64,000 bases of DNA from Burkholderiales bacterium RIFCSPLOWO2_02_FULL_57_36 (GTDB lineage: Bacteria; Pseudomonadota; Gammaproteobacteria; Burkholderiales; Burkholderiaceae_D). Location: positions 1 through 64,000 of the forward strand of contig MESE01000101.1 in the NCBI GenBank assembly GCA_001770855.1, written 5' to 3'. The notes below the pieces were generated by a model. That model saw nothing but the letters and a program-made list of their open reading frames with translations, did no database searches and had not been told where the DNA came from. The stretch's first letter is position 1, and each line of letters opens with the position of its first letter. Position numbers and translations under genes: made by a program. Below are positions 1 through 64,000 of the stretch, piece after piece.

Positions 1-228
1 AAGGTAGAGGTGGTTAGCATGGTGTCCGCTATCAAATGGCGGACACTATCGTGCGTCAGATCGAACTCAGCGTCCAGACGGTACTCAGAAGACGCTTACT
101 GGTATTGCGTATATGATTGCAATAGATCATGTCCAGGAAAAGTGGAAAACTTGATCACGCAAATACAATGGGATATTCCTCCGCATACTGGTTGTTATAA
201 AAATATACTTCGTCCGCCTGGCATATAG
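1..228 (+). CDS. Open frame running in from the left edge, possible Rhs tip C-terminus
   Basis: A reading frame is open from the first base and stops at 226-228, giving about 75 residues rich in Cys and Trp. No family is recognised. It ends 13 bases before the next start codon, the layout expected of a toxin tip followed by its immunity gene, and an Rhs core fragment lies 0.7 kb downstream. I infer, without proof, that it is the variable C-terminal end of an Rhs or similar polymorphic toxin whose body lies left of the window. It could equally be a chance open frame. Confidence 0.3.
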   Translation, partial: KVEVVSMVSAIKWRTLSCVRSNSASRRYSEDAYWYCVYDCNRSCPGKVENLITQIQWDIPPHTGCYKNILRPPGI

Positions 229-241
229 CCCATCGACCTTT

Positions 242-664
242 ATGAGCACATTCTCGATCAATGAAGCGGCATTAACAGAGATTCAACATATCTTTCGCCA
301 AAGCAAATGCCGCGACCCCGTCGCCCGACTATATGAAAGTGCGGATCCAGGGCATTTGTTTGATGAGTTCAAGACAGAACTTCTGAAGAAAACGCAGACT
401 GCGGAAGACTTGGGTGCCATGGGAAGAAAGCGATTCGAGGAAGTAGGAGATCAACTCAAATCCTCGCTCATGGTCGGCGCTTGTGAACGCACAGATTTCC
501 AACCTAAAGATTTGTGCGATGTAAATGGCATAACGCTTGTTATGGGTTTTGGGGTTGCTGAAATGCTGCGCGAATATTGTTTGACGTTTGAGGATGGCCG
601 TTTTTTATTCAGAGGCGCCGACAATGTGGCGCACACTTTGCGATCGCTCGCGAAGAAGAGTTAA
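242..664 (+). CDS. Hypothetical protein, candidate immunity protein
   Basis: This 140-residue soluble acidic protein has no signal peptide and no membrane segment. It belongs to no family I recognise. It starts with ATG 13 bases after the end of the preceding frame, and a hairpin terminator follows at about 720-763. The next gene downstream is an orphan Rhs core with its own short partner gene. The layout (tip, small gene, terminator, repeated twice) suggests an immunity protein for an Rhs-type toxin. That role is inferred from position only. The start is the first ATG in frame, with only a weak ribosome binding site. Confidence 0.55.
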   Translation: MSTFSINEAALTEIQHIFRQSKCRDPVARLYESADPGHLFDEFKTELLKKTQTAEDLGAMGRKRFEEVGDQLKSSLMVGACERTDFQPKDLCDVNGITLVMGFGVAEMLREYCLTFEDGRFLFRGADNVAHTLRSLAKKS

Positions 665-718
665 CAGAATCAAAGAAATCAAAGGGGCCAGGGTCGCATT
701 AAATCTTCCTTCAATTAA

Positions 719-763
719 AAAAAGCCGCCGCCTCCGAACCCCCGGGATGCAGTGGCTTCTTTT
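719..763 (+). terminator. Hairpin terminator after first tip cassette
   Basis: An A-run, an imperfect stem (AGCCGCC against AGTGGCT), a loop with CTCCGAAC and CCGGGATGCAGT, and then TTCTTTTTT. The same loop core recurs in the terminator at 1991-2033. The T-run after the stem fits a Rho-independent terminator for the gene at 242-664. Confidence 0.6.
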
Positions 764-933
764 TTGGCGGACCGGCGTCAGCGAGTGTTATACAAACCAT
801 GTCTTGCGCAAAACACTTGTGCCGCCCAAAATCGCGTCTAGGAAAAATTTAGCGAAACAGGGGGAAATGCCTACGCGTGATGTGCGCAAGCCGTTGATGC
901 GACTAGGAAAAATGGCGGTAGTTACGATGGCAC

Positions 934-1464
934 GTGTCAGGGCCAACACATTACAACTACTATCGCGATTACGATCCGGCGACGGGCAGGTATATCGAGA
1001 GTGATCCGATTGGGCTTGAAGGTGGAATCAATACCTACACCTATGTCGGCGGGAACCCACTTTCCTACATTGATCCTGACGGACTCAATGGAAAAAAAGG
1101 CGGCGGGGGGGTACTACCGAGAAATTATGGGAAGGATAAGCCAATGAATCCGATGCCAACGGCCGAAGAGATGCAAAGGGACGCAAAAAGGAAGCAAGAC
1201 CACGGCGAGAACTTAGAAGATTCTCTCAAGTGCTATTTTGGTTTGAGAAACTGTGAGGCTGAAGAAGAAATCGCAAAGACAAGAATCTGCGTGATGGCTC
1301 AGTGCACGTCTATATGCCCGGAACGTACTTTTACGATTGATTACAGAACAGGGGAGCACAGCGCTTATAACCCGGATAATGTTACATGCAAATGCTTGGT
1401 ATGGGGATGGAACCCAAAATATCAGGGCAAACCACTTCCCGGATTAGGAGCGCCAGGACGATGA
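934..1464 (+). pseudogene. Orphan Rhs core end with variable C-terminal tip
   Basis: The first 45 residues match the end of the Rhs repeat-associated core: [42 protein letters not shown]. After the core comes a variable tip of about 125 residues with eight Cys and no recognised toxin fold. The frame is closed just upstream by a TAG at 919-921, and no good ribosome binding site precedes the GTG at 934. The gene therefore lacks the usual thousand-residue Rhs body. It is best read as a displaced or stored tip cassette rather than a complete gene. Its stop overlaps the next start (ATGA), which ties the two genes together as toxin tip and partner. It may be silent, or be brought into use by recombination with an upstream rhs. 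Confidence 0.75.
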
Positions 1465-1865
1465 ATAAATCTATATTAATTGTTGGTGGTGCTGCACTTG
1501 TTCTTGTTCTCGGACTTGGTGGGTTCCACATTGGACGAGGTGTTGGCGAGGATTCGGCTCGACAGAAATTCGAAAAAGAAACCTATCTGCTTTTAAATCT
1601 TAACGCGGTTGCATCGTATGTTAGTTATGCGGAAATGTCGGCGCAAATCTCAGATGGGAAGTTGAATCAAGCGAAGTGCACTGCTAACGTTGTTGCTAGC
1701 GCCCACCTTAGGCAAGTGAAGGAATGCCTCGGACAACGCGGTTGTCGTGATGCTATTTATGATGAGGTCAAGAAGCTCGCTCCGGAACTTCTCGATGAGA
1801 GCAAGCTAAAATTTACGTACTATGAAAATGCGGAGGCGTGTTTCTCCGCAAACCCTGATAAGTAG
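1461..1865 (+). CDS. Membrane-anchored small protein, candidate immunity partner of the Rhs tip
   Basis: The ATG at 1461 overlaps the stop of the Rhs tip (ATGA), with AGGAG at about 1445. The 134-residue product has one N-terminal hydrophobic segment (residues 4-22) that can act as signal anchor or uncleaved signal. A polar domain with four Cys follows. If that domain is outside the cytoplasm, the Cys could form disulfides and the partner toxin would be expected to act in the periplasm. No family is recognised, so the immunity role rests on the coupling to the tip. A strong terminator follows at 1991-2033. Confidence 0.65.
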
Positions 1866-1990
1866 CAAGCGTGGTTTGGGCTGAGCAGGTTGGCGCTGAA
1901 CTTGCGAGACGCGCAACGAATTGATACGAAAGCATGGGGTCAGTTCTATGAACGGACCTAGGTGACAGACCACGATTAATTTCAAATAAA

Positions 1991-2033
1991 AAAGCGACTG
2001 CCTCCGAACTCCCCGGATGCAGTCGCTTCTTTC
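1991..2033 (+). terminator. Hairpin terminator after second tip cassette
   Basis: AAGCGACTGC at 1992-2001 pairs perfectly with GCAGTCGCTT at 2019-2028. The loop holds a small inner stem (TCCG/CGGA). A T-rich stretch follows. The loop is nearly the same as in the terminator at 719-763. Nothing that looks like a gene is seen from here to the transposon end at about 2250. Confidence 0.75.
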
Positions 2034-2248
2034 TTTAGCCGCTCGATCGGCGGCGATTATGGAGGCGGCGTGCCTACTCCGTGTTGCGTGTCTCGCTTCC
2101 GTCGTATTTCCAGCCAATCTGCCATCGCCCGATTTTGTGAAGATTTCCTGAATTTTCCCACCTTCGCGTCGACCGATTTCCGACCCCGAACCACATTGCC
2201 ATCGCACCCTGAATCAAATTGCCGTCATAGCGGATAGCGACGGCACAG

Positions 2249-2276
2249 TAAAAAGGGGGACATCCCTGTCCCCCCA
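2249..2276 (-). terminator. Terminator of the transposon operon
   Basis: Read on the minus strand, GGGGGACA, a GGGA loop and TGTCCCCC are followed by TTTTTA. This makes an 8-bp perfect GC-rich stem with a T-run, placed about 35 bases after the last transposon gene. It lies inside a wider 10-bp inverted repeat (AGCGGATAGC at 2229-2238, GCTATCCGCT at 2294-2303). Confidence 0.75.
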
Positions 2277-2311
2277 GCACTACGACCATTCCGGCTATCC
2301 GCTCAGCTCAA

Positions 2312-2491
2312 CTAAAACGGTGCCTCATCCTCCACCCACAATTCCCGCTGCGACGCCTCCTGCAGCATTGCCTTCACATCATCGCCATACGTCCGCAGCA
2401 GCACCTCACGCACCTGATCGAGGAATTCGATCAGCGCGAACGCCTCTTCGGCTCGCAGATGCGTGACGATCGTGTTCACACGCATGCTCAT
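2312..2491 (-). CDS. 59-aa accessory protein of the transposon
   Basis: The ATG at 2491 overlaps the stop of the ATPase gene (ATGA) and the frame runs to TAG at 2312-2314. The product is a 59-residue, acidic, mostly helical protein starting MSMRVNTIVTHLRAEE and ending WVEDEAPF. It shares the codon use and the tight coupling of the transposase operon and is followed at once by the operon terminator. The family is not recognised. By position it may help target choice or regulate the transposase, but nothing in the sequence proves this. Confidence 0.65.
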   Translation of the reverse strand: MSMRVNTIVTHLRAEEAFALIEFLDQVREVLLRTYGDDVKAMLQEASQRELWVEDEAPF

Positions 2492-3312
2492 GGCCGACCC
2501 CGGTCCGATTTGACCTGCTGCTTGAGCAAAGCCTCATGCGATCGCCAATGCGGTTGCAGCAGCGCCGCATTCACATGCGAGACCGTGACGATCCGCTGAC
2601 GATCCAGGCAAGTGGCAACCAGGCTTGCATAACAGAGGTTGCGGCACAACCGCAGATTCCCCTGCACCGCCCGTGCGATGACCTGCAAGGCCGCCTCATC
2701 GAAGGTATTGGCGCCCAACCCGACCGCAGCCAGCTCGGCGACGATGAAAGCGGCCAAGTCCGCATCGCACAGCGGCAGCAACTGCTTCGAATAACTGATC
2801 CGGCTCTTGATATCCTCATTGCACAGCAGCGACAGGCGATGCAGCAATTCCGGATGACCGAGCAAGACCAGATTGTGTCGTTTCGGGAAGCGCTCGAACA
2901 AGAGACGCAATTTGCGCAAGATGCCGATCTCAAGCAAATGCGCATCGTCGATCACGATGACCAGCGTTTTTTGCGATTGTACATGGCGGACCGCCGCTTG
3001 CACCAACTCTTTTTCAACGTCCTTCATTGGCGCCTGCACCTGCAGCGACGCGGCCAACAGGCGCAGGATCGGCTGGTACGTGTGCATGGTCTGGGTGAAG
3101 GATACGACCACGGTATCGCGCTCTTTGCCCATCTGTTCCAGATGCGCGCGGATGACCGACTTGCCCACGCCGGGATGGCCGATGATGGCCGAGAAACCGC
3201 CGTGCTGCGCATGGATCTTGATCATCTCGACTGCTTCCGCCTGCTGCGGCAGCAGCGCCGGCGCGTTGCGGTAAAACGGTTCGCGCGTGATCCCGAAGGT
3301 GGCCTTGATCAT
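2488..3312 (-). CDS. AAA ATPase, TniB/ExeA-like transposition partner
   Basis: The 274-residue protein begins MIKATFGITREPFY, the typical opening of ExeA/TniB ATPases. Walker A is GHPGVGKS (residues 45-52) and Walker B is VIVIDDAH (118-125). The C-terminal part fits the helical lid of the family. The start at 3312 is chosen because ATGA overlaps the transposase stop and the family begins here; a longer upstream frame has no support. Proteins of this type bind DNA with ATP and steer the DDE transposase to its target, as TniB, TnsC and MuB do. The assignment to the family is firm; the exact target rule is unknown. Confidence 0.88.
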   Translation of the reverse strand: MIKATFGITREPFYRNAPALLPQQAEAVEMIKIHAQHGGFSAIIGHPGVGKSVIRAHLEQMGKERDTVVVSFTQTMHTYQPILRLLAASLQVQAPMKDVEKELVQAAVRHVQSQKTLVIVIDDAHLLEIGILRKLRLLFERFPKRHNLVLLGHPELLHRLSLLCNEDIKSRISYSKQLLPLCDADLAAFIVAELAAVGLGANTFDEAALQVIARAVQGNLRLCRNLCYASLVATCLDRQRIVTVSHVNAALLQPHWRSHEALLKQQVKSDRGRP

Positions 3313-4556
3313 GCCGTCTCCTCGGCGTCGTCCATCGCCGGCGCACGCAGGCGCGCATTGGCATGCAGATCGAGCGCCATTGCTTCGCCCATGCGCTGCC
3401 CATCGAAATACACGATGAAACGGTCTCGCCGCATGCGGTCGTAGCGCACACAAATTGTCTTCTCGCGCAGATCGACCGGACATTCATGGCGCGCCCCGTT
3501 GATCGAGAACACATTGGTCTTGCTGACCTTGCGTGATTCTTCGATGAAGAACACTTCGGCCGAATAGGCGTCGTCAGTCAGGAATTTCACCCGGTTGCGA
3601 TCCAGATTGAAACGATCGACCGGCGCCATCTGGATACCGCTGTGGAACTTCGCGTTGTATTCCTCTTCGACCCACTGGTGGGTCAGCCGGTTGAGTTCCT
3701 CAAGCGACGCGAACGAGCGATGCAAGGTCAAGAACCGGTCCCGGAAACCACGGAAGAAACGTTCGATCTTGCCCTTGGCCGCGCCATCGCGAATCGGCGC
3801 ATGGGATAAATGAATGTCCAATCGCACGCACGCTTGCAGGATTTCCCTGGACGTGTAATTCGCGCCATTGTCGAAATACAGGCGCTCCGGTTTGCCGCGT
3901 TTATACAACGCCGAACGAAAGGCATACACCATGTTTTCTGTATTGTCGCGGGCAAAGAATTCGGCGTGCGTGATCACCCTGGACGCGTCGTCGATAAAGG
4001 CAATCAGGAAGGTCTTTTTCCATTGCCCGTCGGCTTGTTTGATGGTCGGGCCAACCATCGTGTCGGCTTGCCAGAGCTGATTGGCGAACTGCATCGCGAA
4101 CGACAGCCGCTGCTTCTGCACGGCGGCCTCGTCGAGCAAATGGTGGCTGCGCACCATGCGGTAAAACGTGGTCGGCGCCAGTTGCGCGCGGACAAACAAG
4201 CCGCGTTGCAGGAGCACCCGATAGAGAACACTTTTCGGAATCACCCCCACCTTGTTGGGCACGAGCGACGGCAGCACCTCGTGGATCGCCTCGGCCAATT
4301 GATTGACCTGCACCTTGCGAGTGGCGTTCTTATCGAAACGGGTTTTGTTTTCCAGAGTGGTGACGCCGTTTTTTCGATGCCGATACAGCCAGGTGCTGAT
4401 GGTGCGCCAGGTGAAGCGGTAAGTGTGGCCCGAGAGCGCGTCGGTGAAGGTCTTGTCGGCGACCAGCTTGATCCGTTCGCGCATCTGCTCGCCGGGCGCA
4501 TCATGCACGGCATGCAAGACGCGCAGGCGCAATTCGAAAGAAGGTTTTGCAGCCAT
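3309..4556 (-). CDS. DDE transposase, Mu/TniA-type integrase core
   Basis: A 415-residue transposase. An N-terminal helix-turn-helix region (about residues 40-150) precedes an rve-type catalytic core with Asp165 (QADTMVG), Asp229 (YFDNGANY) and Glu265 (GKIERFF). A Mu-type C-terminal beta domain follows at about residues 320-400. The start at 4556 has AAGGAG at 4562-4567; an upstream ATG at 4613 would add 19 residues without a binding site. The gene looks intact, with all three catalytic acids present. It overlaps the ATPase gene by four bases, so the two are translated together. It is expected to cut and join the transposon ends. Confidence 0.9.
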   Translation of the reverse strand: MAAKPSFELRLRVLHAVHDAPGEQMRERIKLVADKTFTDALSGHTYRFTWRTISTWLYRHRKNGVTTLENKTRFDKNATRKVQVNQLAEAIHEVLPSLVPNKVGVIPKSVLYRVLLQRGLFVRAQLAPTTFYRMVRSHHLLDEAAVQKQRLSFAMQFANQLWQADTMVGPTIKQADGQWKKTFLIAFIDDASRVITHAEFFARDNTENMVYAFRSALYKRGKPERLYFDNGANYTSREILQACVRLDIHLSHAPIRDGAAKGKIERFFRGFRDRFLTLHRSFASLEELNRLTHQWVEEEYNAKFHSGIQMAPVDRFNLDRNRVKFLTDDAYSAEVFFIEESRKVSKTNVFSINGARHECPVDLREKTICVRYDRMRRDRFIVYFDGQRMGEAMALDLHANARLRAPAMDDAEETA

Positions 4557-4708
4557 GATTTTTCTCCTTGAAGTCAACAGAATGCGCAGCGTATCCGCCG
4601 CGCCAGAGATCATCCAGAGACATAAGCTGTTGCGCGGGCAAGGGGGTAAAAATCAGCGGAGCGACATCGGCGGGAACGACAGGAAGTGGAGAAAGAAAGG
4701 ACGAACCA

Positions 4709-5278
4709 TCAAAGAAACGATCGCTGCGTCTGCTGCTGATAGTTCGCGCAAAGCGGCGCCCCGAAACGCTGCAAGAGTTGCGTGCAGGTCGAGGCCAGTA
4801 ATCCGGTTCGGACCGGACGCTTCGCCGCAACCGGCACTGCAGCGGCCACATCGGCATCCTGTAATGGTGGTTGATGCGACAGGCTGCGGTAGCCACTCAA
4901 CTGTGCACCCAGGCGATGGAGCCAACGATAAGCATGGCGCGGATCGTCCCTGCCGGTGGTTTGCTCATACGCCTGCTGCACGGTCCTGCCCGCCATCAGG
5001 GCCAGCATGAACGCGACCACATGCGCGCCCGTGTAGCGCAGCCAGCGCACCGTCGCATCCAGATACAGCCGCATGGTGCGGCCACAGCCCGTGTGGCGCT
5101 GCCGATTGGAACAGAACACCCGCTTGCCGACAGCTTGCGGGTCGGCGCCTGCCTGTTTCTTGTAGACGAAGCCGTGAGAAACCAGTTGATGCGTTTGCTG
5201 GCAATGCCGGCATGGCACTTGGTCCAATTGCCTGGTTTGTTGCTCTATGGCTTGTAGACTGGGGTAGTAGCGTTGCAT
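4709..5278 (-). CDS. Zinc-ribbon helix-turn-helix protein of the transposon
   Basis: The 189-residue product has a Cys4 zinc ribbon: CRHC at residues 23-26, then Cys56 and Cys65. A basic helical region follows. It is the first gene of the transposon operon, 152 bases upstream of the transposase start. Layout and zinc ribbon resemble the short IS1-InsA-like or TniQ/TnsD-like DNA readers, but the match is too weak to choose. It may recognise the target or the transposon ends. The direct repeats upstream at 5318-5460 could be its binding sites or those of the transposase. Confidence 0.6.
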   Translation of the reverse strand: MQRYYPSLQAIEQQTRQLDQVPCRHCQQTHQLVSHGFVYKKQAGADPQAVGKRVFCSNRQRHTGCGRTMRLYLDATVRWLRYTGAHVVAFMLALMAGRTVQQAYEQTTGRDDPRHAYRWLHRLGAQLSGYRSLSHQPPLQDADVAAAVPVAAKRPVRTGLLASTCTQLLQRFGAPLCANYQQQTQRSFL

Positions 5279-5317
5279 GACGGTACCTGGATCGAAAAAG
5301 GCACCTATTTTGCAGTA

Positions 5318-5460
5318 ATCAATTTACACAGGAAAAATGGGCATTCCGCTGTCGCGGCTGCATTATTTGCAAACCCCATTGAACATCCAACGTCTCCAAA
5401 CCAAAACACAAAAGCCAAAGCCGCACCTGAACCGAGCAGTATTCAATTTCTACAGGAAAA
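5318..5460. repeat. Two direct repeats near the transposon's right end
   Basis: TCAATTTACACAGGAAAA (about 5319-5336) and TCAATTTCTACAGGAAAA (about 5443-5460) match at 16 of 18 bases and lie about 124 bases apart. Transposons of the Mu/Tn7/TniA type carry several short transposase-binding repeats inside each end, which is the likely role here. The stretch 5279-5685 holds no gene. Confidence 0.55.
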
Positions 5461-5685
5461 TTCGCTTGCCCGAATTTGCGTTATAACCGACAGGCGCTTT
5501 GATGATGTGAAATCAGTACAGATAGGCCGGTTTGTACGGTGGCAGGGCGGGAAATTACAACCCCCGGCGAACAGGTGGCCCGCCATGTCAGCATCGTCAT
5601 CATCGAACTCAATGTCCTCTAAAGCCCTGGAAAGGATGTTAAAAAATGAAGAAAATATCGAACCAAACCCACTCAGGAATCCGGG

Positions 5686-5928
5686 TCAAGACATGCTTGG
5701 CTTAAAAAACATACGACAAGTAGCCTGACACAGAGGGTGAATGCAATGCACCCGCCCGTCAAACATCAATGCCGTGTGTTTTGGGTTGCGGGTAAGTACG
5801 GTTACCTGTTGTCCATCCGCGAGCAAGGCACGAACCAGAAGCTGTCCAATGAAGCCGGTTGCACCGGTTACTAAAACGTTCTCGGCATGGTCGCTGAAAT
5901 GAATTGGCGGAAGATTCTCTTCGTTCAT
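5686..5928 (-). pseudogene. Truncated NAD-dependent epimerase (SDR) gene
   Basis: The frame starts MNEENLPPIHF and shows a clear Rossmann start, VLVTGATGFIGQLLVRALL, then LTRNPKHTALMFDGRV. After about 60 residues the homology stops and the frame ends at 5686, whereas complete epimerases of this kind have 280-450 residues. The ATG lies one base beyond the stop of the upstream gene (TGAAATG), so it was the second gene of an operon with the ornithine cyclodeaminase-like gene. The break near 5730 is taken as the insertion or deletion point of the transposon. Confidence 0.8.
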
Positions 5929-5929
5929 T

Positions 5930-6886
5930 TCAACTCTCCCGGGTTGTCGCGGCCCATGCGAGATTGGCTGCACATAAATCCTCGATTCCGGTGCCGACCG
6001 ATTTGAACAACGTGATCTGTTGCGGGTCGGTGCGCCCGGTATGCCGGCCTGAACTCAGGTCGGCCAGTTCGGCGGCGATGGCGTCCGGCGTGAAAGATCC
6101 GGACGCGATCGGCTGGATCAGGTCGCCTGCCTCGGCCAGCGTGCCTGCAATGGTGTCGACAAATACTGTCGACATATTGATCAGCTTGTCGTCCGCTTCG
6201 CGCATGTTCGGTTTGAATCCGCCGACCAGATCGACATGCGTGCCGGATTGAATCCATTGGCCGAGCACGATCGGTGTGGTGCTGGTGGTGGCGCAACTGA
6301 TGATATCGGCGCTACGCGCCTCCGCTTCGAGGTCGGTTGCCGTCTGTATGGAAACGCCCTGCGGCAGATCCTGAAGCCCGATCTGATGCGCGGTGTCCTC
6401 GGCCTTTTCTTTGGAGCGTCCCCACACCCTGATGTTTCGAATCGGCCGCGCCGCGCAATGGGCGGCAGCCATATAGGGCGCGAGCGTGCCGGTACCGACC
6501 AGCAGCAGCGTTGCGCTGTCAGGGCGAGACAGGTAAGTCGACGCCAGCGCCGACGCGGCAGCGGTTCGGCGCAATGTCAGTTCTTCGCCATCGATCATTG
6601 CAAGCGGAACGCCGGTGGTCGCATCGAACAGAATAAAAATCGAGTGCACCGTCGGCAGTTGTTTTGCCGGATTTCCGGGTGCGACAGTGACCAGCTTGAC
6701 CCCCATATTGCTTTCGGGTTGCCAGGTCGGCATGAGCAGCAGGACCGTGCCGGCTTGCTCAGATACGGTATGTACATGCCGGGTCGGCGCTTGTATATTT
6801 TCCCGAAAAGCCTGACGCAAGGCGGCAATCAATGCGGAGTAGGGTAATGCGGTACGTACTTGCTCTCCGCTAACATAAGGGATCAT
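5930..6886 (-). CDS. Ornithine cyclodeaminase / mu-crystallin family protein
   Basis: The 318-residue protein has the family layout. An N-terminal dimerisation part contains MGVKLVTVAPGN and LPTVHSIFILFDATTG, with MIDGEELTLRRTAAASALAS after it. A Rossmann domain follows (LLLVGTGTLAPYMAAAH, then RVWGRSKEKAE). Members are ornithine cyclodeaminases, alanine dehydrogenases, or reductases of cyclic imines such as pyrroline-2-carboxylate. The sequence alone does not tell which substrate is used. It is the first gene of a broken operon with the truncated epimerase. Confidence 0.85.
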   Translation of the reverse strand: MIPYVSGEQVRTALPYSALIAALRQAFRENIQAPTRHVHTVSEQAGTVLLLMPTWQPESNMGVKLVTVAPGNPAKQLPTVHSIFILFDATTGVPLAMIDGEELTLRRTAAASALASTYLSRPDSATLLLVGTGTLAPYMAAAHCAARPIRNIRVWGRSKEKAEDTAHQIGLQDLPQGVSIQTATDLEAEARSADIISCATTSTTPIVLGQWIQSGTHVDLVGGFKPNMREADDKLINMSTVFVDTIAGTLAEAGDLIQPIASGSFTPDAIAAELADLSSGRHTGRTDPQQITLFKSVGTGIEDLCAANLAWAATTRES

Positions 6887-7076
6887 ATCGGTCTACGGTA
6901 ATGGTTTGTGCCAGCGTACGTAATGATCCGATGTGCGTCAACTGCAGCGACCGATGGGCTGATTTGAAAAGGGGCCGTCTGCCGACAGTGAATTCAAAGG
7001 CGGCACGACGGCGATCGGCAACAAGCCGGCTTGATTGATTTTTTCTTGTTAAGCCGAGGCCGCCGATAAAAATTAC

Positions 7077-7496
7077 TTAGGCCAATGCAACTTTGACGTC
7101 GATGTTACCGCGCGTTGCATTGGAGTACGGGCAGACTTCGTGGGCTTTATTGACCAGCGCCTGGGCAGCTTCCGCTTCCATGCCTGGCAATGCGACCAGC
7201 AAGTCTACTGCCAGCGCAAAGCCGCCTTTGCCGTTCGGGCCGATGCCGACTTCCGCAGTGACCGCTGCGTCTGCAGGCAACGCGGTCTTCATGTGCATGG
7301 CAACGAGTTTCATTGCCGACAGAAAGCAGGCGGAATAGCCGGCTGCAAATAATTGTTCCGGATTGGTGCCTTCGCCGCCGGCGCCGCCGAGTTCCTTCGG
7401 GGTGCTCAGCTTGACGTCGAGACGGGCGTCATTGGTGACGGCGCGGCCTTCGCGGCCGCCGGTTGCTGTTGCCAAAGCCTTGTATGCGATTTGCAT
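7077..7496 (-). CDS. ohr: Organic hydroperoxide resistance protein Ohr
   Basis: The 139-residue protein belongs to the Ohr/OsmC family. The two catalytic Cys are Cys57 (GYSACFLSA) and Cys122 ([11 protein letters not shown]). The NPEQLFAAG motif with Glu47 is present. It reduces fatty-acid and other organic hydroperoxides in the cytoplasm using lipoylated partners. The start at 7496 has AGGAG just upstream; a longer frame to 7556 lacks one and would cover the promoter. Upstream lie the OhrR palindrome and then ohrR in the same direction, the classic peroxide-induced pair. Confidence 0.95.
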
Positions 7497-7550
7497 GAAT
7501 TTCTCCTGGGTGGATTGAATGGATGAATCTGTTTTCAGAAATCGTATTAT

Positions 7551-7583
7551 ACACAATTAAATTGTGTGCAATGTAAATTGTGT
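7551..7583. promoter_or_regulatory. OhrR operator
   Basis: ACACAATT (7551-7558) and AATTGTGT (7560-7567) form a perfect inverted repeat around one base. A further AATTGTGT half-site lies at 7576-7583. The known OhrR box of other bacteria is an inverted TACAATT/AATTGTA, so this fits well. It sits between ohrR and ohr, 55 bases before the ohr start. Confidence 0.8.
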
Positions 7584-7619
7584 TTTGTGGCGGCTGAGGC
7601 GATGTATCAGGAGGCGGGA

Positions 7620-8078
7620 TCAGGTATTGGATCGAATCAGGTCGTCGCGGATGACGGAAAGTTGCGCTCGCAGATTGCCGATGGCTGCTTGCGACTGTCC
7701 GCTGGCGCACAGCATCTGATGTGGAATCTCCTGCGCTTTCTTCTTGAGCAGGCGTCCATCCTTGGTCAATGTGATGCGTACCTGCCGTTCGTCGGCGTCG
7801 TCGCGGATGCGTGCTATCAGGCCTGATGCCTCGAGGCGCTTGAGCAGCGGCGTCAAGGTGCCGGAATCGAGAAAAAGCCGCTCCCCGATACTCTTGACCA
7901 GCACGTCGTCCTGTTGCCACAGCACCAGCAGCACCAGGTATTGCGGGTAAGTGATTCCGAGCCGGTCGAGATACGGCTTGTAGGTTTTTGTCATGGCAAG
8001 CGACGCCGAATACAGTGAAAAACAGAACTGGTTATCGAGCGCCAGCATGTCGGCGGATTGGGAGCGGGATTTCGACAT
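7620..8078 (-). CDS. ohrR: Organic peroxide sensor, MarR-family repressor OhrR
   Basis: The 152-residue protein is a MarR-type winged helix with the reactive Cys of OhrR at residue 19 (DNQFCFSLYS). The recognition helix region reads LFLDSGTLTPLLKRLEASGLI and the wing has RDDADERQVRITLT. Oxidation of the Cys by organic peroxides releases DNA and turns on ohr. Two starts are possible: 8084 overlaps the stop of the SDR gene, but AAGGA is placed correctly only for 8078. The gene is therefore probably translated after the SDR gene in one transcript. The operator lies just downstream, so ohr also has its own promoter. Confidence 0.92.
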   Translation of the reverse strand: MSKSRSQSADMLALDNQFCFSLYSASLAMTKTYKPYLDRLGITYPQYLVLLVLWQQDDVLVKSIGERLFLDSGTLTPLLKRLEASGLIARIRDDADERQVRITLTKDGRLLKKKAQEIPHQMLCASGQSQAAIGNLRAQLSVIRDDLIRSNT

Positions 8079-8080
8079 CG

Positions 8081-8848
8081 TCATTCCTTGACTGGAACGG
8101 TGTAATTCAGGGCCAATCTTGCGCCGTCCGCATAAATTGTCTGGCCCGACATGTAAGAGGAATCGTCGCCGGCAAGGAAGGCGGCGATTGAAGCGATTTC
8201 TTCCGGCTCGCCGCAGCGGCCCAGCGGCGTGCGCGACAATATTTTTTTCCGCGCGTCTTCGCTGGATAACACTGCCTGCTTTGCCAGTTCGGTCATGATG
8301 GTGCCCGGCCCGATCGCATTGACGCGCACGCCGTACTGCGCCAGGCCGACCGCCATGACCTTGGTCAATTGATTGATTCCGCCCTTGGAGACGACATAAG
8401 GCACCTGGTTGGGAATCGCAAGAACCGCATTGACGCTGGACATATTGATAATCGAGCCACTGCCTTGCCGCACCATCACTCGGGCCGCCGCCTGGCCGCA
8501 TAGGAACATCGATTTCAAATTGATGCGGAGAACACGGTCGAAATCATCTTCGGTCAGGTCGAGAAAATCCGCCGCATGGGTAATGCCCGCATTGTTCACC
8601 AGGATATCGATGCGGCCGAAGGCGGCCAGCGTGGCGTCGATCAATGAATCAACCTGTGCTTTCACGCTCACGTCCGTGAGACAGAATGCGGCGCCCGAGC
8701 CCAGTCGCCCGGCCGCCGCCGCGCCGGCCGCTTGATTGATATCGGTCAGCATCACCTTCGCGCCGTCCTGTACGAAACGGCTGGCGCAGGCAAGGCCGAT
8801 TCCTTGTGCCGCGCCCGTGACAATCGCCACTTTTTGGTTTAACTTCAT
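8081..8848 (-). CDS. Short-chain dehydrogenase/reductase (glucose 1-dehydrogenase-like)
   Basis: This classical SDR of 255 residues has TGAAQGIG (11-18) for the cofactor, NNAG (85-88), a catalytic Ser near 138, and Tyr151 with Lys155 in YVVSK. The C-terminus is of the type seen in sugar and alcohol dehydrogenases and FabG-like enzymes. Substrate cannot be read from the sequence. It is the first gene of a likely operon with ohrR, whose frame begins at its stop codon. Other family members placed beside ohr reduce aldehydes or ketones formed from peroxidised lipids, which would suit this place but is only a guess. Confidence 0.85.
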   Translation of the reverse strand: MKLNQKVAIVTGAAQGIGLACASRFVQDGAKVMLTDINQAAGAAAAGRLGSGAAFCLTDVSVKAQVDSLIDATLAAFGRIDILVNNAGITHAADFLDLTEDDFDRVLRINLKSMFLCGQAAARVMVRQGSGSIINMSSVNAVLAIPNQVPYVVSKGGINQLTKVMAVGLAQYGVRVNAIGPGTIMTELAKQAVLSSEDARKKILSRTPLGRCGEPEEIASIAAFLAGDDSSYMSGQTIYADGARLALNYTVPVKE

Positions 8849-8918
8849 TCGCTACTCCTGCAGCATGGGATAATGCATGGACACAATATTGGAATACATT
8901 TCATCATTGTCAAGTTCG

Positions 8919-9051
8919 AGCGCCTAACAAATTAACCGCATGTCGTCCTTCCGGGTGATGCGAGGAGTCTCAAGCGGCATCAGTGCCGGAGACGGTAGTG
9001 ATTCCTCGTCGCGATGCTCGTCGGAATGACAGGACATTTTGTTAGACGCTC
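8919..9051. repeat. MITE-like inverted repeat element of 133 bp
   Basis: GAGCGCCTAACAAA (8919-8932) and TTTGTTAGACGCTC (9038-9051) match as inverted ends at 13 of 14 bases. Inside each arm is TGTCNTCCTTCCG or its inverted mate GTCATTCCG, and CGAGGA in both arms. The whole can fold as one long imperfect hairpin. It fills the gap before dacB. No gene is present in 8849-9077. Confidence 0.7.
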
Positions 9052-9077
9052 TCAAGGAAATTCAGTTTATCCATCCT

Positions 9078-10508
9078 ATGCGAATTTTGAAAAGACTCCA
9101 AGCAGTTCGCGGCCTATTTTTTCTGCTCGCCTGTTTGTTCGGTGGAACCGTGTCCGCACAGGCCTTGCCTCCCGAGGTGATCCAGGCGTTGACCCGCACC
9201 GACATTCCAGCCGCTGCGGCCGGCATTTACCTGCAAGAGGTCCATGGCGACCATCCTCCGGTCACGTTGAATGCAACCGCGCCGTTCAATCCCGCATCGA
9301 CCATGAAACTCGTGACCACCAATGCGGCGCTAGAGTTGCTTGGCCCCGTCTACACATGGAAGACGCAGGCATACGCCAGCGCGCTGCAAGTGGGCGATGT
9401 GTTGCATGGCGACCTGATCATCAAAGGCAGCGGCGATCCGAAACTGGTGCTTGAAAAGTTCTGGCTGTTCCTGCGCGAAATCCGGAGCAGGGGCATCCGT
9501 GAAATCCGCGGCAATCTTTTGCTTGACCGAAGCCTGTTTGAACAAGGCGCTCACGATGCTGCGCTGTTCGACGGCGATCCGCTGCGAGTGTACAACGTCG
9601 GACCGGATGCGTTATTGCTTAACTTCAAAGCGCTCAATTTCCGGTTCGTGCCGAACGAAGCGGGCGCTGCGGTCAACGTGACGATTGATCCGCCGATCGA
9701 CGGTTATCCGGTAATTGCACCCAGACTCTCGAATGGCGAGTGCGGCGACTGGAAGAGCAAGCTGCAGGGCGTGTTCAATGGTCACGATTCCGGTTTTTCC
9801 GGGGCGTTTTCGCTATCCTGCGGTGAACGTAGCTGGCATGTGCACCCCTACCAGATGACGCAGAACCAGTATTTCGAAGCGGTATTTCGCAAGATGTGGA
9901 CCGAGCTCGGCGGTACTTTGATCGGCGAGGTGAAAAATGGTGAAATCCCGGTCAATGCGCGTTTGGTCGGCGAGTCTGAATCGGCGCCGCTGTCCGAGGT
10001 GATTCGTGACATCAACAAATACAGCAACAACGTGATGGCGCGGCAATTGCTGCTGACCCTTGCCGCCGATGTCTTCAAGTTGCCGGCGAATGCCGAGCGC
10101 GGCGCTCAGGTACTGAAGACATGGATGAACCGCAAGAATATCAGCGCACCGGAGCTGGTTATCGAAAACGGTTCGGGGCTGTCGCGCGTGGAACGGATTT
10201 CCGCGGAAACGCTTGGCCGCATGCTGGTCGCCGCGTTTCGGTCGCCGGTGATGCCCGAGTTCATTTCCTCGCTGCCGTTGGCTGGCCACGACGGCACGAT
10301 GCGCAGGCGCCTCACGACGCGCACTGCTGCCGGAAATGCGCATATCAAGACGGGTAGCCTGACCGATGTGCGCGCGATCGCGGGTTATGTGCTGGCTGCT
10401 TCGGGCAAACGCTATGCGCTGGTATTCATTATCAACCATCCCAATGCACCGGCCGCGGGACACGAAGCGCAGGATGCGTTGCTGCAGTGGGTGTATGAGC
10501 GAGGGTAG
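9078..10508 (+). CDS. dacB: D-alanyl-D-alanine carboxypeptidase/endopeptidase PBP4
   Basis: The 476-residue protein starts with a signal peptide (residues 1-28, MRILKRLQAVRGLFFLL, cut after SAQA). It has the three penicillin-binding motifs: SxxK at Ser74-Lys77 (PASTMKLV), SNN at 316-318 and KTGS at 424. The long insert between the first two motifs is typical of class C PBP4. It trims peptide cross-links and terminal D-Ala of peptidoglycan in the periplasm. The start at 9078 is chosen for the signal peptide; the earlier in-frame start at 9039 lies inside the repeat element. The promoter must overlap that element. Confidence 0.92.
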   Translation: MRILKRLQAVRGLFFLLACLFGGTVSAQALPPEVIQALTRTDIPAAAAGIYLQEVHGDHPPVTLNATAPFNPASTMKLVTTNAALELLGPVYTWKTQAYASALQVGDVLHGDLIIKGSGDPKLVLEKFWLFLREIRSRGIREIRGNLLLDRSLFEQGAHDAALFDGDPLRVYNVGPDALLLNFKALNFRFVPNEAGAAVNVTIDPPIDGYPVIAPRLSNGECGDWKSKLQGVFNGHDSGFSGAFSLSCGERSWHVHPYQMTQNQYFEAVFRKMWTELGGTLIGEVKNGEIPVNARLVGESESAPLSEVIRDINKYSNNVMARQLLLTLAADVFKLPANAERGAQVLKTWMNRKNISAPELVIENGSGLSRVERISAETLGRMLVAAFRSPVMPEFISSLPLAGHDGTMRRRLTTRTAAGNAHIKTGSLTDVRAIAGYVLAASGKRYALVFIINHPNAPAAGHEAQDALLQWVYERG

Positions 10509-10537
10509 GGCGGCGGTGGATTGCCAGCCCCCAAAAA

Positions 10538-11041
10538 TCACAGCATGATAGGCTGGTCCGACAGCTGATTCGGACGCGAACCGTCGTCCGGAAAACGTGC
10601 GTGGAGCAGTACATTCAGCTTTTCCATCGCGGCAATGACGCTTTCGCCGTACACCTTGCGTGCGAAACCGGCGGTCATTGTTTGGCAGATTTCCCGCCAT
10701 TCAACCTCGTCGATGACCCGATTCGCGGCGCGATCGGCAATGATCTCCACCTTGTGATCGGCCAGTTCAATATATACCAGCACGCCGCAGTTCTCTTCGG
10801 TGTCCCAGATGCCATGAATCGCGAACAGCTCCAGTGCGCGTTCCCGCGACGATGTTCCGTTTAATACAGTCTGTATCGACAGAGAAGGCTCGATGATCAA
10901 TCGCACTTCGGCACGATGCAGGGTTTCGCCCGCCGCAATGGTTTTCTGAATGGCGTCCAGCGTTGCCGCGGGAAATATCCGGCGTGCATCCGCGCTCGTG
11001 GTAACAAGATGGCGAAAAATACGCGATAAGGTTTTCATCAC
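10538..11041 (-). CDS. TPM-domain protein, third gene of the lemA operon
   Basis: The 167-residue protein carries a TPM domain over about residues 25-140 (AEVRLIIEPS, ERALELFAIHGIWDTEENCGVLVYI). It has no signal peptide or membrane helix. The start overlaps the stop of the previous TPM gene (ATGA). A pair of TPM proteins after LemA, one exported and one without a visible signal, is common in proteobacteria. The molecular role of the shorter protein is not established. Convergent with dacB, with 29 bases between. Confidence 0.85.
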   Translation of the reverse strand: MMKTLSRIFRHLVTTSADARRIFPAATLDAIQKTIAAGETLHRAEVRLIIEPSLSIQTVLNGTSSRERALELFAIHGIWDTEENCGVLVYIELADHKVEIIADRAANRVIDEVEWREICQTMTAGFARKVYGESVIAAMEKLNVLLHARFPDDGSRPNQLSDQPIML

Positions 11042-11829
11042 CAGTTTCCCGAAGCGCCGCCGCCATTGAAACCGCCACCGCCGCCGGAGAATCCGCCTCC
11101 GCCTCCGCCGCCGAACCCGCCTCCGCCAAAGCCGCCGCGCCGGCCTATCTCGTGCCCCAGAATAATGCCGGCCGCCGGTCCCCAGTGATTGCGGCTGAAC
11201 TTGTTGCGTCTGCGCGATTGCGAGCGCAATCCGCCGATAAACATCAACGCAAAAAACAGCAGCGGAATCAGTCCGATCAAGCTGGATTCTTCGTTTTGTT
11301 GCGCTTGTTTCTTTGCCGCAGCCGGAAATTTTTCCTGGTCGAGCAGGCCGGTAATTGCCGAAACGCCTGCCACCAGTCCACCATAAAAATCATTTTGCCG
11401 AAAGTGCGGCGCGATCACATCCTGCAAAATGCGTTTCGACTGCGCATCGGTAATCGTGCCCTGGACACCAAGCCCCGCTTCGATGCGCAACCTGCGCAAC
11501 GCCGGCGGATTGTCTTTCGCGACGATCAGGATGACGCCGTCATCGACGCCTTTGCGCCCGATTTTCCATGCGTCGGCGACCCGGATCGAATACTGCTCGA
11601 TCGCTTCCGGCGCGGTGCTTGAAATCAGCAGGATTGCAATCTGGCTCCCGGTGCGGGATTCATACTCCGTGAGTACATTTTCCAGGGCTTTGCGCTGTGC
11701 CGGATTGAGCATGCTCGCCTGGTCCGTCACACGGGATTGCAATGGCGGAATCGGCGCGAAATTCTGCGCGCCCGCCGTCATCACGATGAAAGTCAGCATC
11801 AAGCCAAGCAGATTGCGCAAAACGATCAT
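11038..11829 (-). CDS. TPM-domain membrane protein (YgcG family)
   Basis: A signal peptide (residues 1-21, ending TAGAQ) precedes a TPM domain of about 150 residues (VTDQASMLNPAQRKALE, GSQIAILLI, DDGVILIVAKDNPP). A membrane helix near residue 190 (LIGLIPLLFFALMFIGGL) and a long Gly-rich tail with repeated FGGGG/FSGGG follow. Members sit in the inner membrane with the TPM domain outside and are linked to envelope or photosystem repair in different groups. The start at 11829 gives the signal peptide and leaves 13 bases after the lemA stop. A longer start would overlap lemA. Confidence 0.88.
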   Translation of the reverse strand: MIVLRNLLGLMLTFIVMTAGAQNFAPIPPLQSRVTDQASMLNPAQRKALENVLTEYESRTGSQIAILLISSTAPEAIEQYSIRVADAWKIGRKGVDDGVILIVAKDNPPALRRLRIEAGLGVQGTITDAQSKRILQDVIAPHFRQNDFYGGLVAGVSAITGLLDQEKFPAAAKKQAQQNEESSLIGLIPLLFFALMFIGGLRSQSRRRNKFSRNHWGPAAGIILGHEIGRRGGFGGGGFGGGGGGGFSGGGGGFNGGGASGNW

Positions 11830-11842
11830 TGCATTGTTCCGG

Positions 11843-12436
11843 TTACTTGCCGAAGTTGACTGCAGGCGCGTTCGAAATCGCCTTTTCATTTTCAACCGTG
11901 AAGTTCTGCTTGACGTCGTAGCCGAACATCTTGGCTGTCAGATTGGTCGGAAAACGGCGCGCGAGCACATTGTAATCTTCGACCGTCTTGATATAGCGTT
12001 GCCGCGCGACGGAGATACGGTTCTCCGTGCCCTCCAGTTGCGACTGCAGATCGCGAAACAGGTTGTCGGCCTTCAGTTGAGGATAGCTTTCCGCGACCGC
12101 CATCAAGCGCGACAAAGCCGACGACAGTTCGCCCTGCGCCTGCTGGAATTTCTGGAAAGCCTGTGGATTCTCCAATACTTCGGGCGTGACTTTGATGCTG
12201 GTGGCGGCGGCGCGTGCGTTGATCACCGCTTCCAGGGTTTCTTTTTCGTGCGATGCGTAACCCTTGACCGTATTGACCAGGTTCGGGATCAGGTCTGCGC
12301 GACGCTGATACTGGTTCACGACTTCGCTCCAGGCGGCCTTGATGCCTTCGTCCTTCGCCTGAAATTCGTTGTATCCACAGGCGCTGAGCGTCGAAGTCAG
12401 CAGAACGATTGCAACCCATCTCAACCATTTGTTCAT
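11843..12436 (-). CDS. lemA: LemA family lipoprotein
   Basis: The 197-residue LemA protein starts with a lipoprotein signal (lipobox LSAC, Cys20). The helical LemA domain contains RRADLIPNLVNTVKGYASHE and the C-terminal LNxR-like EDYNVLARRFPTNLTAK. It is first of a three-gene operon with two TPM proteins. The start is backed by AGGAAATAATA upstream. LemA is anchored in the envelope; its job together with the TPM partners is not settled. Confidence 0.93.
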   Translation of the reverse strand: MNKWLRWVAIVLLTSTLSACGYNEFQAKDEGIKAAWSEVVNQYQRRADLIPNLVNTVKGYASHEKETLEAVINARAAATSIKVTPEVLENPQAFQKFQQAQGELSSALSRLMAVAESYPQLKADNLFRDLQSQLEGTENRISVARQRYIKTVEDYNVLARRFPTNLTAKMFGYDVKQNFTVENEKAISNAPAVNFGK

Positions 12437-12513
12437 TATTATTTCCTGTAAGAATAATTGTTGTACAACTTGACGGTCCCGCAATTGAATTGATTGGTTA
12501 CGGCTCACGGAGT

Positions 12514-13404
12514 TCAAATGGGGGCGGACACACGCGGTTTCAACAGCACGGTGCTCATTGCGGCGAGGATCAGCACCATTGCCGCATAGTCTTGCCAATG
12601 CGGCGTTTCTTGCAGAATCCATGCGCCCGAGAATACGCCCAGCACCGGAATCATCATTACCGACAGGCTGGAAGCCACCGGAGGCAGTGCACGCGCAAGC
12701 CTGAACCACACCACATGCGCGAAACCGAAGATGATCAGCGCGTTGTAAATGATCGCGGCCCATTCCAAATTGGTCGGCCGGCGCCATGCGGCGCGCTCGA
12801 ACAGGAAAGAGGCGGCTCCCATGACCACGGTCGTGATCGCCAGCATCCAGAACGTCAGGACGATCGTCGGCATGTCGAGCTGGCTGCGCTTCATCATGAC
12901 TGTGCCGTAACCCCATCCGGCTGCCGCGATCAACACCAGCACGCTGCCCATCGGCTGGCCGCTCAATGCGGCCAGTTCACTCGACAGCAACAGCAGCGCG
13001 CCGGCCAGCGCAAATCCAATGCCCAGCCAGGCCAGCCGCGTCACGCGTTCGCCGAAAAACAGCAAACCGAACAGCACGGCCCAGACCGGCATCGTATAGC
13101 CGAGAATGGCGGCCCGGCCGGACGACAGCATTTTCACGCCGAGAATCACGAACAGATGCCAGATCAGCATGTTGGGAAGCGCTAGAGCGATCACCGGTTT
13201 GATTTGTTCGCGTGAAACCTTCATTGACAGCCCTTGCATGCGCGCCGCCAGCCATAATGCGGGCAGCCCGCCGATCATGCACACGGTGCGAAACGCCAAC
13301 GGCGGAAAATCCTGCACGCCGATTTTCATGATTGGCCAATTGACGCCCCAGCACAGTGTCAACAGTATCAGCAGGATCCAGTCTTTTCGGGAAAGCGAAG
13401 TCAT
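12514..13404 (-). CDS. EamA/DMT family permease
   Basis: The 296-residue protein has ten predicted membrane helices in two EamA repeats (WILLILLTLCWGVNWPIMKI at the start; LVLIAAAGWGYGTVMMKR opening the second half). Drug/metabolite transporters of this kind usually export amino acids or small metabolites. The substrate is not evident. The start at 13404 is preferred over 13425 because the first helix then begins at the normal distance. It is divergent from pyrF, with 65 bases between. Confidence 0.85.
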   Translation of the reverse strand: MTSLSRKDWILLILLTLCWGVNWPIMKIGVQDFPPLAFRTVCMIGGLPALWLAARMQGLSMKVSREQIKPVIALALPNMLIWHLFVILGVKMLSSGRAAILGYTMPVWAVLFGLLFFGERVTRLAWLGIGFALAGALLLLSSELAALSGQPMGSVLVLIAAAGWGYGTVMMKRSQLDMPTIVLTFWMLAITTVVMGAASFLFERAAWRRPTNLEWAAIIYNALIIFGFAHVVWFRLARALPPVASSLSVMMIPVLGVFSGAWILQETPHWQDYAAMVLILAAMSTVLLKPRVSAPI

Positions 13405-13469
13405 GCCGGAACGATACCACGGCACGTTACAATGGCTGTGTTTGAAACCTCGGATATTGAGATACCACT

Positions 13470-14300
13470 GTGACCTTCATCGATAAATTATCCGCCGCAT
13501 GGACGGCCCACGATTCCCTGTTATGTGTCGGGCTTGACCCCGATATCGCCAAGTTCCCGGCGCATCTGCGCGATCGGCCGGATGCGATTTTCGCGTTCTG
13601 CAAAGAGATCATCGACGCGACCGCCGATACCGCTTGCGCGTACAAGCCGCAGATCGCGTATTTCGCGGCGCTGGCGGCGGAAGACCAACTGGAGGCGATC
13701 TGCGGCTATTTGCGGGAAACCTATCCGCTTGTTCCGATTATTCTCGATGCCAAGCGCGGCGATATCGGCGCCACGGCCGAGCAGTATGCGCGCGAAGCGT
13801 TCGAGCGTTACGGCGCGGACGCGGTGACCGTCAATCCTTACATGGGTTTCGATTCGATCGCACCGTACCTGGAATGGAAGGATCGCGGCGCGATCGTTCT
13901 ATGCCGCACGTCCAATCCGGGCGGTTCGGATCTGCAATTCCTGAATGTCGACGGCAAACCGCTGTATCAGCACGTCGCGCAATTGGTGGCCGATAAATGG
14001 AATACCAACGGCCAGTGCGGCCTGGTGGTCGGCGCCACTTTTCCGGCGGAATTGGCGCAGGTACGGAAAATGGTCGGTGACATGCCGCTGCTGGTTCCCG
14101 GCATCGGTGCGCAGGGAGGCGATGTTCAGGCAAGTGTGCAGGCAGGGCGTACCGCGGCGGGAGCAGGGATGATGATCAACTCGTCGCGAGCGATCCTGTA
14201 CGCAAAGCCGGACGACAAGACCGGCGAGAGTTTTGCGCAAGCGGCGCGGCGGGTGGCGTTGGAGACAAAAGACGCGATCAACCGATTCCGGTCTGTGTAA
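13470..14300 (+). CDS. pyrF: Orotidine 5'-phosphate decarboxylase, long type
   Basis: The 276-residue enzyme decarboxylates OMP to UMP, the last step of pyrimidine synthesis. The catalytic DAKRGDIG motif sits at residues 93-100 (Asp93, Lys95, Asp98). The N-terminal LCVGLDPD and the C-terminal [10 protein letters not shown] phosphate loop match the type 2 (archaeal/beta-proteobacterial) family. The start is GTG at 13470, since no ATG lies in frame before the conserved N-terminus. Confidence 0.95.
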
Positions 14301-14333
14301 TTCGCGCGATTAATGGCTCGCGCAGCATCTGTG

Positions 14334-14819
14334 TCAGTGCTGTTCCAGAAAACGTATCAAGCCTTTCAAAGCGTGCGCAACGGTTTGTTCGCGCACCGCA
14401 TGGCGGTCGCCGGTGAAGACCAGACGTTCGGTGTGCGTTGCATCGGCGCTTGCCCATCCGAAACAAACGGTGCCGACCGGTTTGCCGGGAACCGCTCCGC
14501 CCGGTCCGGCGATGCCGGTAGTCGATAGGGTGACATGCGCATTGCTGTTGGAAAGCGCACCTTGCGCCATCGCGGCAGCGATCTCTTCGCTGACGGTGCC
14601 ATGTTGTGCAAACAAGGCCGGCGACACATCCAGCAATTCGGATTTCGACGCATTGGAATACGCGATGAATCCGCAGTCGAACCAATCGGAAGAGCCTGCT
14701 ATTTCCGTGACGGCATGACCAACGCCGCCGCCGGTACATGATTCCGCGGTAGCGAGCAGCCAACCTTTATCCTGGAGTGCGCGTCCGGCCTGCGCCGCTA
14801 AATCGATGATGTCTTCCAT
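14334..14819 (-). CDS. pncC: Nicotinamide-nucleotide amidohydrolase (CinA C-terminal type)
   Basis: The 161-residue protein is a stand-alone CinA C-terminal domain. ATAESCTGGGVGHAVTEIAGSS near the start and TGIAGPGGAVPGKPVGTVCFGW in the second half are the family signatures. It hydrolyses NMN to nicotinate mononucleotide for NAD recycling in the cytoplasm. It lies convergent with pyrF and 67 bases after pgpA in the same direction, so it may be the last gene of the thiL-pgpA-pncC operon. Confidence 0.93.
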   Translation of the reverse strand: MEDIIDLAAQAGRALQDKGWLLATAESCTGGGVGHAVTEIAGSSDWFDCGFIAYSNASKSELLDVSPALFAQHGTVSEEIAAAMAQGALSNSNAHVTLSTTGIAGPGGAVPGKPVGTVCFGWASADATHTERLVFTGDRHAVREQTVAHALKGLIRFLEQH

Positions 14820-14886
14820 AAGGGGATGATCCTGAGATTGGTAATTTCAAACAAGCAATTGGTTGTCGCGATCCGTCTGCCGGTGT

Positions 14887-15411
14887 TCAGATCGCGCGCC
14901 ACAGTGCAAATACCAGCAGCGTATAAAAAGCCGCCACGATATCGTCAAACATCACGCCGAAACCGCCTTTCAAATGACGATCGAGATAGCCGATCGGCGC
15001 CGGCTTGAGCATATCGAAAAAGCGAAACCACAGAAATGCCCAGAACTGGGTCCAGAATCCGGCGGGCATCAAAAAGATCAGTACCAGCCAGAACGCAATG
15101 ATTTCATCCCACACCATGCTGCCGTGGTCGGCAATGCCCAGATCGCGGCCGGTTTTGGAGCACGCCCATACCCCGATTGCGAATCCGGCGCCAATGATCA
15201 CGGCCCAATTGAATGTTGTGAAAATACCCGGCCAACTCAAGGTGAGTACGGCGAACGATAACCAGGCAAACAGGGTGCCGGACGTGCCGGGCATGACTCT
15301 CGACAGACCGCTGCCACAGCCTTGTGCAAGAAAATGCGCGGGATGCGAAAGCATGAAGCGCGCATTCGGCTTGCTTATATAGGTTGCCTGTTCGGATTCG
15401 AGCGTTGTCAT
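14887..15411 (-). CDS. pgpA: Phosphatidylglycerophosphatase A
   Basis: The 174-residue inner-membrane enzyme removes the phosphate from phosphatidylglycerol phosphate. Motifs are GCGSGLSRVMPGTSGTL near residue 35, DHGSMVWDEIIAFWLVL, and RFFDMLKPAPIGYLD. About four hydrophobic segments are seen. The start at 15411 overlaps the stop of thiL (ATGA), the normal coupling in this group; a longer upstream frame is the shadow of thiL. Confidence 0.95.
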   Translation of the reverse strand: MTTLESEQATYISKPNARFMLSHPAHFLAQGCGSGLSRVMPGTSGTLFAWLSFAVLTLSWPGIFTTFNWAVIIGAGFAIGVWACSKTGRDLGIADHGSMVWDEIIAFWLVLIFLMPAGFWTQFWAFLWFRFFDMLKPAPIGYLDRHLKGGFGVMFDDIVAAFYTLLVFALWRAI

Positions 15412-16376
15412 GGCGATGTGAAATGGTCGAAGGAGCTTGGTTCGAGTTCGAGCGGCGCGCCGCCGGCATCTGTCAGCCGCAATCCGGCGCCTGATTCGAT
15501 ACTGCCGACCCGAGTGACCGGGGTGCCGGCCGCATGCGCAGCGGCCAGCACGGCGTCTCGCTGCGATGCGGGCGCGGTAAAACACAATTCATAATCATCG
15601 CCGCCGGCAAGGCTGAAACGACGGCGCAATTCTTGAGATCGGCGTATCAGCGTCGGCCCGGCCGGTAGTGCGTCGGCATCGACTGTCGCACCAACGTTGG
15701 AACGTTGCAGGATATGGCCCAGATCGCCGATAAACCCATCCGAAATGTCGACGGCGGCGTGCGCAATACCGCGCAATGCAATGCCGAGCGCAACGCGCGG
15801 TATCGGTTCATGCAGCCTTTCCGCGGCCGCTTCCATGCTTGCGCTATCGAGTATGATTTCTTCACGGTAACCGGCAAGCGCGAGACGGGGATCGCCCAGC
15901 GTCCCGGAAACCCAGATGTCGTCACCTGCTTGTGCGGCGTCACGCCGCAGTGCGGCTCCATGCGGAAGTTCGCCAAAAATCGTGATGCAGATATTCAACG
16001 GTCCCTTGGTGGTATCGCCCCCGATCAGCTGGCAGCCATATTCGTCCGCAAGCTTGAACAGGCCGTCCGAAAATGCCTGAAGCCATTCTGCTTGCGCATC
16101 CGGCAGCGACAAGGCCAGTGTAAACGCCACTGGCGTTGCCCCCATTGCAGCCAGATCGGACAGGTTGACTGCCAGGCACTTGTAGCCGAGCTTGATCGGA
16201 TCGGTTCCGCGGAAAAAGTGTCGGTCTTCCACCAGCATGTCCGTCGATATCGCCTGTTGCATTCCCGGTGAAGGTGCGAGCAGCGCGCAGTCGTCGCCGA
16301 CGCCGAGAACGGCAGCAGTGCCATGGCGAGGGGGGCGGGTAAAGTAACGGGCGATGAGATCGAATTCGGACAACAT
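15408..16376 (-). CDS. thiL: Thiamine-monophosphate kinase
   Basis: The 322-residue enzyme makes thiamine pyrophosphate from thiamine monophosphate and ATP. The N-terminus SEFDLIARYFTRP, then GVGDDCALLAP (metal-binding Asp pair), STDMLVEDRHF and LAAMGATPVAFTLALSLP are diagnostic. GGDTTKGP and VDISDGFIGDLGHI follow. It overlaps pgpA by four bases. No thiamine riboswitch is seen before it. Confidence 0.96.
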   Translation of the reverse strand: MLSEFDLIARYFTRPPRHGTAAVLGVGDDCALLAPSPGMQQAISTDMLVEDRHFFRGTDPIKLGYKCLAVNLSDLAAMGATPVAFTLALSLPDAQAEWLQAFSDGLFKLADEYGCQLIGGDTTKGPLNICITIFGELPHGAALRRDAAQAGDDIWVSGTLGDPRLALAGYREEIILDSASMEAAAERLHEPIPRVALGIALRGIAHAAVDISDGFIGDLGHILQRSNVGATVDADALPAGPTLIRRSQELRRRFSLAGGDDYELCFTAPASQRDAVLAAAHAAGTPVTRVGSIESGAGLRLTDAGGAPLELEPSSFDHFTSP

Positions 16377-16904
16377 GCCGCAATTGTACCGAACGATGCG
16401 GCCGGCAAGGCAGGAATGGAATGCGGCTCGCTTGATTTAATCGCGATTGAGGCAAAACAAGCCGGGATTTATCGCTCTTCAGCGCTCAGCCAAAACGGGT
16501 TTTCGTTTTTCAAAGGCGCATTACATTTTACGCAAGTCTCATATCAGGCAGAACTTGTTTTCCTTGCTGCAATTTGCATGCGATGGCTGCGGTGCAATCC
16601 ACCGCTTCAAGCGGCCGTTCCGGCCGGACCCTTGCCGGTTCGGTGTTGCATTTCCCGCTGCTTGATTCTCCATGCGGCATGGCCGGGAAAGACGATTGTG
16701 TCAAATCAAACCAAATCAAAGCACCGGTCCGGCGCGGCTGGTCTTGCTTGTTAATTTGCGTATCGATGCATAAAATGAATTGGTCTGAAAAATACGTCTC
16801 TTCGAGCGTGGCGGCCATGGCAATTCGGCTCATGCTGTTTTCGGTTGTGCCGCGCCGGTGGCCGTTGCCTGCGTTTTATTCTTACTATCTTCCAAGGAGC
16901 GAAC
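16377..16904. other. 528-bp stretch without a convincing gene
   Basis: It lies between the divergent thiL and peroxiredoxin genes. Open frames exist on both strands but none has a ribosome binding site, a known motif or the neighbours' codon use. The only clear site is AAGGAG at about 16894-16899 for the peroxiredoxin. It may hold an old decayed gene. Confidence 0.6.
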
Positions 16905-17588
16905 ATGTCATTACGTATCAACGATGTGGCCCCCGATTTCACTGCCAATACGACGCAGGGGCCCATCAATTTTCATGAGTGGATCGGCGACAGCTGGGCA
17001 ATCTTGTTCTCCCATCCGAAAGACTTCACGCCGGTATGCACCACCGAACTCGGTTACATGGCCAAGATCGAACCGGAATTCACCAAGCGCAACACCAAGC
17101 TGGTCGGCTTGAGCGTGGACCCGGTCGGGAATCACCAATCTTGGGCCAAGGATATTGAGGAAACACAGGGTTATTTGCCTCGGTATCCGATCATCGGCGA
17201 CGAAGACCTCGCGGTTTCCAAACTCTACAATATGCTGCCTGCGGACGAACCCGGAACGTCGGAGGGGCGGACTCCCGCCACCAATTCGACGGTCCGATCA
17301 GTCTTTGTCATTGGCCCGGACAAGAAAATCAAGCTGATGCTGACCTACCCGATGACTACCGGACGCAACTTCGACGAGATTCTGCGCGTGCTGGATTCCA
17401 TGCAACTCACGCAACAGCACAAGGTGGCGACACCGGTCAACTGGAAACCGGGCGACGATGTCATCATTGCGGGTTCGGTGAGCGACGAGGAGGCGAAGAC
17501 CATATTTCCGGAGGGCTGGACCACAATCAAGCCATATCTGCGCATGGTCAAGCAGCCGCAACAAGGCCAGCAAGCAAAACAGTCCTAA
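16905..17588 (+). CDS. 1-Cys peroxiredoxin (Prx6 type)
   Basis: The 227-residue peroxiredoxin has the peroxidatic Cys45 in SHPKDFTPVCTTE. No second Cys exists anywhere in the protein, so it is a true 1-Cys enzyme that needs an outside reductant. The long C-terminal domain (from about residue 160, with TPVNWKPGDDVIIAGSV) marks the Prx6 group. It reduces hydrogen and organic peroxides in the cytoplasm. The start at 16905 has AAGGAGCGAAC before it. It fits the run of peroxide-defence genes in this part of the window. Confidence 0.93.
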   Translation: MSLRINDVAPDFTANTTQGPINFHEWIGDSWAILFSHPKDFTPVCTTELGYMAKIEPEFTKRNTKLVGLSVDPVGNHQSWAKDIEETQGYLPRYPIIGDEDLAVSKLYNMLPADEPGTSEGRTPATNSTVRSVFVIGPDKKIKLMLTYPMTTGRNFDEILRVLDSMQLTQQHKVATPVNWKPGDDVIIAGSVSDEEAKTIFPEGWTTIKPYLRMVKQPQQGQQAKQS

Positions 17589-17712
17589 AAATGCGGCAAG
17601 TTCTCTGTCTGATCGGCCGGCAGGGTAGGCGCCGCAGCATGGCCGAATTGGCGGAGGCGCAGGATGGCGCGGAACGTCGGAGACCGACAGCTATCCTGCA
17701 CAGCCGGCCGCG

Positions 17713-17949
17713 CTATCGGCCGTGCTCTTCGACCTTCTCCATCGCAAACCTGCGGCCTTCTGCTTCAGCTTCTTGCTGGCTCGGATAGGTATGTTCAACC
17801 GAGATCCGTTGTTCGGGAAATATGCTATTGCGATGCATTGGATTGTGAGACGGGCCGAAGATTGCGACATGGGCCGTCCATTCCTTACCGTCAGCTAATT
17901 GGACCCCTGAATATTCAATTTCATACTGACCTATTTGTTCGGTCGGCAT
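17713..17949 (-). CDS. Small conserved-type hypothetical protein
   Basis: The 78-residue acidic soluble protein begins MPTEQIGQYEIEYSG and ends EGRRFAMEKVEEHGR. No motif is recognised. A good AAAGGAG lies seven bases before the start, and the codon use is that of the region, so it is probably real. It points away from the next small gene at 18092. Confidence 0.65.
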   Translation of the reverse strand: MPTEQIGQYEIEYSGVQLADGKEWTAHVAIFGPSHNPMHRNSIFPEQRISVEHTYPSQQEAEAEGRRFAMEKVEEHGR

Positions 17950-18091
17950 TTCATTCTCCTTTAACGTGATAAACGAGATTGACTATGGCATTATTAGAAC
18001 CATAGTCTATTGAATCACGATAGCAAGCTGCCGATGCGTCGTGTCAGCCCGTCAAAACGGCTGGGTCCACCGGATTTACATGGAGGGAAAT

Positions 18092-18307
18092 ATGCCAATT
18101 CTTGAATATACCAGGAGCCACGGACAATGCCTGACCTACACAATCGCGTACGACCACGGCGAGTATTTCATCCAGCGTGACAATCACTTGAAGAAGGCAG
18201 TTCCGGATGCGATTGCAATCGGCATATCGCCCGATGAGGCGAAACCGCCGCTGATGCTGCGCATGGCGATCGCCGACATTGAGGCGCTTCTTGGAATGGA
18301 CGAATAG
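18092..18307 (+). CDS. Small hypothetical protein
   Basis: The 71-residue protein (MPILEYTRSHGQ... LLGMDE) has no known motif. The start at 18092 is set by GGAGGGAAAT directly upstream; an earlier in-frame ATG at 18041 lacks such a site. It may pair functionally with the divergent 78-residue protein, but nothing shows this. Confidence 0.65.
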   Translation: MPILEYTRSHGQCLTYTIAYDHGEYFIQRDNHLKKAVPDAIAIGISPDEAKPPLMLRMAIADIEALLGMDE

Positions 18308-18417
18308 AAGAGGCCGGGACCGTCCGATCGACAATTTAAAAACGGGGCTTTCCGTCTATATGCCGGGGGAATGCGGCAAAGGCCAGGCAAAGCAGTTCGC
18401 AATGATACGGCTGCGGG

Positions 18418-19611
18418 TCAATCCATTGCTTCGAGCGGTTCTGCCGGACGGGTTGTGCCGAGCCCCGCCATCAATGATTGGCGCACGGCCGCGTCCTGTG
18501 GCGCCACACCGAAGCCGGTCATCATTCCCTGTGCATCGTAGAAACGGCAGATAGTACGGCCGTTTGCTGTTTCAGCATGCCAGTCGCCGATGCCGGCCGC
18601 ATGCATTGCCGCAGGAAGCAAGGCCAGTGGATAGCATGGCGTCTTGACGATAACTGGTGCCGGTTTGAACTCGATTTGCGTAAGTTGTCCAGTCAAAGTT
18701 CGAGCGATCGCGCGTGCTGCCGTCATCATCGGCGCGATATACGGCAGGATCTGCGTGATGCCGGGTGACATCGTGTATTCGGCGCAATCGCCCAGCGCGT
18801 AGATATCCGGTGCACTGGTTTGGCCGGCGGCATCGACCAGAATGCCGCGGCCGGTTGCCAGCTTTGCGATTTTTGCCAGTGCCAGGTCGGGACGCAACCC
18901 GACTGCCGATAATACGACATCCGATTCGACGGTATGGCCGTCGGCAAGCGTGATGCGCAACCCGTCGGCTGTCTTATCGATGCGTGCCGCGGTCATGCCA
19001 AGATGCAAGCTTATGCCCCGCGCTTCCAGTGCCTTCTGCAAGCCTTGCGACAAGGCCGGTGCGGCAAGCGCAGCCAACGGCAGCGGATTCGGATCGATCA
19101 GCGTTACCGTGTGACCCGCACCAGCCAGATCATCGGCGAACTCGCAGCCGATCAAGCCGGCGCCGAGAATGGCGACACGTGCCGCCGAGGAAATTATTCG
19201 CGAGCGGAAGTTCGCGTAATCGGTGACATGGTTGACTGACAATACCTGATCCGCGGCATCCCCATCGATATTCAGCCGGATCGGCTGCGCGCCGACCGCA
19301 ATCACGAGCTTGCCGTACTCAAGTTTTCCGGCGCTGCTATCGATGATTCTGTTCACACTATCGATACTTGTTACTTGCGTGACCGCCACAATTTGCGCAT
19401 TCAATTGCGCTGCCATTTGTGCAGCAGTTTGTGTCACGAGTTGGGCCGGCAGCTTGTTTTGGGCAAACGCATTGGACAGCATCGGTTTGGAATAGAAACC
19501 GCCGTCATCGGCAGTGATGATGGTTAACGGGGTGCTCTTGTCGAGCTTGCGGAATTCCCGCGCGACCGTATAGCCGGCAAGACCTGCGCCAATGATGGTG
19601 ATGGGTTTCAT
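18418..19611 (-). CDS. Rubredoxin-NAD(+) reductase-like FAD oxidoreductase
   Basis: The 397-residue flavoprotein has an N-terminal FAD site (ITIIGAGLAGYTVAREFRKL) and FYSKPMLSNAFA. A second Rossmann segment follows (RVAILGAGLIGCEFADDLAGAG) and then the FAD motif YALGDCAEY. It moves electrons from NADH to rubredoxin. Directly upstream in the same direction are rubredoxin and rubrerythrin genes, which makes this role likely. It is the last gene of that operon. Confidence 0.9.
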   Translation of the reverse strand: MKPITIIGAGLAGYTVAREFRKLDKSTPLTIITADDGGFYSKPMLSNAFAQNKLPAQLVTQTAAQMAAQLNAQIVAVTQVTSIDSVNRIIDSSAGKLEYGKLVIAVGAQPIRLNIDGDAADQVLSVNHVTDYANFRSRIISSAARVAILGAGLIGCEFADDLAGAGHTVTLIDPNPLPLAALAAPALSQGLQKALEARGISLHLGMTAARIDKTADGLRITLADGHTVESDVVLSAVGLRPDLALAKIAKLATGRGILVDAAGQTSAPDIYALGDCAEYTMSPGITQILPYIAPMMTAARAIARTLTGQLTQIEFKPAPVIVKTPCYPLALLPAAMHAAGIGDWHAETANGRTICRFYDAQGMMTGFGVAPQDAAVRQSLMAGLGTTRPAEPLEAMD

Positions 19612-19682
19612 TCGATGTAACCTGGTCCGGAGTTATTTGTGGACCATTCCGGCCTGCGCCGGAATGGTGTCGGAAAATCGCG

Positions 19683-19847
19683 TTAGATTTCGACCATCTC
19701 GAAATCGGCTTTGGCCACACCGCAATCCGGGCATTCCCAGTCGGCCGGTATGTCATTCCAGCGGGTGCCGGCTGCAATGCCTTCTTCGGGCATGCCGACG
19801 GTTTCATCGTAGACAAAACCGCAAACGATACATTGATATGTCTTCAT
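19683..19847 (-). CDS. rubA: Rubredoxin
   Basis: The 54-residue protein begins [15 protein letters not shown] and has both iron-binding pairs, Cys6-x2-Cys9 and Cys39-x2-Cys42 (ECPDCG). The typical [11 protein letters not shown] lies between. It is a one-electron carrier between the reductase (18418-19611) and the rubrerythrin (19905-20396). The gene lies 57 bases after rubrerythrin and 71 before the reductase, all in the same direction. Confidence 0.95.
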
Positions 19848-19904
19848 GGCTATCCTATCCTTTTATATGCGTTGTATATGTATTGCGTAATGACGTGGCC
19901 TTGC

Positions 19905-20396
19905 TTACGCTTTTTCCAAAGTCGCTGCAAGCGCGGCGCGATAGTGGTTGGCGTGGCGTTCTTCCACCTTGGCCAGCGCGGCAAAGCGTTTGGCTGCTTT
20001 CTCCAGCGTGCGCTTGAAGTTTTCAGCGTGCTCTTTCGATTCGGCGATTTGTTCGTCGAACTCGGTAACAGCCGCCTGATTGCCTTCCTCCACCGCGAGA
20101 TGACGAAACTTCGGATACATCTCGGTGTATTCATAGGTCTCGCCTTCGATTGCGATTTCAAGCGACTTGGCAGGCGTCAGTTGTGCCTTCGGATAGAGCA
20201 GGTCAAGGTGGCCGAATGCATGCATCACCTCTTGATCGGCCGTCTCTTCGAAAATTTTTGCTACTTCGTCAGCACCGGCCTCTCGCGCCAGCTTGGCGAA
20301 ATAACGGTATTTTATATGCGCCATCGATTCGCCGGCGAAAGCGGCTTCGAGGTTTTCGATCGTGACGGATTTGATTGCGGGATTCTGGGTAGTCAT
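19905..20396 (-). CDS. Rubrerythrin-family diiron protein
   Basis: The 163-residue protein is a ferritin-like four-helix bundle with the diiron ligands in FAGESMAHIKYRYF, EETADQEVMHAFGHL and KVEERHANHY. It lacks the C-terminal rubredoxin domain of full rubrerythrin; a separate rubredoxin gene follows. The protein reduces hydrogen peroxide to water. It opens an operon that supplies its own electron chain. The AT-rich 267-base gap upstream should hold its promoter and that of maeB. Confidence 0.92.
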   Translation of the reverse strand: MTTQNPAIKSVTIENLEAAFAGESMAHIKYRYFAKLAREAGADEVAKIFEETADQEVMHAFGHLDLLYPKAQLTPAKSLEIAIEGETYEYTEMYPKFRHLAVEEGNQAAVTEFDEQIAESKEHAENFKRTLEKAAKRFAALAKVEERHANHYRAALAATLEKA

Positions 20397-20663
20397 GGTG
20401 TAGTCCTTTACGGGAATAGAGGGTTAATTAGGTTTCTTAAATCAGCATGGGTAGAATAATAGTCTACATATATCAATAAATAAAATTGATTGTTTTTATT
20501 AATTCAATAGAAAATTGGTATGAGAGGGTTTCGGCTGCGCCTCCGAAGCACGAATACGGGCGTATTCATACTGAAAATACGTTTAAATACGTATTAAATT
20601 GTCCAATCTGCTCTGATAAAATCGTTACCTTTTCGTAAGCTCTTAAGAAAGAAGGCCGTAGAA

Positions 20664-22976
20664 ATGGACTCGCTCATTGATAAGAAAGAAGAAGTGCGCC
20701 AGCAACTGCGTCAAGCGGCGCTTGAATATCACGAGTTTCCCACGCCCGGCAAGATCAGCGTCACTCCCACCAAGCAACTGACCAACCAGCGCGACTTGGC
20801 GCTGGCCTACTCGCCCGGCGTGGCCGCCGCTTGCGAGGAAATCGTCATCAATCCCGCCAACGCCTTCAAATACACCGCCCGCGGCAACCTGGTGGCTGTC
20901 ATCACCAACGGCACCGCCGTGCTCGGTCTGGGCAACATCGGACCGCTGGCCGCCAAGCCGGTCATGGAAGGCAAGGGTGTGCTGTTCAAGAAATTCGCCG
21001 GTATCGATGTGTTCGATATCGAAATCAACGAGACCGACCCCGACAAGCTGTGCGACGTCATCGCCGCGCTCGAGCCTACTTTCGGCGGCATCAACCTGGA
21101 AGACATCAAGGCGCCCGAGTGCTTCTACATCGAGCGCAAGCTGCGCGAACGGATGAAAATTCCAGTGTTTCATGACGACCAGCATGGCACCGCGATCATC
21201 GTCGGCGCGGCCATCCTCAACGGCTTGCAAGTCGTCGGCAAGGACATCAAGCACTGCAAACTGGTGGTGTCGGGCGCCGGCGCCGCAGCCTTGGCCTGCC
21301 TCGACTTGATCGTCGATTTGGGCTTTCCAATTGAGAACATCTATGTCACCGACCTGGCCGGTGTGGTGTATCAGGGCCGGGTTGAACTGATGGACCCGGA
21401 CAAGGCGCGCTTTGCCCAGCCCACCGCGGCGCGCACGCTGGCCGAGATCATGCCGGGCGCCGACATCTTCCTCGGCTTGTCCGCCGGCGGCGTGCTGCAG
21501 CCGGATATGGTGCGGCAGATGAATGCGCAACCGCTGGTGTTGGCGCTGGCCAATCCGACTCCGGAAATCCTGCCCGAAGAAGTCATGGCGGTGCGCAGTG
21601 ATGCGATCATCGCCACCGGCCGCTCCGACTATCCGAACCAGGTCAACAATGTGCTGTGCTTTCCGTACATCTTCCGCGGCGCACTCGATTGCGGCGCGAC
21701 CACCATCACGCGCGAAATGGAAATCGCCACGGTGCGCGCCATTGCCGACCTGGCGCAAGCCGAGCAATCCGACATCGTCGCGACCACCTACGGCGTGACC
21801 AACCTGTCATTCGGCCCCGACTACATCATTCCCAAGCCGTTCGATCCGCGGCTGATGATCAAGATCGCGCCCGCCGTGGCCAAGGCGGCAGCGGAGTGCG
21901 GCGTGGCGGCGCGTCCGATCGCCGACATGCAGGCCTACGTCGACCGGCTGCAGCAATTCGTCTACCGTAGCGGCACCTTCATGAAGCCGGTGTTTGCGAT
22001 TGCGAAAAAGGCGCCGCCCGAGAAAAAGCGCATCGTCTTTGCCGAAGCCGAAGAAGAAAAGGTGTTGCGCGCGGTACAGGTGGTGGTCGATGAAGCGCTG
22101 GCGCGGCCGGTCTTGGTGGGTCGTCCCGCGATCCTGGCGCAGCGCATCGAAAAGCTGGGCCTGCGCTTGCGTCCGGGTATCGATTTCACGGTGATCAATC
22201 CGGAATTCGATGCGAAGTATCGCGATTACTGGGAAACCTACCTGGCGATGACGATACGCAAGGGCGTCACCCAGCAGTATGCCAAGCTGGAAATGCGCCG
22301 CCGCCATACGCTGATCGGCGCGATGATGCTGCACAAGGGCGATGCCGACGGCATGATCTGCGGCACCTACGGCACCACCGATCTGCACCTGAAGTATGTC
22401 GACCAGGTGCTCGGCAAGCGCGCTGGCGTGAATGTCTACGCAGCGATGAATGCACTGATCCTGCCGGACCGGCAGGTGGTGCTGGTCGATACCCATGTCA
22501 ACGAGAACCCGACGGCCGAGCAACTGGCCGAGATCACGCTGCTGGCGGTGGAAGAAATGCGTCGTTTCGGCCTTAGTCCGCGGGTGGCGCTGTTGTCGCA
22601 TTCCAATTTTGGCACCGGCAACAGTGAATCGGCGCGCAAGATGCGCGCGGCGCTGGCCATCATCCGCAACCTGGCGCCGGACTTGGAAGTCGATGGCGAG
22701 ATGCACGGCGACACGGCACTGGATCCGGCGCTGTTGAAAGCGACGATGCCCGGATCTCCGTTAAAGGGCGATGCCAATCTGCTGGTATTGCCCAACATCG
22801 ATGCGGCCAATATTTCCTACAATCTTCTCAAGACGACATCGGGCAACGGCATTGCGATCGGACCGATCCTGCTCGGCTGCGCCAAGCCGGTGCATATACT
22901 GACGCCCTCGGCTACCGTGCGGCGGATTGTGAACATGGCCGCGTTGTGCGTGGTCGATGCGGTATCGGAGAGATAG
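20664..22976 (+). CDS. maeB: NADP-dependent malic enzyme with phosphotransacetylase-like tail
   Basis: The 770-residue protein joins a malic enzyme (about residues 1-430; [46 protein letters not shown]) to a phosphotransacetylase-like domain (about 440-770; [21 protein letters not shown]). It converts malate to pyruvate with NADP. The tail is a regulatory domain in this family that binds acetyl-CoA rather than a working transferase. A clear terminator follows. Confidence 0.96.
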
Positions 22977-22998
22977 ACACGCAATCAGCCGCTTCGAA

Positions 22999-23036
22999 AA
23001 AAGACCGTTTACCCGATTTTAGGGGAACGGTCTTTT
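22999..23036 (+). terminator. Rho-independent terminator of maeB
   Basis: AAAGACCGTT and AACGGTCTTT form the stem, extended by ACCC/GGGG, and TTTTT follows. It lies 25 bases after the maeB stop. Confidence 0.88.
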
Positions 23037-23095
23037 TGCAGGATGCCGATATTTCATAAAGAAGCAACGCTTGCCGTTCGCCATCCCGGCTGCTT

Positions 23096-23515
23096 TTATT
23101 TTGGCCAAAGAATCATTTGCGTGCAGCGAAATGTCGCAATCAATTTATCCGTATCGCGATGCCGCACAATCGCATCCCAGACCTGGGTATTGCGGCCCGT
23201 GTGGATTGCCTTGGCTTCGCACGTGATGGTGCCGTCGCGCGCTGTACCCATGAAGTTGCTCTTCAGTTCAATGGTGGTAAAGCTGGTTGCGCCTTCGGGC
23301 AAATTCGCGAAGCATCCGTATCCGCATGCGGTGTCGGCCAGGCTGACCACCGTGCCTGCGTGCAGATAGCCATTCGGCGCCAACAATGCCTTGCGCACCG
23401 GCAGTTCGGCAAGCAGGTAGTTTTTGTCGACTTGGTTGACCACCAGGCCGAGTAGCCCAGGCAAATATTCATGGCCGAAGGGGTTGAAATAGTCTGCATT
23501 CAGTGTCGGTTGCAT
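23096..23515 (-). CDS. PaaI-family hotdog thioesterase
   Basis: The 139-residue hotdog-fold protein has NGYLHAGTVVSLADTACGYG, the PaaI-type active-site helix, and FTTIELKSNFMGTARDG. It should hydrolyse acyl-CoA or aryl-CoA thioesters. AAAAGGAG precedes the start. Fourteen bases separate it from the TetR gene upstream in the same direction, so the two form an operon likely controlled by that regulator. Confidence 0.88.
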   Translation of the reverse strand: MQPTLNADYFNPFGHEYLPGLLGLVVNQVDKNYLLAELPVRKALLAPNGYLHAGTVVSLADTACGYGCFANLPEGATSFTTIELKSNFMGTARDGTITCEAKAIHTGRNTQVWDAIVRHRDTDKLIATFRCTQMILWPK

Positions 23516-23529
23516 CGGACAGCTCCTTT

Positions 23530-24126
23530 TTAGAAAATTGCGCGTTGGTATGATGCTTTGACCCGGTTTTGCTCGAACTCGACATGTCGTCGTAACATCA
23601 CGGCTGTCGTGCGTAGAGGGCGGGAGCTGGATTCCATGCGGCAGAGCATGAGCGCTCCCTCCAGCGCCGCGATTATGAAGTTCGCCAAATCGTGCCGGCG
23701 CGGCTTGGGAATTCCCACAAGATGTTGTTCAAATATTTTTTGCCACCCGATTACCACGCCTTGGCATACAGCGCGTAGTGCGTCGCTATCCCGGTCCAGA
23801 TCGAGAATGACTGCGCCGACCGGACAGCCGTCCGCGTAATCGGTTTTGTCCATTCCATCGGCCAGCGTGAGCAACAGGCGTTCCAGGTTTTCGCCGATAG
23901 GCGCTTCCCGAGACAGCGCCTGGTTGAGCAAGGTCTGAAAATAATCGCCATACGAGTCAAGGGCTTCCGTCACCAATTGGGTTTTCCCTTGGGGAAAGTA
24001 GTGGTAAATGGATCCGCGCGGCGCCTTGCTGGCAGCGATCACCTGGTTCAGGCCGGCACCGGATAAACCTGATTGACCTAGTAAACGCTGCGTAGTCCGG
24101 ATAATTTTTTCGCGGGCAGTTGACAT
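23530..24126 (-). CDS. TetR-family repressor
   Basis: The 198-residue protein has an N-terminal TetR helix-turn-helix (residues 5-50; LSGAGLNQVIAASKAPRGSIYHYF). The C-terminal domain of LmrA/YxaF type contains GCPVGAVILDLDRDSDALR. Repressors of this kind bind small electrophiles, drugs or flavonoids. Its likely operators are the two tandem 21-bp repeats 42 bases upstream. It heads an operon with the thioesterase and probably controls itself. Confidence 0.9.
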   Translation of the reverse strand: MSTAREKIIRTTQRLLGQSGLSGAGLNQVIAASKAPRGSIYHYFPQGKTQLVTEALDSYGDYFQTLLNQALSREAPIGENLERLLLTLADGMDKTDYADGCPVGAVILDLDRDSDALRAVCQGVVIGWQKIFEQHLVGIPKPRRHDLANFIIAALEGALMLCRMESSSRPLRTTAVMLRRHVEFEQNRVKASYQRAIF

Positions 24127-24167
24127 GTGCTTATTGGAAAAGAGATCAAAAAGAGACCATTAAATTA

Positions 24168-24209
24168 ATATGTAGGCCGATCTATATAATATGTAAACCG
24201 ATCTATATA
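24168..24209. promoter_or_regulatory. Tandem 21-bp operator-like repeats
   Basis: Two adjoining 21-base copies (24168-24188 and 24189-24209) differ at two bases. Each holds an imperfect palindrome, TAGGCCGATCTA or TAAACCGATCTA. The place just before the TetR gene suggests self-repression. The rest of 24127-24466 holds no gene and should contain the promoters for both directions. Confidence 0.7.
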
Positions 24210-24466
24210 GTCAATAATTAAGATTGCCCCTGATCATATATGCGGTTAGTCATTGATCTACGTCAAACTCGCCGAACATTTTTGTCTCAATATCAGGATG
24301 TGTCGCAAACATGACAATGATAAAAGAACATGAGTGCTATGGTTTTCACCAGTCCGAAGGCTGATGTCTTGGGACCGTGGAACAAATAGGGAACCTGTTC
24401 CGTATGCGTTCCTTAAGTATTCCAATCAACGGCAAGACAGCGCACATCAACATGATGGAGTCATAG

Positions 24467-25336
24467 ATGCTAAGTTCCTTGGATAGAAATTTCATTTTCA
24501 GTACTATTCAGAAGTGCCATCTTTCGAACACGGCAGAGGACCTTGAAGAAGTCATTACTTATTTTGTAGGAAGATTCATTCCGCACAAGATAGGCGTCTG
24601 CGGAATCGCTAACGTCGAAACCAAAGCACATTCGCATTGCCTTGAATTCGGTTCCACGCATGGCGTGTTGAAGGCAATGCCTCCGACATTCTGCTTGAAG
24701 AACAATCTGCTGTTGCCGCTGTGGAGAAAAAAACGGATCCCGATATACAGCACCATCGCGGACTTGAGCGATCTCCAATTGACCGAAGATCAGAAGATAT
24801 GGCGTGAAAAGCTGGTCAGCCATGGCATCACGAACCTGGTCATGCACGGTGTGCGCGACATTTTCGGCGGATTCGCAAGCTTTTTCTACCTGTGCTCGGT
24901 GCCAGAACCAATGACGGATCAACAAAGCCTGATTTTTTCGATGCTCGCCCCGCACTTGCACCATGCATTGTTGAGCGTCACGCATTTGAATACGGCGAAC
25001 ACGATGAAGGATGAAGGGCATTCTATGCATGCCGCGGCGCTATCGGCAGGATCCAGACCCGCTATTGATAAACCCGATTGGCGGTTGACGCCACGTGAAT
25101 CGGAAATCCTGAAGTGGATCTATTACGGGAAGACGAATCCGGAAACCGCCATGATACTTGGCATCAGCGAACTGACGGTCCGCAATCACATACAAAACCT
25201 GATGCTGAAACTCGGTGTCGGGAATCGCACTCAGGCGGTGGTCAAGGCAATGCAGAACAACTTTTTTGTCGAACAGAATCAGTATCAGAACGGTAGCGCG
25301 GAAACCGCCGGCGCGCTGCCCAGAATGGTTGAATAG
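24467..25336 (+). CDS. LuxR-type regulator, EpsA-like
   Basis: The 289-residue protein has an N-terminal sensor-like part of about 190 residues. A LuxR helix-turn-helix follows at about 205-265 (LTPRESEILKWIYYGKTN, LGISELTVRNHIQNLMLKLGV, NRTQAVVKAM). The layout matches the EpsA-type regulators of exosortase and polysaccharide loci in beta-proteobacteria rather than acyl-homoserine-lactone receptors. It is the nearest regulator to the lipid-type cluster at 25.8-37.5 kb and may bind the bipartite motifs at 27803 and 31176. This link is inferred from position. Confidence 0.82.
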   Translation: MLSSLDRNFIFSTIQKCHLSNTAEDLEEVITYFVGRFIPHKIGVCGIANVETKAHSHCLEFGSTHGVLKAMPPTFCLKNNLLLPLWRKKRIPIYSTIADLSDLQLTEDQKIWREKLVSHGITNLVMHGVRDIFGGFASFFYLCSVPEPMTDQQSLIFSMLAPHLHHALLSVTHLNTANTMKDEGHSMHAAALSAGSRPAIDKPDWRLTPRESEILKWIYYGKTNPETAMILGISELTVRNHIQNLMLKLGVGNRTQAVVKAMQNNFFVEQNQYQNGSAETAGALPRMVE

Positions 25337-25351
25337 GTGTCCGGATACTTA

Positions 25352-25686
25352 GAGCCCGCGCAGGAATAAGTTAGGTAATTTTGCTGGCCGTACCGGGCGC
25401 ACTGCTGCGTTGTCCGTCGCTAGCAGTGCTCGCACTGCGCCGGCATCCTCTCCCTCGATCCCTCTCCACTTGTGGAGAGGGAAGCTATTTGCACCCTTCT
25501 CCCTCTGGGAGAAGGGATGGGGAAGAGGGAAAGCGCCTATGCAGGCGTATCGCCTTGCAAGGCGATACCGTTACGCAGGCGAAGGGCATGCCCTTCGAAA
25601 CCCCTGCTGCACCATCCCGCTACGCCCGAAGGAAGTCCCCTTGGGGGACGGCCGCCAAATTGCCTAACTTATTCCTGCGCGGGCCC
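25352..25686. repeat. Dispersed repeat element with long terminal inverted repeats, copy 1
   Basis: The outer ends, CCCGCGCAGGAATAAGTTAG and its inverted mate CTAACTTATTCCTGCGCGGG, match over about 38 bases with few changes. Inside lie the palindromes TATCGCCTTGCAAGGCGATA and GAAGGGCATGCCCTTC, which are also in copy 2 at 46325-46574 (one base changed in the second). This copy carries a nested GGAGAGGG/CCCTCTCC hairpin cluster at about 25448-25530. No protein is encoded in 25337-25785. Confidence 0.85.
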
Positions 25687-25785
25687 TTACAGCTTATCGA
25701 CCACATTAATCCCGCAAATCATGCCGCGCCCTTGCGCGGTTCGGACCAGCGTGAAAGATTGAACTGAATCGTGACTGCCGATGTA

Positions 25786-26742
25786 TCAGGAGGTCGAGGC
25801 CATCGCAGTTGCCACGGTCGGTTGTGGTGAGACGTTTCCCCCGTCCATCCATGCAAGCACCAATTTCGCAAACGGTTCACTTGCCTCCAGTTCCGGCGAA
25901 TGTCCGGCGTGCTCGAAAAAACTGTGCCAGATTGCGTGCGGAATCTGCGCGCCAATAGAGTGCTTGTCGCTGTGGCGATGGGTACGATCGGCGCATCCCC
26001 ACGTCATCAGCACCGGCTGTCTGATTCGTACCGGCGGCGGTGCGTATCCGCTGAACCATTTTTGCCACAACGATCCCAGGCACCAGAATGCGCCACGCGC
26101 CAATGCCGCCTGAAAAGTCGGCACGAATTCGGAGTATCGGTTCTTGGCCATCGCATTCTTGTACCACATGAAGCCCATCCGGTTGGTGGCCCAAGCCATC
26201 ACCGCCTGACCCAACACAGGGCGCGTCAGAATTCCCTTGAAGCTGACGAACTTCGCCCAGTCGACTTGCTGTTCCCATGACGGACACTGCCATAGCATCA
26301 GTTTCGCCACCTTGTCCGGGGTTCGCGTCGCAATCTGCAATGCGATATGCGCCCAGACGCAGGAGAACGCCAGCAGATAAGGGCCTTCATCGAGTGCGTC
26401 CAGCAGTTGTTCGATGGAGTGCAGGTACTCGTCGAAAGTGAATCTGAAATTGCGCTTCGGACAGGAAAAACCGAATCCCGGCGGCTCGAAAACTACCACC
26501 CTGGCATGTGGTTCGAGCAAAGCGATCAATTGATCGAAATGTTCCAGCACACTGGGCGGATCGCACACGATAACTACGGTCGGCTTCCCTGCCGACGCCA
26601 CACCCGCCACGCGGGCGCGGATGATGGCTCGCTCCACTTCGACAAAACGTACATCGGGACGCGTATGTGCAGCCCATCCGGTGGCGATCTTGCCGGTTCG
26701 GTCATGCAGTCGCATTGAATCGATCCAGGTGGCATCTATCAT
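25786..26742 (-). CDS. Alpha/beta hydrolase of the lipid-type cluster
   Basis: The 318-residue alpha/beta hydrolase has the strand-turn PTVVIVCDPPSV and VVVFEPPGFGFS, a nucleophile elbow AFSCVWAH near residue 130, and a C-terminal HAGHSPELEAS with the catalytic His. The elbow is not the usual GxSxG: Gly is replaced by Ala and Val around the Ser, with Cys next to it. It lies 41 bases after the second hydrolase in the same direction, so they form one transcript. It may release or trim the acyl product of the cluster. Confidence 0.8.
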   Translation of the reverse strand: MIDATWIDSMRLHDRTGKIATGWAAHTRPDVRFVEVERAIIRARVAGVASAGKPTVVIVCDPPSVLEHFDQLIALLEPHARVVVFEPPGFGFSCPKRNFRFTFDEYLHSIEQLLDALDEGPYLLAFSCVWAHIALQIATRTPDKVAKLMLWQCPSWEQQVDWAKFVSFKGILTRPVLGQAVMAWATNRMGFMWYKNAMAKNRYSEFVPTFQAALARGAFWCLGSLWQKWFSGYAPPPVRIRQPVLMTWGCADRTHRHSDKHSIGAQIPHAIWHSFFEHAGHSPELEASEPFAKLVLAWMDGGNVSPQPTVATAMASTS

Positions 26743-26783
26743 GTTCGGCGATCTTCTTGGTGAGTGTGAATGTTGGTTTTTGT

Positions 26784-27722
26784 TTACACGGGGCGAAGAG
26801 TTGGCGGAACCGGCACTTGCCGGATAAATGACGCTTCATGTCCACCATCGGAAAAAATCGTTGCGCCGGAAGGGGTCGCTTCAGCCAGAAACCGGCATAT
26901 CTGCCCCATCACGTCTGGATCTTTCATGATGTGGTTATGGCGCAGACCTTTGGTCTTGACGAAGCAACTTTGCGGCCATTGCTGCTTGAGCCATTCGGCG
27001 TTCGCAACCGGAACCATGGGGTCCTTCTCATCATGAATAATCAATGTCGGGTGCTCTTGCGGCGTGGTGTAAAGCGAGTCCCAGTCAGAACCATAGCGGC
27101 TGCTGCTCGGCTCGCCATAATCCCAGACCAGCTTGCGCATCAGCGCGATCGCGTTCCTGCTGATGCCCATGTAATCGCCAAACAGATGAGTGTGGTCGAT
27201 GACGCGAGTCCAGGGCGACAACAAGATCAATCGTTCGGTGGGCAGGCCGCGCTTGGACGCCATCACCAGCGCGCCGGCCGCCATCGAGTGGCCGACGATC
27301 GCATGCACCGGCCCGATCGTATTGAGGGCGGCATGGATGGAATCGGCGAATCCCATCGGCGTCGTAAAGTGTTCCGGATGCAATCCATGTCCCGGCGCCT
27401 CATAGCAAATCACCTGGAAACCCAGCGCAAGCAAGCGGTTGGCGAGCGGCACGAATGCCGATGGGTTGCCGTTCCAGCCGTGAACCAGCAATACCGGCTT
27501 TGCGTCCGAGTCTCCCAGGCGCCATGCCCGTAGCGGATGCGAAGGATACGGAATGCTGAATGCGGTGGCGTTGGTAAAGAACGCACGTTCTTCCGAGGTC
27601 GGCGTTTTGGTTTTTCTTGAAGGAACGGTATAGAGACGCTGCGCAAGCTTTGCGCTTGAGCGCGCCGACGTGAAATTAAGCAGTGCAAATGCGGCGCGTA
27701 TCGGTGCGAGTTTTAGTTGCAT
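26784..27722 (-). CDS. Alpha/beta hydrolase, divergent from the lipid-type cluster
   Basis: The 312-residue protein has VLLVHGWNGNPSAF (oxyanion hole), nucleophile Ser in IVGHSMAAGAL, Asp in IIHDEKDPMVP and His in GLRHNHIM. It is a serine esterase or thioesterase-like hydrolase. The start at 27722 has AAAGGA nine bases upstream; a TTG start 18 bases earlier would swallow that site. Its promoter lies in the 172-base gap shared with the AMP ligase fusion gene, so the two operons are probably regulated together. Confidence 0.85.
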   Translation of the reverse strand: MQLKLAPIRAAFALLNFTSARSSAKLAQRLYTVPSRKTKTPTSEERAFFTNATAFSIPYPSHPLRAWRLGDSDAKPVLLVHGWNGNPSAFVPLANRLLALGFQVICYEAPGHGLHPEHFTTPMGFADSIHAALNTIGPVHAIVGHSMAAGALVMASKRGLPTERLILLSPWTRVIDHTHLFGDYMGISRNAIALMRKLVWDYGEPSSSRYGSDWDSLYTTPQEHPTLIIHDEKDPMVPVANAEWLKQQWPQSCFVKTKGLRHNHIMKDPDVMGQICRFLAEATPSGATIFSDGGHEASFIRQVPVPPTLRPV

Positions 27723-27802
27723 GTTTGGCCGTCCTTTCAATCAATGCGAAACGCTCGACGTGTTAGTCGGAGCAGATTACACCAATGGAAACCGCATCGC
27801 AC

Positions 27803-27838
27803 TGGTATGAAACAACCAGGGGGAAATAACCATATACA
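27803..27838 (+). promoter_or_regulatory. Bipartite motif before the fusion gene
   Basis: GGTATGAAACAACCA, 11 bases, then CCATATACA. The same two blocks with the same 11-base gap recur at 31176-31211 before the first desaturase. The first block has a TGGT/ACCA dyad. The second could serve as a -10 region (TATACA). It may be a regulator site plus promoter; the 56 bases to the start codon fit this. Confidence 0.65.
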
Positions 27839-27894
27839 CGTTTGTCGTTCCACTTAAAAATCATGGGGTGCGTAAATGCCATGGGAGAGAAACG

Positions 27895-30800
27895 ATGAAA
27901 TCGGAAACAAATTTTCTGCAAATGCAGAACGATCCAACCTTCGAACGCTTGTTCGCGGCCATGTGCTCGCATCGAGGAAATACGGCCTTTGTTTACGAAC
28001 AGGATGGCATCACGCAATCCGTAACCTATGCCGGATTGCAGGCGCGCGCCGAACGTGCCGCCGTGCGCCTGCAAGTGGAGCTCGGAACCGCGAACCGGGG
28101 ACGCTTTGTCGGACTCCATCTCGACAATTGCCTGCAATGGCCGATTTTATTCTGGGGCTTGTTGATGGCAGGCTATCGCCCGCTGCTGCTGGATGCGCGG
28201 GTATCGGGCGACGCGCTGCACGATCTGCTGTCAAGGGCGCAGGCGGCGGCGTTGCTGACCGCGCAAGGCGACGAACCGGCCGGTGGCGTACGCCAGCTTT
28301 CCGCCGCACAGATCGTTAGCGGCGATGAATATCCTCATCTGCAACCGCAATGGGAAGACCATGTCGCATTGTGCACATCGGGCACCGGCGGGGCGGCGAA
28401 ACTTGTCGTGTATCGTGGTTCGTCCGTCGTCTCCAATGTGCTCGGTGCGCGCGAAGCGATGCGGGAATCTCCTTATCTGATGCGGCCGCATACGGTCAAG
28501 CTTGCATTCGCTCCATTCCATCATGTAATGGGTTTGCTCACATTGTCCTTGTACAACGCGATGGGCAAGACCATTGTCCTGCTGCCGGATCGCACGCCAG
28601 CTACCATCAAGCGGGTCTGCGTGGAGCATGGCGTCAACCTGATCTACGGCGTGCCGCTGATGTGGAACGCGATGGCGGCCAAAATCCGCACCGAAGTCGC
28701 GCGCAAACCTTTGCCTGCTCGCATCGTGTTCCGGACGATGTGCGGTCTCAGCTGGATGGCGCAGACGTTGATGCCGCATTGGGGACAGCAATTCGCGCAA
28801 AAGGGGCTGTTCCGCTCGTTTCACAAAAAGGCGATGGGTATCGATATCTGCCTGGTCTCCGGCGCCGCGCCGCTGCCGCGGCAGACGTTGCGCACGTTGA
28901 CCGCGATGGGCTTTCCTTTACTGTCCGGCTACGGGATGACCGAGGCATGCGTGATCAGCTGCGATGTCGGCCGCGGTTTGCGGCCTCGTCTGCATGGCAG
29001 CGTCGGACGCGCATTCGCCCGATCCGAAGTGCGGGTGGCGCCCGAGACCGAACGCGGCGCTGCCGGCGAAATTCAGGTGCGGGGCGAATCCCTTTATAGC
29101 TACGACCTGCGCAACGGGCAACTGGTGCCGCCGGAGCGGCCCGGCGGATGGATGGCAACCGGCGATGTAGGGCGGGTTGTCGACGGCCACATTTATATAG
29201 TCGGCCGGTCGAAGGACACCATCGTGCCGGCCACCGGCGAAAACGTGTATCCGGAACAGGTGGAGGAGGCATTCGCGGGGTTGCCTGGAGTCGAAAACTT
29301 TTCCGTCCTCGGCCTTGCCGGCAACAACGGCACCGAGATGGTCGGCCTGATTGTTTATCCCGCAGATGGCAGGCAGGATGGCGGCCATCTGGCGCAGATC
29401 GCGCGCCAGGTGGCGGGCATGAACGAGCGCCTTGCGATGCACAAGCGCGTCACGCGGCTGCTGGTATCGGATGCGCCGCTGCCCGCGACGACGACAATGA
29501 AGATCAAGCGCCAAGTCTTGAAGAAGGCGCTGGAGTCGGGGCAGTGGCAGTATCGGGAACTTTCGCTTTCCACGCTGCTGGCCGAGCCGGTGGCCGTTTC
29601 CGTAGCCACGGCCAACACCATCGAGAATGCGGCAGGGGTCAGGGACAAGGTGCGGGCGCTGGTATCCGATGCATTGCAAGTCGGCCCCGAGACGGTAAAA
29701 GATGAATCACATCTGGTCTACGATCTCGGCGGAGACAGCCTGAAGCTGCTTGAACTGCTGATGCGGGTTGAACAAACCTTCGACCTGTTCGATGAACGCG
29801 AAGCCCTGCGCGCCTGTCTGTCGGTGCGCGAGTTGAGCGCCATGGTTGAAGACCTGCTGGCCGGCGGCCATCCGCTGAAGACGGCGCAGCAGCCGTCAGT
29901 GCGGCATCCGATATTGCGCATAGAGGACGATCCGCGCTTTGTCGAGATGGCGCAGCGGCTGGCGGCGGCCGGGGACGTCAATCCCTACTTCATCGCCCAT
30001 GATTCGACTGTGCGCGACACTTCGAAGGTGGCGGGGATCGAACTGATCAACTTCGCATCATACAACTACCTCGGCCTGTCGGGTCATCCCCGGGTCGTCG
30101 CGGCAGCCCAGGCGGCGGCGGAGGAATTGGGCACATCGGCCAGCGGCAGCCGCCTGTTGACCGGCGAGAAAAGTCTCTATCGGCAGCTGGAGCGCGAGAT
30201 CGCCGAATGGAAGCAGGCGGAAGATGCGCTGGTGCTGGTTTCCGGACATGCGACCAACGTATCGTTCGTCGGAAATTTCTGCGGTGAAGCGGACTTGATC
30301 CTGTACGACTCGTTATCGCATAACTCGATAGAGCAGGGATGCCGGCTGTCGCAGGCTGAAAGCCGCGCGTTTCCGCACAACGACGTGCACGGATTGGAGC
30401 AGATACTCAAGGCAGTTCGCCACAAATACGAAAAGGTGCTGATTGTCGTCGAGGGCGTCTACAGCATGGATGGCGACGTCGCTCCGATCCGGGAGTTCGT
30501 CGCGCTCAAGCACAGATACGGCGCGTTCTTGATGGTCGACGAAGCGCACTCGGCCGGTGTGTTGGGCGAGTGCGGCAAGGGAGTGGACGAATATTTCGGC
30601 CTGGCCGCCGATGATATCGATATCCGCATGGGAACCTTGTCGAAGGCGCTCGGTTCATGCGGAGGATATCTGGCGGGACGCGCAGACCTGATCAATTACC
30701 TGCGTTATGTGTTGCCGGGCTTCGTGTTCAGCGTCGGCATCAGCCCGCCGAATGCAGCCGCTGCGCTCGAGGCGCTGCGCACCTTGCGCGCGGAGCCGCA

Positions 30801-31164
30801 GCTGGTAAGGCGTTTGCACGAAAACATCGAGTGCTTCATACGCGAAGCAAGGCAGCGTGGTTTCGATACCTGCGGTGCCGCCGTGAGCCCGGTGACACCG
30901 ATCCTGGTGGGCGCCGAAGACGATGCATTCCGGCTGTGCGCGCAGTTGCGGGAGCGGGGGGTTTTTGTCGCGCCGGCGGTCTTTCCGGCAGTCCCGAAAG
31001 GCCAGGCCCGACTGCGTTTTTGCGTGACCAGCGACCACCAGCCCGAGCAGATCACGCATGCGCTCGATGCGCTTGTCGGCGCAATGGAAGAGATCGGCTG
31101 CCTGCGATCATCGCAGAAACCGGCCGGCCGGATCCAGGAGGCGCAAGCGGCAGCAGCGGCGTGA
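27895..31164 (+). CDS. AMP ligase-ACP-alpha-oxoamine synthase fusion
   Basis: The 1089-residue protein has three parts. Residues 1-560 are an acyl-adenylating enzyme (CTSGTGGAAKLVVYRG near 162, GYGMTEA near 347). Residues 575-660 are an acyl carrier protein with the phosphopantetheine Ser615 (YDLGGDSLKLLEL). Residues 690-1070 are a PLP enzyme of the KAPA synthase/serine palmitoyltransferase family (GTSASGSRL, DSLSHNSIEQGC, DEAHSAGVLG, Lys917 in GTLSKALGS). It should activate a carboxylic acid, load it on its own ACP and condense it with an amino acid, losing CO2, to give an alpha-amino ketone. The start at 27895 follows GGGAGAG. Which acid and which amino acid are used cannot be read here. 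Confidence 0.9.
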   Translation: MKSETNFLQMQNDPTFERLFAAMCSHRGNTAFVYEQDGITQSVTYAGLQARAERAAVRLQVELGTANRGRFVGLHLDNCLQWPILFWGLLMAGYRPLLLDARVSGDALHDLLSRAQAAALLTAQGDEPAGGVRQLSAAQIVSGDEYPHLQPQWEDHVALCTSGTGGAAKLVVYRGSSVVSNVLGAREAMRESPYLMRPHTVKLAFAPFHHVMGLLTLSLYNAMGKTIVLLPDRTPATIKRVCVEHGVNLIYGVPLMWNAMAAKIRTEVARKPLPARIVFRTMCGLSWMAQTLMPHWGQQFAQKGLFRSFHKKAMGIDICLVSGAAPLPRQTLRTLTAMGFPLLSGYGMTEACVISCDVGRGLRPRLHGSVGRAFARSEVRVAPETERGAAGEIQVRGESLYSYDLRNGQLVPPERPGGWMATGDVGRVVDGHIYIVGRSKDTIVPATGENVYPEQVEEAFAGLPGVENFSVLGLAGNNGTEMVGLIVYPADGRQDGGHLAQIARQVAGMNERLAMHKRVTRLLVSDAPLPATTTMKIKRQVLKKALESGQWQYRELSLSTLLAEPVAVSVATANTIENAAGVRDKVRALVSDALQVGPETVKDESHLVYDLGGDSLKLLELLMRVEQTFDLFDEREALRACLSVRELSAMVEDLLAGGHPLKTAQQPSVRHPILRIEDDPRFVEMAQRLAAAGDVNPYFIAHDSTVRDTSKVAGIELINFASYNYLGLSGHPRVVAAAQAAAEELGTSASGSRLLTGEKSLYRQLEREIAEWKQAEDALVLVSGHATNVSFVGNFCGEADLILYDSLSHNSIEQGCRLSQAESRAFPHNDVHGLEQILKAVRHKYEKVLIVVEGVYSMDGDVAPIREFVALKHRYGAFLMVDEAHSAGVLGECGKGVDEYFGLAADDIDIRMGTLSKALGSCGGYLAGRADLINYLRYVLPGFVFSVGISPPNAAAALEALRTLRAEPQLVRRLHENIECFIREARQRGFDTCGAAVSPVTPILVGAEDDAFRLCAQLRERGVFVAPAVFPAVPKGQARLRFCVTSDHQPEQITHALDALVGAMEEIGCLRSSQKPAGRIQEAQAAAAA

Positions 31165-31175
31165 TGGCTACGCAC

Positions 31176-31211
31176 CGGTATGAAATAACCATTACGAAGC
31201 TCCCATATACA
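31176..31211 (+). promoter_or_regulatory. Bipartite motif before the first desaturase
   Basis: GGTATGAAATAACCA, 11 bases, then CCATATACA, matching the site at 27803-27838 in both blocks and in spacing, with one base changed. It begins 12 bases after the stop of the fusion gene and 112 bases before the next start. This suggests that the desaturase and the genes after it have a promoter of their own, under the same control. Confidence 0.65.
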
Positions 31212-31323
31212 TAACAAATCGCCGCATTGAAAATAACCAACGATGACACCCAACGTTGAAGGACTGCTCCGCACGCGGCCTTCTTGAATGATTGTTTACA
31301 CCGAAAAAATGCACGGAGGCTCA

Positions 31324-32304
31324 ATGGAGACACTGCAATCGCCATTAACGCAGGAAGATGATGCAACGCGGTCCGGAGCACAGTCTCCGGACGCCGGATC
31401 GGATGCGATCGTCAAACTGGACCAGAGGCTGGCGGCAGCGGTAACCCTGGTGCCGCTGCTGGGAACGCTGGCGGCGCTCGCATTATGGATTGCCGGCTAC
31501 GGACCCGGCTGGGTCGAAATTACCGCGTTCGCGATGCTCTATTTCGCGACTGCACTCGGCCTGGAAGTCGGCTTTCACCGGCACGTGACGCATAAGGCGT
31601 TCAAGGCGAAGCCCTGGGTCAGTGCGGCGTTGATCGCAATGGGTTCCATGGGCGTGCACGGGCCGGTGATCTGGTGGGCTTCAACGCACCGGCGCCACCA
31701 TTCAAAGAGCGATGTCGCCGGCGATCCGCATTCGCCGCACCTGTCCGGCAGCGGCCTCCGGGCACGTCTGAAAGGTTTGTATCACAGCCACATGGGCTGG
31801 TTGTTCGAGGGCGGCTCAACTCGTCCGTCCGGCTGGCAGCAATACGTTCCGGATTTGTACAGAGATCCGATTATCTACACGCAGCACATGCGGTATTACC
31901 GTTGGGTGTTGATCGGACTGGTATTGCCCACGGTCCTCTGCGGCGCCGCTTCAGGCTCATGGATGGGTGCGCTGCTGGGTTTTCTGTGGGGTGGCCTGGT
32001 GCGCATTTTCGCGGTAAGTCACTGTATCTGGGCCTTGAATTCGTTGTGCCATGTGATCGGCAAGCGCGACTTCAAAACCACGGCAAACGATCAGAGCAGA
32101 AACAGTTTGCTGCTGGCGATCCCGACATTCGGGCAGGGCTGGCATAACAACCATCATGCGTTTCCGGCTTCCGCGTTCACCGGGCTGCGCTGGTGGCAGA
32201 TAGATCCGGGCGGATTGTTCGTGCGCTTGCTGCAGCTTCTGCGGCTTGTGTCGGACGTCAATCGTCCCACCCCGGAGGCAATCGCCCGCAAGCGTGCCGC
32301 CTAA
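31324..32304 (+). CDS. Membrane fatty acid desaturase 1
   Basis: The 326-residue protein is of the acyl-CoA/acyl-ACP delta-9 desaturase type. All three His boxes are present: HRHVTH (85-90), HRRHH (122-126) and HNNHH (273-277). About four membrane helices are seen. GGAGG precedes the start at 31324; an earlier ATG at 31288 has none. It inserts a double bond, or in some clusters a triple bond, into an acyl chain. A free ACP gene follows after 42 bases, so the substrate is probably ACP-bound. Confidence 0.92.
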   Translation: METLQSPLTQEDDATRSGAQSPDAGSDAIVKLDQRLAAAVTLVPLLGTLAALALWIAGYGPGWVEITAFAMLYFATALGLEVGFHRHVTHKAFKAKPWVSAALIAMGSMGVHGPVIWWASTHRRHHSKSDVAGDPHSPHLSGSGLRARLKGLYHSHMGWLFEGGSTRPSGWQQYVPDLYRDPIIYTQHMRYYRWVLIGLVLPTVLCGAASGSWMGALLGFLWGGLVRIFAVSHCIWALNSLCHVIGKRDFKTTANDQSRNSLLLAIPTFGQGWHNNHHAFPASAFTGLRWWQIDPGGLFVRLLQLLRLVSDVNRPTPEAIARKRAA

Positions 32305-32346
32305 GAAGTTCCGACCATTGCCACACCATCAACAGGAGGTTTAAAA

Positions 32347-32613
32347 ATGAGAACTGGAATCATTGAAAATAGGACCAGCGCCGATATTTCCGTTTGGATG
32401 AGCGACTATTTGGCGAGGCAACTCAGCATTGCTCGCAATGCGGTGGATGTCCGCCGGTCGTTTGACCAATACGGCATCGATTCCGCCTCCGCCCTGCAAA
32501 TGGTCGGCGACCTGGAGGATTACCTCGGACATGAATTGTCGCCGAGCCTGCCATATCAGTATCCGACCATCGAGTCGTTGTCGGATGCGCTGGCCAACAT
32601 GGCAAACCCCTAG
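32347..32613 (+). CDS. Free acyl carrier protein
   Basis: This 88-residue ACP carries the phosphopantetheine attachment Ser46 in YGIDSASALQM. AGGAGGT precedes the start. The sequence between the desaturase and the methyltransferase suggests that it carries the acyl chain for both. It is distinct from the ACP domain built into the fusion enzyme. Confidence 0.92.
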   Translation: MRTGIIENRTSADISVWMSDYLARQLSIARNAVDVRRSFDQYGIDSASALQMVGDLEDYLGHELSPSLPYQYPTIESLSDALANMANP

Positions 32614-32625
32614 GAGGATCAAGCG

Positions 32626-33549
32626 ATGATCATCGAAACAGAAAACGCAGCGAGCACCACAACCCGGCAAGGTGCCCAGTACGGCGTGTCGGCTGAAGCG
32701 ATTCAATACCATTACGACATCGGCAACGAATTTCTTGCATTGGCGCAGGAGGGCGGGCGCAACTATTCGTGTGCGATGTACCAGGACGGCGATACACACG
32801 AACAGGCGCAAATCCGCAAGCTCGATTATCACATCGATCAGATCCGTGCCCGCGGCGCCGAGCGCGTGCTCGACATCGGCTGCGGCTGGGGCGCGCTGGT
32901 CAATCGTCTGGCGATCGAGGCTGACGTGGACAAGGTCGTCGGCCTTACGTTGTCGAAGGAACAGCTCAAGTTCATCGGCGATACCTATCAGCACCCGGGC
33001 ATTGACGTGCACCTGCAAAACTGGCAGGACTATCAGCCCGAGGAACCGTTCGACGGCATTATTTCGCTTGGCGCATTCGAACACTTCGCCAAGATAGATG
33101 AAGACAAGGTCGAAGCCTACCGCCACTACTTCAAGAAGTGCCACGAGTTTTTGAAACCGGGCGGACGAATGTCCCTGCAGACGATGGGATACGGCGATGT
33201 GCCGCGCGATCGGCAGCACTCCGATCTGTTTATTGCGCGTGAGGTGTTTCCTGAATCGGATCTGCCTTATCTTGCGGATATCGTGCGTGCATCCGAGATG
33301 TTGTTCGAAGTGGAGCTCGTGCGTAACGACCGCAAGGATTATGTCAAAACCATGCGCTCCTGGTTCGAAAATCTGCGCGCCAACCGCGAAGAGGCGCTCA
33401 AGCTCGCACCGCTGGATGTCGTCACGCGTTATGAGCGCATGTACCGCACGATGAGCTATTCGTTCGATCTTGGCGCATTTACGTTGTACCGCATCACGTT
33501 CCGGCGTATCGAGCAAACCCGGATCGGCGACGGCTATCACGCCGGATAG
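32626..33549 (+). CDS. Cyclopropane-synthase-like SAM methyltransferase
   Basis: The 307-residue protein matches the C-terminal catalytic domain of cyclopropane fatty acid synthases and mycolic acid methyltransferases. Evidence is HYDIGNEFLALA, YSCAMYQDG, the SAM motif VLDIGCGWGALVN (81-93) and SLGAFEHFA. The N-terminal domain of true cyclopropane synthases is missing. It should methylate or cyclopropanate a double bond made by the desaturases. Twelve bases separate it from the ACP gene and twelve from desaturase 2, so it is in one operon. Confidence 0.9.
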   Translation: MIIETENAASTTTRQGAQYGVSAEAIQYHYDIGNEFLALAQEGGRNYSCAMYQDGDTHEQAQIRKLDYHIDQIRARGAERVLDIGCGWGALVNRLAIEADVDKVVGLTLSKEQLKFIGDTYQHPGIDVHLQNWQDYQPEEPFDGIISLGAFEHFAKIDEDKVEAYRHYFKKCHEFLKPGGRMSLQTMGYGDVPRDRQHSDLFIAREVFPESDLPYLADIVRASEMLFEVELVRNDRKDYVKTMRSWFENLRANREEALKLAPLDVVTRYERMYRTMSYSFDLGAFTLYRITFRRIEQTRIGDGYHAG

Positions 33550-33561
33550 GCGGCCGCCATC

Positions 33562-34554
33562 ATGGAAGGAATATCAGCGGATAAAGCCGGGAGCGTCGAA
33601 CCGGTCGTGGGCAGCGGAGAATTTCCGGCGGTAACGCTGGCGTCGGATCACCTCTCCGCTGCATCGGTCGCACGGCATTTTGGCGTTGCGCTCGTTCCAT
33701 CTGTCGGCACCATCGCAGCCGTCAGCCTTTGGGCTGGCGGGATTGGTCCGGGCGTGCAGGAGTTGGTGCTGTTGGTGGTGTTTTATGCTCTCAACATCAT
33801 GGGCATGGAGATCGCGCTGCACCGCTACTTCGCGCATCGCTCGTTCAAAGCGGCCAATTCGGTGAAGATCGCGTTGGCGATACTCGGCTCGCTGGCCTAT
33901 ATGGGGCCATTGATGTGGTGGGTGGGGATCCATCGGTTGCACCACGCCAATAGCGACAAGCCGGGCGACCCGCACACGCCGCAACTGGGCGGCCCGGGTT
34001 TCCGCGGCAAAATCCGGGGCCTGTTGCATGGCCACGTCGGATGGCTGTTCGATCCGGCCTCGGCGCGGCCGAAAGGCTGGAGTCAATGCTCCGTCGACAT
34101 GTATCGCGACCCGACCTTGCTGCGGATTCATCATGCTTACGACTACTGGTTGGTGCTCGGCCTGCTGCTGCCGACCGTGATCGGCGGACTGCTGTCCATG
34201 TCGTGGACAGGCGCGCTGCTCGGTTTTCTGTGGGGTGGCACGGTGCGGATATTTCTGGCCACAAATGCGGTCTGGGCGGTCAACTCGCTCGGACATTCGG
34301 TCGGCGGCCGCCGGCCGTTTTCCAGAGAAGATCACAGCCGCAATACGTTCTGGATCGCGATTGTGACACTCGGCGCCGGCTGGCATAACAACCACCATGC
34401 TTTTCCTCAATATGCGATGACCGGCTTTCACTGGTGGCAGATCGATATATCGGGATGGGTCATCAGCGCACTCGAACGGACGGGTTTGATCTGGGATGTG
34501 CGTCGGCCCGACCATGCCGCCATTAATGCCAAGAAAAGCGACGTGTCGAAATAA
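33562..34554 (+). CDS. Membrane fatty acid desaturase 2
   Basis: The 330-residue paralogue of desaturase 1 has His boxes HRYFAH (87-92), HRLHH (124-128) and HNNHH near 277. The two proteins share layout and many residues (GDPHTP/GDPHSP, WWVGIH against WWASTH) and probably arose by duplication. Two different desaturases in one operon suggest two double bonds, or a double bond then a triple bond, as in polyyne pathways. Confidence 0.92.
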   Translation: MEGISADKAGSVEPVVGSGEFPAVTLASDHLSAASVARHFGVALVPSVGTIAAVSLWAGGIGPGVQELVLLVVFYALNIMGMEIALHRYFAHRSFKAANSVKIALAILGSLAYMGPLMWWVGIHRLHHANSDKPGDPHTPQLGGPGFRGKIRGLLHGHVGWLFDPASARPKGWSQCSVDMYRDPTLLRIHHAYDYWLVLGLLLPTVIGGLLSMSWTGALLGFLWGGTVRIFLATNAVWAVNSLGHSVGGRRPFSREDHSRNTFWIAIVTLGAGWHNNHHAFPQYAMTGFHWWQIDISGWVISALERTGLIWDVRRPDHAAINAKKSDVSK

Positions 34555-34592
34555 ATTTTCGCGACGATGATTTCAGACTGTTAGGAGTTCCA

Positions 34593-35573
34593 ATGGAGCA
34601 TCGAAAAATCTTCGACGTGCGGGTGCATCTGTTGCCGCCAATCGTCTCGCGGCTGGTCTGGAAGTCATACCAGCGTGAGGCTTGGTCAATCCGTTACCAG
34701 TTACTGGCCGATGAAGCCATCGAGTTCCTGAAAAACGCCGGCGTAGAAAAAGTAGCGGGCATTTGTTATACCAGCATGCCGGGAATGGCGTCGTTCCTCA
34801 ACGACTTCATGGCCGAGTTGTGGCAGCGTCATCGGAAAATGCTGGTTCCGTTCGGTACGATATTCCCCGGCGAACGCGATTGTCAGCGTGAAGTCTCACG
34901 GGTTCTCGATGAACTTGGTTTCGCCGGTATAAAAGTTCACTGTCATCTTCTCAAGATGGCGCCCGATGACGACGCACTCGCGCCGATTTTCGAAGCTGTC
35001 GCGGAGAGCGGCAATGTACTCAACATACATTCCGGAACCGTTTCAAAAAACAATGGCGCACTGGAGGAAATCAGGCGCTTCTGCAACGTCGACCGTTTCC
35101 GCCGCGCGATGCGCCGTACGCCCGATATAAAAGTCATTGTGCCGCATATCGGCTACGACGAAGTGCAGGAATATATCGACCTGATGGACGAATTCCCCAA
35201 CCTTTATTTCGACACCGCGATGGCGATCGGCGGTCACCGTGTTGCAATCGGCGAGCAACTGCCGGATGTGCGCCCGCTTGAAATGACGCGCTACCCGCCT
35301 GGACATCATCCGCATCTGCCTGCACCGTGGAAGCCGGCGCTTGAGCAACTGGTGCCGCAGATGATTGCCCATCCAACGCGCTTCCTGTATGGCAGCGACT
35401 TTCCGCACCTGCCGTATCAATGGAATTTTGAGATCGAACAGCTTGCACGTTATCTGCCGGCCGAAGTTCTGGAGCAGGTACTGTGGTCGAATGCGGCCGG
35501 GTTGTTTGCCGATAATGCGGCGGCTGACACCGATTCGAAAAAAATTATTACCGAGGGAGTGCACGCGCTATGA
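34593..35573 (+). CDS. Amidohydrolase family 2 protein
   Basis: The 326-residue TIM-barrel metal hydrolase shows FDVRVHLLP near the start, GIKVHCHL, LNIHSGT, VIVPHIGYD and YGSDFPHLP. The first motif is DxRxH rather than the usual DxHxH, so one metal ligand is changed. Relatives are decarboxylases or amide/lactone hydrolases. Its stop overlaps the start of the acyl-AMP ligase gene (ATGA). It may decarboxylate or open an intermediate of the pathway. Confidence 0.85.
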   Translation: MEHRKIFDVRVHLLPPIVSRLVWKSYQREAWSIRYQLLADEAIEFLKNAGVEKVAGICYTSMPGMASFLNDFMAELWQRHRKMLVPFGTIFPGERDCQREVSRVLDELGFAGIKVHCHLLKMAPDDDALAPIFEAVAESGNVLNIHSGTVSKNNGALEEIRRFCNVDRFRRAMRRTPDIKVIVPHIGYDEVQEYIDLMDEFPNLYFDTAMAIGGHRVAIGEQLPDVRPLEMTRYPPGHHPHLPAPWKPALEQLVPQMIAHPTRFLYGSDFPHLPYQWNFEIEQLARYLPAEVLEQVLWSNAAGLFADNAAADTDSKKIITEGVHAL

Positions 35574-37453
35574 CGCAATGTCCCATGAATAACGCGGACG
35601 ACGGAACGGCAGTCGAGTTTGCCAACTACGTCGAGGTTTTGCGGCACCGCGCCCGCTGTAATCCAGATCTCCAAATCTACACCTTTCTGGAGCATGGCGA
35701 TGGCGCGGAGCGGACGATCACTTGCGCTGAACTGGACGAACGCGCGCACCGGACCGCCGCCGCGCTGAGCGAACGCGTCAGTCCCGGCGAGCGGGTGCTG
35801 CTTTTGTATCCGCCAGGGATCGACTATATAGTCGGGCTTTTCAGTTGCATGTATGCGGGTGTGATCGCGGTGCCCGCTTATCCGATCGAACCGGCGCAAG
35901 TCGAGCGCACGTTGCCGCGGCTGCTCGGCATCATCAACGATTGTCATGCGAGGGCGATTCTGACCACCGCGGCAGCACGCGAGCAGGCGATGCGCTTTCT
36001 GTCCGGCTCACGCTCAATCGCTCAGTTGCCCTGGATCGCCACTGACGAACTGGGCGACAGTGTTACATCCCGTCCGGTATCGGCGCCGACCCCGGACAAC
36101 ACGCTGCCGGTCTATCTGCAATACACTTCCGGATCGACCGGAGCGCCGAAAGGCGTCATGGTCAGCCACCAGAATTTGCTGCATAACTCGGTGCTGATTA
36201 AAAGCCGCTTCGAGCATAGCGCCGCCAGCCGCGGCGTGATCTGGTTGCCGCCGTATCACGACATGGGCTTGATCGGTGGAATCCTGCAGCCGCTGTATGC
36301 AGGCTTTCCGGTGGTTCTGATGTCGCATATCGATTTTCTCAAGCATCCGTTGCGCTGGCTGCGCACCATCAGCAGGTTTCGGGCGACCACCAGCGGCGGA
36401 CCGAATTTCGCTTACGAGATGCTTGCATCGATGAGAATCACCGATGCCGATTTCGAGAAGCTGGATCTGAGCTCATGGGACGTCGCATTTACCGGCGCCG
36501 AGCCGGTGCGCGCGAAAACCTTGCGCGCCTTCGCGCAACGTTTTGCGCCGTGCGGTTTTCGTTCGGAAGCGTTTTATCCATGCTATGGCTTGGCGGAACA
36601 TACGCTGTTTGTCACCGGTGGCGAGAAATCACGCGCGCCGGTACTGGCGACAATAGGTAGCGGCGCGGACTACACCGCTGCCGATGGAAATGGTGAAGCC
36701 ATGCGGGATGAAACAAAAACCGTGGTCGGCTGCGGCCACACGGCGGACAGCAGCCGTCTGCTGGTGGTCGATCCGCAGACGTGCGAGCCTTGTGCCGATG
36801 GCCAGGTCGGCGAACTCTGGGCACAGGGGCCGAGCGTGGCGATGGGATACTGGGGCAAACGGAGGTTGAGCCAGCAGACGTTCCGCGCACGACTCAAGGG
36901 TTCGACCGGATCATTCCTGAGAACCGGCGATTACGGCTACCGGATCGGCGCCGAATTTTTCATCACCGGACGTCTGAAGGATATGATGGTGATACGCGGA
37001 GCCAATCATTATCCGCAAGATATTGAGGCGACCATTGAGGAGATCGATACCGATATTTTCCGGCCAGGCGGTTGTGCGGTGTTTGCGCTGGAAGCGAGTG
37101 TCGCGCCGCGCGTGGTAGTTGTGCGCGAGGTGCGTGCACGCTACATCAAGCTGATCGCGCAACAGGGCGACGAAGGCGCGTTGATGTCCAGTCCGTCGGC
37201 AGACGAAATTTTTGGCCGCTTACGTCGCGCGGTCAGCCAGCGGCACGGTATCGCCGTTTCCGATATCGTCTTGGCGCCCCCGGCCACGGTGCCGAAAACG
37301 ACCAGCGGGAAAACCCAGCGCCATTTGTGCCGCTCGCTATTCGTCGAAGGATCCTTGCTGACGGTCACGCGATGGAGTGCTGATGAATTGGCCGTCGGCG
37401 GACGCGCGGTGAAGAACGAATCGGTGGAGATCGGGGAATGCTCGCCTGTTTGA
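35570..37453 (+). CDS. Fatty acyl-AMP ligase (FAAL)
   Basis: The 627-residue enzyme has YTSGSTGAPKGVM (185-197), WLPPYHDMGLIGGIL, TSGGPNFAYEM, TGAEPV and YGLAEHTLFVTGG, the signatures of fatty acyl-AMP ligases. It activates a free fatty acid as acyl-AMP and passes it to an ACP, most likely the free ACP at 32347. It is the last gene of the operon. With the fusion enzyme the cluster has two separate activating enzymes. Confidence 0.92.
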   Translation: MTQCPMNNADDGTAVEFANYVEVLRHRARCNPDLQIYTFLEHGDGAERTITCAELDERAHRTAAALSERVSPGERVLLLYPPGIDYIVGLFSCMYAGVIAVPAYPIEPAQVERTLPRLLGIINDCHARAILTTAAAREQAMRFLSGSRSIAQLPWIATDELGDSVTSRPVSAPTPDNTLPVYLQYTSGSTGAPKGVMVSHQNLLHNSVLIKSRFEHSAASRGVIWLPPYHDMGLIGGILQPLYAGFPVVLMSHIDFLKHPLRWLRTISRFRATTSGGPNFAYEMLASMRITDADFEKLDLSSWDVAFTGAEPVRAKTLRAFAQRFAPCGFRSEAFYPCYGLAEHTLFVTGGEKSRAPVLATIGSGADYTAADGNGEAMRDETKTVVGCGHTADSSRLLVVDPQTCEPCADGQVGELWAQGPSVAMGYWGKRRLSQQTFRARLKGSTGSFLRTGDYGYRIGAEFFITGRLKDMMVIRGANHYPQDIEATIEEIDTDIFRPGGCAVFALEASVAPRVVVVREVRARYIKLIAQQGDEGALMSSPSADEIFGRLRRAVSQRHGIAVSDIVLAPPATVPKTTSGKTQRHLCRSLFVEGSLLTVTRWSADELAVGGRAVKNESVEIGECSPV

Positions 37454-37502
37454 TGTGAGTTTACTGCGTTGCGCGAAAGTAAATTCAATACCCCGGAAAG
37501 CG

Positions 37503-38405
37503 TTATTTCCGGATCGGTACCCGGCCGGTTTGAACCAGGTGCGCAGCCCGGTCGCAATGGCCGGGCTGATCGTCGAAAAAAATATGCGGCTTGAATGCTT
37601 CCAGCACCGCCGATTTGGCAACGCCGCCCATGAAGAAGGTTTCATCGATGGCGACATCCCATGCGCGCAACGTGCGAATCACCCGTTCATGCGCGGGCGA
37701 CGAGCGGGCCGTGACCAGCGCGGTGCGAATCGGCGCCGCGCGGCCATCGGCACTCTTGAAATTATTCTGGATGAAGGACAACGCTTTCAACAGCCTGGCG
37801 AACGGGCCTTCCGGTAGCGGTTTCAATGCATTTTCGCGCTCATGGTTTTCAAACGCTTCAATGCCCTGGGTTTGAAATATCCGTTCCGACTCATCGGAAA
37901 AAATCACCGCATCGCCGTCGAATGCGATCCTGATCTGATCCAGTTCTTCAAACGCGTTATCCGGCTTTTGATACAGCAATGCGGATGCGACACCGGAATC
38001 GACCGCCGCCTGCACATCGTCTTCATGCAGGGACAAAAACAGGCTGACATTGAATGCACGCAGGTACGGTGCAAGCGACGCGCCGCCGGATAGCGCGGCG
38101 CGCGTGATGTCCAACCCGTAATGCTTGATCGAATTGAAAATACGCATCGAGGTTTCGGAGGAATTGCGCGACATGATCACGACTTCCACGAAACGCTGGT
38201 TATGGGTCAACACGTTCAGCTTCAGCAATGCGCGCACCAGCGCAAAGCCGGCGCCGAGTTTCAGGATCTCGTTTTCATTGTCGATCTGATGCCGCCGGTA
38301 GGCTTCCAGCCCCTGGTTACGAAATATCGCTTCTTCGACTTCCAGGTCAAACAGCGCACGGGAAGAAATGCCGACGACCAGCAGGTTATTCAGGGAGACA
38401 GGCAT
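37503..38405 (-). CDS. 5'-nucleotidase, cytosolic type I family
   Basis: The 300-residue protein resembles cytosolic 5'-nucleotidase I: VVGISSRALFDLEVEEAIFRNQG, VEVVIMSRNSSETSMRIF, IAFDGDAVIFSDESE, and a C-terminal FFMGGVAKSAVLEAFKPHIFFDDQ. It should hydrolyse nucleoside monophosphates. The start at 38405 begins the conserved N-terminus; a longer frame to 38477 has no support. It is convergent with the lipid-type operon and probably belongs to the core genome. Confidence 0.85.
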   Translation of the reverse strand: MPVSLNNLLVVGISSRALFDLEVEEAIFRNQGLEAYRRHQIDNENEILKLGAGFALVRALLKLNVLTHNQRFVEVVIMSRNSSETSMRIFNSIKHYGLDITRAALSGGASLAPYLRAFNVSLFLSLHEDDVQAAVDSGVASALLYQKPDNAFEELDQIRIAFDGDAVIFSDESERIFQTQGIEAFENHERENALKPLPEGPFARLLKALSFIQNNFKSADGRAAPIRTALVTARSSPAHERVIRTLRAWDVAIDETFFMGGVAKSAVLEAFKPHIFFDDQPGHCDRAAHLVQTGRVPIRK

Positions 38406-38633
38406 AGAGCGGTATTTGTGTGATGGGGCAGGGTGCTGGAAGAGAGGCGATTTAAAATAGCCATCGCCGGGATGCATTAGTTTATCCCATTCTCAACATA
38501 CTGCCCGGATGTGGAATCATCTGATGTTCGCTCGGCGACAATGAGTTCGTGCCATGGCAGACCGGTATCATGAACCGATGTCCGCGTTGATGTTTTTGTT
38601 TAGATCCAACACCATTTTCAACGGAGTCCCGAA

Positions 38634-39335
38634 ATGAATGCATTCGTCATCGATCCACCCACCATACCTGCAGTCGGCGTTGCCGGCAGTAGCCAGCGCT
38701 TCCCGGTCCGGCGCGTGTTCTGCGTCGGCAGAAACTATGCCGCCCACGCGCGCGAAATGGGCAACGACCCATCCCGTGAGCCGCCTTTCTTCTTTACCAA
38801 ACCGGCCGATGCGGTTGTCCCGGCCTCCGGCCAGGTGCCTTACCCGCCGCTGACTTCGGACTTGCACCACGAAGTCGAAATGGTCGTCGCCATCGGCGCC
38901 GGCGGTCGCAACATCAGCGCCGACAAGGCGCTGGACATGGTGTGGGGCTATGGTGTCGGGCTCGACCTGACACGCAGGGATTTGCAGGCGGAAGCGAAAA
39001 AGCTCGGCCGGCCGTGGGACTGGGCCAAAGGCTTCGATGCATCCGCAGTGTGCAGCGACATCACGCCAGTCAAGGTCGCCGGCCATCCGACGGCAAATGC
39101 GATCTGGCTCAAGATCAACGGTGAAATGCGGCAGCAGGGAACGCTGGATGAAATGATCTGGCCAGTTTCCGATGTGATCGCGGCCATTTCCCAATCCGTG
39201 GCGCTGATGCCCGGCGACCTGATTTTTACCGGCACGCCTGCCGGTGTCGGCGCGTTACAGCCCGGCGACCGGGTGACAGCCGGGGTCGACGGGATTGCCG
39301 AAATCGCATTCGAGATCGGTCCACGGCCTGTGTGA
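38634..39335 (+). CDS. Fumarylacetoacetate hydrolase family protein
   Basis: The 233-residue protein is a single FAH catalytic domain. Metal ligands are Glu80 and Glu82 (HHEVEMVVAIG) and Asp111 (GYGVGLDLTRRDLQ). FCVGRNYAAHA and FTGTPAGVG are family marks. Such enzymes hydrolyse or decarboxylate beta-diketo acids, for example acylpyruvates. The exact substrate is uncertain. Confidence 0.9.
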   Translation: MNAFVIDPPTIPAVGVAGSSQRFPVRRVFCVGRNYAAHAREMGNDPSREPPFFFTKPADAVVPASGQVPYPPLTSDLHHEVEMVVAIGAGGRNISADKALDMVWGYGVGLDLTRRDLQAEAKKLGRPWDWAKGFDASAVCSDITPVKVAGHPTANAIWLKINGEMRQQGTLDEMIWPVSDVIAAISQSVALMPGDLIFTGTPAGVGALQPGDRVTAGVDGIAEIAFEIGPRPV

Positions 39336-39524
39336 GAGGTTTTCTGAAGCAGGCTTTCTGACGCGGACGAACACAATAGCGTCCGACAAAATGCATTGCC
39401 CTTTCGCAGCGTATCGCGAGGAGAACCCGATTGTCTGCACAGTATGTGCAGTCCGGGATCTCGCGCGTTACGCACAATGCAGACAGCAAGTATTTCGCTG
39501 GATGCTCAATTAAACCACTGGAAA

Positions 39525-39938
39525 ATGACAATGCAAACCAAACCGATGTTGACGCTGGACGATATAAAGAAAATCGCGGCAGCCGCGGAAGCCGACGCGA
39601 GAACGAACAAATGGGCAGTGACGATTGCAATCGTCGATGATGGCGGCCACCTGCTCTGGCTGCAGCGACTTGACGGCGCCGCACCGATTTCCGCAATGAT
39701 CGCCCCCGCCAAGGCCGTCACTGCTGCGGTCGGCCGCAAGGAGACGAAAATTTTCGAGGAAATGATCAACAATGGCCGGTATGCGTTCATTACTGCACCG
39801 AATGTTGCCGGCATGCTGGAAGGCGGCGTACCGATCATGGTCGATGGTCATTGCATCGGTGCGGTAGGCGTTTCCGGCGTTAAGGCGCCAGAAGATGCGC
39901 AAATTGCAAAAGCAGGGATTGCCGCGATAAGCGCCTAA
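39525..39938 (+). CDS. HbpS/GlcG family protein (DUF336)
   Basis: The 137-residue protein begins near MTMQTKPMLTLDDIKKIAAAAE and holds VTIAIVDDGGHLLWLQRLDGA and GGVPIMVDGHCIGAVGVSGVKAPEDAQIAKAG, the DUF336 signature. Relatives bind heme or cobalamin or sit in glycolate operons. Either 39525 or 39531 could be the start. The upstream frame to 39396 has no support. Role here unknown. Confidence 0.85.
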   Translation: MTMQTKPMLTLDDIKKIAAAAEADARTNKWAVTIAIVDDGGHLLWLQRLDGAAPISAMIAPAKAVTAAVGRKETKIFEEMINNGRYAFITAPNVAGMLEGGVPIMVDGHCIGAVGVSGVKAPEDAQIAKAGIAAISA

Positions 39939-40044
39939 TTCGCAAGAAAGTCTTCCGTCTCACGCAGGCTGGATTTAATGGCGCTACTGTTAAGGCTGAA
40001 TATCAGGCGGCCGAGTTTCCTGCCGAATCATTCGCCGTAAGCCA

Positions 40045-40090
40045 AAAAAACAACAAAGCCCTTGAGTCATCAAGGGCTTTGTTGTTTTTT
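40045..40090. terminator. Perfect 21-bp hairpin, two-way terminator
   Basis: AAAAAACAACAAAGCCCTTG and its complement form a 21-bp perfect stem around a four-base loop (40066-40069). Runs of A and T at both ends allow termination in both directions, for the HbpS-like gene and for the IS remnant on the other strand. Confidence 0.85.
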
Positions 40091-40115
40091 GGATGCTGTA
40101 CTTTTTCCGCCAACG

Positions 40116-40310
40116 TTATTGGTTAGGTAGATCGCCCGGTTTCTGCTGGGTCAATTCATCACATTTCATTTGCGCCCGCTCCATTTCATCAACGAAGACA
40201 TCCACCACCCGAACCGGATTATTGTTGGCAACATAGTCAGCCAGCTGATCAGAGAGCAAGGTGCCTTGCGTCCGATCCCGGCCTTCGATGAAGCGTTTCA
40301 TATAGGTCAT
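40116..40310 (-). pseudogene. IS1182-type transposase remnant
   Basis: The 64-residue frame starts MTYMKRFIEGRDRTQGTLL and continues ADYVANNNPVRVVDVFVDE, the opening of IS1182-family transposases. After about 45 residues the match ends and a short unrelated-looking tail closes the frame. Full transposases of this family have over 400 residues, so this is a deletion remnant. Confidence 0.75.
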
Positions 40311-40712
40311 ACGAATAGATCGTTCTATGCGTATGACTGAAGTCTGTTGAATTCGTTTTACTTCATGCCTGAATTTGTCGGTGTTTTTACACAGCTTCGG
40401 CCAGAAGCGGACTTTGCACTATTTGGCAAGGTTCTTTTGCGCGATTGGTTTTCAAAGCCGATCCAATCCTTATTAAAGCCTTCCATCATCCACAATATAA
40501 CCTGCAAGCGGTCATGTGATTCCGTAAAATGGTGCTGTCAGCGATGTCTAATGCAAAAGGATGAGCTAGTCAGATGGCTGTTGGGCTGGCCAATATTTGC
40601 TTATTCTCACGATCATTGGCTAAATGCCGACTACGGTAAAGCCGACTGACGCGCCAAACTGACTGCCTGACATACAGAGCGACGCAGGATATAACTGTCG
40701 AAAGAACACGAC
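40311..40712. other. Gap without a convincing gene
   Basis: A 100-residue open frame at 40347-40649 is rich in Cys and Trp, lacks a ribosome binding site and matches nothing I know. It is probably decayed insertion-sequence DNA. The promoter of the PAS regulator should lie at its right end. Confidence 0.5.
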
Positions 40713-41417
40713 ATGGAAAAAGAAGGTGGTGCGCTGAAAAGCCGCTACGAGGACCTGATGCTCGATGCGATTTGCGCGGTTGATTCAGACGGTCGCTGTG
40801 TATCCGTAACCGGGGCCTGCGAGAGTATCTTTGGCTATACGCCGGCAGAGATGGTGGGCAAGCGCATGCTTGATCTCGTACATCCCGAAGACCGCGAGAG
40901 AACGCAGCAATCAATAGACAGGGTGATGGGTGGTTACCTCCAGCGCTACTTTGAGAATCGCTATATACGCAAAGACGGGCAGGTGGTTTATATCAGTTGG
41001 TCTGCGTCGTGGTCTGAGGAGCATCAAGTAAGGATAGGCGTGGCACGAGACATCACTCAACGCAAATCCGATGCCGGTGCATTGGTTGCTCGCGAGCTGC
41101 TTTCTGAAGATCCATTGTGCTGGCAGCTGTCCGCATCGCCAAGACGTTTGATCACGCCCGATGGCGTGAGCATCTCGCTGTCCCGACAGGACCACATTGT
41201 TTTGCTGACGCTGATGAGCGGCGGCGAATGCGTTACCCGCAGAACAATCGTCGAAGCCTTGGAGGAAGATTTTCTGGCATATGATCAGCGTCGCCTGGAC
41301 ACGCAAATGCGTCGTTTACGGCATAAGGTCAAAGAGGCTTGCAGTAGCCCGCTGCCGGTCAGCACCTTGCGCAGCATCGGCTACCGCTTTTACGAAGAAA
41401 CCAGAATCCTTCGCTGA
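40713..41417 (+). CDS. PAS domain-winged helix transcription regulator
   Basis: The 234-residue protein has a PAS domain at about residues 10-125 (DAICAVDSDGRCVSVTGAC, GYTPAEMVGKRMLDLVHPEDR, ARDITQRKSD). An OmpR-type winged helix follows at about 145-230 (SLSRQDHIVLLTLMSGGECV, RLDTQMRRLRHKVKEA, LRSIGYRFYEE). There is no receiver or kinase domain, so it is a one-component sensor. No heme or flavin residues can be named with confidence. It stands directly before the secreted-protein/secretin locus and may control it. Confidence 0.85.
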   Translation: MEKEGGALKSRYEDLMLDAICAVDSDGRCVSVTGACESIFGYTPAEMVGKRMLDLVHPEDRERTQQSIDRVMGGYLQRYFENRYIRKDGQVVYISWSASWSEEHQVRIGVARDITQRKSDAGALVARELLSEDPLCWQLSASPRRLITPDGVSISLSRQDHIVLLTLMSGGECVTRRTIVEALEEDFLAYDQRRLDTQMRRLRHKVKEACSSPLPVSTLRSIGYRFYEETRILR

Positions 41418-41695
41418 ACGCGAGCAATTCTCGGCGCCAAGTCATCCGTGATGCACTGTGCAATCGGATGTAGAAGCTCACCCGACTAGCAACATCGACG
41501 TCCATATCGCATCGACTGCAGCGCGTTTGAATGCGCAGCGCAATTACCACTCGAGTGTATCGATTGAGCAGTTTGCTCAGGTTTGCTCATGAAGTTTCCG
41601 TATGGAAATGTTTACACTTGTAGCCTTGACAGTGGAATAAGGTGGCAACCATGATCTTTTCAATAATAGTGGCGCGGTTGTCTCAGATAACCGCA

Positions 41696-43978
41696 ATGAA
41701 CAAACCATTGTTCAAGGCCGGCTTGCTGCTGTTGGCCGCGCTCGCGCTTCCCACGACCGCGCAAGCAAATGCGCCGGAAATCACGCCGTCCCTGAAGAAG
41801 ATGCTGGGCAGCCTACCCATCGCGGAGGTAAAGAATCAGGTGCAAGGCATGATCGGCGCTTTGCAAAAGACAAATTGCGGTGGCAAGCTCACCGGTTGTT
41901 ACATGACCCAGTCCGGCCCTTTGCAGCTGTACTTCTTTACCAGCGGGCAGAGCCAGCAAACATTCCTGCTGGTGGTCGACAAGACAATGCCCATGCCGCA
42001 GCTGCTGGGCGACAAGGTGCAGGCGGCCATGGGGAATACCACCTTGAGCTCACCCATTATTTCAATTTCCACGACGGACTACGCCCTTGATATCATCAAG
42101 ATGCCGCCCAGCCTGCAGAAGGTGATACGCGAGAGCTACTTCAACGTCAACTCCCTGTCCTTCTCCAGCGGTGTGCAACTGACGGCCAGGGCCAATCTGG
42201 CTGGCGCCATGAAATCGGCGATGGAAAGCTTTGGCGCCAAGAGCGATCAACTGACCATACGCGCAGCGGTGGTCTTGCCGATCCCGGCCGATCTGGCCGG
42301 CGGCGCGGGCGCCGGGGCCGGTATGGCCGATGCGGTGAGGCACGGCGACACAATGAAAAAGGCCGGCGCAGATGCCGCCATGCCGGAAGCGTTTCTCGAA
42401 TTCCAATTCGCACCGAATACCAGGCTGGCCATGATTTCGCCGCCGATGGAGCTGACGGACGCCACCTTCTTCATCAACAACGCCCTCACGTTCGGCTACA
42501 AGGGCAATGCGGTCTTCAAAGGCGCGGAAAACAGGAAAATCATCATCCAGTTCCAGACGCCGTGGAATCCGGCGGGCGCACTGGATCTGCTGGACTTTCA
42601 GTTCCGCATGGCCACGCCCGCGGTGTTTACGCTGGAAGATGCCGCCCGCGTCATGTTTGCGATGGCAACCCCTGATCCACGACTGGCAAAATACGGTGGT
42701 GGCTTTATCCGCAATATCGACTCGTACAAGAACGCGCTGCTGAGCGTGACCACGCCGCTGTCGGTGTTTCAGTTAAAGAATCCGAATCCTGCCGAGTATC
42801 GCTTTGGCGACAGCACCAAGCCGTTCCCGAACGACGCCAAGCATTTCAACTACGCGATACTGGGACCATTGGCGGAGGGCGGACCGTACATGCGACAGGC
42901 CGGTGATATAAAAATCCTGGGGCAGAAAATGGGCTGGCTGGATGCATCGGCGGGCGGCAACGGACTGGCCGGCGACGTGGGTGCGGGGGTCACTCTCAAG
43001 CTGGGTCCGCTCGGCAAGGTCGACTTCAAGATGGATGCTGCAATCAAGGTCAACGGGAAACAGCAGGACATCGGCCTCACGGGCAATTTCGCCGGTCAAA
43101 AGATTTCGGTGATCCTGAGCGGCAGCACGATGACGATCGCCATGAATGCCAGTTGCGTGAACCCGTTCGAGATCAAGACCAAGGTGGCGATCCAGGCAGA
43201 CAGCGACATCGCGAAAATATTTGAAGGCCAGGGCGGTGTGAACGTCGACCCGAGCAAGATCTCCGGCTGCATCGGCAAAGAGCTGGAAGCGGCGTACAAG
43301 AAGATTGCGGGCGAGTACAAGAATCTCAGTGGCTACACCGCGAGTGCGGCCAGTGCAGAGCTGAACAAAATCGCCAATGCCGCCGAAGCCGAAGCGCAGA
43401 AAGTCGCCAAGGCGGCGGAGCAGGAGGCGCAGAAGGCGGCTGAGGCATCCCGCAAGGAATACGAGAAGACCAAGAACGCCGCGCGCGACAAGATGAGTCA
43501 GACGTCCAACGATGCCATGCGTGCGTTCAATGATGCGGGTAACGCGCTCAAAGGGATAGGCAAGAAAAAGAAACACAAGAGCAAGCCGGATGCGCGTTTG
43601 GACCGCTCGGTATTCAACTGGGATTATTATTACGACAAGTATCCCGATGTGGTTCGGTCCGGCATGGACCTGGTGACTCACTGGACAACATATGGATTCA
43701 AGGAGGGCCGCCAGGGCAGCATCGAATTCAGCGCCAAGGATTACCTCGCTCGCTACCCCGACCTTCAGAGAAATTTAGGTGACTTCGATGGCGTGCTCTG
43801 GCATTGGGTGAATTATGGGCCTGCAGGAGGGCGCCAGGGCAGCCCCGACTTCAGCGTTCGTGCTTACCTCACACGCTACCCCGATCTTCAGCGGGCGTTC
43901 GGCAGTAATAATTACGACGCGGCCTTCGATCATTGGATGGATCACGGCAAACACGAGGGCCGAAACAGCCGTCCATAG
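41696..43978 (+). CDS. Large exported repeat protein
   Basis: The 760-residue protein has a signal peptide (residues 1-23, MNKPLFKAGLLLLAALALP, cut after TAQA). A unique N-terminal region contains PEITPSLKKMLG. After a long middle part comes an Ala/Glu/Lys-rich coiled coil at about 560-635, a Lys-rich stretch, and three repeats of about 40 residues at 640-760 (YYDKYPDVV, YLARYPDLQR, YLTRYPDLQR, each ending in a W..YG/HG..EGR-like motif). The start at 41696 gives the signal peptide; a GTG at 41642 is possible. No known family covers the first 550 residues. A truncated paralogue and a secretin gene follow, which suggests a surface or secreted role. Confidence 0.8.
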   Translation: MNKPLFKAGLLLLAALALPTTAQANAPEITPSLKKMLGSLPIAEVKNQVQGMIGALQKTNCGGKLTGCYMTQSGPLQLYFFTSGQSQQTFLLVVDKTMPMPQLLGDKVQAAMGNTTLSSPIISISTTDYALDIIKMPPSLQKVIRESYFNVNSLSFSSGVQLTARANLAGAMKSAMESFGAKSDQLTIRAAVVLPIPADLAGGAGAGAGMADAVRHGDTMKKAGADAAMPEAFLEFQFAPNTRLAMISPPMELTDATFFINNALTFGYKGNAVFKGAENRKIIIQFQTPWNPAGALDLLDFQFRMATPAVFTLEDAARVMFAMATPDPRLAKYGGGFIRNIDSYKNALLSVTTPLSVFQLKNPNPAEYRFGDSTKPFPNDAKHFNYAILGPLAEGGPYMRQAGDIKILGQKMGWLDASAGGNGLAGDVGAGVTLKLGPLGKVDFKMDAAIKVNGKQQDIGLTGNFAGQKISVILSGSTMTIAMNASCVNPFEIKTKVAIQADSDIAKIFEGQGGVNVDPSKISGCIGKELEAAYKKIAGEYKNLSGYTASAASAELNKIANAAEAEAQKVAKAAEQEAQKAAEASRKEYEKTKNAARDKMSQTSNDAMRAFNDAGNALKGIGKKKKHKSKPDARLDRSVFNWDYYYDKYPDVVRSGMDLVTHWTTYGFKEGRQGSIEFSAKDYLARYPDLQRNLGDFDGVLWHWVNYGPAGGRQGSPDFSVRAYLTRYPDLQRAFGSNNYDAAFDHWMDHGKHEGRNSRP

Positions 43979-44148
43979 CGGGTGTTGGATAACCCGTTCT
44001 CATTGAGTCGGCACGATTCTGTCTTTAATTAATCGCGCCGACTTCAACATCGGTGGCGCTCCGTCGGTAAGTGACCGTCCTTCTATACACCCATTAGGGA
44101 TCAACATTTATGCCGCACAACTACACCGCCCTCCCGTGGTTGACGACA

Positions 44149-44316
44149 ATGAAACACATCATGCTCAAGACCGGCATCCTGCTGCTCGGCGCACTCGCCC
44201 TCCACACGCCGACCCACGCGCAAGGCGCGCCGGAAATCACGCCGTCCCTGAAGAAAATGCTGGGCGGCCTGCCCATCGCAGGAATCAAGGATGAGGTGCA
44301 AGGCATGATCCCCTGA
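44149..44316 (+). pseudogene. Truncated paralogue of the exported repeat protein
   Basis: The frame has a signal peptide (MLKTGILLLGALALH) and then APEITPSLKKMLGGLPIAG and KDEVQGMI, nearly the same as the start of the protein at 41696. It stops after 55 residues, where the large protein goes on for 700. The DNA match also breaks off at the same point (GTGCAAGGCATGATC). It is the broken 5' end of a duplicated gene. Confidence 0.82.
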
Positions 44317-44353
44317 CCTTAATGACCATTAAACTTGGATTCCATTCTTGCTT

Positions 44354-46306
44354 ATGAAAAAAATCACTAACACTTTGCGTCTTGGTAAAGTAGCTGCAGC
44401 CTTGGCCGTCGCGCTCTGCGTCACGTCATCTGTTTGGGCCGAAGAAGCCGCAACGTCATTTTCGGACATGGTGAAAGAGCTGCCCTTGGTCCCTGCCGGG
44501 CCGCAGGATTCGGAGGTGCTGCACAAAGTCACCGTCGCGGTTAACTTCATCAAGCGCACGGAATTTCCACAAGCGCATCTGGCGGTCAACGAAGCTTTGC
44601 AACTGGATCCACGCAACTCGCACCTGCATTTTTTGAACGGGTTTGTCTACCATCTGCAAGCGCGGCTGGGCGACATGCAAAAAGGCGAACTGGCGCTGGA
44701 AGGGTACCAGCAGGCGTTGCGGATCGATCCGAGCAACTGGATTGCCCGGGAATTTCTGGGTCTCGCCTACATGGACCTTAAACAGTTCGACCGCGCCAGG
44801 CTTGCCTTTTCCGAAGTCTTGCTGATGACCCCGGAGAGCGCAGTGTCGATTTACGGTTTGATGGTGACCTCCTATCTGACCGGCGATGCGAGGACGGCGT
44901 GCGCGATGGCAGAGCAGTTCCAGAAAACTTCGGCGCGACCGAATCGTGGTTTCGTTCGCTCCAGCATTTTTGTCTATGCGTCCTGCGGAAATTTTGCGCA
45001 GGCCGACCGCATGCGAGATCACTTCGATCAACTTGACCGCGGTGGACCCGATGTCGCGCGTGTGGATAGACGCCTGGCGCAGTGGAAATCTTTTTATCTC
45101 AAGCAGGGGCAAAACATATCCGCGGCAAAAGCCCCGGCCGCTGCCGGCATGATGCGCACCAGCTTGTCCCGGTATCCGTCCAACGGACGTCCTGAACAAC
45201 TCGCGCAGGCATTTACCTTGCCGACGCCGGCTTATCAGCCGCCTGAAAGACCCGCGCCGCCTGTTGGCAACCCAACGCCTGTTGCCGAACCCGTATCCGC
45301 GCCACCAGCGCCCGTCGCGGATGCGACCGGCAGCGGCCCACGCATGGTCCTCATCGATGTGGTGCTGCTGTCCACCCAGGAGCTGATGTCGACATCCAAA
45401 GGCGTTAACCTGCTCAACGCGTTGACGCTCCAGCTCGGCTCGGTGGCCGGCAACGTTGCGGCCTATTCACGAGTCTTTACCTCGAACATCCTGAATAATG
45501 CAGCGCCCGACGTCAGCACTGCCATCACCCGGGCAGTGACCATTCCGGCGCTATCCTATTCGCTGAACATCGCCAACGCCAACAACTCGGTCAACGAGGT
45601 GCTGGCCCGGCCTACCTTGGCCGCGATCGAGGGTCTGCCGTCGGAGTTTTTCTCCGGCGTCAACCTGAGTGCGGGGATCGTCTCGCTCGCCGTACAAGGT
45701 GGCAGCACCATCGTGCCGCTGGAAAAGCGCTTCGGCATCAAGCTGGCGGTTACGCCCACGTTCCTGCCGCAGGGGAGGGTGCAGCTCAAGGTCGATGCGC
45801 AGCGCACCTCTCTCAACGCCAGTAGCGACAACCCCAGAGTGGCTTACCAGATCGAGATTGGAGAGATCACGGCCAACGCAAATGTGGTGATGAACTTGGG
45901 TGATACCCTGGTCTTGAGCGGATTGAGTGAGAAGTCGAGCTCGAGCACACGTGACGGTGTGCCGGGGCTGCAGGATGTGCCCGTGGTGCAGTATATGTTT
46001 TCGAACAAAAAAACCAATGATCTGCAGCGCTCGGTACTCATCCTGGTCACGCCGAGAGCACCCGTGCAAATCGCCGAGGCCGCCCCAGGCGCTGACGACC
46101 CCATGCTCAGCCGGATGAAGGTCTTGCGCGAAAAGTTCGGGTTCTCCAACAACAGCCCTGCCAATATCGAGGCCATCATGACGCAACTTCAATCGAACGA
46201 GTTCTTCCGGGAGTTCCGTCAGGGCGATGTGGCTATGGAAAGATGGGAGCGTATGCGCAGCACTGGCGATCGCCTGCGCGAGGCACTGGGGTTCCTCTAC
46301 TATTAA
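44354..46306 (+). CDS. TPR-secretin fusion protein
   Basis: The 650-residue protein has a signal peptide (about 1-29, ending SVWA). TPR-like repeats follow at about 60-250 (AHLAVNEALQLDPRNSHLHFL, ALRIDPSNWIAREFLGLAYMDL), then a Pro-rich linker near 290-330 and a secretin domain at about 330-580 (VLARPTLAAIEGLPSEFFSG, GIKLAVTPTFLPQGRVQLKVDA, LGDTLVLSGLSEKSSS, VPGLQDVPVVQYMFSNKK). Secretins form outer-membrane channels. TPR units are not usual in the same chain, and no other type II, III or IV pilus genes are nearby. The start is ATG at 44354, not the TTG six bases before. Confidence 0.85.
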   Translation: MKKITNTLRLGKVAAALAVALCVTSSVWAEEAATSFSDMVKELPLVPAGPQDSEVLHKVTVAVNFIKRTEFPQAHLAVNEALQLDPRNSHLHFLNGFVYHLQARLGDMQKGELALEGYQQALRIDPSNWIAREFLGLAYMDLKQFDRARLAFSEVLLMTPESAVSIYGLMVTSYLTGDARTACAMAEQFQKTSARPNRGFVRSSIFVYASCGNFAQADRMRDHFDQLDRGGPDVARVDRRLAQWKSFYLKQGQNISAAKAPAAAGMMRTSLSRYPSNGRPEQLAQAFTLPTPAYQPPERPAPPVGNPTPVAEPVSAPPAPVADATGSGPRMVLIDVVLLSTQELMSTSKGVNLLNALTLQLGSVAGNVAAYSRVFTSNILNNAAPDVSTAITRAVTIPALSYSLNIANANNSVNEVLARPTLAAIEGLPSEFFSGVNLSAGIVSLAVQGGSTIVPLEKRFGIKLAVTPTFLPQGRVQLKVDAQRTSLNASSDNPRVAYQIEIGEITANANVVMNLGDTLVLSGLSEKSSSSTRDGVPGLQDVPVVQYMFSNKKTNDLQRSVLILVTPRAPVQIAEAAPGADDPMLSRMKVLREKFGFSNNSPANIEAIMTQLQSNEFFREFRQGDVAMERWERMRSTGDRLREALGFLYY

Positions 46307-46324
46307 AGCTTCGTCTTGGACTTA

Positions 46325-46574
46325 GGGTTCGCGCAGAAATAAGTTAGCATTTTTGCTGGCCGTCCCCCAAGGGGACTTCCTCTGGGCGTACCTTGGCGCG
46401 CTGCTGCGTTGCCCGCCGCTTGCAGTGCTCGCACTGCGGCGCGTCGGGCGCCGATGCAGGCGCATCGCCTTGCAAGGCGATACCGTTACGCAGGCGAAAG
46501 GCATGCCCTTCGAAACCCCTGCTGCACCATCCCGCTACGACCGCCAAAATACTAACTTATTTCTGCGCGAGCCC
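46325..46574. repeat. Dispersed repeat element, copy 2
   Basis: The outer ends GCGCAGAAATAAGTTAG and CTAACTTATTTCTGCGC are inverted mates. The core, with ATCGCCTTGCAAGGCGAT and AGGCATGCCCTTCGAAACC, is the same as in copy 1 at 25352-25686. The left arm contains CCCCCAAGGGGACTTCC, which in copy 1 is found only in the right arm, inverted. It encodes no protein. Confidence 0.85.
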
Positions 46575-46595
46575 TTACCCGTCATCGGCTTGGAT

Positions 46596-46880
46596 TCAAT
46601 CGGTTGATGCAACAAGTTGACTGAATCGTTCAGCCGGCGTTTCATAGCTTAGAATTTTCCTTGGGCGCTCGTTTAACTTTCTCGCCAATGCATTGAGCTG
46701 TGCCTGTAAGTAATTCGAAATATCGACTCCCTTGGGGAAATACTGCCTCAATAGCCGGTTCGTATTGTCATTGCTCCCGCGTTGCCAAGGACTCTGAGAA
46801 TCACAGAAGTAGACACTGATGTCGGTCACCAAGGTAAAGCGGTTGTGGAGCTTGTCGGTATTTTTGTGTGAAAAAGTCAT
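46596..46880 (-). pseudogene. IS30-family transposase C-terminal remnant
   Basis: The 94-residue frame holds VYFCDSQSPWQRGSNDNTN and LLRQYFPKGVD, the C-terminal catalytic region of IS30 transposases. It ends normally near ERFSQLVAS. The first 280 residues of the enzyme are missing, and the catalytic Glu of NENTN is replaced by Asp. It cannot be active. Confidence 0.85.
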
Positions 46881-46904
46881 GAGATGATCCCGAAGGGAAA
46901 CACT

Positions 46905-47097
46905 ATGACCGATACCATGAACACGACAAAGAAAGAAAAAGCCCCCAAGCAGTTTGATTGACTAATTGCGCAAGTCCAGAACAAGGATGCGAAATCGATT
47001 CTGGGCGAATCCGGGCTGGCCGGGCTTGAGGGGTATGGATGCAAGTGTGTATGCAAAGCTGTTGGATCGCAATGGACCCCAACAGGCCTTTTAAAAC
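46905..47097 (+). pseudogene. IS256-type transposase N-terminal remnant
   Basis: From ATG at 46905 the frame reads MTDTMNTTKKEKAPKQFD, then a TGA stop, then LIAQVQNKDAKSILGESGLA, the start of an IS256-family transposase. After that the match is lost. The internal stop and the missing 350 residues mark it as dead. Confidence 0.65.
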
Positions 47098-47184
47098 AAA
47101 AAACCCGCATGAGCACGAGGCTTGATACGGGTTTTTGGACTGCTTTGGATCGTATTGCATGTTGGGTTGGGCGAGAGCCGGAAC
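47093..47184. repeat. Degenerate copy of the terminator/tRNA-end region (possible attL)
   Basis: AAAAAACCCGCA, a loop, TACGGGTTTT, about 35 less similar bases, and then CGAGAGCCGGAA recur in the same order and spacing at 54389-54482, where they are the terminator and 3' end of tRNA-Leu. It may be the left attachment site of the integrative element or the scar of an older one. Confidence 0.5.
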
Positions 47185-47729
47185 CCCATTTCGCCTTGAA
47201 ACCCGCATGGGTAAAGGGTTTCAATATTCAAAAATCAATAAGTACCGCCAAAAATACCGACAAAAAGAAAAGTAACCCTGTCTGTGCTGATCCTGCAACA
47301 GGATAAGACAAGGTGCTATTGCATCACCCACGTCTCTACTTTTTTTGGTCACGTTTAGCACATGGAATGATACCGGCTGGTTTCCCATTACAGCGCCCCC
47401 AACTTTTTACCCGCCCCTCCATTAGCCTAAAACGCGTTTTCTATCCTGCCTGTGCGATTAAGTGGATATACAGCCGGTTTCCGGTAGACGTGTTGCCAAC
47501 TTGTGCAGCCCCCATGGCACAAGCGGAGGTTTTTTGATTGTTTTTCAAATTGGAAATTTTTTTCTGCGTGAGATAACGGGTGGTGTCCGACGCGTGCAGC
47601 CTCCAGACTTCCAAGCCACCCCCCCCCAAAAAAATATTTCTCATTTCGCGGGTGTGTACGTTCAGTGATGCTCACCAGTTTCCAAATCCGAAGCACGGGA
47701 CATTTTGACTGCCCCTCTCGACGGAGGAA
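47185..47729. other. Gap at the left end of the element
   Basis: No gene is supported here. A run of nine C then seven A stands at 47619-47634. Open frames are short, lack binding sites and disagree with the neighbours' codon use. Confidence 0.6.
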
Positions 47730-48263
47730 TCAGGCGATATACGCCTCATCGGTTGCCACGACGCGTTGTTCAACGACCTCAGCAAGCATCTTGCGTGCTT
47801 GCCTTGCTTGGCCGGGAAAGCGACCGGTTAGCAGCTTGCAGGCCAGAGCGAAAAGCGCCGACGAAATCCAGAAGAAGAACGCCACGGCGGTGATCCACCA
47901 TGCATGGACGGTATTGGATATGTCGTCTGTCACGGAGTACCAAATGACTCCGAGTAAAATGCCAACTTGAATAAGCGCACCCATCCAGCCCCACCCCGTT
48001 TGCACCAACCCACATAGATCTGACAATCGATTGCGAAGGAGTTCGGAACTAAATTTGGTAGCTGCGAAATGAACGACCATTGACTCATGCTCTGGGTTAT
48101 TTAGCTCTCCGACAGAAATGCCAAGAGCAAGAGACATTTCTTGAAGTGCAAACTTTTGATTGCGCTCGCCCTCCCACCTCGCAAGCATCAGAATGCCTGT
48201 GCTAAATGTCACGAACGCAATGAGCGCGCCGACTATGTGACCAATCGCGATGAAAATAGCCAT
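47730..48263 (-). CDS. Membrane protein of the integrative element
   Basis: The 177-residue protein has three or four hydrophobic helices (MAIFIAIGHIVGALIAFVTF, MGALIQVGILLGVIWYSV, WWITAVAFFFWISSALFALA) and a polar middle segment. No family is recognised. The start at 48263 has AGGTG six bases before; an upstream start at 48320 would add 19 residues. It is the only gene of the element far from the primase operon and has lower GC, so it may be cargo, possibly defence or immunity-like, which is a guess. Confidence 0.65.
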   Translation of the reverse strand: MAIFIAIGHIVGALIAFVTFSTGILMLARWEGERNQKFALQEMSLALGISVGELNNPEHESMVVHFAATKFSSELLRNRLSDLCGLVQTGWGWMGALIQVGILLGVIWYSVTDDISNTVHAWWITAVAFFFWISSALFALACKLLTGRFPGQARQARKMLAEVVEQRVVATDEAYIA

Positions 48264-48374
48264 AAAGACACCTAACTGTTTAATTAGATAGTAATAAAAA
48301 TACCGCGAAACACTGGCCACCGAAAATAGCAGTGTATGGTGAGATTATCCGTTTGGCAACGAATTGCTTTCTCC

Positions 48375-48590
48375 TTATATCAGCAAGTCCTTTTGCTCCC
48401 GCAATGCCTTATTGAGTTCCTTGATACATTTCCGCAGCTTGGCCCATTCGCCACCGGTGTAGGCATTGCCGGACACCTTGGCCTTACCTTGTGCGCTTCT
48501 TGGCCCGGTTGACTGCTCCCACGGTTTCCAGCGTTTTATTGCTTCGGCTTGCCGTTGCCGTTGTTCCGGTGTCCAGGTGCGTGCGCTCAT
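48375..48590 (-). CDS. Small basic protein overlapping the 214-aa gene
   Basis: The 71-residue basic protein (MSARTWTPEQRQRQAEAIKRW, TGPRSAQGKAKVSGNAYTGGEW) matches a type of short protein often found in phage-like islands. It overlaps the end of the previous gene by 107 bases in another frame, which is unusual. AGAGGATC precedes its start. Confidence 0.65.
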   Translation of the reverse strand: MSARTWTPEQRQRQAEAIKRWKPWEQSTGPRSAQGKAKVSGNAYTGGEWAKLRKCIKELNKALREQKDLLI

Positions 48591-49128
48591 GGCTTTGATC
48601 CTCTAATAGTTTGTTTTGCTGTGTTTGATTTTCTTCCGTGCGCGCGTGCGTGCGCGTATTGCTCTCATTACCGCCGCCGTTATTCACCTGTTGCGGCCCG
48701 TGGCTAATATTGGCTTGCTTCACGAAAGCGATTTGCCGGGGATACTTCAATTCCACGACCGCCTGTATCGTCGCCCGGCTTTGTGCTTGCGCCTTTAATG
48801 CCAGCCCCAGAAATGATTCAAGATTTTTTTGGTACTCCTGTGCCTGCGCACGCCGCGCCAGGCTTGTGAAGATGGATTGCAGCGCCGTCGCCTGCCCAAT
48901 CAGCATGTATTCCAGCCGGGACAGATCGCCATCGCGGGATTTGTCGAACGACTCGCGCAAGCCATCTATTAGCGCCGCCATGTCCACATCTTTGCCCATG
49001 ACGTTGCCCTGATATTTTTCAATTACTGCCGCCGCATTGATAGACGGTAGGAGTGCTAATTCCGCATTCCGAACGCCCGTTGCTTTGGCTGGCAATTCTG
49101 CTTTCACGGCTTTGGTTTTCTTGCTCAT
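48484..49128 (-). CDS. Hypothetical protein of the integrative element
   Basis: The 214-residue protein has a helical region (about 60-150, ALQSIFTSLARRAQAQEY, FLGLALKAQAQSRATIQAV) followed by a polar low-complexity tail. Proteins like it follow primase genes in many P4-like islands. The start overlaps the stop of the 138-aa gene (ATGA). Function unknown. Confidence 0.75.
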   Translation of the reverse strand: MSKKTKAVKAELPAKATGVRNAELALLPSINAAAVIEKYQGNVMGKDVDMAALIDGLRESFDKSRDGDLSRLEYMLIGQATALQSIFTSLARRAQAQEYQKNLESFLGLALKAQAQSRATIQAVVELKYPRQIAFVKQANISHGPQQVNNGGGNESNTRTHARTEENQTQQNKLLEDQSHERTHLDTGTTATASRSNKTLETVGAVNRAKKRTR

Positions 49129-49541
49129 GCTATTGCCTCTACTCTGTCATTGAACATCGCGCATCGGTGCATAACGACTGTCACCAGATCGCCCGGTATA
49201 TCGGCGCTATTGATCTGCCTCATCTGCCACCGACTGCAGCGCCAGCCACCAGCGCAGCCGGACAGGTGCAGGCATTCCAGACAAAGCCGCCGGTCATCCT
49301 GTTCCCGGTCACGGCCTACCAGTCTTGCAGCCATCGCTTCGGCTTCATCCATGTTCAAGCCGCGATCAGTGAACAATCCCAGCCGCGCCGTGAAGGTGTC
49401 ATTTTCCGATACTGATTTTTGAAAAGGCTCAGGGCAGGCACCTACAAAAACTACAGAAACCCCTTGGTCGTCATTTCGTAGTTTTTGTAGGGTAGGTGCC
49501 GGGGCGCTTTCCACTTTTTTTAAGCGTGCCAGCCAGTTCAT
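49125..49541 (-). CDS. Cys-rich hypothetical protein of the integrative element
   Basis: The 138-residue protein ends with a possible zinc site, RRLCLECLHLSGCAGGWRC. Both ends overlap neighbours by four bases (ATGA with the primase upstream and with the 214-aa gene downstream). The role is unknown; a small DNA-binding or replication accessory protein is possible. Confidence 0.75.
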   Translation of the reverse strand: MNWLARLKKVESAPAPTLQKLRNDDQGVSVVFVGACPEPFQKSVSENDTFTARLGLFTDRGLNMDEAEAMAARLVGRDREQDDRRLCLECLHLSGCAGGWRCSRWQMRQINSADIPGDLVTVVMHRCAMFNDRVEAIA

Positions 49542-51937
49542 GCCGCACCTATTGCCAGCGCCGCCGGGTTCACTTGGTAACGCTCACTCGGTCGCCCCCG
49601 GCCCATTGAATCGCCCGAACTTTGCACGTCACGGCGTAACCAGTCGTAATCCGCCAGCACGTCGGCCGCCTTGCGCACCGCATCTGGCGTATTCAATCCA
49701 GCCCAGCATTTTTGCGCCGCCAGCCGTGGGGTAAATTCCGCCCCCAGCGCACCGGCCTTGATCTTCTTCAGTAGCGATGCGGCCCCGGCGGTCTCCGGCA
49801 TCACCGCAGCCGAATAGAGCCGGTTTGCATGGCTGCGCAAATAGTCGCCCCAGGCAAGCGCCCGCATCAGTTCGGTTTCCCCGATCACGCCGCCGCTGTC
49901 CGGTGTATCGATCAACGCGAACACCAGCGCCAATGCCGGAATCAGTTTGCGATACTTGGCAAGATGCGACACCATCGCCGGGTGCAGTTCATCGCCCCGA
50001 ATTTCAGTCTCGAACGGCACCAGCCATTCCACAAACAACGCTTGCGCCGCTGCATCAAAGCGCCAGATATGCGGTTCCGTATCGCTGGCCGGTTGCAGTG
50101 CCGCCAATCGCTCGAACACATCCCAGGCGGTTTGCTTGGCCGGTGTATCGGGCCATTGGTCGATATGGCGAAACTCTGCCGTCACGTCCGGCCATACCGT
50201 CAAGCCAAACCGCTGCAACAGCCCATCGTCCGCACTGCCGCCGGACACCGCACCGCGCACATACTCCTGAATCCGGCCCGGCTGAATGCCGCCGATCATC
50301 GCCAGACAAACCCGGTCGATATGCACCGTGCCGCGCCCAATCCGGTCAAAGGTGTAACCCTGATTGCCGTCATAAGATTGCAGGTAAAAAGCGCGTGAAC
50401 CTTCCTGCCCCTGCTTGTCCATACCTGTCAGCAGCCCGTACAATTCATCCCGATAGGACAAGGTGCCCCAGGTATTCGCCTGCAGCAGTTCACCCAGCTT
50501 TTCCACGGTCGCATCGTTGACGATATAGCGCCGCGCATCAGGTTCTTCCGGTGCATCCATCGGCTGCAGCAACGCACGCGCCGCCGCCGGGTCTTTGCTT
50601 GCCAGTCCCTTGGCTTTCTTTTCATTGTCCGCGCCTTGCAACTCCGTCAGCTTGGCATCAATCGCCCAGGCATCATGCGCCGCCCGCCATAGTTCCAATT
50701 CATGCGCCTGCAATCGGTGCAAGGGTTTGAGCGATTCACCCAGCGCCGGGCTTTTCATCACGCCGGGCCTGCCGACAATCAAGCCCCACAGGTTCGGCAC
50801 CACCTGCCAATCGTCCCGCGCTTTCGGCTGCACCACGGCACGCGCACCGATCAGGCTGGACAACGCAGCCACCGCACCGACTGCCGGAAAATCCGGCGGA
50901 CATTGCATCCGGTGTGCTATATCCATCACCCAGCCGCGCAATGCCACTGGCAACAGTTCAGCGTCGAACGGCTGCACGGGTGGAAGTGCTTCAGGTAACA
51001 GGGTAGGGTGCGGCCATGCCCGTGCATCGTCAGCCGGACATCGCGCCGCATCGATGCAGTGCGAGACCACTGCAGATCCCGCCAACTGGTGCAGGTCGTT
51101 GAAGTCGGTTGCCTTGGCCGGTCGATCAAGGGGAAACACCGGCATGGCCAAAGCGCCGCCTACTGCCAGCGCCGCCGCTGTCGCCTTGCTTATGCCCGGA
51201 TTGCCTGCCGTGTGGTGGTCATCGTCCGCTGCAATCGTGATTGCCAGCGCAGGATATTTTGCGCGCAACGCCAGTGCCACAGGTGCAAGGTTTCCCGCGT
51301 TGAATGCCACTGCTACCGCGTGCCCCGTGCATTCGTGAATGCTTGCGCCGGTTGCAAAACCTTCACAAACGATCAGCCGCCCATCGGGTTTGCCGATGCC
51401 GAAATAACAGCCGCTTACCTGTCCGCCAGACATGAAACGCTTGCTGCCGTCCGGCCCGATGGTTTGCAGGCTGTGCAGCGTGCCGCCAGTGCCACGCATA
51501 GGAATCAGCAGCCGTTCCCCGTCCAATCGCGCACCGTGCGGTTTGATACCCTTGGTGCTCAGGTAGGGATGCTGTATCGCCTGTTGCGACTTCGCCAGCG
51601 TTGTCGCCGCCGTGCCCTTGGCCTGCGCATGGATACGCACCTGCTCCGCTTCGCGCTGCCGCTGCATAACCTTGATACGCTCATGCATGGCCTGCCGTTC
51701 GGTGTTGCTCAGTTCATGCTCAGACTTCGCGCACCAGGTGGACTGCAAGCCGCTACGCCAGCAGCCAAATGTTCCCGCCGGTACGCCGTCGCTGTGCAAT
51801 ACATACCAGCCCGAATCATCACCGCGCTTGCCGTTGGTGCTGAATCGATGCAGCTTGCCATCATCGATAATTTCATCCGGTGGTGTGAGTCCGCCGGCTT
51901 CAATCGCTTGCCGGAATTTATTCAGATAGTCGCTCAT
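49538..51937 (-). CDS. Toprim / DUF3987 primase-helicase
   Basis: The 799-residue protein has an N-terminal DNA-binding part and a Toprim domain at about 200-310 (RLIVCEGFATGASIHECTGHAVAVAFNAGN, ITIAADDDHH). A DUF3987 helicase-like domain follows (about 370-780; SLIGARAVVQPKARDDW, LIVGRPGVMKSPALGESL, YRDELYGLLTGMDKQGQ). It should start replication of the element. The start at 51937 overlaps the 50-aa gene (ATGA). A longer frame to 52267 is not used, since it would run through that gene and alpA. Confidence 0.9.
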   Translation of the reverse strand: MSDYLNKFRQAIEAGGLTPPDEIIDDGKLHRFSTNGKRGDDSGWYVLHSDGVPAGTFGCWRSGLQSTWCAKSEHELSNTERQAMHERIKVMQRQREAEQVRIHAQAKGTAATTLAKSQQAIQHPYLSTKGIKPHGARLDGERLLIPMRGTGGTLHSLQTIGPDGSKRFMSGGQVSGCYFGIGKPDGRLIVCEGFATGASIHECTGHAVAVAFNAGNLAPVALALRAKYPALAITIAADDDHHTAGNPGISKATAAALAVGGALAMPVFPLDRPAKATDFNDLHQLAGSAVVSHCIDAARCPADDARAWPHPTLLPEALPPVQPFDAELLPVALRGWVMDIAHRMQCPPDFPAVGAVAALSSLIGARAVVQPKARDDWQVVPNLWGLIVGRPGVMKSPALGESLKPLHRLQAHELELWRAAHDAWAIDAKLTELQGADNEKKAKGLASKDPAAARALLQPMDAPEEPDARRYIVNDATVEKLGELLQANTWGTLSYRDELYGLLTGMDKQGQEGSRAFYLQSYDGNQGYTFDRIGRGTVHIDRVCLAMIGGIQPGRIQEYVRGAVSGGSADDGLLQRFGLTVWPDVTAEFRHIDQWPDTPAKQTAWDVFERLAALQPASDTEPHIWRFDAAAQALFVEWLVPFETEIRGDELHPAMVSHLAKYRKLIPALALVFALIDTPDSGGVIGETELMRALAWGDYLRSHANRLYSAAVMPETAGAASLLKKIKAGALGAEFTPRLAAQKCWAGLNTPDAVRKAADVLADYDWLRRDVQSSGDSMGRGRPSERYQVNPAALAIGAA

Positions 51938-52086
51938 GCCAGCCCCCGGAAAAAGCTTGCCAGCAGTTGCGCAAGACGGATGAAAGCCGCCCTGCACCGG
52001 GTGCAGAATGCTATGATCTTGGTGGAGTGTTTGGTGTCCGCCGTGGTGGTCTCGAAGCCCCCGGCGGATTCTTTTGTGCGGGTCAT
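51934..52086 (-). CDS. 50-aa protein between alpA and the primase
   Basis: The frame runs from ATG at 52086, overlapping the stop of alpA, to TGA at 51934-51936, overlapping the start of the primase. Both junctions are ATGA. The product (MTRTKESAGGFETTTADT, then KIIAFCTRCRAAFIRLAQLL) ends in an amphipathic helix. It resembles the Ash-type small proteins found at this place in P4-like elements. Confidence 0.7.
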   Translation of the reverse strand: MTRTKESAGGFETTTADTKHSTKIIAFCTRCRAAFIRLAQLLASFFRGLA

Positions 52087-52289
52087 TGTCCGGCACCTCC
52101 CGCACGCTGTGCAATGAAGGCTTCGACTTCCGCCGCATCCCATACCGTGACAGATTCACCCAGCTTGAACGGCTGGGGAAATTTGTGTTCCCGTGTCCAG
52201 CGCCAGATAGTCGCCGGACTGACAGGCAATAGCCCTTTACTCTTTTTGGTGGTCGCAATATCTGCAACCCGGATAACTCGCTGTGACAT
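52083..52289 (-). CDS. AlpA-family regulator
   Basis: The 68-residue protein has the AlpA/MerR-like winged helix (VIRVADIATTKKSKGLLPVS, ATIWRWTREHKFPQPFKLG, WDAAEVEAFIAQR). AlpA proteins switch on integrase or excision genes of such elements. AAAGG lies before the start. It opens the long overlapping operon of the element. Confidence 0.88.
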   Translation of the reverse strand: MSQRVIRVADIATTKKSKGLLPVSPATIWRWTREHKFPQPFKLGESVTVWDAAEVEAFIAQRAGGAGQ

Positions 52290-52466
52290 GGTCTAACCTT
52301 TCATAATCGTTTTGTTTGGAACGATTGAAGAATAGGTATGACTAGCAGTTAAAAATAGATGAAAGAGTTTCTAAAACAGGTGAAAGGGTTAGCTATAAGC
52401 GCCAATAAACAGGTGGTATGAATAGAGAAAACCGTTATCTGGCGTGGCTTTTATGGGTGACGGTCT

Positions 52467-52964
52467 TTAATTTGATTTTGGTCGCCCGCCGGACTTATCC
52501 CAATTGCACAAAGTCGTTATACGTTCATTTGCAGCCGTGGAAAGTGGATAGCCGCTTTGTTTTAACCAGTCTGTTAACTGCTCTTTAATTGGTGCATTGC
52601 TCGGATTGTTACTAACTGCCCGCCATGCCTGAAGTGCAATGTCCAGTTCTTCAGGGTATCGCAGGTCGTCGACATCAAATCCGTCCCATACACTTTGATT
52701 TTCTTGAATCACGGTTTTTTGAATAGGCAAAGATTCGTTTAAAAGACTTTGATGAAATGCATGGTCTTTTTCATGATGCATTCTCAACGAGTACCCAATA
52801 CAACCGCCCAATAAAGCAGCGATAGCTCCAAGCACGCTAGATATGGTGCTTTCGACATTTCCTGTGTAAAAAAACCTGGAAACTACCAATGCTACAGCCA
52901 CCGCCGTAACCACGTAAAGTGTGGTGATAGGAAATGCTGTTTTAGACAATACATACTTTTCCAT
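52467..52964 (-). CDS. Small membrane protein of the integrative element
   Basis: The 165-residue protein has two membrane helices near the N-terminus (ITTLYVVTAVAVALVVSRFF, SVLGAIAALLGGCIGYSL) and a soluble C-terminal part. The start at 52964 has GGGG before it; the longer frame to 53072 overlaps the integrase. GC content is low for the region. No family is recognised. It may be cargo. Confidence 0.6.
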   Translation of the reverse strand: MEKYVLSKTAFPITTLYVVTAVAVALVVSRFFYTGNVESTISSVLGAIAALLGGCIGYSLRMHHEKDHAFHQSLLNESLPIQKTVIQENQSVWDGFDVDDLRYPEELDIALQAWRAVSNNPSNAPIKEQLTDWLKQSGYPLSTAANERITTLCNWDKSGGRPKSN

Positions 52965-53064
52965 AATTACCCCTTCCCCATTTAAATCGGAAACCATGCC
53001 GGCAGAATAAAGGGGCAAACTCTGTTTTCCCGCCGTCGCGGTAGGCATGGTTAAACTGGTTATA

Positions 53065-54282
53065 TCATCCAACTTTAAACGGTATTACTTCCGCACCTTT
53101 GCGCAGCTTGTCCAGATAATCCGCCCATCGCTGCATCATATCTCTGCGTGCAGGCAAGTGCGCCGTCCGATTGTAGGCGCGTCCGTTCGGGTCTTTCACC
53201 GCGTGCGCCAACTGATGTTCGATCAGGTCAACCCGTTCGCCCATGACTTCATCCATGATGGTACGCGCCATCGCCCGGAATCCGTGTGCGGTCATCACTT
53301 CCTTGCTGAATCCCATGCTGCGCAATGCCGCGTTGATCGTGTTCTCACTCATGCATCGTTCTCCAGTGCGAATGCTGGGGAACACATACTGCCCGTGCCC
53401 GGTCATCGGGTGAATGCTCCGCAAAATTTCTACCGATTGCGTCGATAGCGGCACCATGTGATCGATCTTCATTTTCATTTTGCTGCCGGGTATGCGCCAC
53501 TCTGCCGCATCAAGGTCAATTTCCGTCCATTCCGCCGCCCTCAGTTCACCCGGCCGCACAAACACCAGCGCCGATAATTTCAGCGCCGCTACTGCATAGG
53601 GGTGCCCGCTGTACGCATGAATGGAGCGCATCAAATCCCCGGCCTGCTTTGGCTCGGTGATTGCCGCATAGTTTGATTTTGGTATTGCAGCCAGCGCGCC
53701 TTTCAGGTCTGCGGTCACATCACGTTCCACCAGTCCGGCAGATACGCCGTACCTGCATATCTGTCCGCATATCTGCTTTACTCGGTGCGCCGAATCAATC
53801 GCACCACGCGCTTCGATCTTTTGAACGACTGCCAGCACGTCACGCGGCCCGACGGTGGAGATAGGCATTTTTCCAATGAATGGGAAAACATGGTTCTCAA
53901 GCCAAGTGGTGATTTTCTCTTGTGTGCTGTCGGCCCGGTTCGCCGCTGTCTTTGTCAGCCAGGTACGCGCCACCACTTCAAAGGTATGCGCCGCTGCGTT
54001 GGCCTTGGTCTGCTTGTCGTCGCGCTTGACTTGGCCGGGGTCGATGCCGTCCGCCAATAGTTCGCGTGCTTCATCGCGCCGCTTTCGGGCCTTGGCCAGC
54101 GATACCGCTGGGTACACTCCCAGCGCCAGCGTCTTGCGCTTTCCTGCATGGCGGTAATCCATGCGCCAGTATTTTCCGGCAGCTTTTACCAGTAGCAAAA
54201 GTCCTTGACCATCGGCGTACTTGTCGCCAGCCGGTGCGCCGCTGTGCTTGACCTGTCGAATGAATGTGTCTGTCAGTGCCAT
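53065..54282 (-). CDS. int: Tyrosine integrase, P4 type
   Basis: The 405-residue protein begins with a DUF4102-type arm-binding domain (TDTFIRQVKHSG, YADGQGLLLLV). The catalytic set is Arg243 (VRPGELR), His333 and Arg336 (HGFRAMAR), His360 and Tyr370. It inserts the element at the 3' end of tRNA-Leu, 175 bases away. It looks intact. Confidence 0.95.
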   Translation of the reverse strand: MALTDTFIRQVKHSGAPAGDKYADGQGLLLLVKAAGKYWRMDYRHAGKRKTLALGVYPAVSLAKARKRRDEARELLADGIDPGQVKRDDKQTKANAAAHTFEVVARTWLTKTAANRADSTQEKITTWLENHVFPFIGKMPISTVGPRDVLAVVQKIEARGAIDSAHRVKQICGQICRYGVSAGLVERDVTADLKGALAAIPKSNYAAITEPKQAGDLMRSIHAYSGHPYAVAALKLSALVFVRPGELRAAEWTEIDLDAAEWRIPGSKMKMKIDHMVPLSTQSVEILRSIHPMTGHGQYVFPSIRTGERCMSENTINAALRSMGFSKEVMTAHGFRAMARTIMDEVMGERVDLIEHQLAHAVKDPNGRAYNRTAHLPARRDMMQRWADYLDKLRKGAEVIPFKVG

Positions 54283-54388
54283 GTCGCCCCCTTTGACGGC
54301 ATCTCGTTTTCACGTTTTTAAAAGTACCGTCAGAAATACCGTCAAATTGACGGTATCTCATGTTATCGGGTGAAATGGCGTAAGACAA

Positions 54389-54427
54389 CAAAAAACCCGC
54401 AGAGCCTTTAGCTATACGGGTTTTGAG
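54389..54427 (-). terminator. Terminator after tRNA-Leu
   Basis: Read on the minus strand, AAAACCCG, a loop with a smaller AGCTAAAGGCT hairpin, CGGGTTTT and more T. It serves the tRNA or the end of the element. A degenerate copy stands at 47098-47137. Confidence 0.7.
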
Positions 54428-54456
54428 AGGGTTTGATACTGTATGAAACGTGCTCT

Positions 54457-54543
54457 TGGTGCCGAGAGCCGGAATCGAACCGGCACGCTGTCTCCAGCGC
54501 GGGATTTTGAGTCCCGTGCGTCTACCTATTCCGCCATCTCGGC
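54457..54543 (-). tRNA. tRNA-Leu(CAA)
   Basis: The minus strand gives acceptor GCCGAGA paired with TCTCGGC and then ACCA. The anticodon stem CGGGA/TCCCG holds the loop CTCAAAA with anticodon CAA. A long variable arm, typical of tRNA-Leu, and GGTTCGATTCC in the T arm are present. CCA is encoded. The 3' end is the likely attachment site of the integrative element. Confidence 0.95.
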
Positions 54544-54681
54544 AACGCAGCCGACATTATCCTTGATTTGCGGCGTTCAAGCAACATCAAGCCAAGCCGA
54601 TGTCATTGTCACGACACAACCTAAAGGCGTATCATCGCTTTCTTTATGTCGCCGCCGCGCATTAACGCAGGTAAAAAATAA

Positions 54682-56646
54682 ATGAAGTCTGGAAAAATCC
54701 GCGACATCGTCCTTGGCAAGGCGCTGGACCCGCTGAAAAAAGAAACGCGTCATTCATTAGTGCTGGTGGCTTTTTTTGCCTGGGTTGGACTGGGAGCGGA
54801 CGGATTGTCGTCGTCCGCCTACGGCCCGGAGATGACGTTCCGCGGTCTTGGCGAATACACTTCCGAACTCGGTTTGTACATGGCTATCGCTACGGCGGTA
54901 ACGGTATTCATCATCGCGATGGCGTACAACCAGGTAATCGAGCTTTTCCCTACCGGAGGCGGCGGTTATCGAGTCGCCACCAAACTGCTCGGCCCCTACA
55001 GCGGATTGATCGCCGGATGCGCACTGGTGATGGATTACGTGCTGACCATCGCGATTTCGATTGCGGCCGGGGTCGAAGCGCTGGCGTCGCTGATGCCGCT
55101 TGGCCTGCACGAATACAAGCTTTGGGCTGAAATGTTTGTCGTCGCCGTGTTGATCGTGCTGAACCTGCGCGGCATGAAAGAGGCGATCAAGGTTTTGTTG
55201 CCGATTTTCATCGGATTCGTCATTACCCATGCCTTCCTGATCGTCTATGGAATTTTCGCGCATGCATCTTCGTTGCCGGATCTGGTGCCGAATACATTGG
55301 CGGGAACCACCGAACTGGCAAATCACATCGGCTGGATAGGGCTGTCCAGCATGCTGCTGCTGGCGTATTCACAAGGTGGCGGTACTTATACCGGCCTGGA
55401 AGCGGTCTCGAACAACGTGAATATCCTGGCCGAACCACGCGTGCATACCGGCAAAATGACCATGCTCTACATGGCGCTATCGCTCGCATTCACTGCCAGC
55501 GGCATTATCCTGCTGTATTTGCTGTGGGATTCCAAGCCGGTCGAAGGCCAGACCTTGAATGCATCGACCTTCAAGGCAATTATCGACAGCATCGGATTTG
55601 GCGGCGAATGGGGTAACAAAATGGTTTTGATTGCCGTTTTGTTCTTTCAGGCGGGTTTGTTGTTCGTTGCCTCCAACACCGGTTTCCTGGGCGGACCAGC
55701 GGTGTTATCCAATATGGCGGCAGATTCCTGGGTGCCGCATAAATTTCGCTACCTGTCGACTCGCCTCGTGACGCAAAACGGGATTTTGTTGATGGGAATT
55801 TCCGCGCTTGCGATCCTTTGGTGGACCGGCGGCAGTGTGACCTTGCTGGTTGTGTTGTATGCGATATCGGTGTTCCTCACTTTTGCAATTTCCCTGTTCG
55901 GATTGTGTCTGTACTGGTGGAAGCATCGAAAAGATGCAAAGCACTGGGGGCGTCGTTTCCTGCTGTCGTTGAGCGGCTTCATTATTTGCACCGGCATATT
56001 GGCCGTACTGCTGGCTGAAAAATTTACTGCGGGCGGATGGGTTGCGGTGATGATCATCGGCGTCATCGCCGGCTTGTGCATCTATATCCGGAATCACTAC
56101 CAGGAGACAAAAGCCGCAATTCACGCAGTGGACCAGGTATTCGCGAATCAGCCTTTAGGGCCGGAGTCGACGCCTCTGGAGCCAAATCCGGACGATCAGA
56201 CGGCTGTCTTTATTGTCGGCAGTTCACGCGGCGGCGGATTGCATGCGCTGCTGTGGGTGCAGCGCATGTTCCCGGGCCACTTCAAGAACTTCATATTCGT
56301 CAATGCGCGTACGGTGGATGCCCATGCATACGGCGGAGAAGGGGCGGTCGAACAGATGCGCGCCGAAGCAAACGAGACGCTGAAATTTTTCGTCGATTTT
56401 TGCCACAGCCACGGCATGGCGTCATCGGCTTATCTCGGTTTTGGCACCGACGTGGTCCATGAGGTCACGCGTCTGTGCGAAGAGATCAGCAAGGAGTATC
56501 CGAACTCGATCTTCTTCACCAGCAAACTGGTGTTCGAGCAGGACAACTGGTTTACCCGCTTGCTGCACAATCAGGCAGCACTGGCAATTCAGCGCCGTTT
56601 GCATTTTGAGGGACTGCAGATGGTGATTTTGCCGATGAAGGTGTAA
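54682..56646 (+). CDS. APC-superfamily permease with cytoplasmic tail
   Basis: The 654-residue protein has about 12 membrane helices in residues 20-480 (LGADGLSSSAYGPEMTFRGLG, ELFPTGGGGYRVATKLLG) and a C-terminal soluble domain of about 150 residues (TAVFIVGSSRGGGLHALLWVQRMF). This layout resembles KimA-type potassium transporters as well as amino acid permeases. The substrate is uncertain. Confidence 0.85.
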   Translation: MKSGKIRDIVLGKALDPLKKETRHSLVLVAFFAWVGLGADGLSSSAYGPEMTFRGLGEYTSELGLYMAIATAVTVFIIAMAYNQVIELFPTGGGGYRVATKLLGPYSGLIAGCALVMDYVLTIAISIAAGVEALASLMPLGLHEYKLWAEMFVVAVLIVLNLRGMKEAIKVLLPIFIGFVITHAFLIVYGIFAHASSLPDLVPNTLAGTTELANHIGWIGLSSMLLLAYSQGGGTYTGLEAVSNNVNILAEPRVHTGKMTMLYMALSLAFTASGIILLYLLWDSKPVEGQTLNASTFKAIIDSIGFGGEWGNKMVLIAVLFFQAGLLFVASNTGFLGGPAVLSNMAADSWVPHKFRYLSTRLVTQNGILLMGISALAILWWTGGSVTLLVVLYAISVFLTFAISLFGLCLYWWKHRKDAKHWGRRFLLSLSGFIICTGILAVLLAEKFTAGGWVAVMIIGVIAGLCIYIRNHYQETKAAIHAVDQVFANQPLGPESTPLEPNPDDQTAVFIVGSSRGGGLHALLWVQRMFPGHFKNFIFVNARTVDAHAYGGEGAVEQMRAEANETLKFFVDFCHSHGMASSAYLGFGTDVVHEVTRLCEEISKEYPNSIFFTSKLVFEQDNWFTRLLHNQAALAIQRRLHFEGLQMVILPMKV

Positions 56647-56679
56647 TACTTCATCGGTTGCGAATCACGCGCCAGCGAC

Positions 56680-57261
56680 ATGCCAAGCTCATTGTTGGAT
56701 TCCAACGGTTTGCGAAAACTGCCTCGAACCTTCTATGCACGCGGCACATTGCAGGTCGCGGAGGACCTGCTCGGAACCTTGCTGGTTCATCGAATAAACG
56801 GGGTCAGCCGTGTCGGCAGGATCGTCGAGGTTGAAGCCTATCTCGGCGCGCACGATCTCGCTGCCCACTCCTCCAAAGGCATGACAAAACGCACGCAAGT
56901 CATGTTCGGCCCGCCCGGATTTTCCTATGTATACCTGATTTACGGCATGCATCATTGCATGAACGTGGTAACCGAACCGGAAGGACACGGCGCCGCGGTG
57001 CTGATTCGCGCGCTGGAACCGGTTCAACATGTTTGCGGCAATACACGCGGCCCCGGGATATTATGCAAGGCAATGGGGATCGACTTGCGCCTCAATGCCC
57101 ACGATCTGGAAAGCGACGATTTTTACATCGCCGCGCCGATTGCCAAGAAATCTTTTTCGATCGTTCGCCGGCCCCGCATAGGAGTCGCCTATGCAGGGGA
57201 ATGGGCAACGCAGCCGTTGCGGTTTTATATCGACGGCAGCGACTTTATTTCCAGAAAATGA
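56680..57261 (+). CDS. DNA-3-methyladenine glycosylase (AAG/Mpg type)
   Basis: The 193-residue protein has ARGTLQVAEDLLGTLLVHR, IVEVEAYLGAHDLAAHSSKG and MFGPPGFSYVYLIYGMHHCMNVV, the AAG-family signatures with the catalytic Glu in EVEAY. It cuts alkylated bases from DNA. It follows the permease gene after 33 bases. Confidence 0.93.
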   Translation: MPSSLLDSNGLRKLPRTFYARGTLQVAEDLLGTLLVHRINGVSRVGRIVEVEAYLGAHDLAAHSSKGMTKRTQVMFGPPGFSYVYLIYGMHHCMNVVTEPEGHGAAVLIRALEPVQHVCGNTRGPGILCKAMGIDLRLNAHDLESDDFYIAAPIAKKSFSIVRRPRIGVAYAGEWATQPLRFYIDGSDFISRK

Positions 57262-57492
57262 GCCGGCAGACGCATTGCTGAAATCATTCGCCTTCAAATC
57301 GGCTTGACGCCTCGTCACCATCACACGCCATTACGGTGCCACTGGTTTTCCGCTGCAAATCAGATTGCAGGCTTTCATTGTTTTAAATCAAATGAATCCC
57401 GGTTAACCAGGAATTACCTTCGCGATAACATGTCAGTGGTGGAGAACCGCAACGATTCTATTTCCTTTAACCTTACGAAATGAGCCTGCACG

Positions 57493-57804
57493 ATGACCGA
57501 TACCAGCAACAGCCAGAACGCTTCCTATAATCCGGATCATTTACTGGATAACCTGATCAAAAAACTGAGCTTGAAAAACGACGCGGCTTTATCCCGTGCG
57601 CTTGAAGTAGCGCCGCCGCTCATCAGCAAAATCCGTCATCGCCGCGTGCCCGTCGGCGCGTCCTTGCTGATTCGAATGCATGAAGTAAGCGATATGAGCG
57701 TGCGCGAACTGCGCGATCTGATGGGCGACAGGAGAGCCAAATATCGGATCAGCGACGCTCAGGGCAAGCCGGCATCAAAGGAAAATGCCCAGGCGCAAGC
57801 CTGA
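57493..57804 (+). CDS. Small helix-turn-helix-like protein
   Basis: The 103-residue protein has a helical core (LLDNLIKKLSLKNDAALSRAL, APPLISKIRHRRVPVGASLLI) of XRE/Cro-like pattern and a polar tail. Proteins of this sort are frequent in Oxalobacteraceae and may bind DNA. No partner gene is evident. Confidence 0.75.
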   Translation: MTDTSNSQNASYNPDHLLDNLIKKLSLKNDAALSRALEVAPPLISKIRHRRVPVGASLLIRMHEVSDMSVRELRDLMGDRRAKYRISDAQGKPASKENAQAQA

Positions 57805-57842
57805 GTGCAAGGTGCTGCGGCGAACCGGACTGCAATCGCGAT

Positions 57843-58121
57843 TCAGGAATGGTGTATTGCCCCCTGTGTCTGCGATTGACGTTCCCGCCGCTTGGCAGAA
57901 ACAAGATGTCTCTCGACTGACCATCCGGCGCTTGTATTTGCCGGATCGTCGACATGCCGCCATTTGGTCGCGCATATTTCACAAAGGTAATAGGTAATCC
58001 ACGCGGCTCTTGTTTTTCCTGCCTTGGCAACACGTTCGGTCAGGCCAATTTGCTGAAGCCGTTCGTGCCGTTTGTTGCTTCGTACATGCTGTGGCAGAGT
58101 TTTGCAAAGACTACATGGCAT
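57843..58121 (-). CDS. Small protein with two CxxC pairs
   Basis: The 92-residue frame holds CSLC near the start and CEIC at about residue 47, a possible zinc ribbon. It has only a weak ribosome binding site. The Cys pairs make it more likely than a chance frame. Role unknown. Confidence 0.45.
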   Translation of the reverse strand: MPCSLCKTLPQHVRSNKRHERLQQIGLTERVAKAGKTRAAWITYYLCEICATKWRHVDDPANTSAGWSVERHLVSAKRRERQSQTQGAIHHS

Positions 58122-58244
58122 ATCTTGCTCTTTCGTCTAGTCGGAATTATTTCTAAAGACAAAGAAAAAATATTTTAGTTCAATACTTTCCTGTGGGAAG
58201 TTTTTGCTCAATGCTCTGAAGTCTGCGCTTCGCAGAAATCATGC

Positions 58245-59405
58245 ATGAGCAAATCTTCACCGGCTTTGCAATCTGTGATGAACGAGCACTCGTCCAACTG
58301 GTTGGAAAATTTTATTTTCTCTGCGATGCCGTGGATCGGGATTGCCGGCGTCAGACCCTGGCTTCAAGTTGTCGTCCAGACTCTGTTGGCCTTGCTGGCT
58401 GTCTTTGTTTTCCATGGAATCGGTACGCGCGTGCTTGAGCGCTTATCTGCTCCATTCCCGTTTACTCGCAGGCTGGTGCGGTACACAAACCAGACCGGAG
58501 GCGTGATCGTCTTCCTGTTGTTATGGCAGATTGTCTTGCGTAACGCCGCAGATTCCCTGGCAGGCATTTTCCTGTTGCGACACCTGAACGCGCTGGCCCT
58601 GTACATGGCATTCACCTGGTTTGGTGTGCGATGCGTTGGAGCGGTCGCCGACACGATCGTCGAACTCAATCCGGTGGATGCGCCGGACAACTTGCAGGCG
58701 CGCCGCATCCAGACTCAGACCAAGGTGCTGGCGCGCGCTGTGATCGTGTTGGTCGTGATGGTCGGGTCCGGCTTGGCCTTGATGACATTGCCGCTGTTGC
58801 GGCAGATCGGCACCAGCTTGCTGGCGTCGGCGGGTGTCGCCGGTCTGGTGATAGGTTTCGCGGCGCGGCCGGTGCTGTCGAACCTGCTTGCCGGAATACA
58901 GCTCGCCCTGACGCAGCCGATCCGTCTGGAAGACGTGGTAATCGTCGAAAAGGAATGGGGGCAGATCGAAGAGATCACCGGCACATATGTCGTGGTGCGG
59001 ATATGGGACCAAAGGCGGCTGGTGGTGCCGCTGCAGTGGTTTATCGAACACCCGTTTCAAAACTGGACCCGAACCAGTTCTGAAATACTGGGCACAGTCT
59101 TGATCTGGGCCGATTACCGATTGCCGCTCGATCCGGTTCGCAAGGAAGCCGAGCGGCTATGCGAGGCCTCACCCGCATGGGACCGGCGTTTGTGCGTGAC
59201 CCAAGTGGTCGAGGCCGGTGAAAGGGCGATGCAATTGCGCGTGCTGGTAAGCGCCGGCGATGCGGGCAAAAGTTGGGACCTGCGCTGCAAAATACGGGAA
59301 GGCCTTATCGATTTCATTCAAAAAAATTATCCGGAATATCTGCCGCGGGTCAGGGCCGATGTTTCCGGGGAAAACATAATCACTGACCGGGTGGACAGTG
59401 ATTGA
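58245..59405 (+). CDS. MscS-family mechanosensitive channel
   Basis: The 386-residue membrane protein has about five helices and then the pore and beta domain of MscS: LLASAGVAGLVIGFAARPVLSNLLAGIQLALTQPI, RLEDVVIVEKEWGQIEEIT, RIWDQRRLVVPLQWFIEHPFQNW. It should open when the membrane is stretched, or act as a small-conductance channel. Start chosen at the ATG 58245. Confidence 0.9.
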   Translation: MSKSSPALQSVMNEHSSNWLENFIFSAMPWIGIAGVRPWLQVVVQTLLALLAVFVFHGIGTRVLERLSAPFPFTRRLVRYTNQTGGVIVFLLLWQIVLRNAADSLAGIFLLRHLNALALYMAFTWFGVRCVGAVADTIVELNPVDAPDNLQARRIQTQTKVLARAVIVLVVMVGSGLALMTLPLLRQIGTSLLASAGVAGLVIGFAARPVLSNLLAGIQLALTQPIRLEDVVIVEKEWGQIEEITGTYVVVRIWDQRRLVVPLQWFIEHPFQNWTRTSSEILGTVLIWADYRLPLDPVRKEAERLCEASPAWDRRLCVTQVVEAGERAMQLRVLVSAGDAGKSWDLRCKIREGLIDFIQKNYPEYLPRVRADVSGENIITDRVDSD

Positions 59406-59476
59406 GCGCAAAGAGTCGGCAGATATGCGTGATACGCTTTTTTTGTACTCGTTTTATGTACATAAGGAGCAAGCTC

Positions 59477-59623
59477 ATGCATAGAGCACCAATACCGACG
59501 CCGCTGCCGAATGAAGAGCCGGGAGAGCAAGACGAGCGTAGTCCGATGCCGGCCGGCCCCGCTGAAGATGAACCGGTTCCTGACCACAATCCAAGTCAAG
59601 GGCTGAAGGGCCATCCGACATAA
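59477..59623 (+). CDS. 48-aa proline-rich protein
   Basis: AAGGAGC precedes ATG at 59477. The 48-residue acidic product, rich in Pro and Glu (MHRAPIPTPLPNEEPGEQDE), is likely disordered. Such short proteins are common beside stress genes in this group. Function unknown. Nothing convincing is seen in 59624-59907. Confidence 0.6.
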   Translation: MHRAPIPTPLPNEEPGEQDERSPMPAGPAEDEPVPDHNPSQGLKGHPT

Positions 59624-59907
59624 CGCCCGGAACCGCTCAAAGCAGCATTTGCGCGTGACCAGGGTAACCATGAAGCAATTCGATTGCTCATGGACATTGA
59701 AATTTTACTGCTGTTTCGAATGGAAAAGGCTATCGCATTTCTTTGGTGAGCCACTCCATGGCGTTTTGAGTTCGCGCAATGGGCATAGTCCGGTTACGAA
59801 TACACTTGGCTTTGCATTTAGTCGACGCGGCGTGAATGAAACCGCGTTATTGCAAGCGATTCGTCGATTCATTTACTCAACTTATTTACTTTTGATGCAA
59901 GGATAAA

Positions 59908-60105
59908 ATGCAAGCAGATCTTGATAAATCCGACTTCAAACGCAGTTTCGAAGCAAATATGGGCAGTTTCGAGGTGAATGTAAATGATGCGTCGGAGGTG
60001 CGGCGCTGGGTACAGCACTGGAACATCTCTGAAGCCGAGCTTCGCAGGACAGTTGCTGCAGTAGGGACCGAAGTCGATGCGGTGCGGATTGCCTTGGGAA
60101 AATAA
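59908..60105 (+). CDS. DUF3606 protein
   Basis: The 65-residue protein matches DUF3606 in its second half (VNDASEVRRWVQHWNISEAELRRTVAAVG). The function of this family is unknown. Two bases separate it from the next small gene. Confidence 0.85.
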   Translation: MQADLDKSDFKRSFEANMGSFEVNVNDASEVRRWVQHWNISEAELRRTVAAVGTEVDAVRIALGK

Positions 60106-60107
60106 AA

Positions 60108-60323
60108 ATGGCTGCCGTTACCTACACCAAGGAAAGCTGGAAAGCGGAAGCGGATATTCAACGCTTGCCTAACGGTAGATTCCAGGGTGTCGTATTGATT
60201 ACCCGCATGGGCAACGTGGCAGCCGACGATACGCCGCGTACCGTCAATTCCGAATCCGATACGCCCGAAGAAGCGCTGGAGGAAGCGAAGGCGCTGGCGC
60301 ATCGCCTGCTGGCTGATTTGTAA
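60108..60323 (+). CDS. Small hypothetical protein after the DUF3606 gene
   Basis: The 71-residue protein (MAAVTYTKESWKAEADIQRL, ending ALAHRLLADL) follows the DUF3606 gene with two bases between, so both are in one transcript. No motif is recognised. Its codon use fits the region. Confidence 0.75.
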   Translation: MAAVTYTKESWKAEADIQRLPNGRFQGVVLITRMGNVAADDTPRTVNSESDTPEEALEEAKALAHRLLADL

Positions 60324-60361
60324 CTTCATAAACATGCGCGCATGTTGAATCCGCGCCGCGA

Positions 60362-61744
60362 TCAGGCATTAGCGTAACTTGTTTTTAACGCCTTGCGCTG
60401 CACTACACGCAGATACCATAGGAAACCGGCCGCAACCAGCGCCAGGCTCACGCTGTTGCCCAGCCAGAAGCCTGCCGCGCCGCGCAATGCGGCGGGCGAC
60501 CATCCGAATGGATCGAGACCCAGCGTGTATCCGCCTCCGAGTCCGATTCCCCACAGCGCGATCGCATACATCAGCGTCGGCACCACGGCGATTTTGTATG
60601 CCCGGAGTACAAAAGCGGTCGTGACCTGAATCGCATCGAACAATTGATATACCGCGATAAATAAAAACAGCGGCAGCGCAACGGCAATGATTGCCTCATT
60701 CGGCGTATAGGCGCGCACGATGACATCGCGCCCCAGCCATACGGCGCCACCCACCAGCGCCGACAGGATGGCAGCAAGTCGAATCCCCGCATATCCAATA
60801 CGGCTCGCCGCTTCCATCTTCCCGGAACCGGCCGATTGCGCCACCAGTATGCCGGTCGCACTCGCGATCGATAACGGCAGCATGTACAGCACGGTGGCAA
60901 AGTTGGAGATGATCTGGTGTCCCGCCACGATCGTCTCGCCGAGTCTGGCGATAAACAGCGCCATGAAGGTAAATGCGGTGACTTCGATCAAATAGCTCAA
61001 ACCGATCGGAATGCCTAGTTTGATCAGTGCGCGTTGCGGCGCCCAGTGCGGCTTTACGAAGCCGGTGCCGAACAAACCAAAGTTCCGATAGATAGGCGCA
61101 GTGCGCAGAATCCACCAACCTGTCAGCAACATCAGCCACGATATCGCTGCCGTTGCGATTGCGCAGCCCGGACCGCCGAACGCGGGCAATCCCAATCCGC
61201 CGAAAATGAACAGTGCATTCAGAGGTATCTTCAGCAGCAATGCCATTAGCTGGATTGCCATCACCATTTTGGGCCTGGCGATGGCAATATTGAGCGCGGC
61301 ATAGATGCGAAAGCCCAGTGTTGCCGGAAGCGCCAGCGCCAGAACCCGCAAGTAAAGCGTTGCCTTTTCAGTGAGTTCGGGCGATGCATGCGCCAGTGAA
61401 AGCAAGGGTTGCGGGAACAGCAGAACCAAGCAGCCGATGCACGATAGGAAGAGTGCAAGCCAGGTTCCTTGCTTGACTTCAAATCCGACTTCGTGCGACC
61501 GGCCGGCGCCGAATAATTGTCCGATGATCGGCGACAGCGCCTGCAGCACGCCGTTCAGTCCGACGAATACACTGATGTAGATCGATGCGCCGAGCGCGAG
61601 TGCGGCCAGGTCGGTTGCCGAATATCGCGAGGTCATCGCAGTATCGATGACGCCGTTGGCGATTACCGCCAGTTGACCGATAAGAATCGGCCATGCGAGC
61701 GCGGCAATCCGCAGCGCATGATGTGCCGGCCCTGGTCGCGCCAT
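60362..61744 (-). CDS. MATE-family efflux transporter
   Basis: The 460-residue protein has 12 membrane helices in two halves. LAWPILIGQLAVIANGVIDTAM near the start and FVGLNGVLQALSPIIGQLFGAG are MATE motifs. It should export drugs or dyes in exchange for Na+ or H+. The substrate cannot be told. Confidence 0.92.
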   Translation of the reverse strand: MARPGPAHHALRIAALAWPILIGQLAVIANGVIDTAMTSRYSATDLAALALGASIYISVFVGLNGVLQALSPIIGQLFGAGRSHEVGFEVKQGTWLALFLSCIGCLVLLFPQPLLSLAHASPELTEKATLYLRVLALALPATLGFRIYAALNIAIARPKMVMAIQLMALLLKIPLNALFIFGGLGLPAFGGPGCAIATAAISWLMLLTGWWILRTAPIYRNFGLFGTGFVKPHWAPQRALIKLGIPIGLSYLIEVTAFTFMALFIARLGETIVAGHQIISNFATVLYMLPLSIASATGILVAQSAGSGKMEAASRIGYAGIRLAAILSALVGGAVWLGRDVIVRAYTPNEAIIAVALPLFLFIAVYQLFDAIQVTTAFVLRAYKIAVVPTLMYAIALWGIGLGGGYTLGLDPFGWSPAALRGAAGFWLGNSVSLALVAAGFLWYLRVVQRKALKTSYANA

Positions 61745-61865
61745 TATCAAACCTTATGGAAATGGCGGATCGCGACGACCATTGCGAAGTTGTGTTTTCC
61801 CGCTTTGGCGGAAGGGGCCAGGATGAAAGCCGAGGTATACCGGTGATAAATCATTGTTGCAATTG

Positions 61866-63587
61866 TCAGCTCGGGTTCCGTCTATAAAGACGGAACCGCT
61901 CGTCGCGATCGGAAGGTCGGCGTCCTTCCCATAACAATTTTCCTTTGCTGTCGAATTGCTTTAACAGCGACGCCCTGTCTTTGCGGGCAACGCTTTCCTG
62001 CAACAGCAGGAACTCGCAAGAGCCTTCGCCGAATTTCGCAAATTCGACATTTCCGAAATATGCAAACGATGCACGTTGCGCGGGGCCGACGTTGGTGTCG
62101 ACACAATAGCGGCCATTGGGCAGTTTTTGCGCGATCTGCTCTGCTACCCCGGCATAGCTCTTGCCATAATTTATCCACGGCAGCCACAAGGTCATCAGCA
62201 GCAGCCAGCATAGAATCACGCCGCCCGAAGAAAGTACCACCGCGCGCCACAATACCGTTGGGTGGCGAGAAATACGCCAATGCACCAGCACGATCCAGCC
62301 GATTGTGGCGGATGCGGCAATCAGCAGTGCCATCAGGTTGAATTCGGGTTGGAAACCCGGCGCGAGTTTGAACGCATTTTTCGCGAGTTGCGCCGGCCAT
62401 CCGGTTTGTTTTGCTATCCAGCCTATCCAGATGAATGCTGCAGATGTCGTCAGCGTCATAACGGAAAACCAATCGACCGCATTGATTGCGCCGCGTTTCA
62501 TCGTCGGCAAGCCGAATGCCGCAAGAATGACCAGCGGCGGCAATAGAGGCAGCAAGACGGCTTCTTCCTCGCTCTGGTTGAGCAGCGCCAATGCAACGAG
62601 AGTGACCAAGACGGTGAACGGTAAAACGATATGCGGCGCCTTGAATTGGTGACGCCATGCGTACACGGCCCATCCCGCGAATGGCCATGCCGGCCAGGTA
62701 AACCAGATGCCGTTCTTGAAAAAATATTTCAGCGATTTCCACGATGGCAATCCGAATTGACCGCTATTCCAGGCCAGCCAGGCATCGAAGGAAGAGCGAG
62801 AGGTTTGATGCATCAACTGGTGGCTTGCCAATAACCACGAGCCTGCCACCAATGCCGCGAGCGGCAGGGCGATCAGAAGCAAAGGCAAAATGATGCGCTT
62901 TTCGCGCAGCATGGCGAGCACCAGCAATCCGATCCACAATGCCAGCGGGACCGGCCAGCCTCGCGTAAGAATCAGCAGGCCGAGCGCAATGCCGAGCATT
63001 GCCGCAGTACGAAGCGACATCGATTCGAACAAGCGTACGGACAAATACAGAACAACACAGACCAGTGAAATCTGCAACGCTTCGGCGCTGGTCTGATGGC
63101 TCTGCAGCAACAACCCGAGACTACCCAGATAAATCAGCAGAGCGCCATCGGCCAGGGTACGTCCGTAATCGCTAGGTTCAGGCTGGCCGCCGAAGGCGAG
63201 CCGCAGCGGTTGCGCTTCCGTGCGCCGGCCGAGCAGGTAGGTTGCATACCAGATCGATAAGGCACCGATCAAAAAGAAAGCGATGGTCGAGATGCGCGCC
63301 GCCAATTCATCGCCGAGCAGCCCGCCGAACAGTTTGATGAAAATGGCCCCGATCCAGAACGCAAGCGGTCCTTCCTCCGGCATCGGGAGGCCGACGATAT
63401 GCGGCGCCAGCCAATCGCTCAGCCCGCCGTTCGCCATGGTCCACATGATGCCGAAACCGGCCGCATCGTCGTTTTTCCACGGGTCGCGGCGAATCAGCCC
63501 CGGCAGGATATACAGCAGGCACAGCGATATCAATCCCCAGCGCGGAAGCGCAAGCGTAGCGGCGGCGGGGAGACGGACTGGCTTCAT
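61866..63587 (-). CDS. ArnT-like glycosyltransferase (GT83/PMT fold)
   Basis: The 573-residue protein has a cytoplasmic N-terminus, about 12 membrane helices, and the first-loop DPWKNDDAAGFGIMW with the acidic pair typical of ArnT/PMT enzymes. A C-terminal periplasmic domain follows (ANGRYCVDTNVGPAQRASF-like). It should move a sugar from a lipid carrier to lipid A or another envelope acceptor. It is followed by the MATE gene after 121 bases, probably unrelated. Confidence 0.85.
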   Translation of the reverse strand: MKPVRLPAAATLALPRWGLISLCLLYILPGLIRRDPWKNDDAAGFGIMWTMANGGLSDWLAPHIVGLPMPEEGPLAFWIGAIFIKLFGGLLGDELAARISTIAFFLIGALSIWYATYLLGRRTEAQPLRLAFGGQPEPSDYGRTLADGALLIYLGSLGLLLQSHQTSAEALQISLVCVVLYLSVRLFESMSLRTAAMLGIALGLLILTRGWPVPLALWIGLLVLAMLREKRIILPLLLIALPLAALVAGSWLLASHQLMHQTSRSSFDAWLAWNSGQFGLPSWKSLKYFFKNGIWFTWPAWPFAGWAVYAWRHQFKAPHIVLPFTVLVTLVALALLNQSEEEAVLLPLLPPLVILAAFGLPTMKRGAINAVDWFSVMTLTTSAAFIWIGWIAKQTGWPAQLAKNAFKLAPGFQPEFNLMALLIAASATIGWIVLVHWRISRHPTVLWRAVVLSSGGVILCWLLLMTLWLPWINYGKSYAGVAEQIAQKLPNGRYCVDTNVGPAQRASFAYFGNVEFAKFGEGSCEFLLLQESVARKDRASLLKQFDSKGKLLWEGRRPSDRDERFRLYRRNPS

Positions 63588-63696
63588 GTGACGGGAGGAT
63601 TGATTGTTATTTTCCGGTTCGGCGTTATTGTGCCGTAAAAGATACTTGCGGTGTGGCTCGCAATGGTACTTGGCCAGTTATACATATGCGTAATAA

Positions 63697-63722
63697 AAAA
63701 AGGCAGCCGCAGCTGCCTTTCT
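63697..63722 (-). terminator. Terminator of the L31 gene
   Basis: Read on the minus strand, AAAGGCAGC, a short loop, GCTGCCTTT and a T-run. It lies 18 bases after the L31 stop. Confidence 0.88.
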
Positions 63723-63739
63723 GAATCCAAGTGCTTGAA

Positions 63740-64000
63740 TTATTCGGCGACTTGGGTTTTGGATCCGCGGGTACCGAACTTCTGGCGGAATTTTTCCACA
63801 CGGCCGGCGGTATCGACGATCTTGTGCTTGCCGGTATAGAACGGATGCGATTCCGACGATACCTCGATCTTTACCAGTGGATAGCTCTTGCCTTCGAACT
63901 CGGTCGTTTCACGCGTTTGCACGGTCGAACGGGTAACGAATTTGAAATCGCAGGACAGATCGTGGAACACGACGTCGCGATATTGGGGGTGAATGCCTTC
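63740..64000 (-). CDS. rpmE2: Ribosomal protein L31 type B, partial
   Basis: The visible 86 residues ([53 protein letters not shown]) are the type B L31 without the zinc-binding Cys pairs. Only the first two or so residues lie beyond the window. Type B L31 replaces the zinc form when zinc is short. Confidence 0.96.

Follow-up and report, generated by a model that had tools for sequence, protein, structure and literature searches.

The gene cluster lies at positions 25786–37453 of the window, by which we mean the whole 64-kb stretch of DNA that was analysed. It is made up of nine reading frames, all of them open, with seven genes on the plus strand and two alpha/beta hydrolase genes running divergently on the minus strand across an intergenic gap of 127 bp. 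Successive plus-strand genes are spaced by 123, 42, 12, 12 and 38 bp, and the last pair overlap by 4 bp. The original prediction listed these nine genes in two divergent sets, and every reading frame is intact at its coordinates; its family labels (hydrolases, fusion, desaturases, ACP, amidohydrolase and FAAL) are upheld by Pfam and NCBIfam.

The first plus-strand gene (27868–31164) encodes a single chain of 1098 amino acids in which Pfam recognizes AMP-binding, PP-binding and Aminotran_1_2 domains, i.e. a fusion of AMP ligase, acyl carrier and alpha-oxoamine synthase. The oxoamine-synthase part matches NCBIfam models of the BioF/KBL/SPT type and keeps the TLSK lysine and DEAH, and the carrier serine is present in both the fused and the free carrier of the cluster (by motif pattern or by eye). 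The P-loop of the ligase is altered to TSGTGGAAK, with no match to the consensus pattern; the pattern for A8 matched neither this ligase nor the FAAL. Among solved structures the best match of the fusion ligase is the fatty acyl-CoA synthetase FadD13; all its matches there are weak, and they extend to CoA ligases of the fatty acyl, malonyl, succinylbenzoate, coumarate and benzoate types. Comparison of sequences and structures brought up no close relative whose substrate is known. The nearest plasmid relative of the ligase at >90% coverage is a single-chain ligase–carrier–acyltransferase, which suggests that the ligase and carrier of the fusion form an acyl-loading unit. The genome has three matches of the phosphopantetheinyl-transferase type.

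The fusion gene is followed by those of membrane desaturase A (31288–32304; FA_desaturase, E = 1e-18), a free acyl carrier protein (32347–32613; PP-binding, E = 3.9e-13), a CMAS-type SAM methyltransferase (32626–33549; CMAS, E = 1.1e-59) and membrane desaturase B (33562–34554; FA_desaturase, E = 5.6e-21). Each desaturase has three histidine boxes, and the two are 46% identical. The CMAS protein carries the SAM motif, YSCA and FEH (by motif pattern or by eye), and its nearest solved structures are MmaA4 and CmaA2, aligned over nearly the whole protein. The alignment with Escherichia coli Cfa begins at residue 119, so that the N-terminal domain of Cfa is missing. Mycolate CMAS enzymes are described as acting on carrier-bound chains, and both the likeness to them and the missing domain are counted for such action here. 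The earlier label of methyltransferase is correct, and Pfam and the structure matches place the protein more exactly as an enzyme of the cyclopropane/mycolate type. The CMAS family yields cyclopropanes as well as methyl branches, so the methyl branch of the ‘possibly branched’ chain first predicted becomes one of two options.

The last two plus-strand genes encode an Amidohydro_2-type protein (34593–35573; PF04909, E = 2e-28) and the FAAL, a fatty acyl-AMP ligase (35570–37453). In the first metal motif of the former, DVRVH, an arginine replaces the histidine of the HxH of its homologue in the alignment, and there is a weak match to 5-carboxyvanillate decarboxylases. The FAAL comprises an AMP-binding and a DIP2-like AMP domain (Pfam), and falls among the NCBIfam FAAL models at scores under their curated cut-offs. 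Solved structures nearest to it are FAAL-like, 7r7g being the best (E = 2.8e-150), and the P-loop and A10 lysine are present (by motif pattern or by eye). On the minus strand, hydrolase A (25786–26742; Abhydrolase_1, E = 2.6e-10) is a possible release enzyme or acyltransferase; it weakly resembles the O-acyltransferase OlsI (E = 3.7e-7, far under the NCBIfam cut-off) and had no plasmid match at E ≤ 1e-8. Hydrolase B (26784–27740; Abhydrolase_1, E = 3.8e-14) is a possible thioesterase; it shares 24% identity (E = 1e-15) with the hydrolase encoded in a polyyne-like Streptomyces locus, but 40 plasmid records match it, so that its family is broad. Neither hydrolase is clearly a thioesterase.

Genes for FAAL, carrier and CMAS protein occur together in all nine loci reached with the CMAS protein, accompanied by a desaturase in seven and without one in the other two. 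Gene positions in GC-rich comparison loci were taken from tblastn. The neighbours of this cassette vary: Polaromonas has a PKS there, Thalassospira an NRPS-like A-T-C protein, Sphingobium an AHL-synthase-like protein and the present cluster the oxoamine-synthase fusion. In plasmid 2 of Polaromonas sp. JS666 FAAL, desaturase, carrier, CMAS and desaturase form one run (34–48% identity; 44% for the free carrier) that continues into two ketosynthase proteins, where the present cluster has the fusion. We know of no product of the Polaromonas cassette.

The alkyne cassette jamABC comprises FAAL, desaturase and carrier, and bacterial polyyne clusters are defined by three desaturases, rubredoxin and thioesterase (PMC8406139). 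FAAL, desaturase and carrier stand together in the present cluster (Pfam and NCBIfam), which shares FAAL, carrier, desaturases and a hydrolase with jamABC and polyyne clusters, and the first three of these with the polyyne-like Streptomyces locus; it adds to them the CMAS enzyme and the oxoamine-synthase fusion. The desaturases number two rather than the three of that account, and the cluster contains no rubredoxin (the genome has two matches, the nearer at 19701–19838, ~6 kb outside). On these two counts a polyyne cluster is rejected. The polyyne kinship originally proposed holds for the joint presence of FAAL, carrier and desaturases, and fails for the published gene set in desaturase number and rubredoxin. 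The imidacin-type pathway, in which a SAM enzyme forms a cyclopropane, is no match, being PKS-based with a urocanate starter.

The oxoamine-synthase domain is 36% identical to E. coli SPT and 44–52% identical to PKS-linked oxoamine synthases near capsule genes, which we take to be of the rkpA/rkpG or wcbR/wcbT types. It groups with these PKS-linked enzymes in a tree, apart from E. coli SPT (96/95, 11 rows, with a single SPT on a very long branch); of 15 loci entered, 12 gave rows of >300 aa, and L008, L009 and L028 did not. Of 16 plasmid matches, six were examined. The capsule-locus enzymes are paired with a PKS, whereas here a fatty-acid ligase would feed the chain, and Pfam profiles revealed no ketosynthase domain of a type I PKS in the cluster or in ten flanking proteins. 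One FAAL–carrier–oxoamine-synthase fusion was found elsewhere, in a genome of the same taxonomic class (L024). It has the same three-part layout and an oxoamine-synthase domain 48% identical to that of the present fusion, but its ligase is FAAL-type, 41% identical to the separate FAAL of the present cluster, and no cassette surrounds it. The full-length fusion was not found in 391 other genomes of the family. A scan of contigs with six short peptide patterns of the fusion, weak as a negative, gave three loci that match in the oxoamine-synthase part only (~37% identity).

In Caulobacter SPT works together with a dedicated acyl-ACP synthetase and carrier (PMC9386255). The AasR–AcpR–SPT trio of Rhodobacteria described there, and an operon of E. 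coli BL21(DE3), have a dedicated acyl-ACP ligase, carrier and oxoamine synthase, as here. In the present cluster these are domains of one protein (Pfam) where AasR, AcpR and SPT are separate, and desaturases and the CMAS enzyme are added. Six sphingolipid-locus queries for ketoreductase and N-acyltransferase gave no match inside the cluster at E ≤ 0.01, the matches in the window lying at 5.8 and 8.2–8.8 kb only. Because of this, and because the oxoamine-synthase domain stands apart from E. coli SPT, a plain sphingolipid locus would rank below the reading that follows.

We favour a specialized-metabolite cluster making a fatty alpha-amino ketone, at a little under an even chance; substrates, step order, amino acid and product are those that the sequence predicts. 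The FAAL would activate a fatty acid and load it onto the free carrier, where both desaturases, together with the CMAS-type enzyme, would modify the bound chain, leaving it unsaturated, perhaps even acetylenic, and carrying either a cyclopropane or a methyl branch. Most simply, a hydrolase would then free the chain and the fusion ligase reload it onto the fused carrier, although direct transfer may occur instead. The oxoamine-synthase domain would join chain and amino acid with loss of CO2 to give a 2-amino ketone, which is the natural reading of a fusion of acyl carrier and oxoamine synthase. The amidohydrolase-like protein may perform a late step or be a non-hydrolytic accessory. This reading is favoured by the protein families and signature residues, the recurrence of the cassette, the L024 fusion, the cooperating Caulobacter proteins (PMC9386255), the motif before the fusion and desaturase A genes, and the three phosphopantetheinyl-transferase-type matches. 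Against it, a single chain should not need two separate activating systems, the P-loop of the fusion ligase is altered, that ligase has no close relative of known substrate and neither hydrolase is a clear candidate for the thioesterase. More tentatively, and with distinct doubt, the product could represent a new lipid class, in which a portable cassette of FAAL, carrier, CMAS and usually desaturase, coupled elsewhere to differing output enzymes, furnishes a fatty alpha-amino ketone whose chain is unsaturated (possibly acetylenic) and bears a cyclopropane or a methyl group.

The two independent loading systems would be accounted for by a two-chain, ceramide-like lipid, in which the fusion uses a common fatty acid to make an ordinary base of the ketosphinganine type and a hydrolase-fold enzyme moves the unusual chain of the FAAL cassette to the amine. 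The likeness of hydrolase A to OlsI fits this, as do reductase- and GNAT-like genes adjoining, by eye, the L024 fusion, which is the nearest architecture. However, the similarity to OlsI is far under cut-off and the six queries found neither N-acyltransferase nor ketoreductase in the cluster, and we consider such a lipid unlikely. The grouping of the oxoamine-synthase domain with enzymes adjoining PKS and capsule genes might point instead to a lipid with a structural role in the envelope, or to a capsule anchor, and not to a secreted specialized metabolite, as for the PKS–oxoamine-synthase pairs there; this is quite improbable, given that the ten flanking proteins profiled include no capsule or export genes, that the full-length fusion was not found in the 391 other genomes of the family and that a LuxR-type gene adjoins the cluster. 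Least probable is that the fusion ligase loads a non-fatty acid such as an aryl acid, with the fatty chain joining elsewhere, since the weak matches to succinylbenzoate, coumarate and benzoate CoA ligases are set against FadD13 as best solved match, a relative of the same ligase–carrier order that ends in an acyltransferase, and no aryl-acid-forming gene recognized by Pfam in the cluster.

If the fatty alpha-amino ketone reading is true, an amino-lipid class would be added to bacterial chemistry, and a single acyl-tailoring cassette would be re-usable with very different chain-ending enzymes. The carrier–CMAS gene pair would then be a handle for locating such clusters, and the fusion a compact one-chain tool for long-chain amino ketones; if it is wrong, the lipid pathway remains an orphan, and its ligase an unusual one. 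Each enzyme type is already known, and the combination was not found in the collections and literature searched. A full-length counterpart of the cluster was not found in those collections, which were partially sampled; as no relative with the whole set came to light, conservation gives no confirmation that its two halves cooperate. The literature search found no paper on such a gene set, in agreement with the initial claim that no described pathway has all of it. The set was also called unusual, which applies to the pairing with the oxoamine-synthase fusion, since FAAL, desaturase, carrier and CMAS recur together.

A LuxR-type gene (24467–25336, plus strand; GerE domain, E = 3e-19) adjoins the cluster and was absent from the earlier gene list. 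Its top NCBIfam model is EpsA, at 124.7 bits, below the cut-off of 170; from its position it is a candidate regulator of the cluster. Scans for promoters (8 matches, against a mean of 6.5 in shuffles) and terminators (13 against 15.9) gave no excess over shuffled sequence. Two copies of a 41-nt direct repeat (D6, 76%) lie on the plus strand, one upstream of the fusion gene (27798–27838, core GGTATGAAACAACCA) and the other upstream of the desaturase A gene (31171–31211, core GGTATGAAATAACCA). This core is a 15-nt motif that, allowing up to one mismatch, has these two sites only in the 5.4-Mb assembly, a restriction that suggests co-regulation within the cluster.

The cluster combines known modules in a way that was not encountered elsewhere in the collections and literature searched. 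All nine genes of the original prediction are open and lie where it had placed them, the minus strand carrying two of them and the plus strand the other seven, and profile searches return the same enzyme families that it had named. Two alpha/beta hydrolases occupy the minus strand from 25786. The plus strand begins with an AMP ligase–acyl carrier–alpha-oxoamine synthase fusion (1098 aa, 27868–31164), and continues with desaturase A, a free carrier, a cyclopropane/mycolate-type SAM enzyme (CMAS), desaturase B, an amidohydrolase-like protein and a fatty acyl-AMP ligase (FAAL) ending at 37453. These genes are tightly spaced, with gaps of 123, 42, 12, 12 and 38 bp and then a 4-bp overlap, and we have high confidence that the nine genes form one cluster.

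Residues that we take to be the signature motifs are present in the carriers, the desaturases, the oxoamine synthase and the CMAS protein, while the P-loop of the fusion's ligase is altered (TSGTGGAAK). The predicted methyltransferase is a CMAS-type enzyme (profile search, E = 1.1e-59); its closest solved structures are MmaA4 and CmaA2, both of them mycolate enzymes. It aligns to Escherichia coli Cfa only from residue 119, and thus is without the N-terminal domain of Cfa. In the amidohydrolase-like protein (34593–35573), of Amidohydro_2 type, arginine replaces the first histidine of the metal motif (DVRVH, vs DIHVH in a Tsukamurella homologue that is 33% identical); the likely metal residues H146, H185 and D269 are common to both. 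At E ≤ 1e-30 this protein has no match in any other of 392 genomes of the family.

No full-length relative of the fusion was found among 100 relatives, the 392 family genomes (overlapping sets) or the plasmid records. Partial matches occur in one other of the 100 relatives, three others of the 392 family genomes and 16 plasmid records, covering either the oxoamine-synthase part only or no more than 39% of the query. Among 369 genomes of the class there is one other match, a FAAL–carrier–oxoamine synthase fusion of 1114 aa (locus L024, 6476–9820), with neighbours that by eye are reductase-, phosphatase- and GNAT-like; this fusion may be a starter enzyme of sphingolipid synthesis. No close relative of the ligase domain was found in these searches, the best plasmid match by coverage being a Rubrobacter protein that joins ligase, carrier and acyltransferase and is 27% identical over residues 19–654 of the fusion. 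In a tree of oxoamine synthases, 11 of the 14 rows, the domain of the fusion among them, form one group, with support of 96/95 that applies to the group as a whole and not to the branching order within it. The domain is joined there by enzymes beside or inside PKS proteins. Outside the group lie a BioF-like protein from the cluster's own genome and E. coli serine palmitoyltransferase (SPT), whose branch is flagged for its great length. Among the loci of these relatives, L027 was profiled as KS-AT-carrier-oxoamine synthase, L026, L028, L029 and L030 carry a PKS annotation (L028 gave no tree row), and the large neighbours in L014–L017 were classed as PKS by eye. For one member of the group, L031, the annotation shows no PKS alongside.

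The CMAS protein finds seven records at E ≤ 1e-50 (tblastn) in 72,556 plasmid records. In 369 genomes of the order, two loci other than the query's own match at E ≤ 1e-68, and a search of 369 genomes of the phylum recovers only the query's own locus. In all nine loci reached in this way the carrier gene adjoins the CMAS gene and a FAAL lies within ~4 kb, and seven of the nine have one or two desaturases; having been picked by CMAS similarity, the loci show the companions of that subfamily and not the frequency of the cassette. The partners vary among the loci that were profiled, are annotated or were read by eye; the Tistrella and Rhodococcus records carry no annotation. By profile, Polaromonas has two ketosynthase proteins next to the cassette, and Thalassospira has an NRPS-like A-T-C protein ~3.4 kb beyond the FAAL. 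By annotation, a P450 and a hydrolase neighbour the cassette in both Thalassospira and Pseudonocardia, and in Pseudonocardia a type I PKS lies farther on. Large PKS-like frames lie near the cassette in L035 and L036, as judged by eye. The two Sphingobium plasmid loci have no desaturase at E ≤ 0.01. An annotated acyl-homoserine-lactone synthase stands beside the carrier in Sphingobium indicum and is 'hypothetical' in the other Sphingobium (L050); the carrier–CMAS–FAAL run follows this gene in both (L051, 5890–9770; L050, 5884–9645), and a P450 and a TonB receptor also adjoin. The product of the Sphingobium loci is perhaps a signal whose acyl chain has been modified. FAAL, carrier and CMAS with varying partner enzymes may possibly constitute a portable acyl-tailoring cassette.

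The cluster does not match the published polyyne gene set, as it has two desaturases and no rubredoxin within it. A rubredoxin (19701–19838) adjoins a rubredoxin-binding reductase (18418–19611) on the minus strand ~6 kb before the cluster, and this pair could be a candidate electron donor. The FAAL–desaturase–carrier part corresponds in content to the published alkyne cassette of FAAL, carrier and desaturase (PMC8406139; PMC11837247). The sphingolipid trio of acyl-ACP ligase, carrier and oxoamine synthase is here one protein; work on Caulobacter shows that acyl-ACP synthetase, dedicated carrier and SPT cooperate (PMC9386255). Neither a ketoreductase nor an N-acyltransferase was found in the cluster. 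In the open-access literature searched we found no paper describing this gene set, and none pairing FAAL with cyclopropane-fatty-acyl-phospholipid synthase or serine palmitoyltransferase.

The pathway probably runs as follows. The FAAL would charge the free carrier with a fatty acid, and on this carrier the desaturases and the CMAS enzyme would modify the chain. This would then be freed or handed on and reloaded on the carrier of the fusion, whose oxoamine synthase would join chain and amino acid to give a 2-amino ketone. We have moderate confidence that the fusion turns a fatty acid into an amino ketone, and low confidence in the exact product of the cluster.

A 41-nt direct repeat (76%) stands before the fusion gene (27798–27838) and before desaturase A (31171–31211). 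With up to one mismatch allowed, its core, GGTATGAAAYAACCA, has exactly two sites in the 5.4-Mb genome, each of them mismatch-free and in the cluster, compared with one match for the reversed control pattern and 0.010 exact matches expected from base composition (57% GC taken). At up to three mismatches the window alone has six matches against a shuffle mean of 1.64; two of 100 shuffles reach six, and therefore only near-exact matches of the core are meaningful. General scans for promoters and terminators did not exceed the level of shuffled sequence. By position, the LuxR-type gene at 24467–25336 is the natural candidate regulator.

A MITE-like element lies at 25351–25687, with 34-nt inverted ends (91% complementary) and 269 nt between them. 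It has 95 matching pieces on many contigs of the same genome, many of them short or in overlap with others; the longest copy elsewhere matches query positions 4–345 at 93% identity, and more pieces occur in the window at 46320–46543. Near the start of the window is a gene with an rve-type integrase core (transposase-like, 3309–4613). A phage-type integrase (53065–54282) stands beside tRNA-Leu (54457–54543) and a DUF3987/Toprim gene (49538–52267), and the region 49538–54543 resembles a genomic island sited at a tRNA gene.
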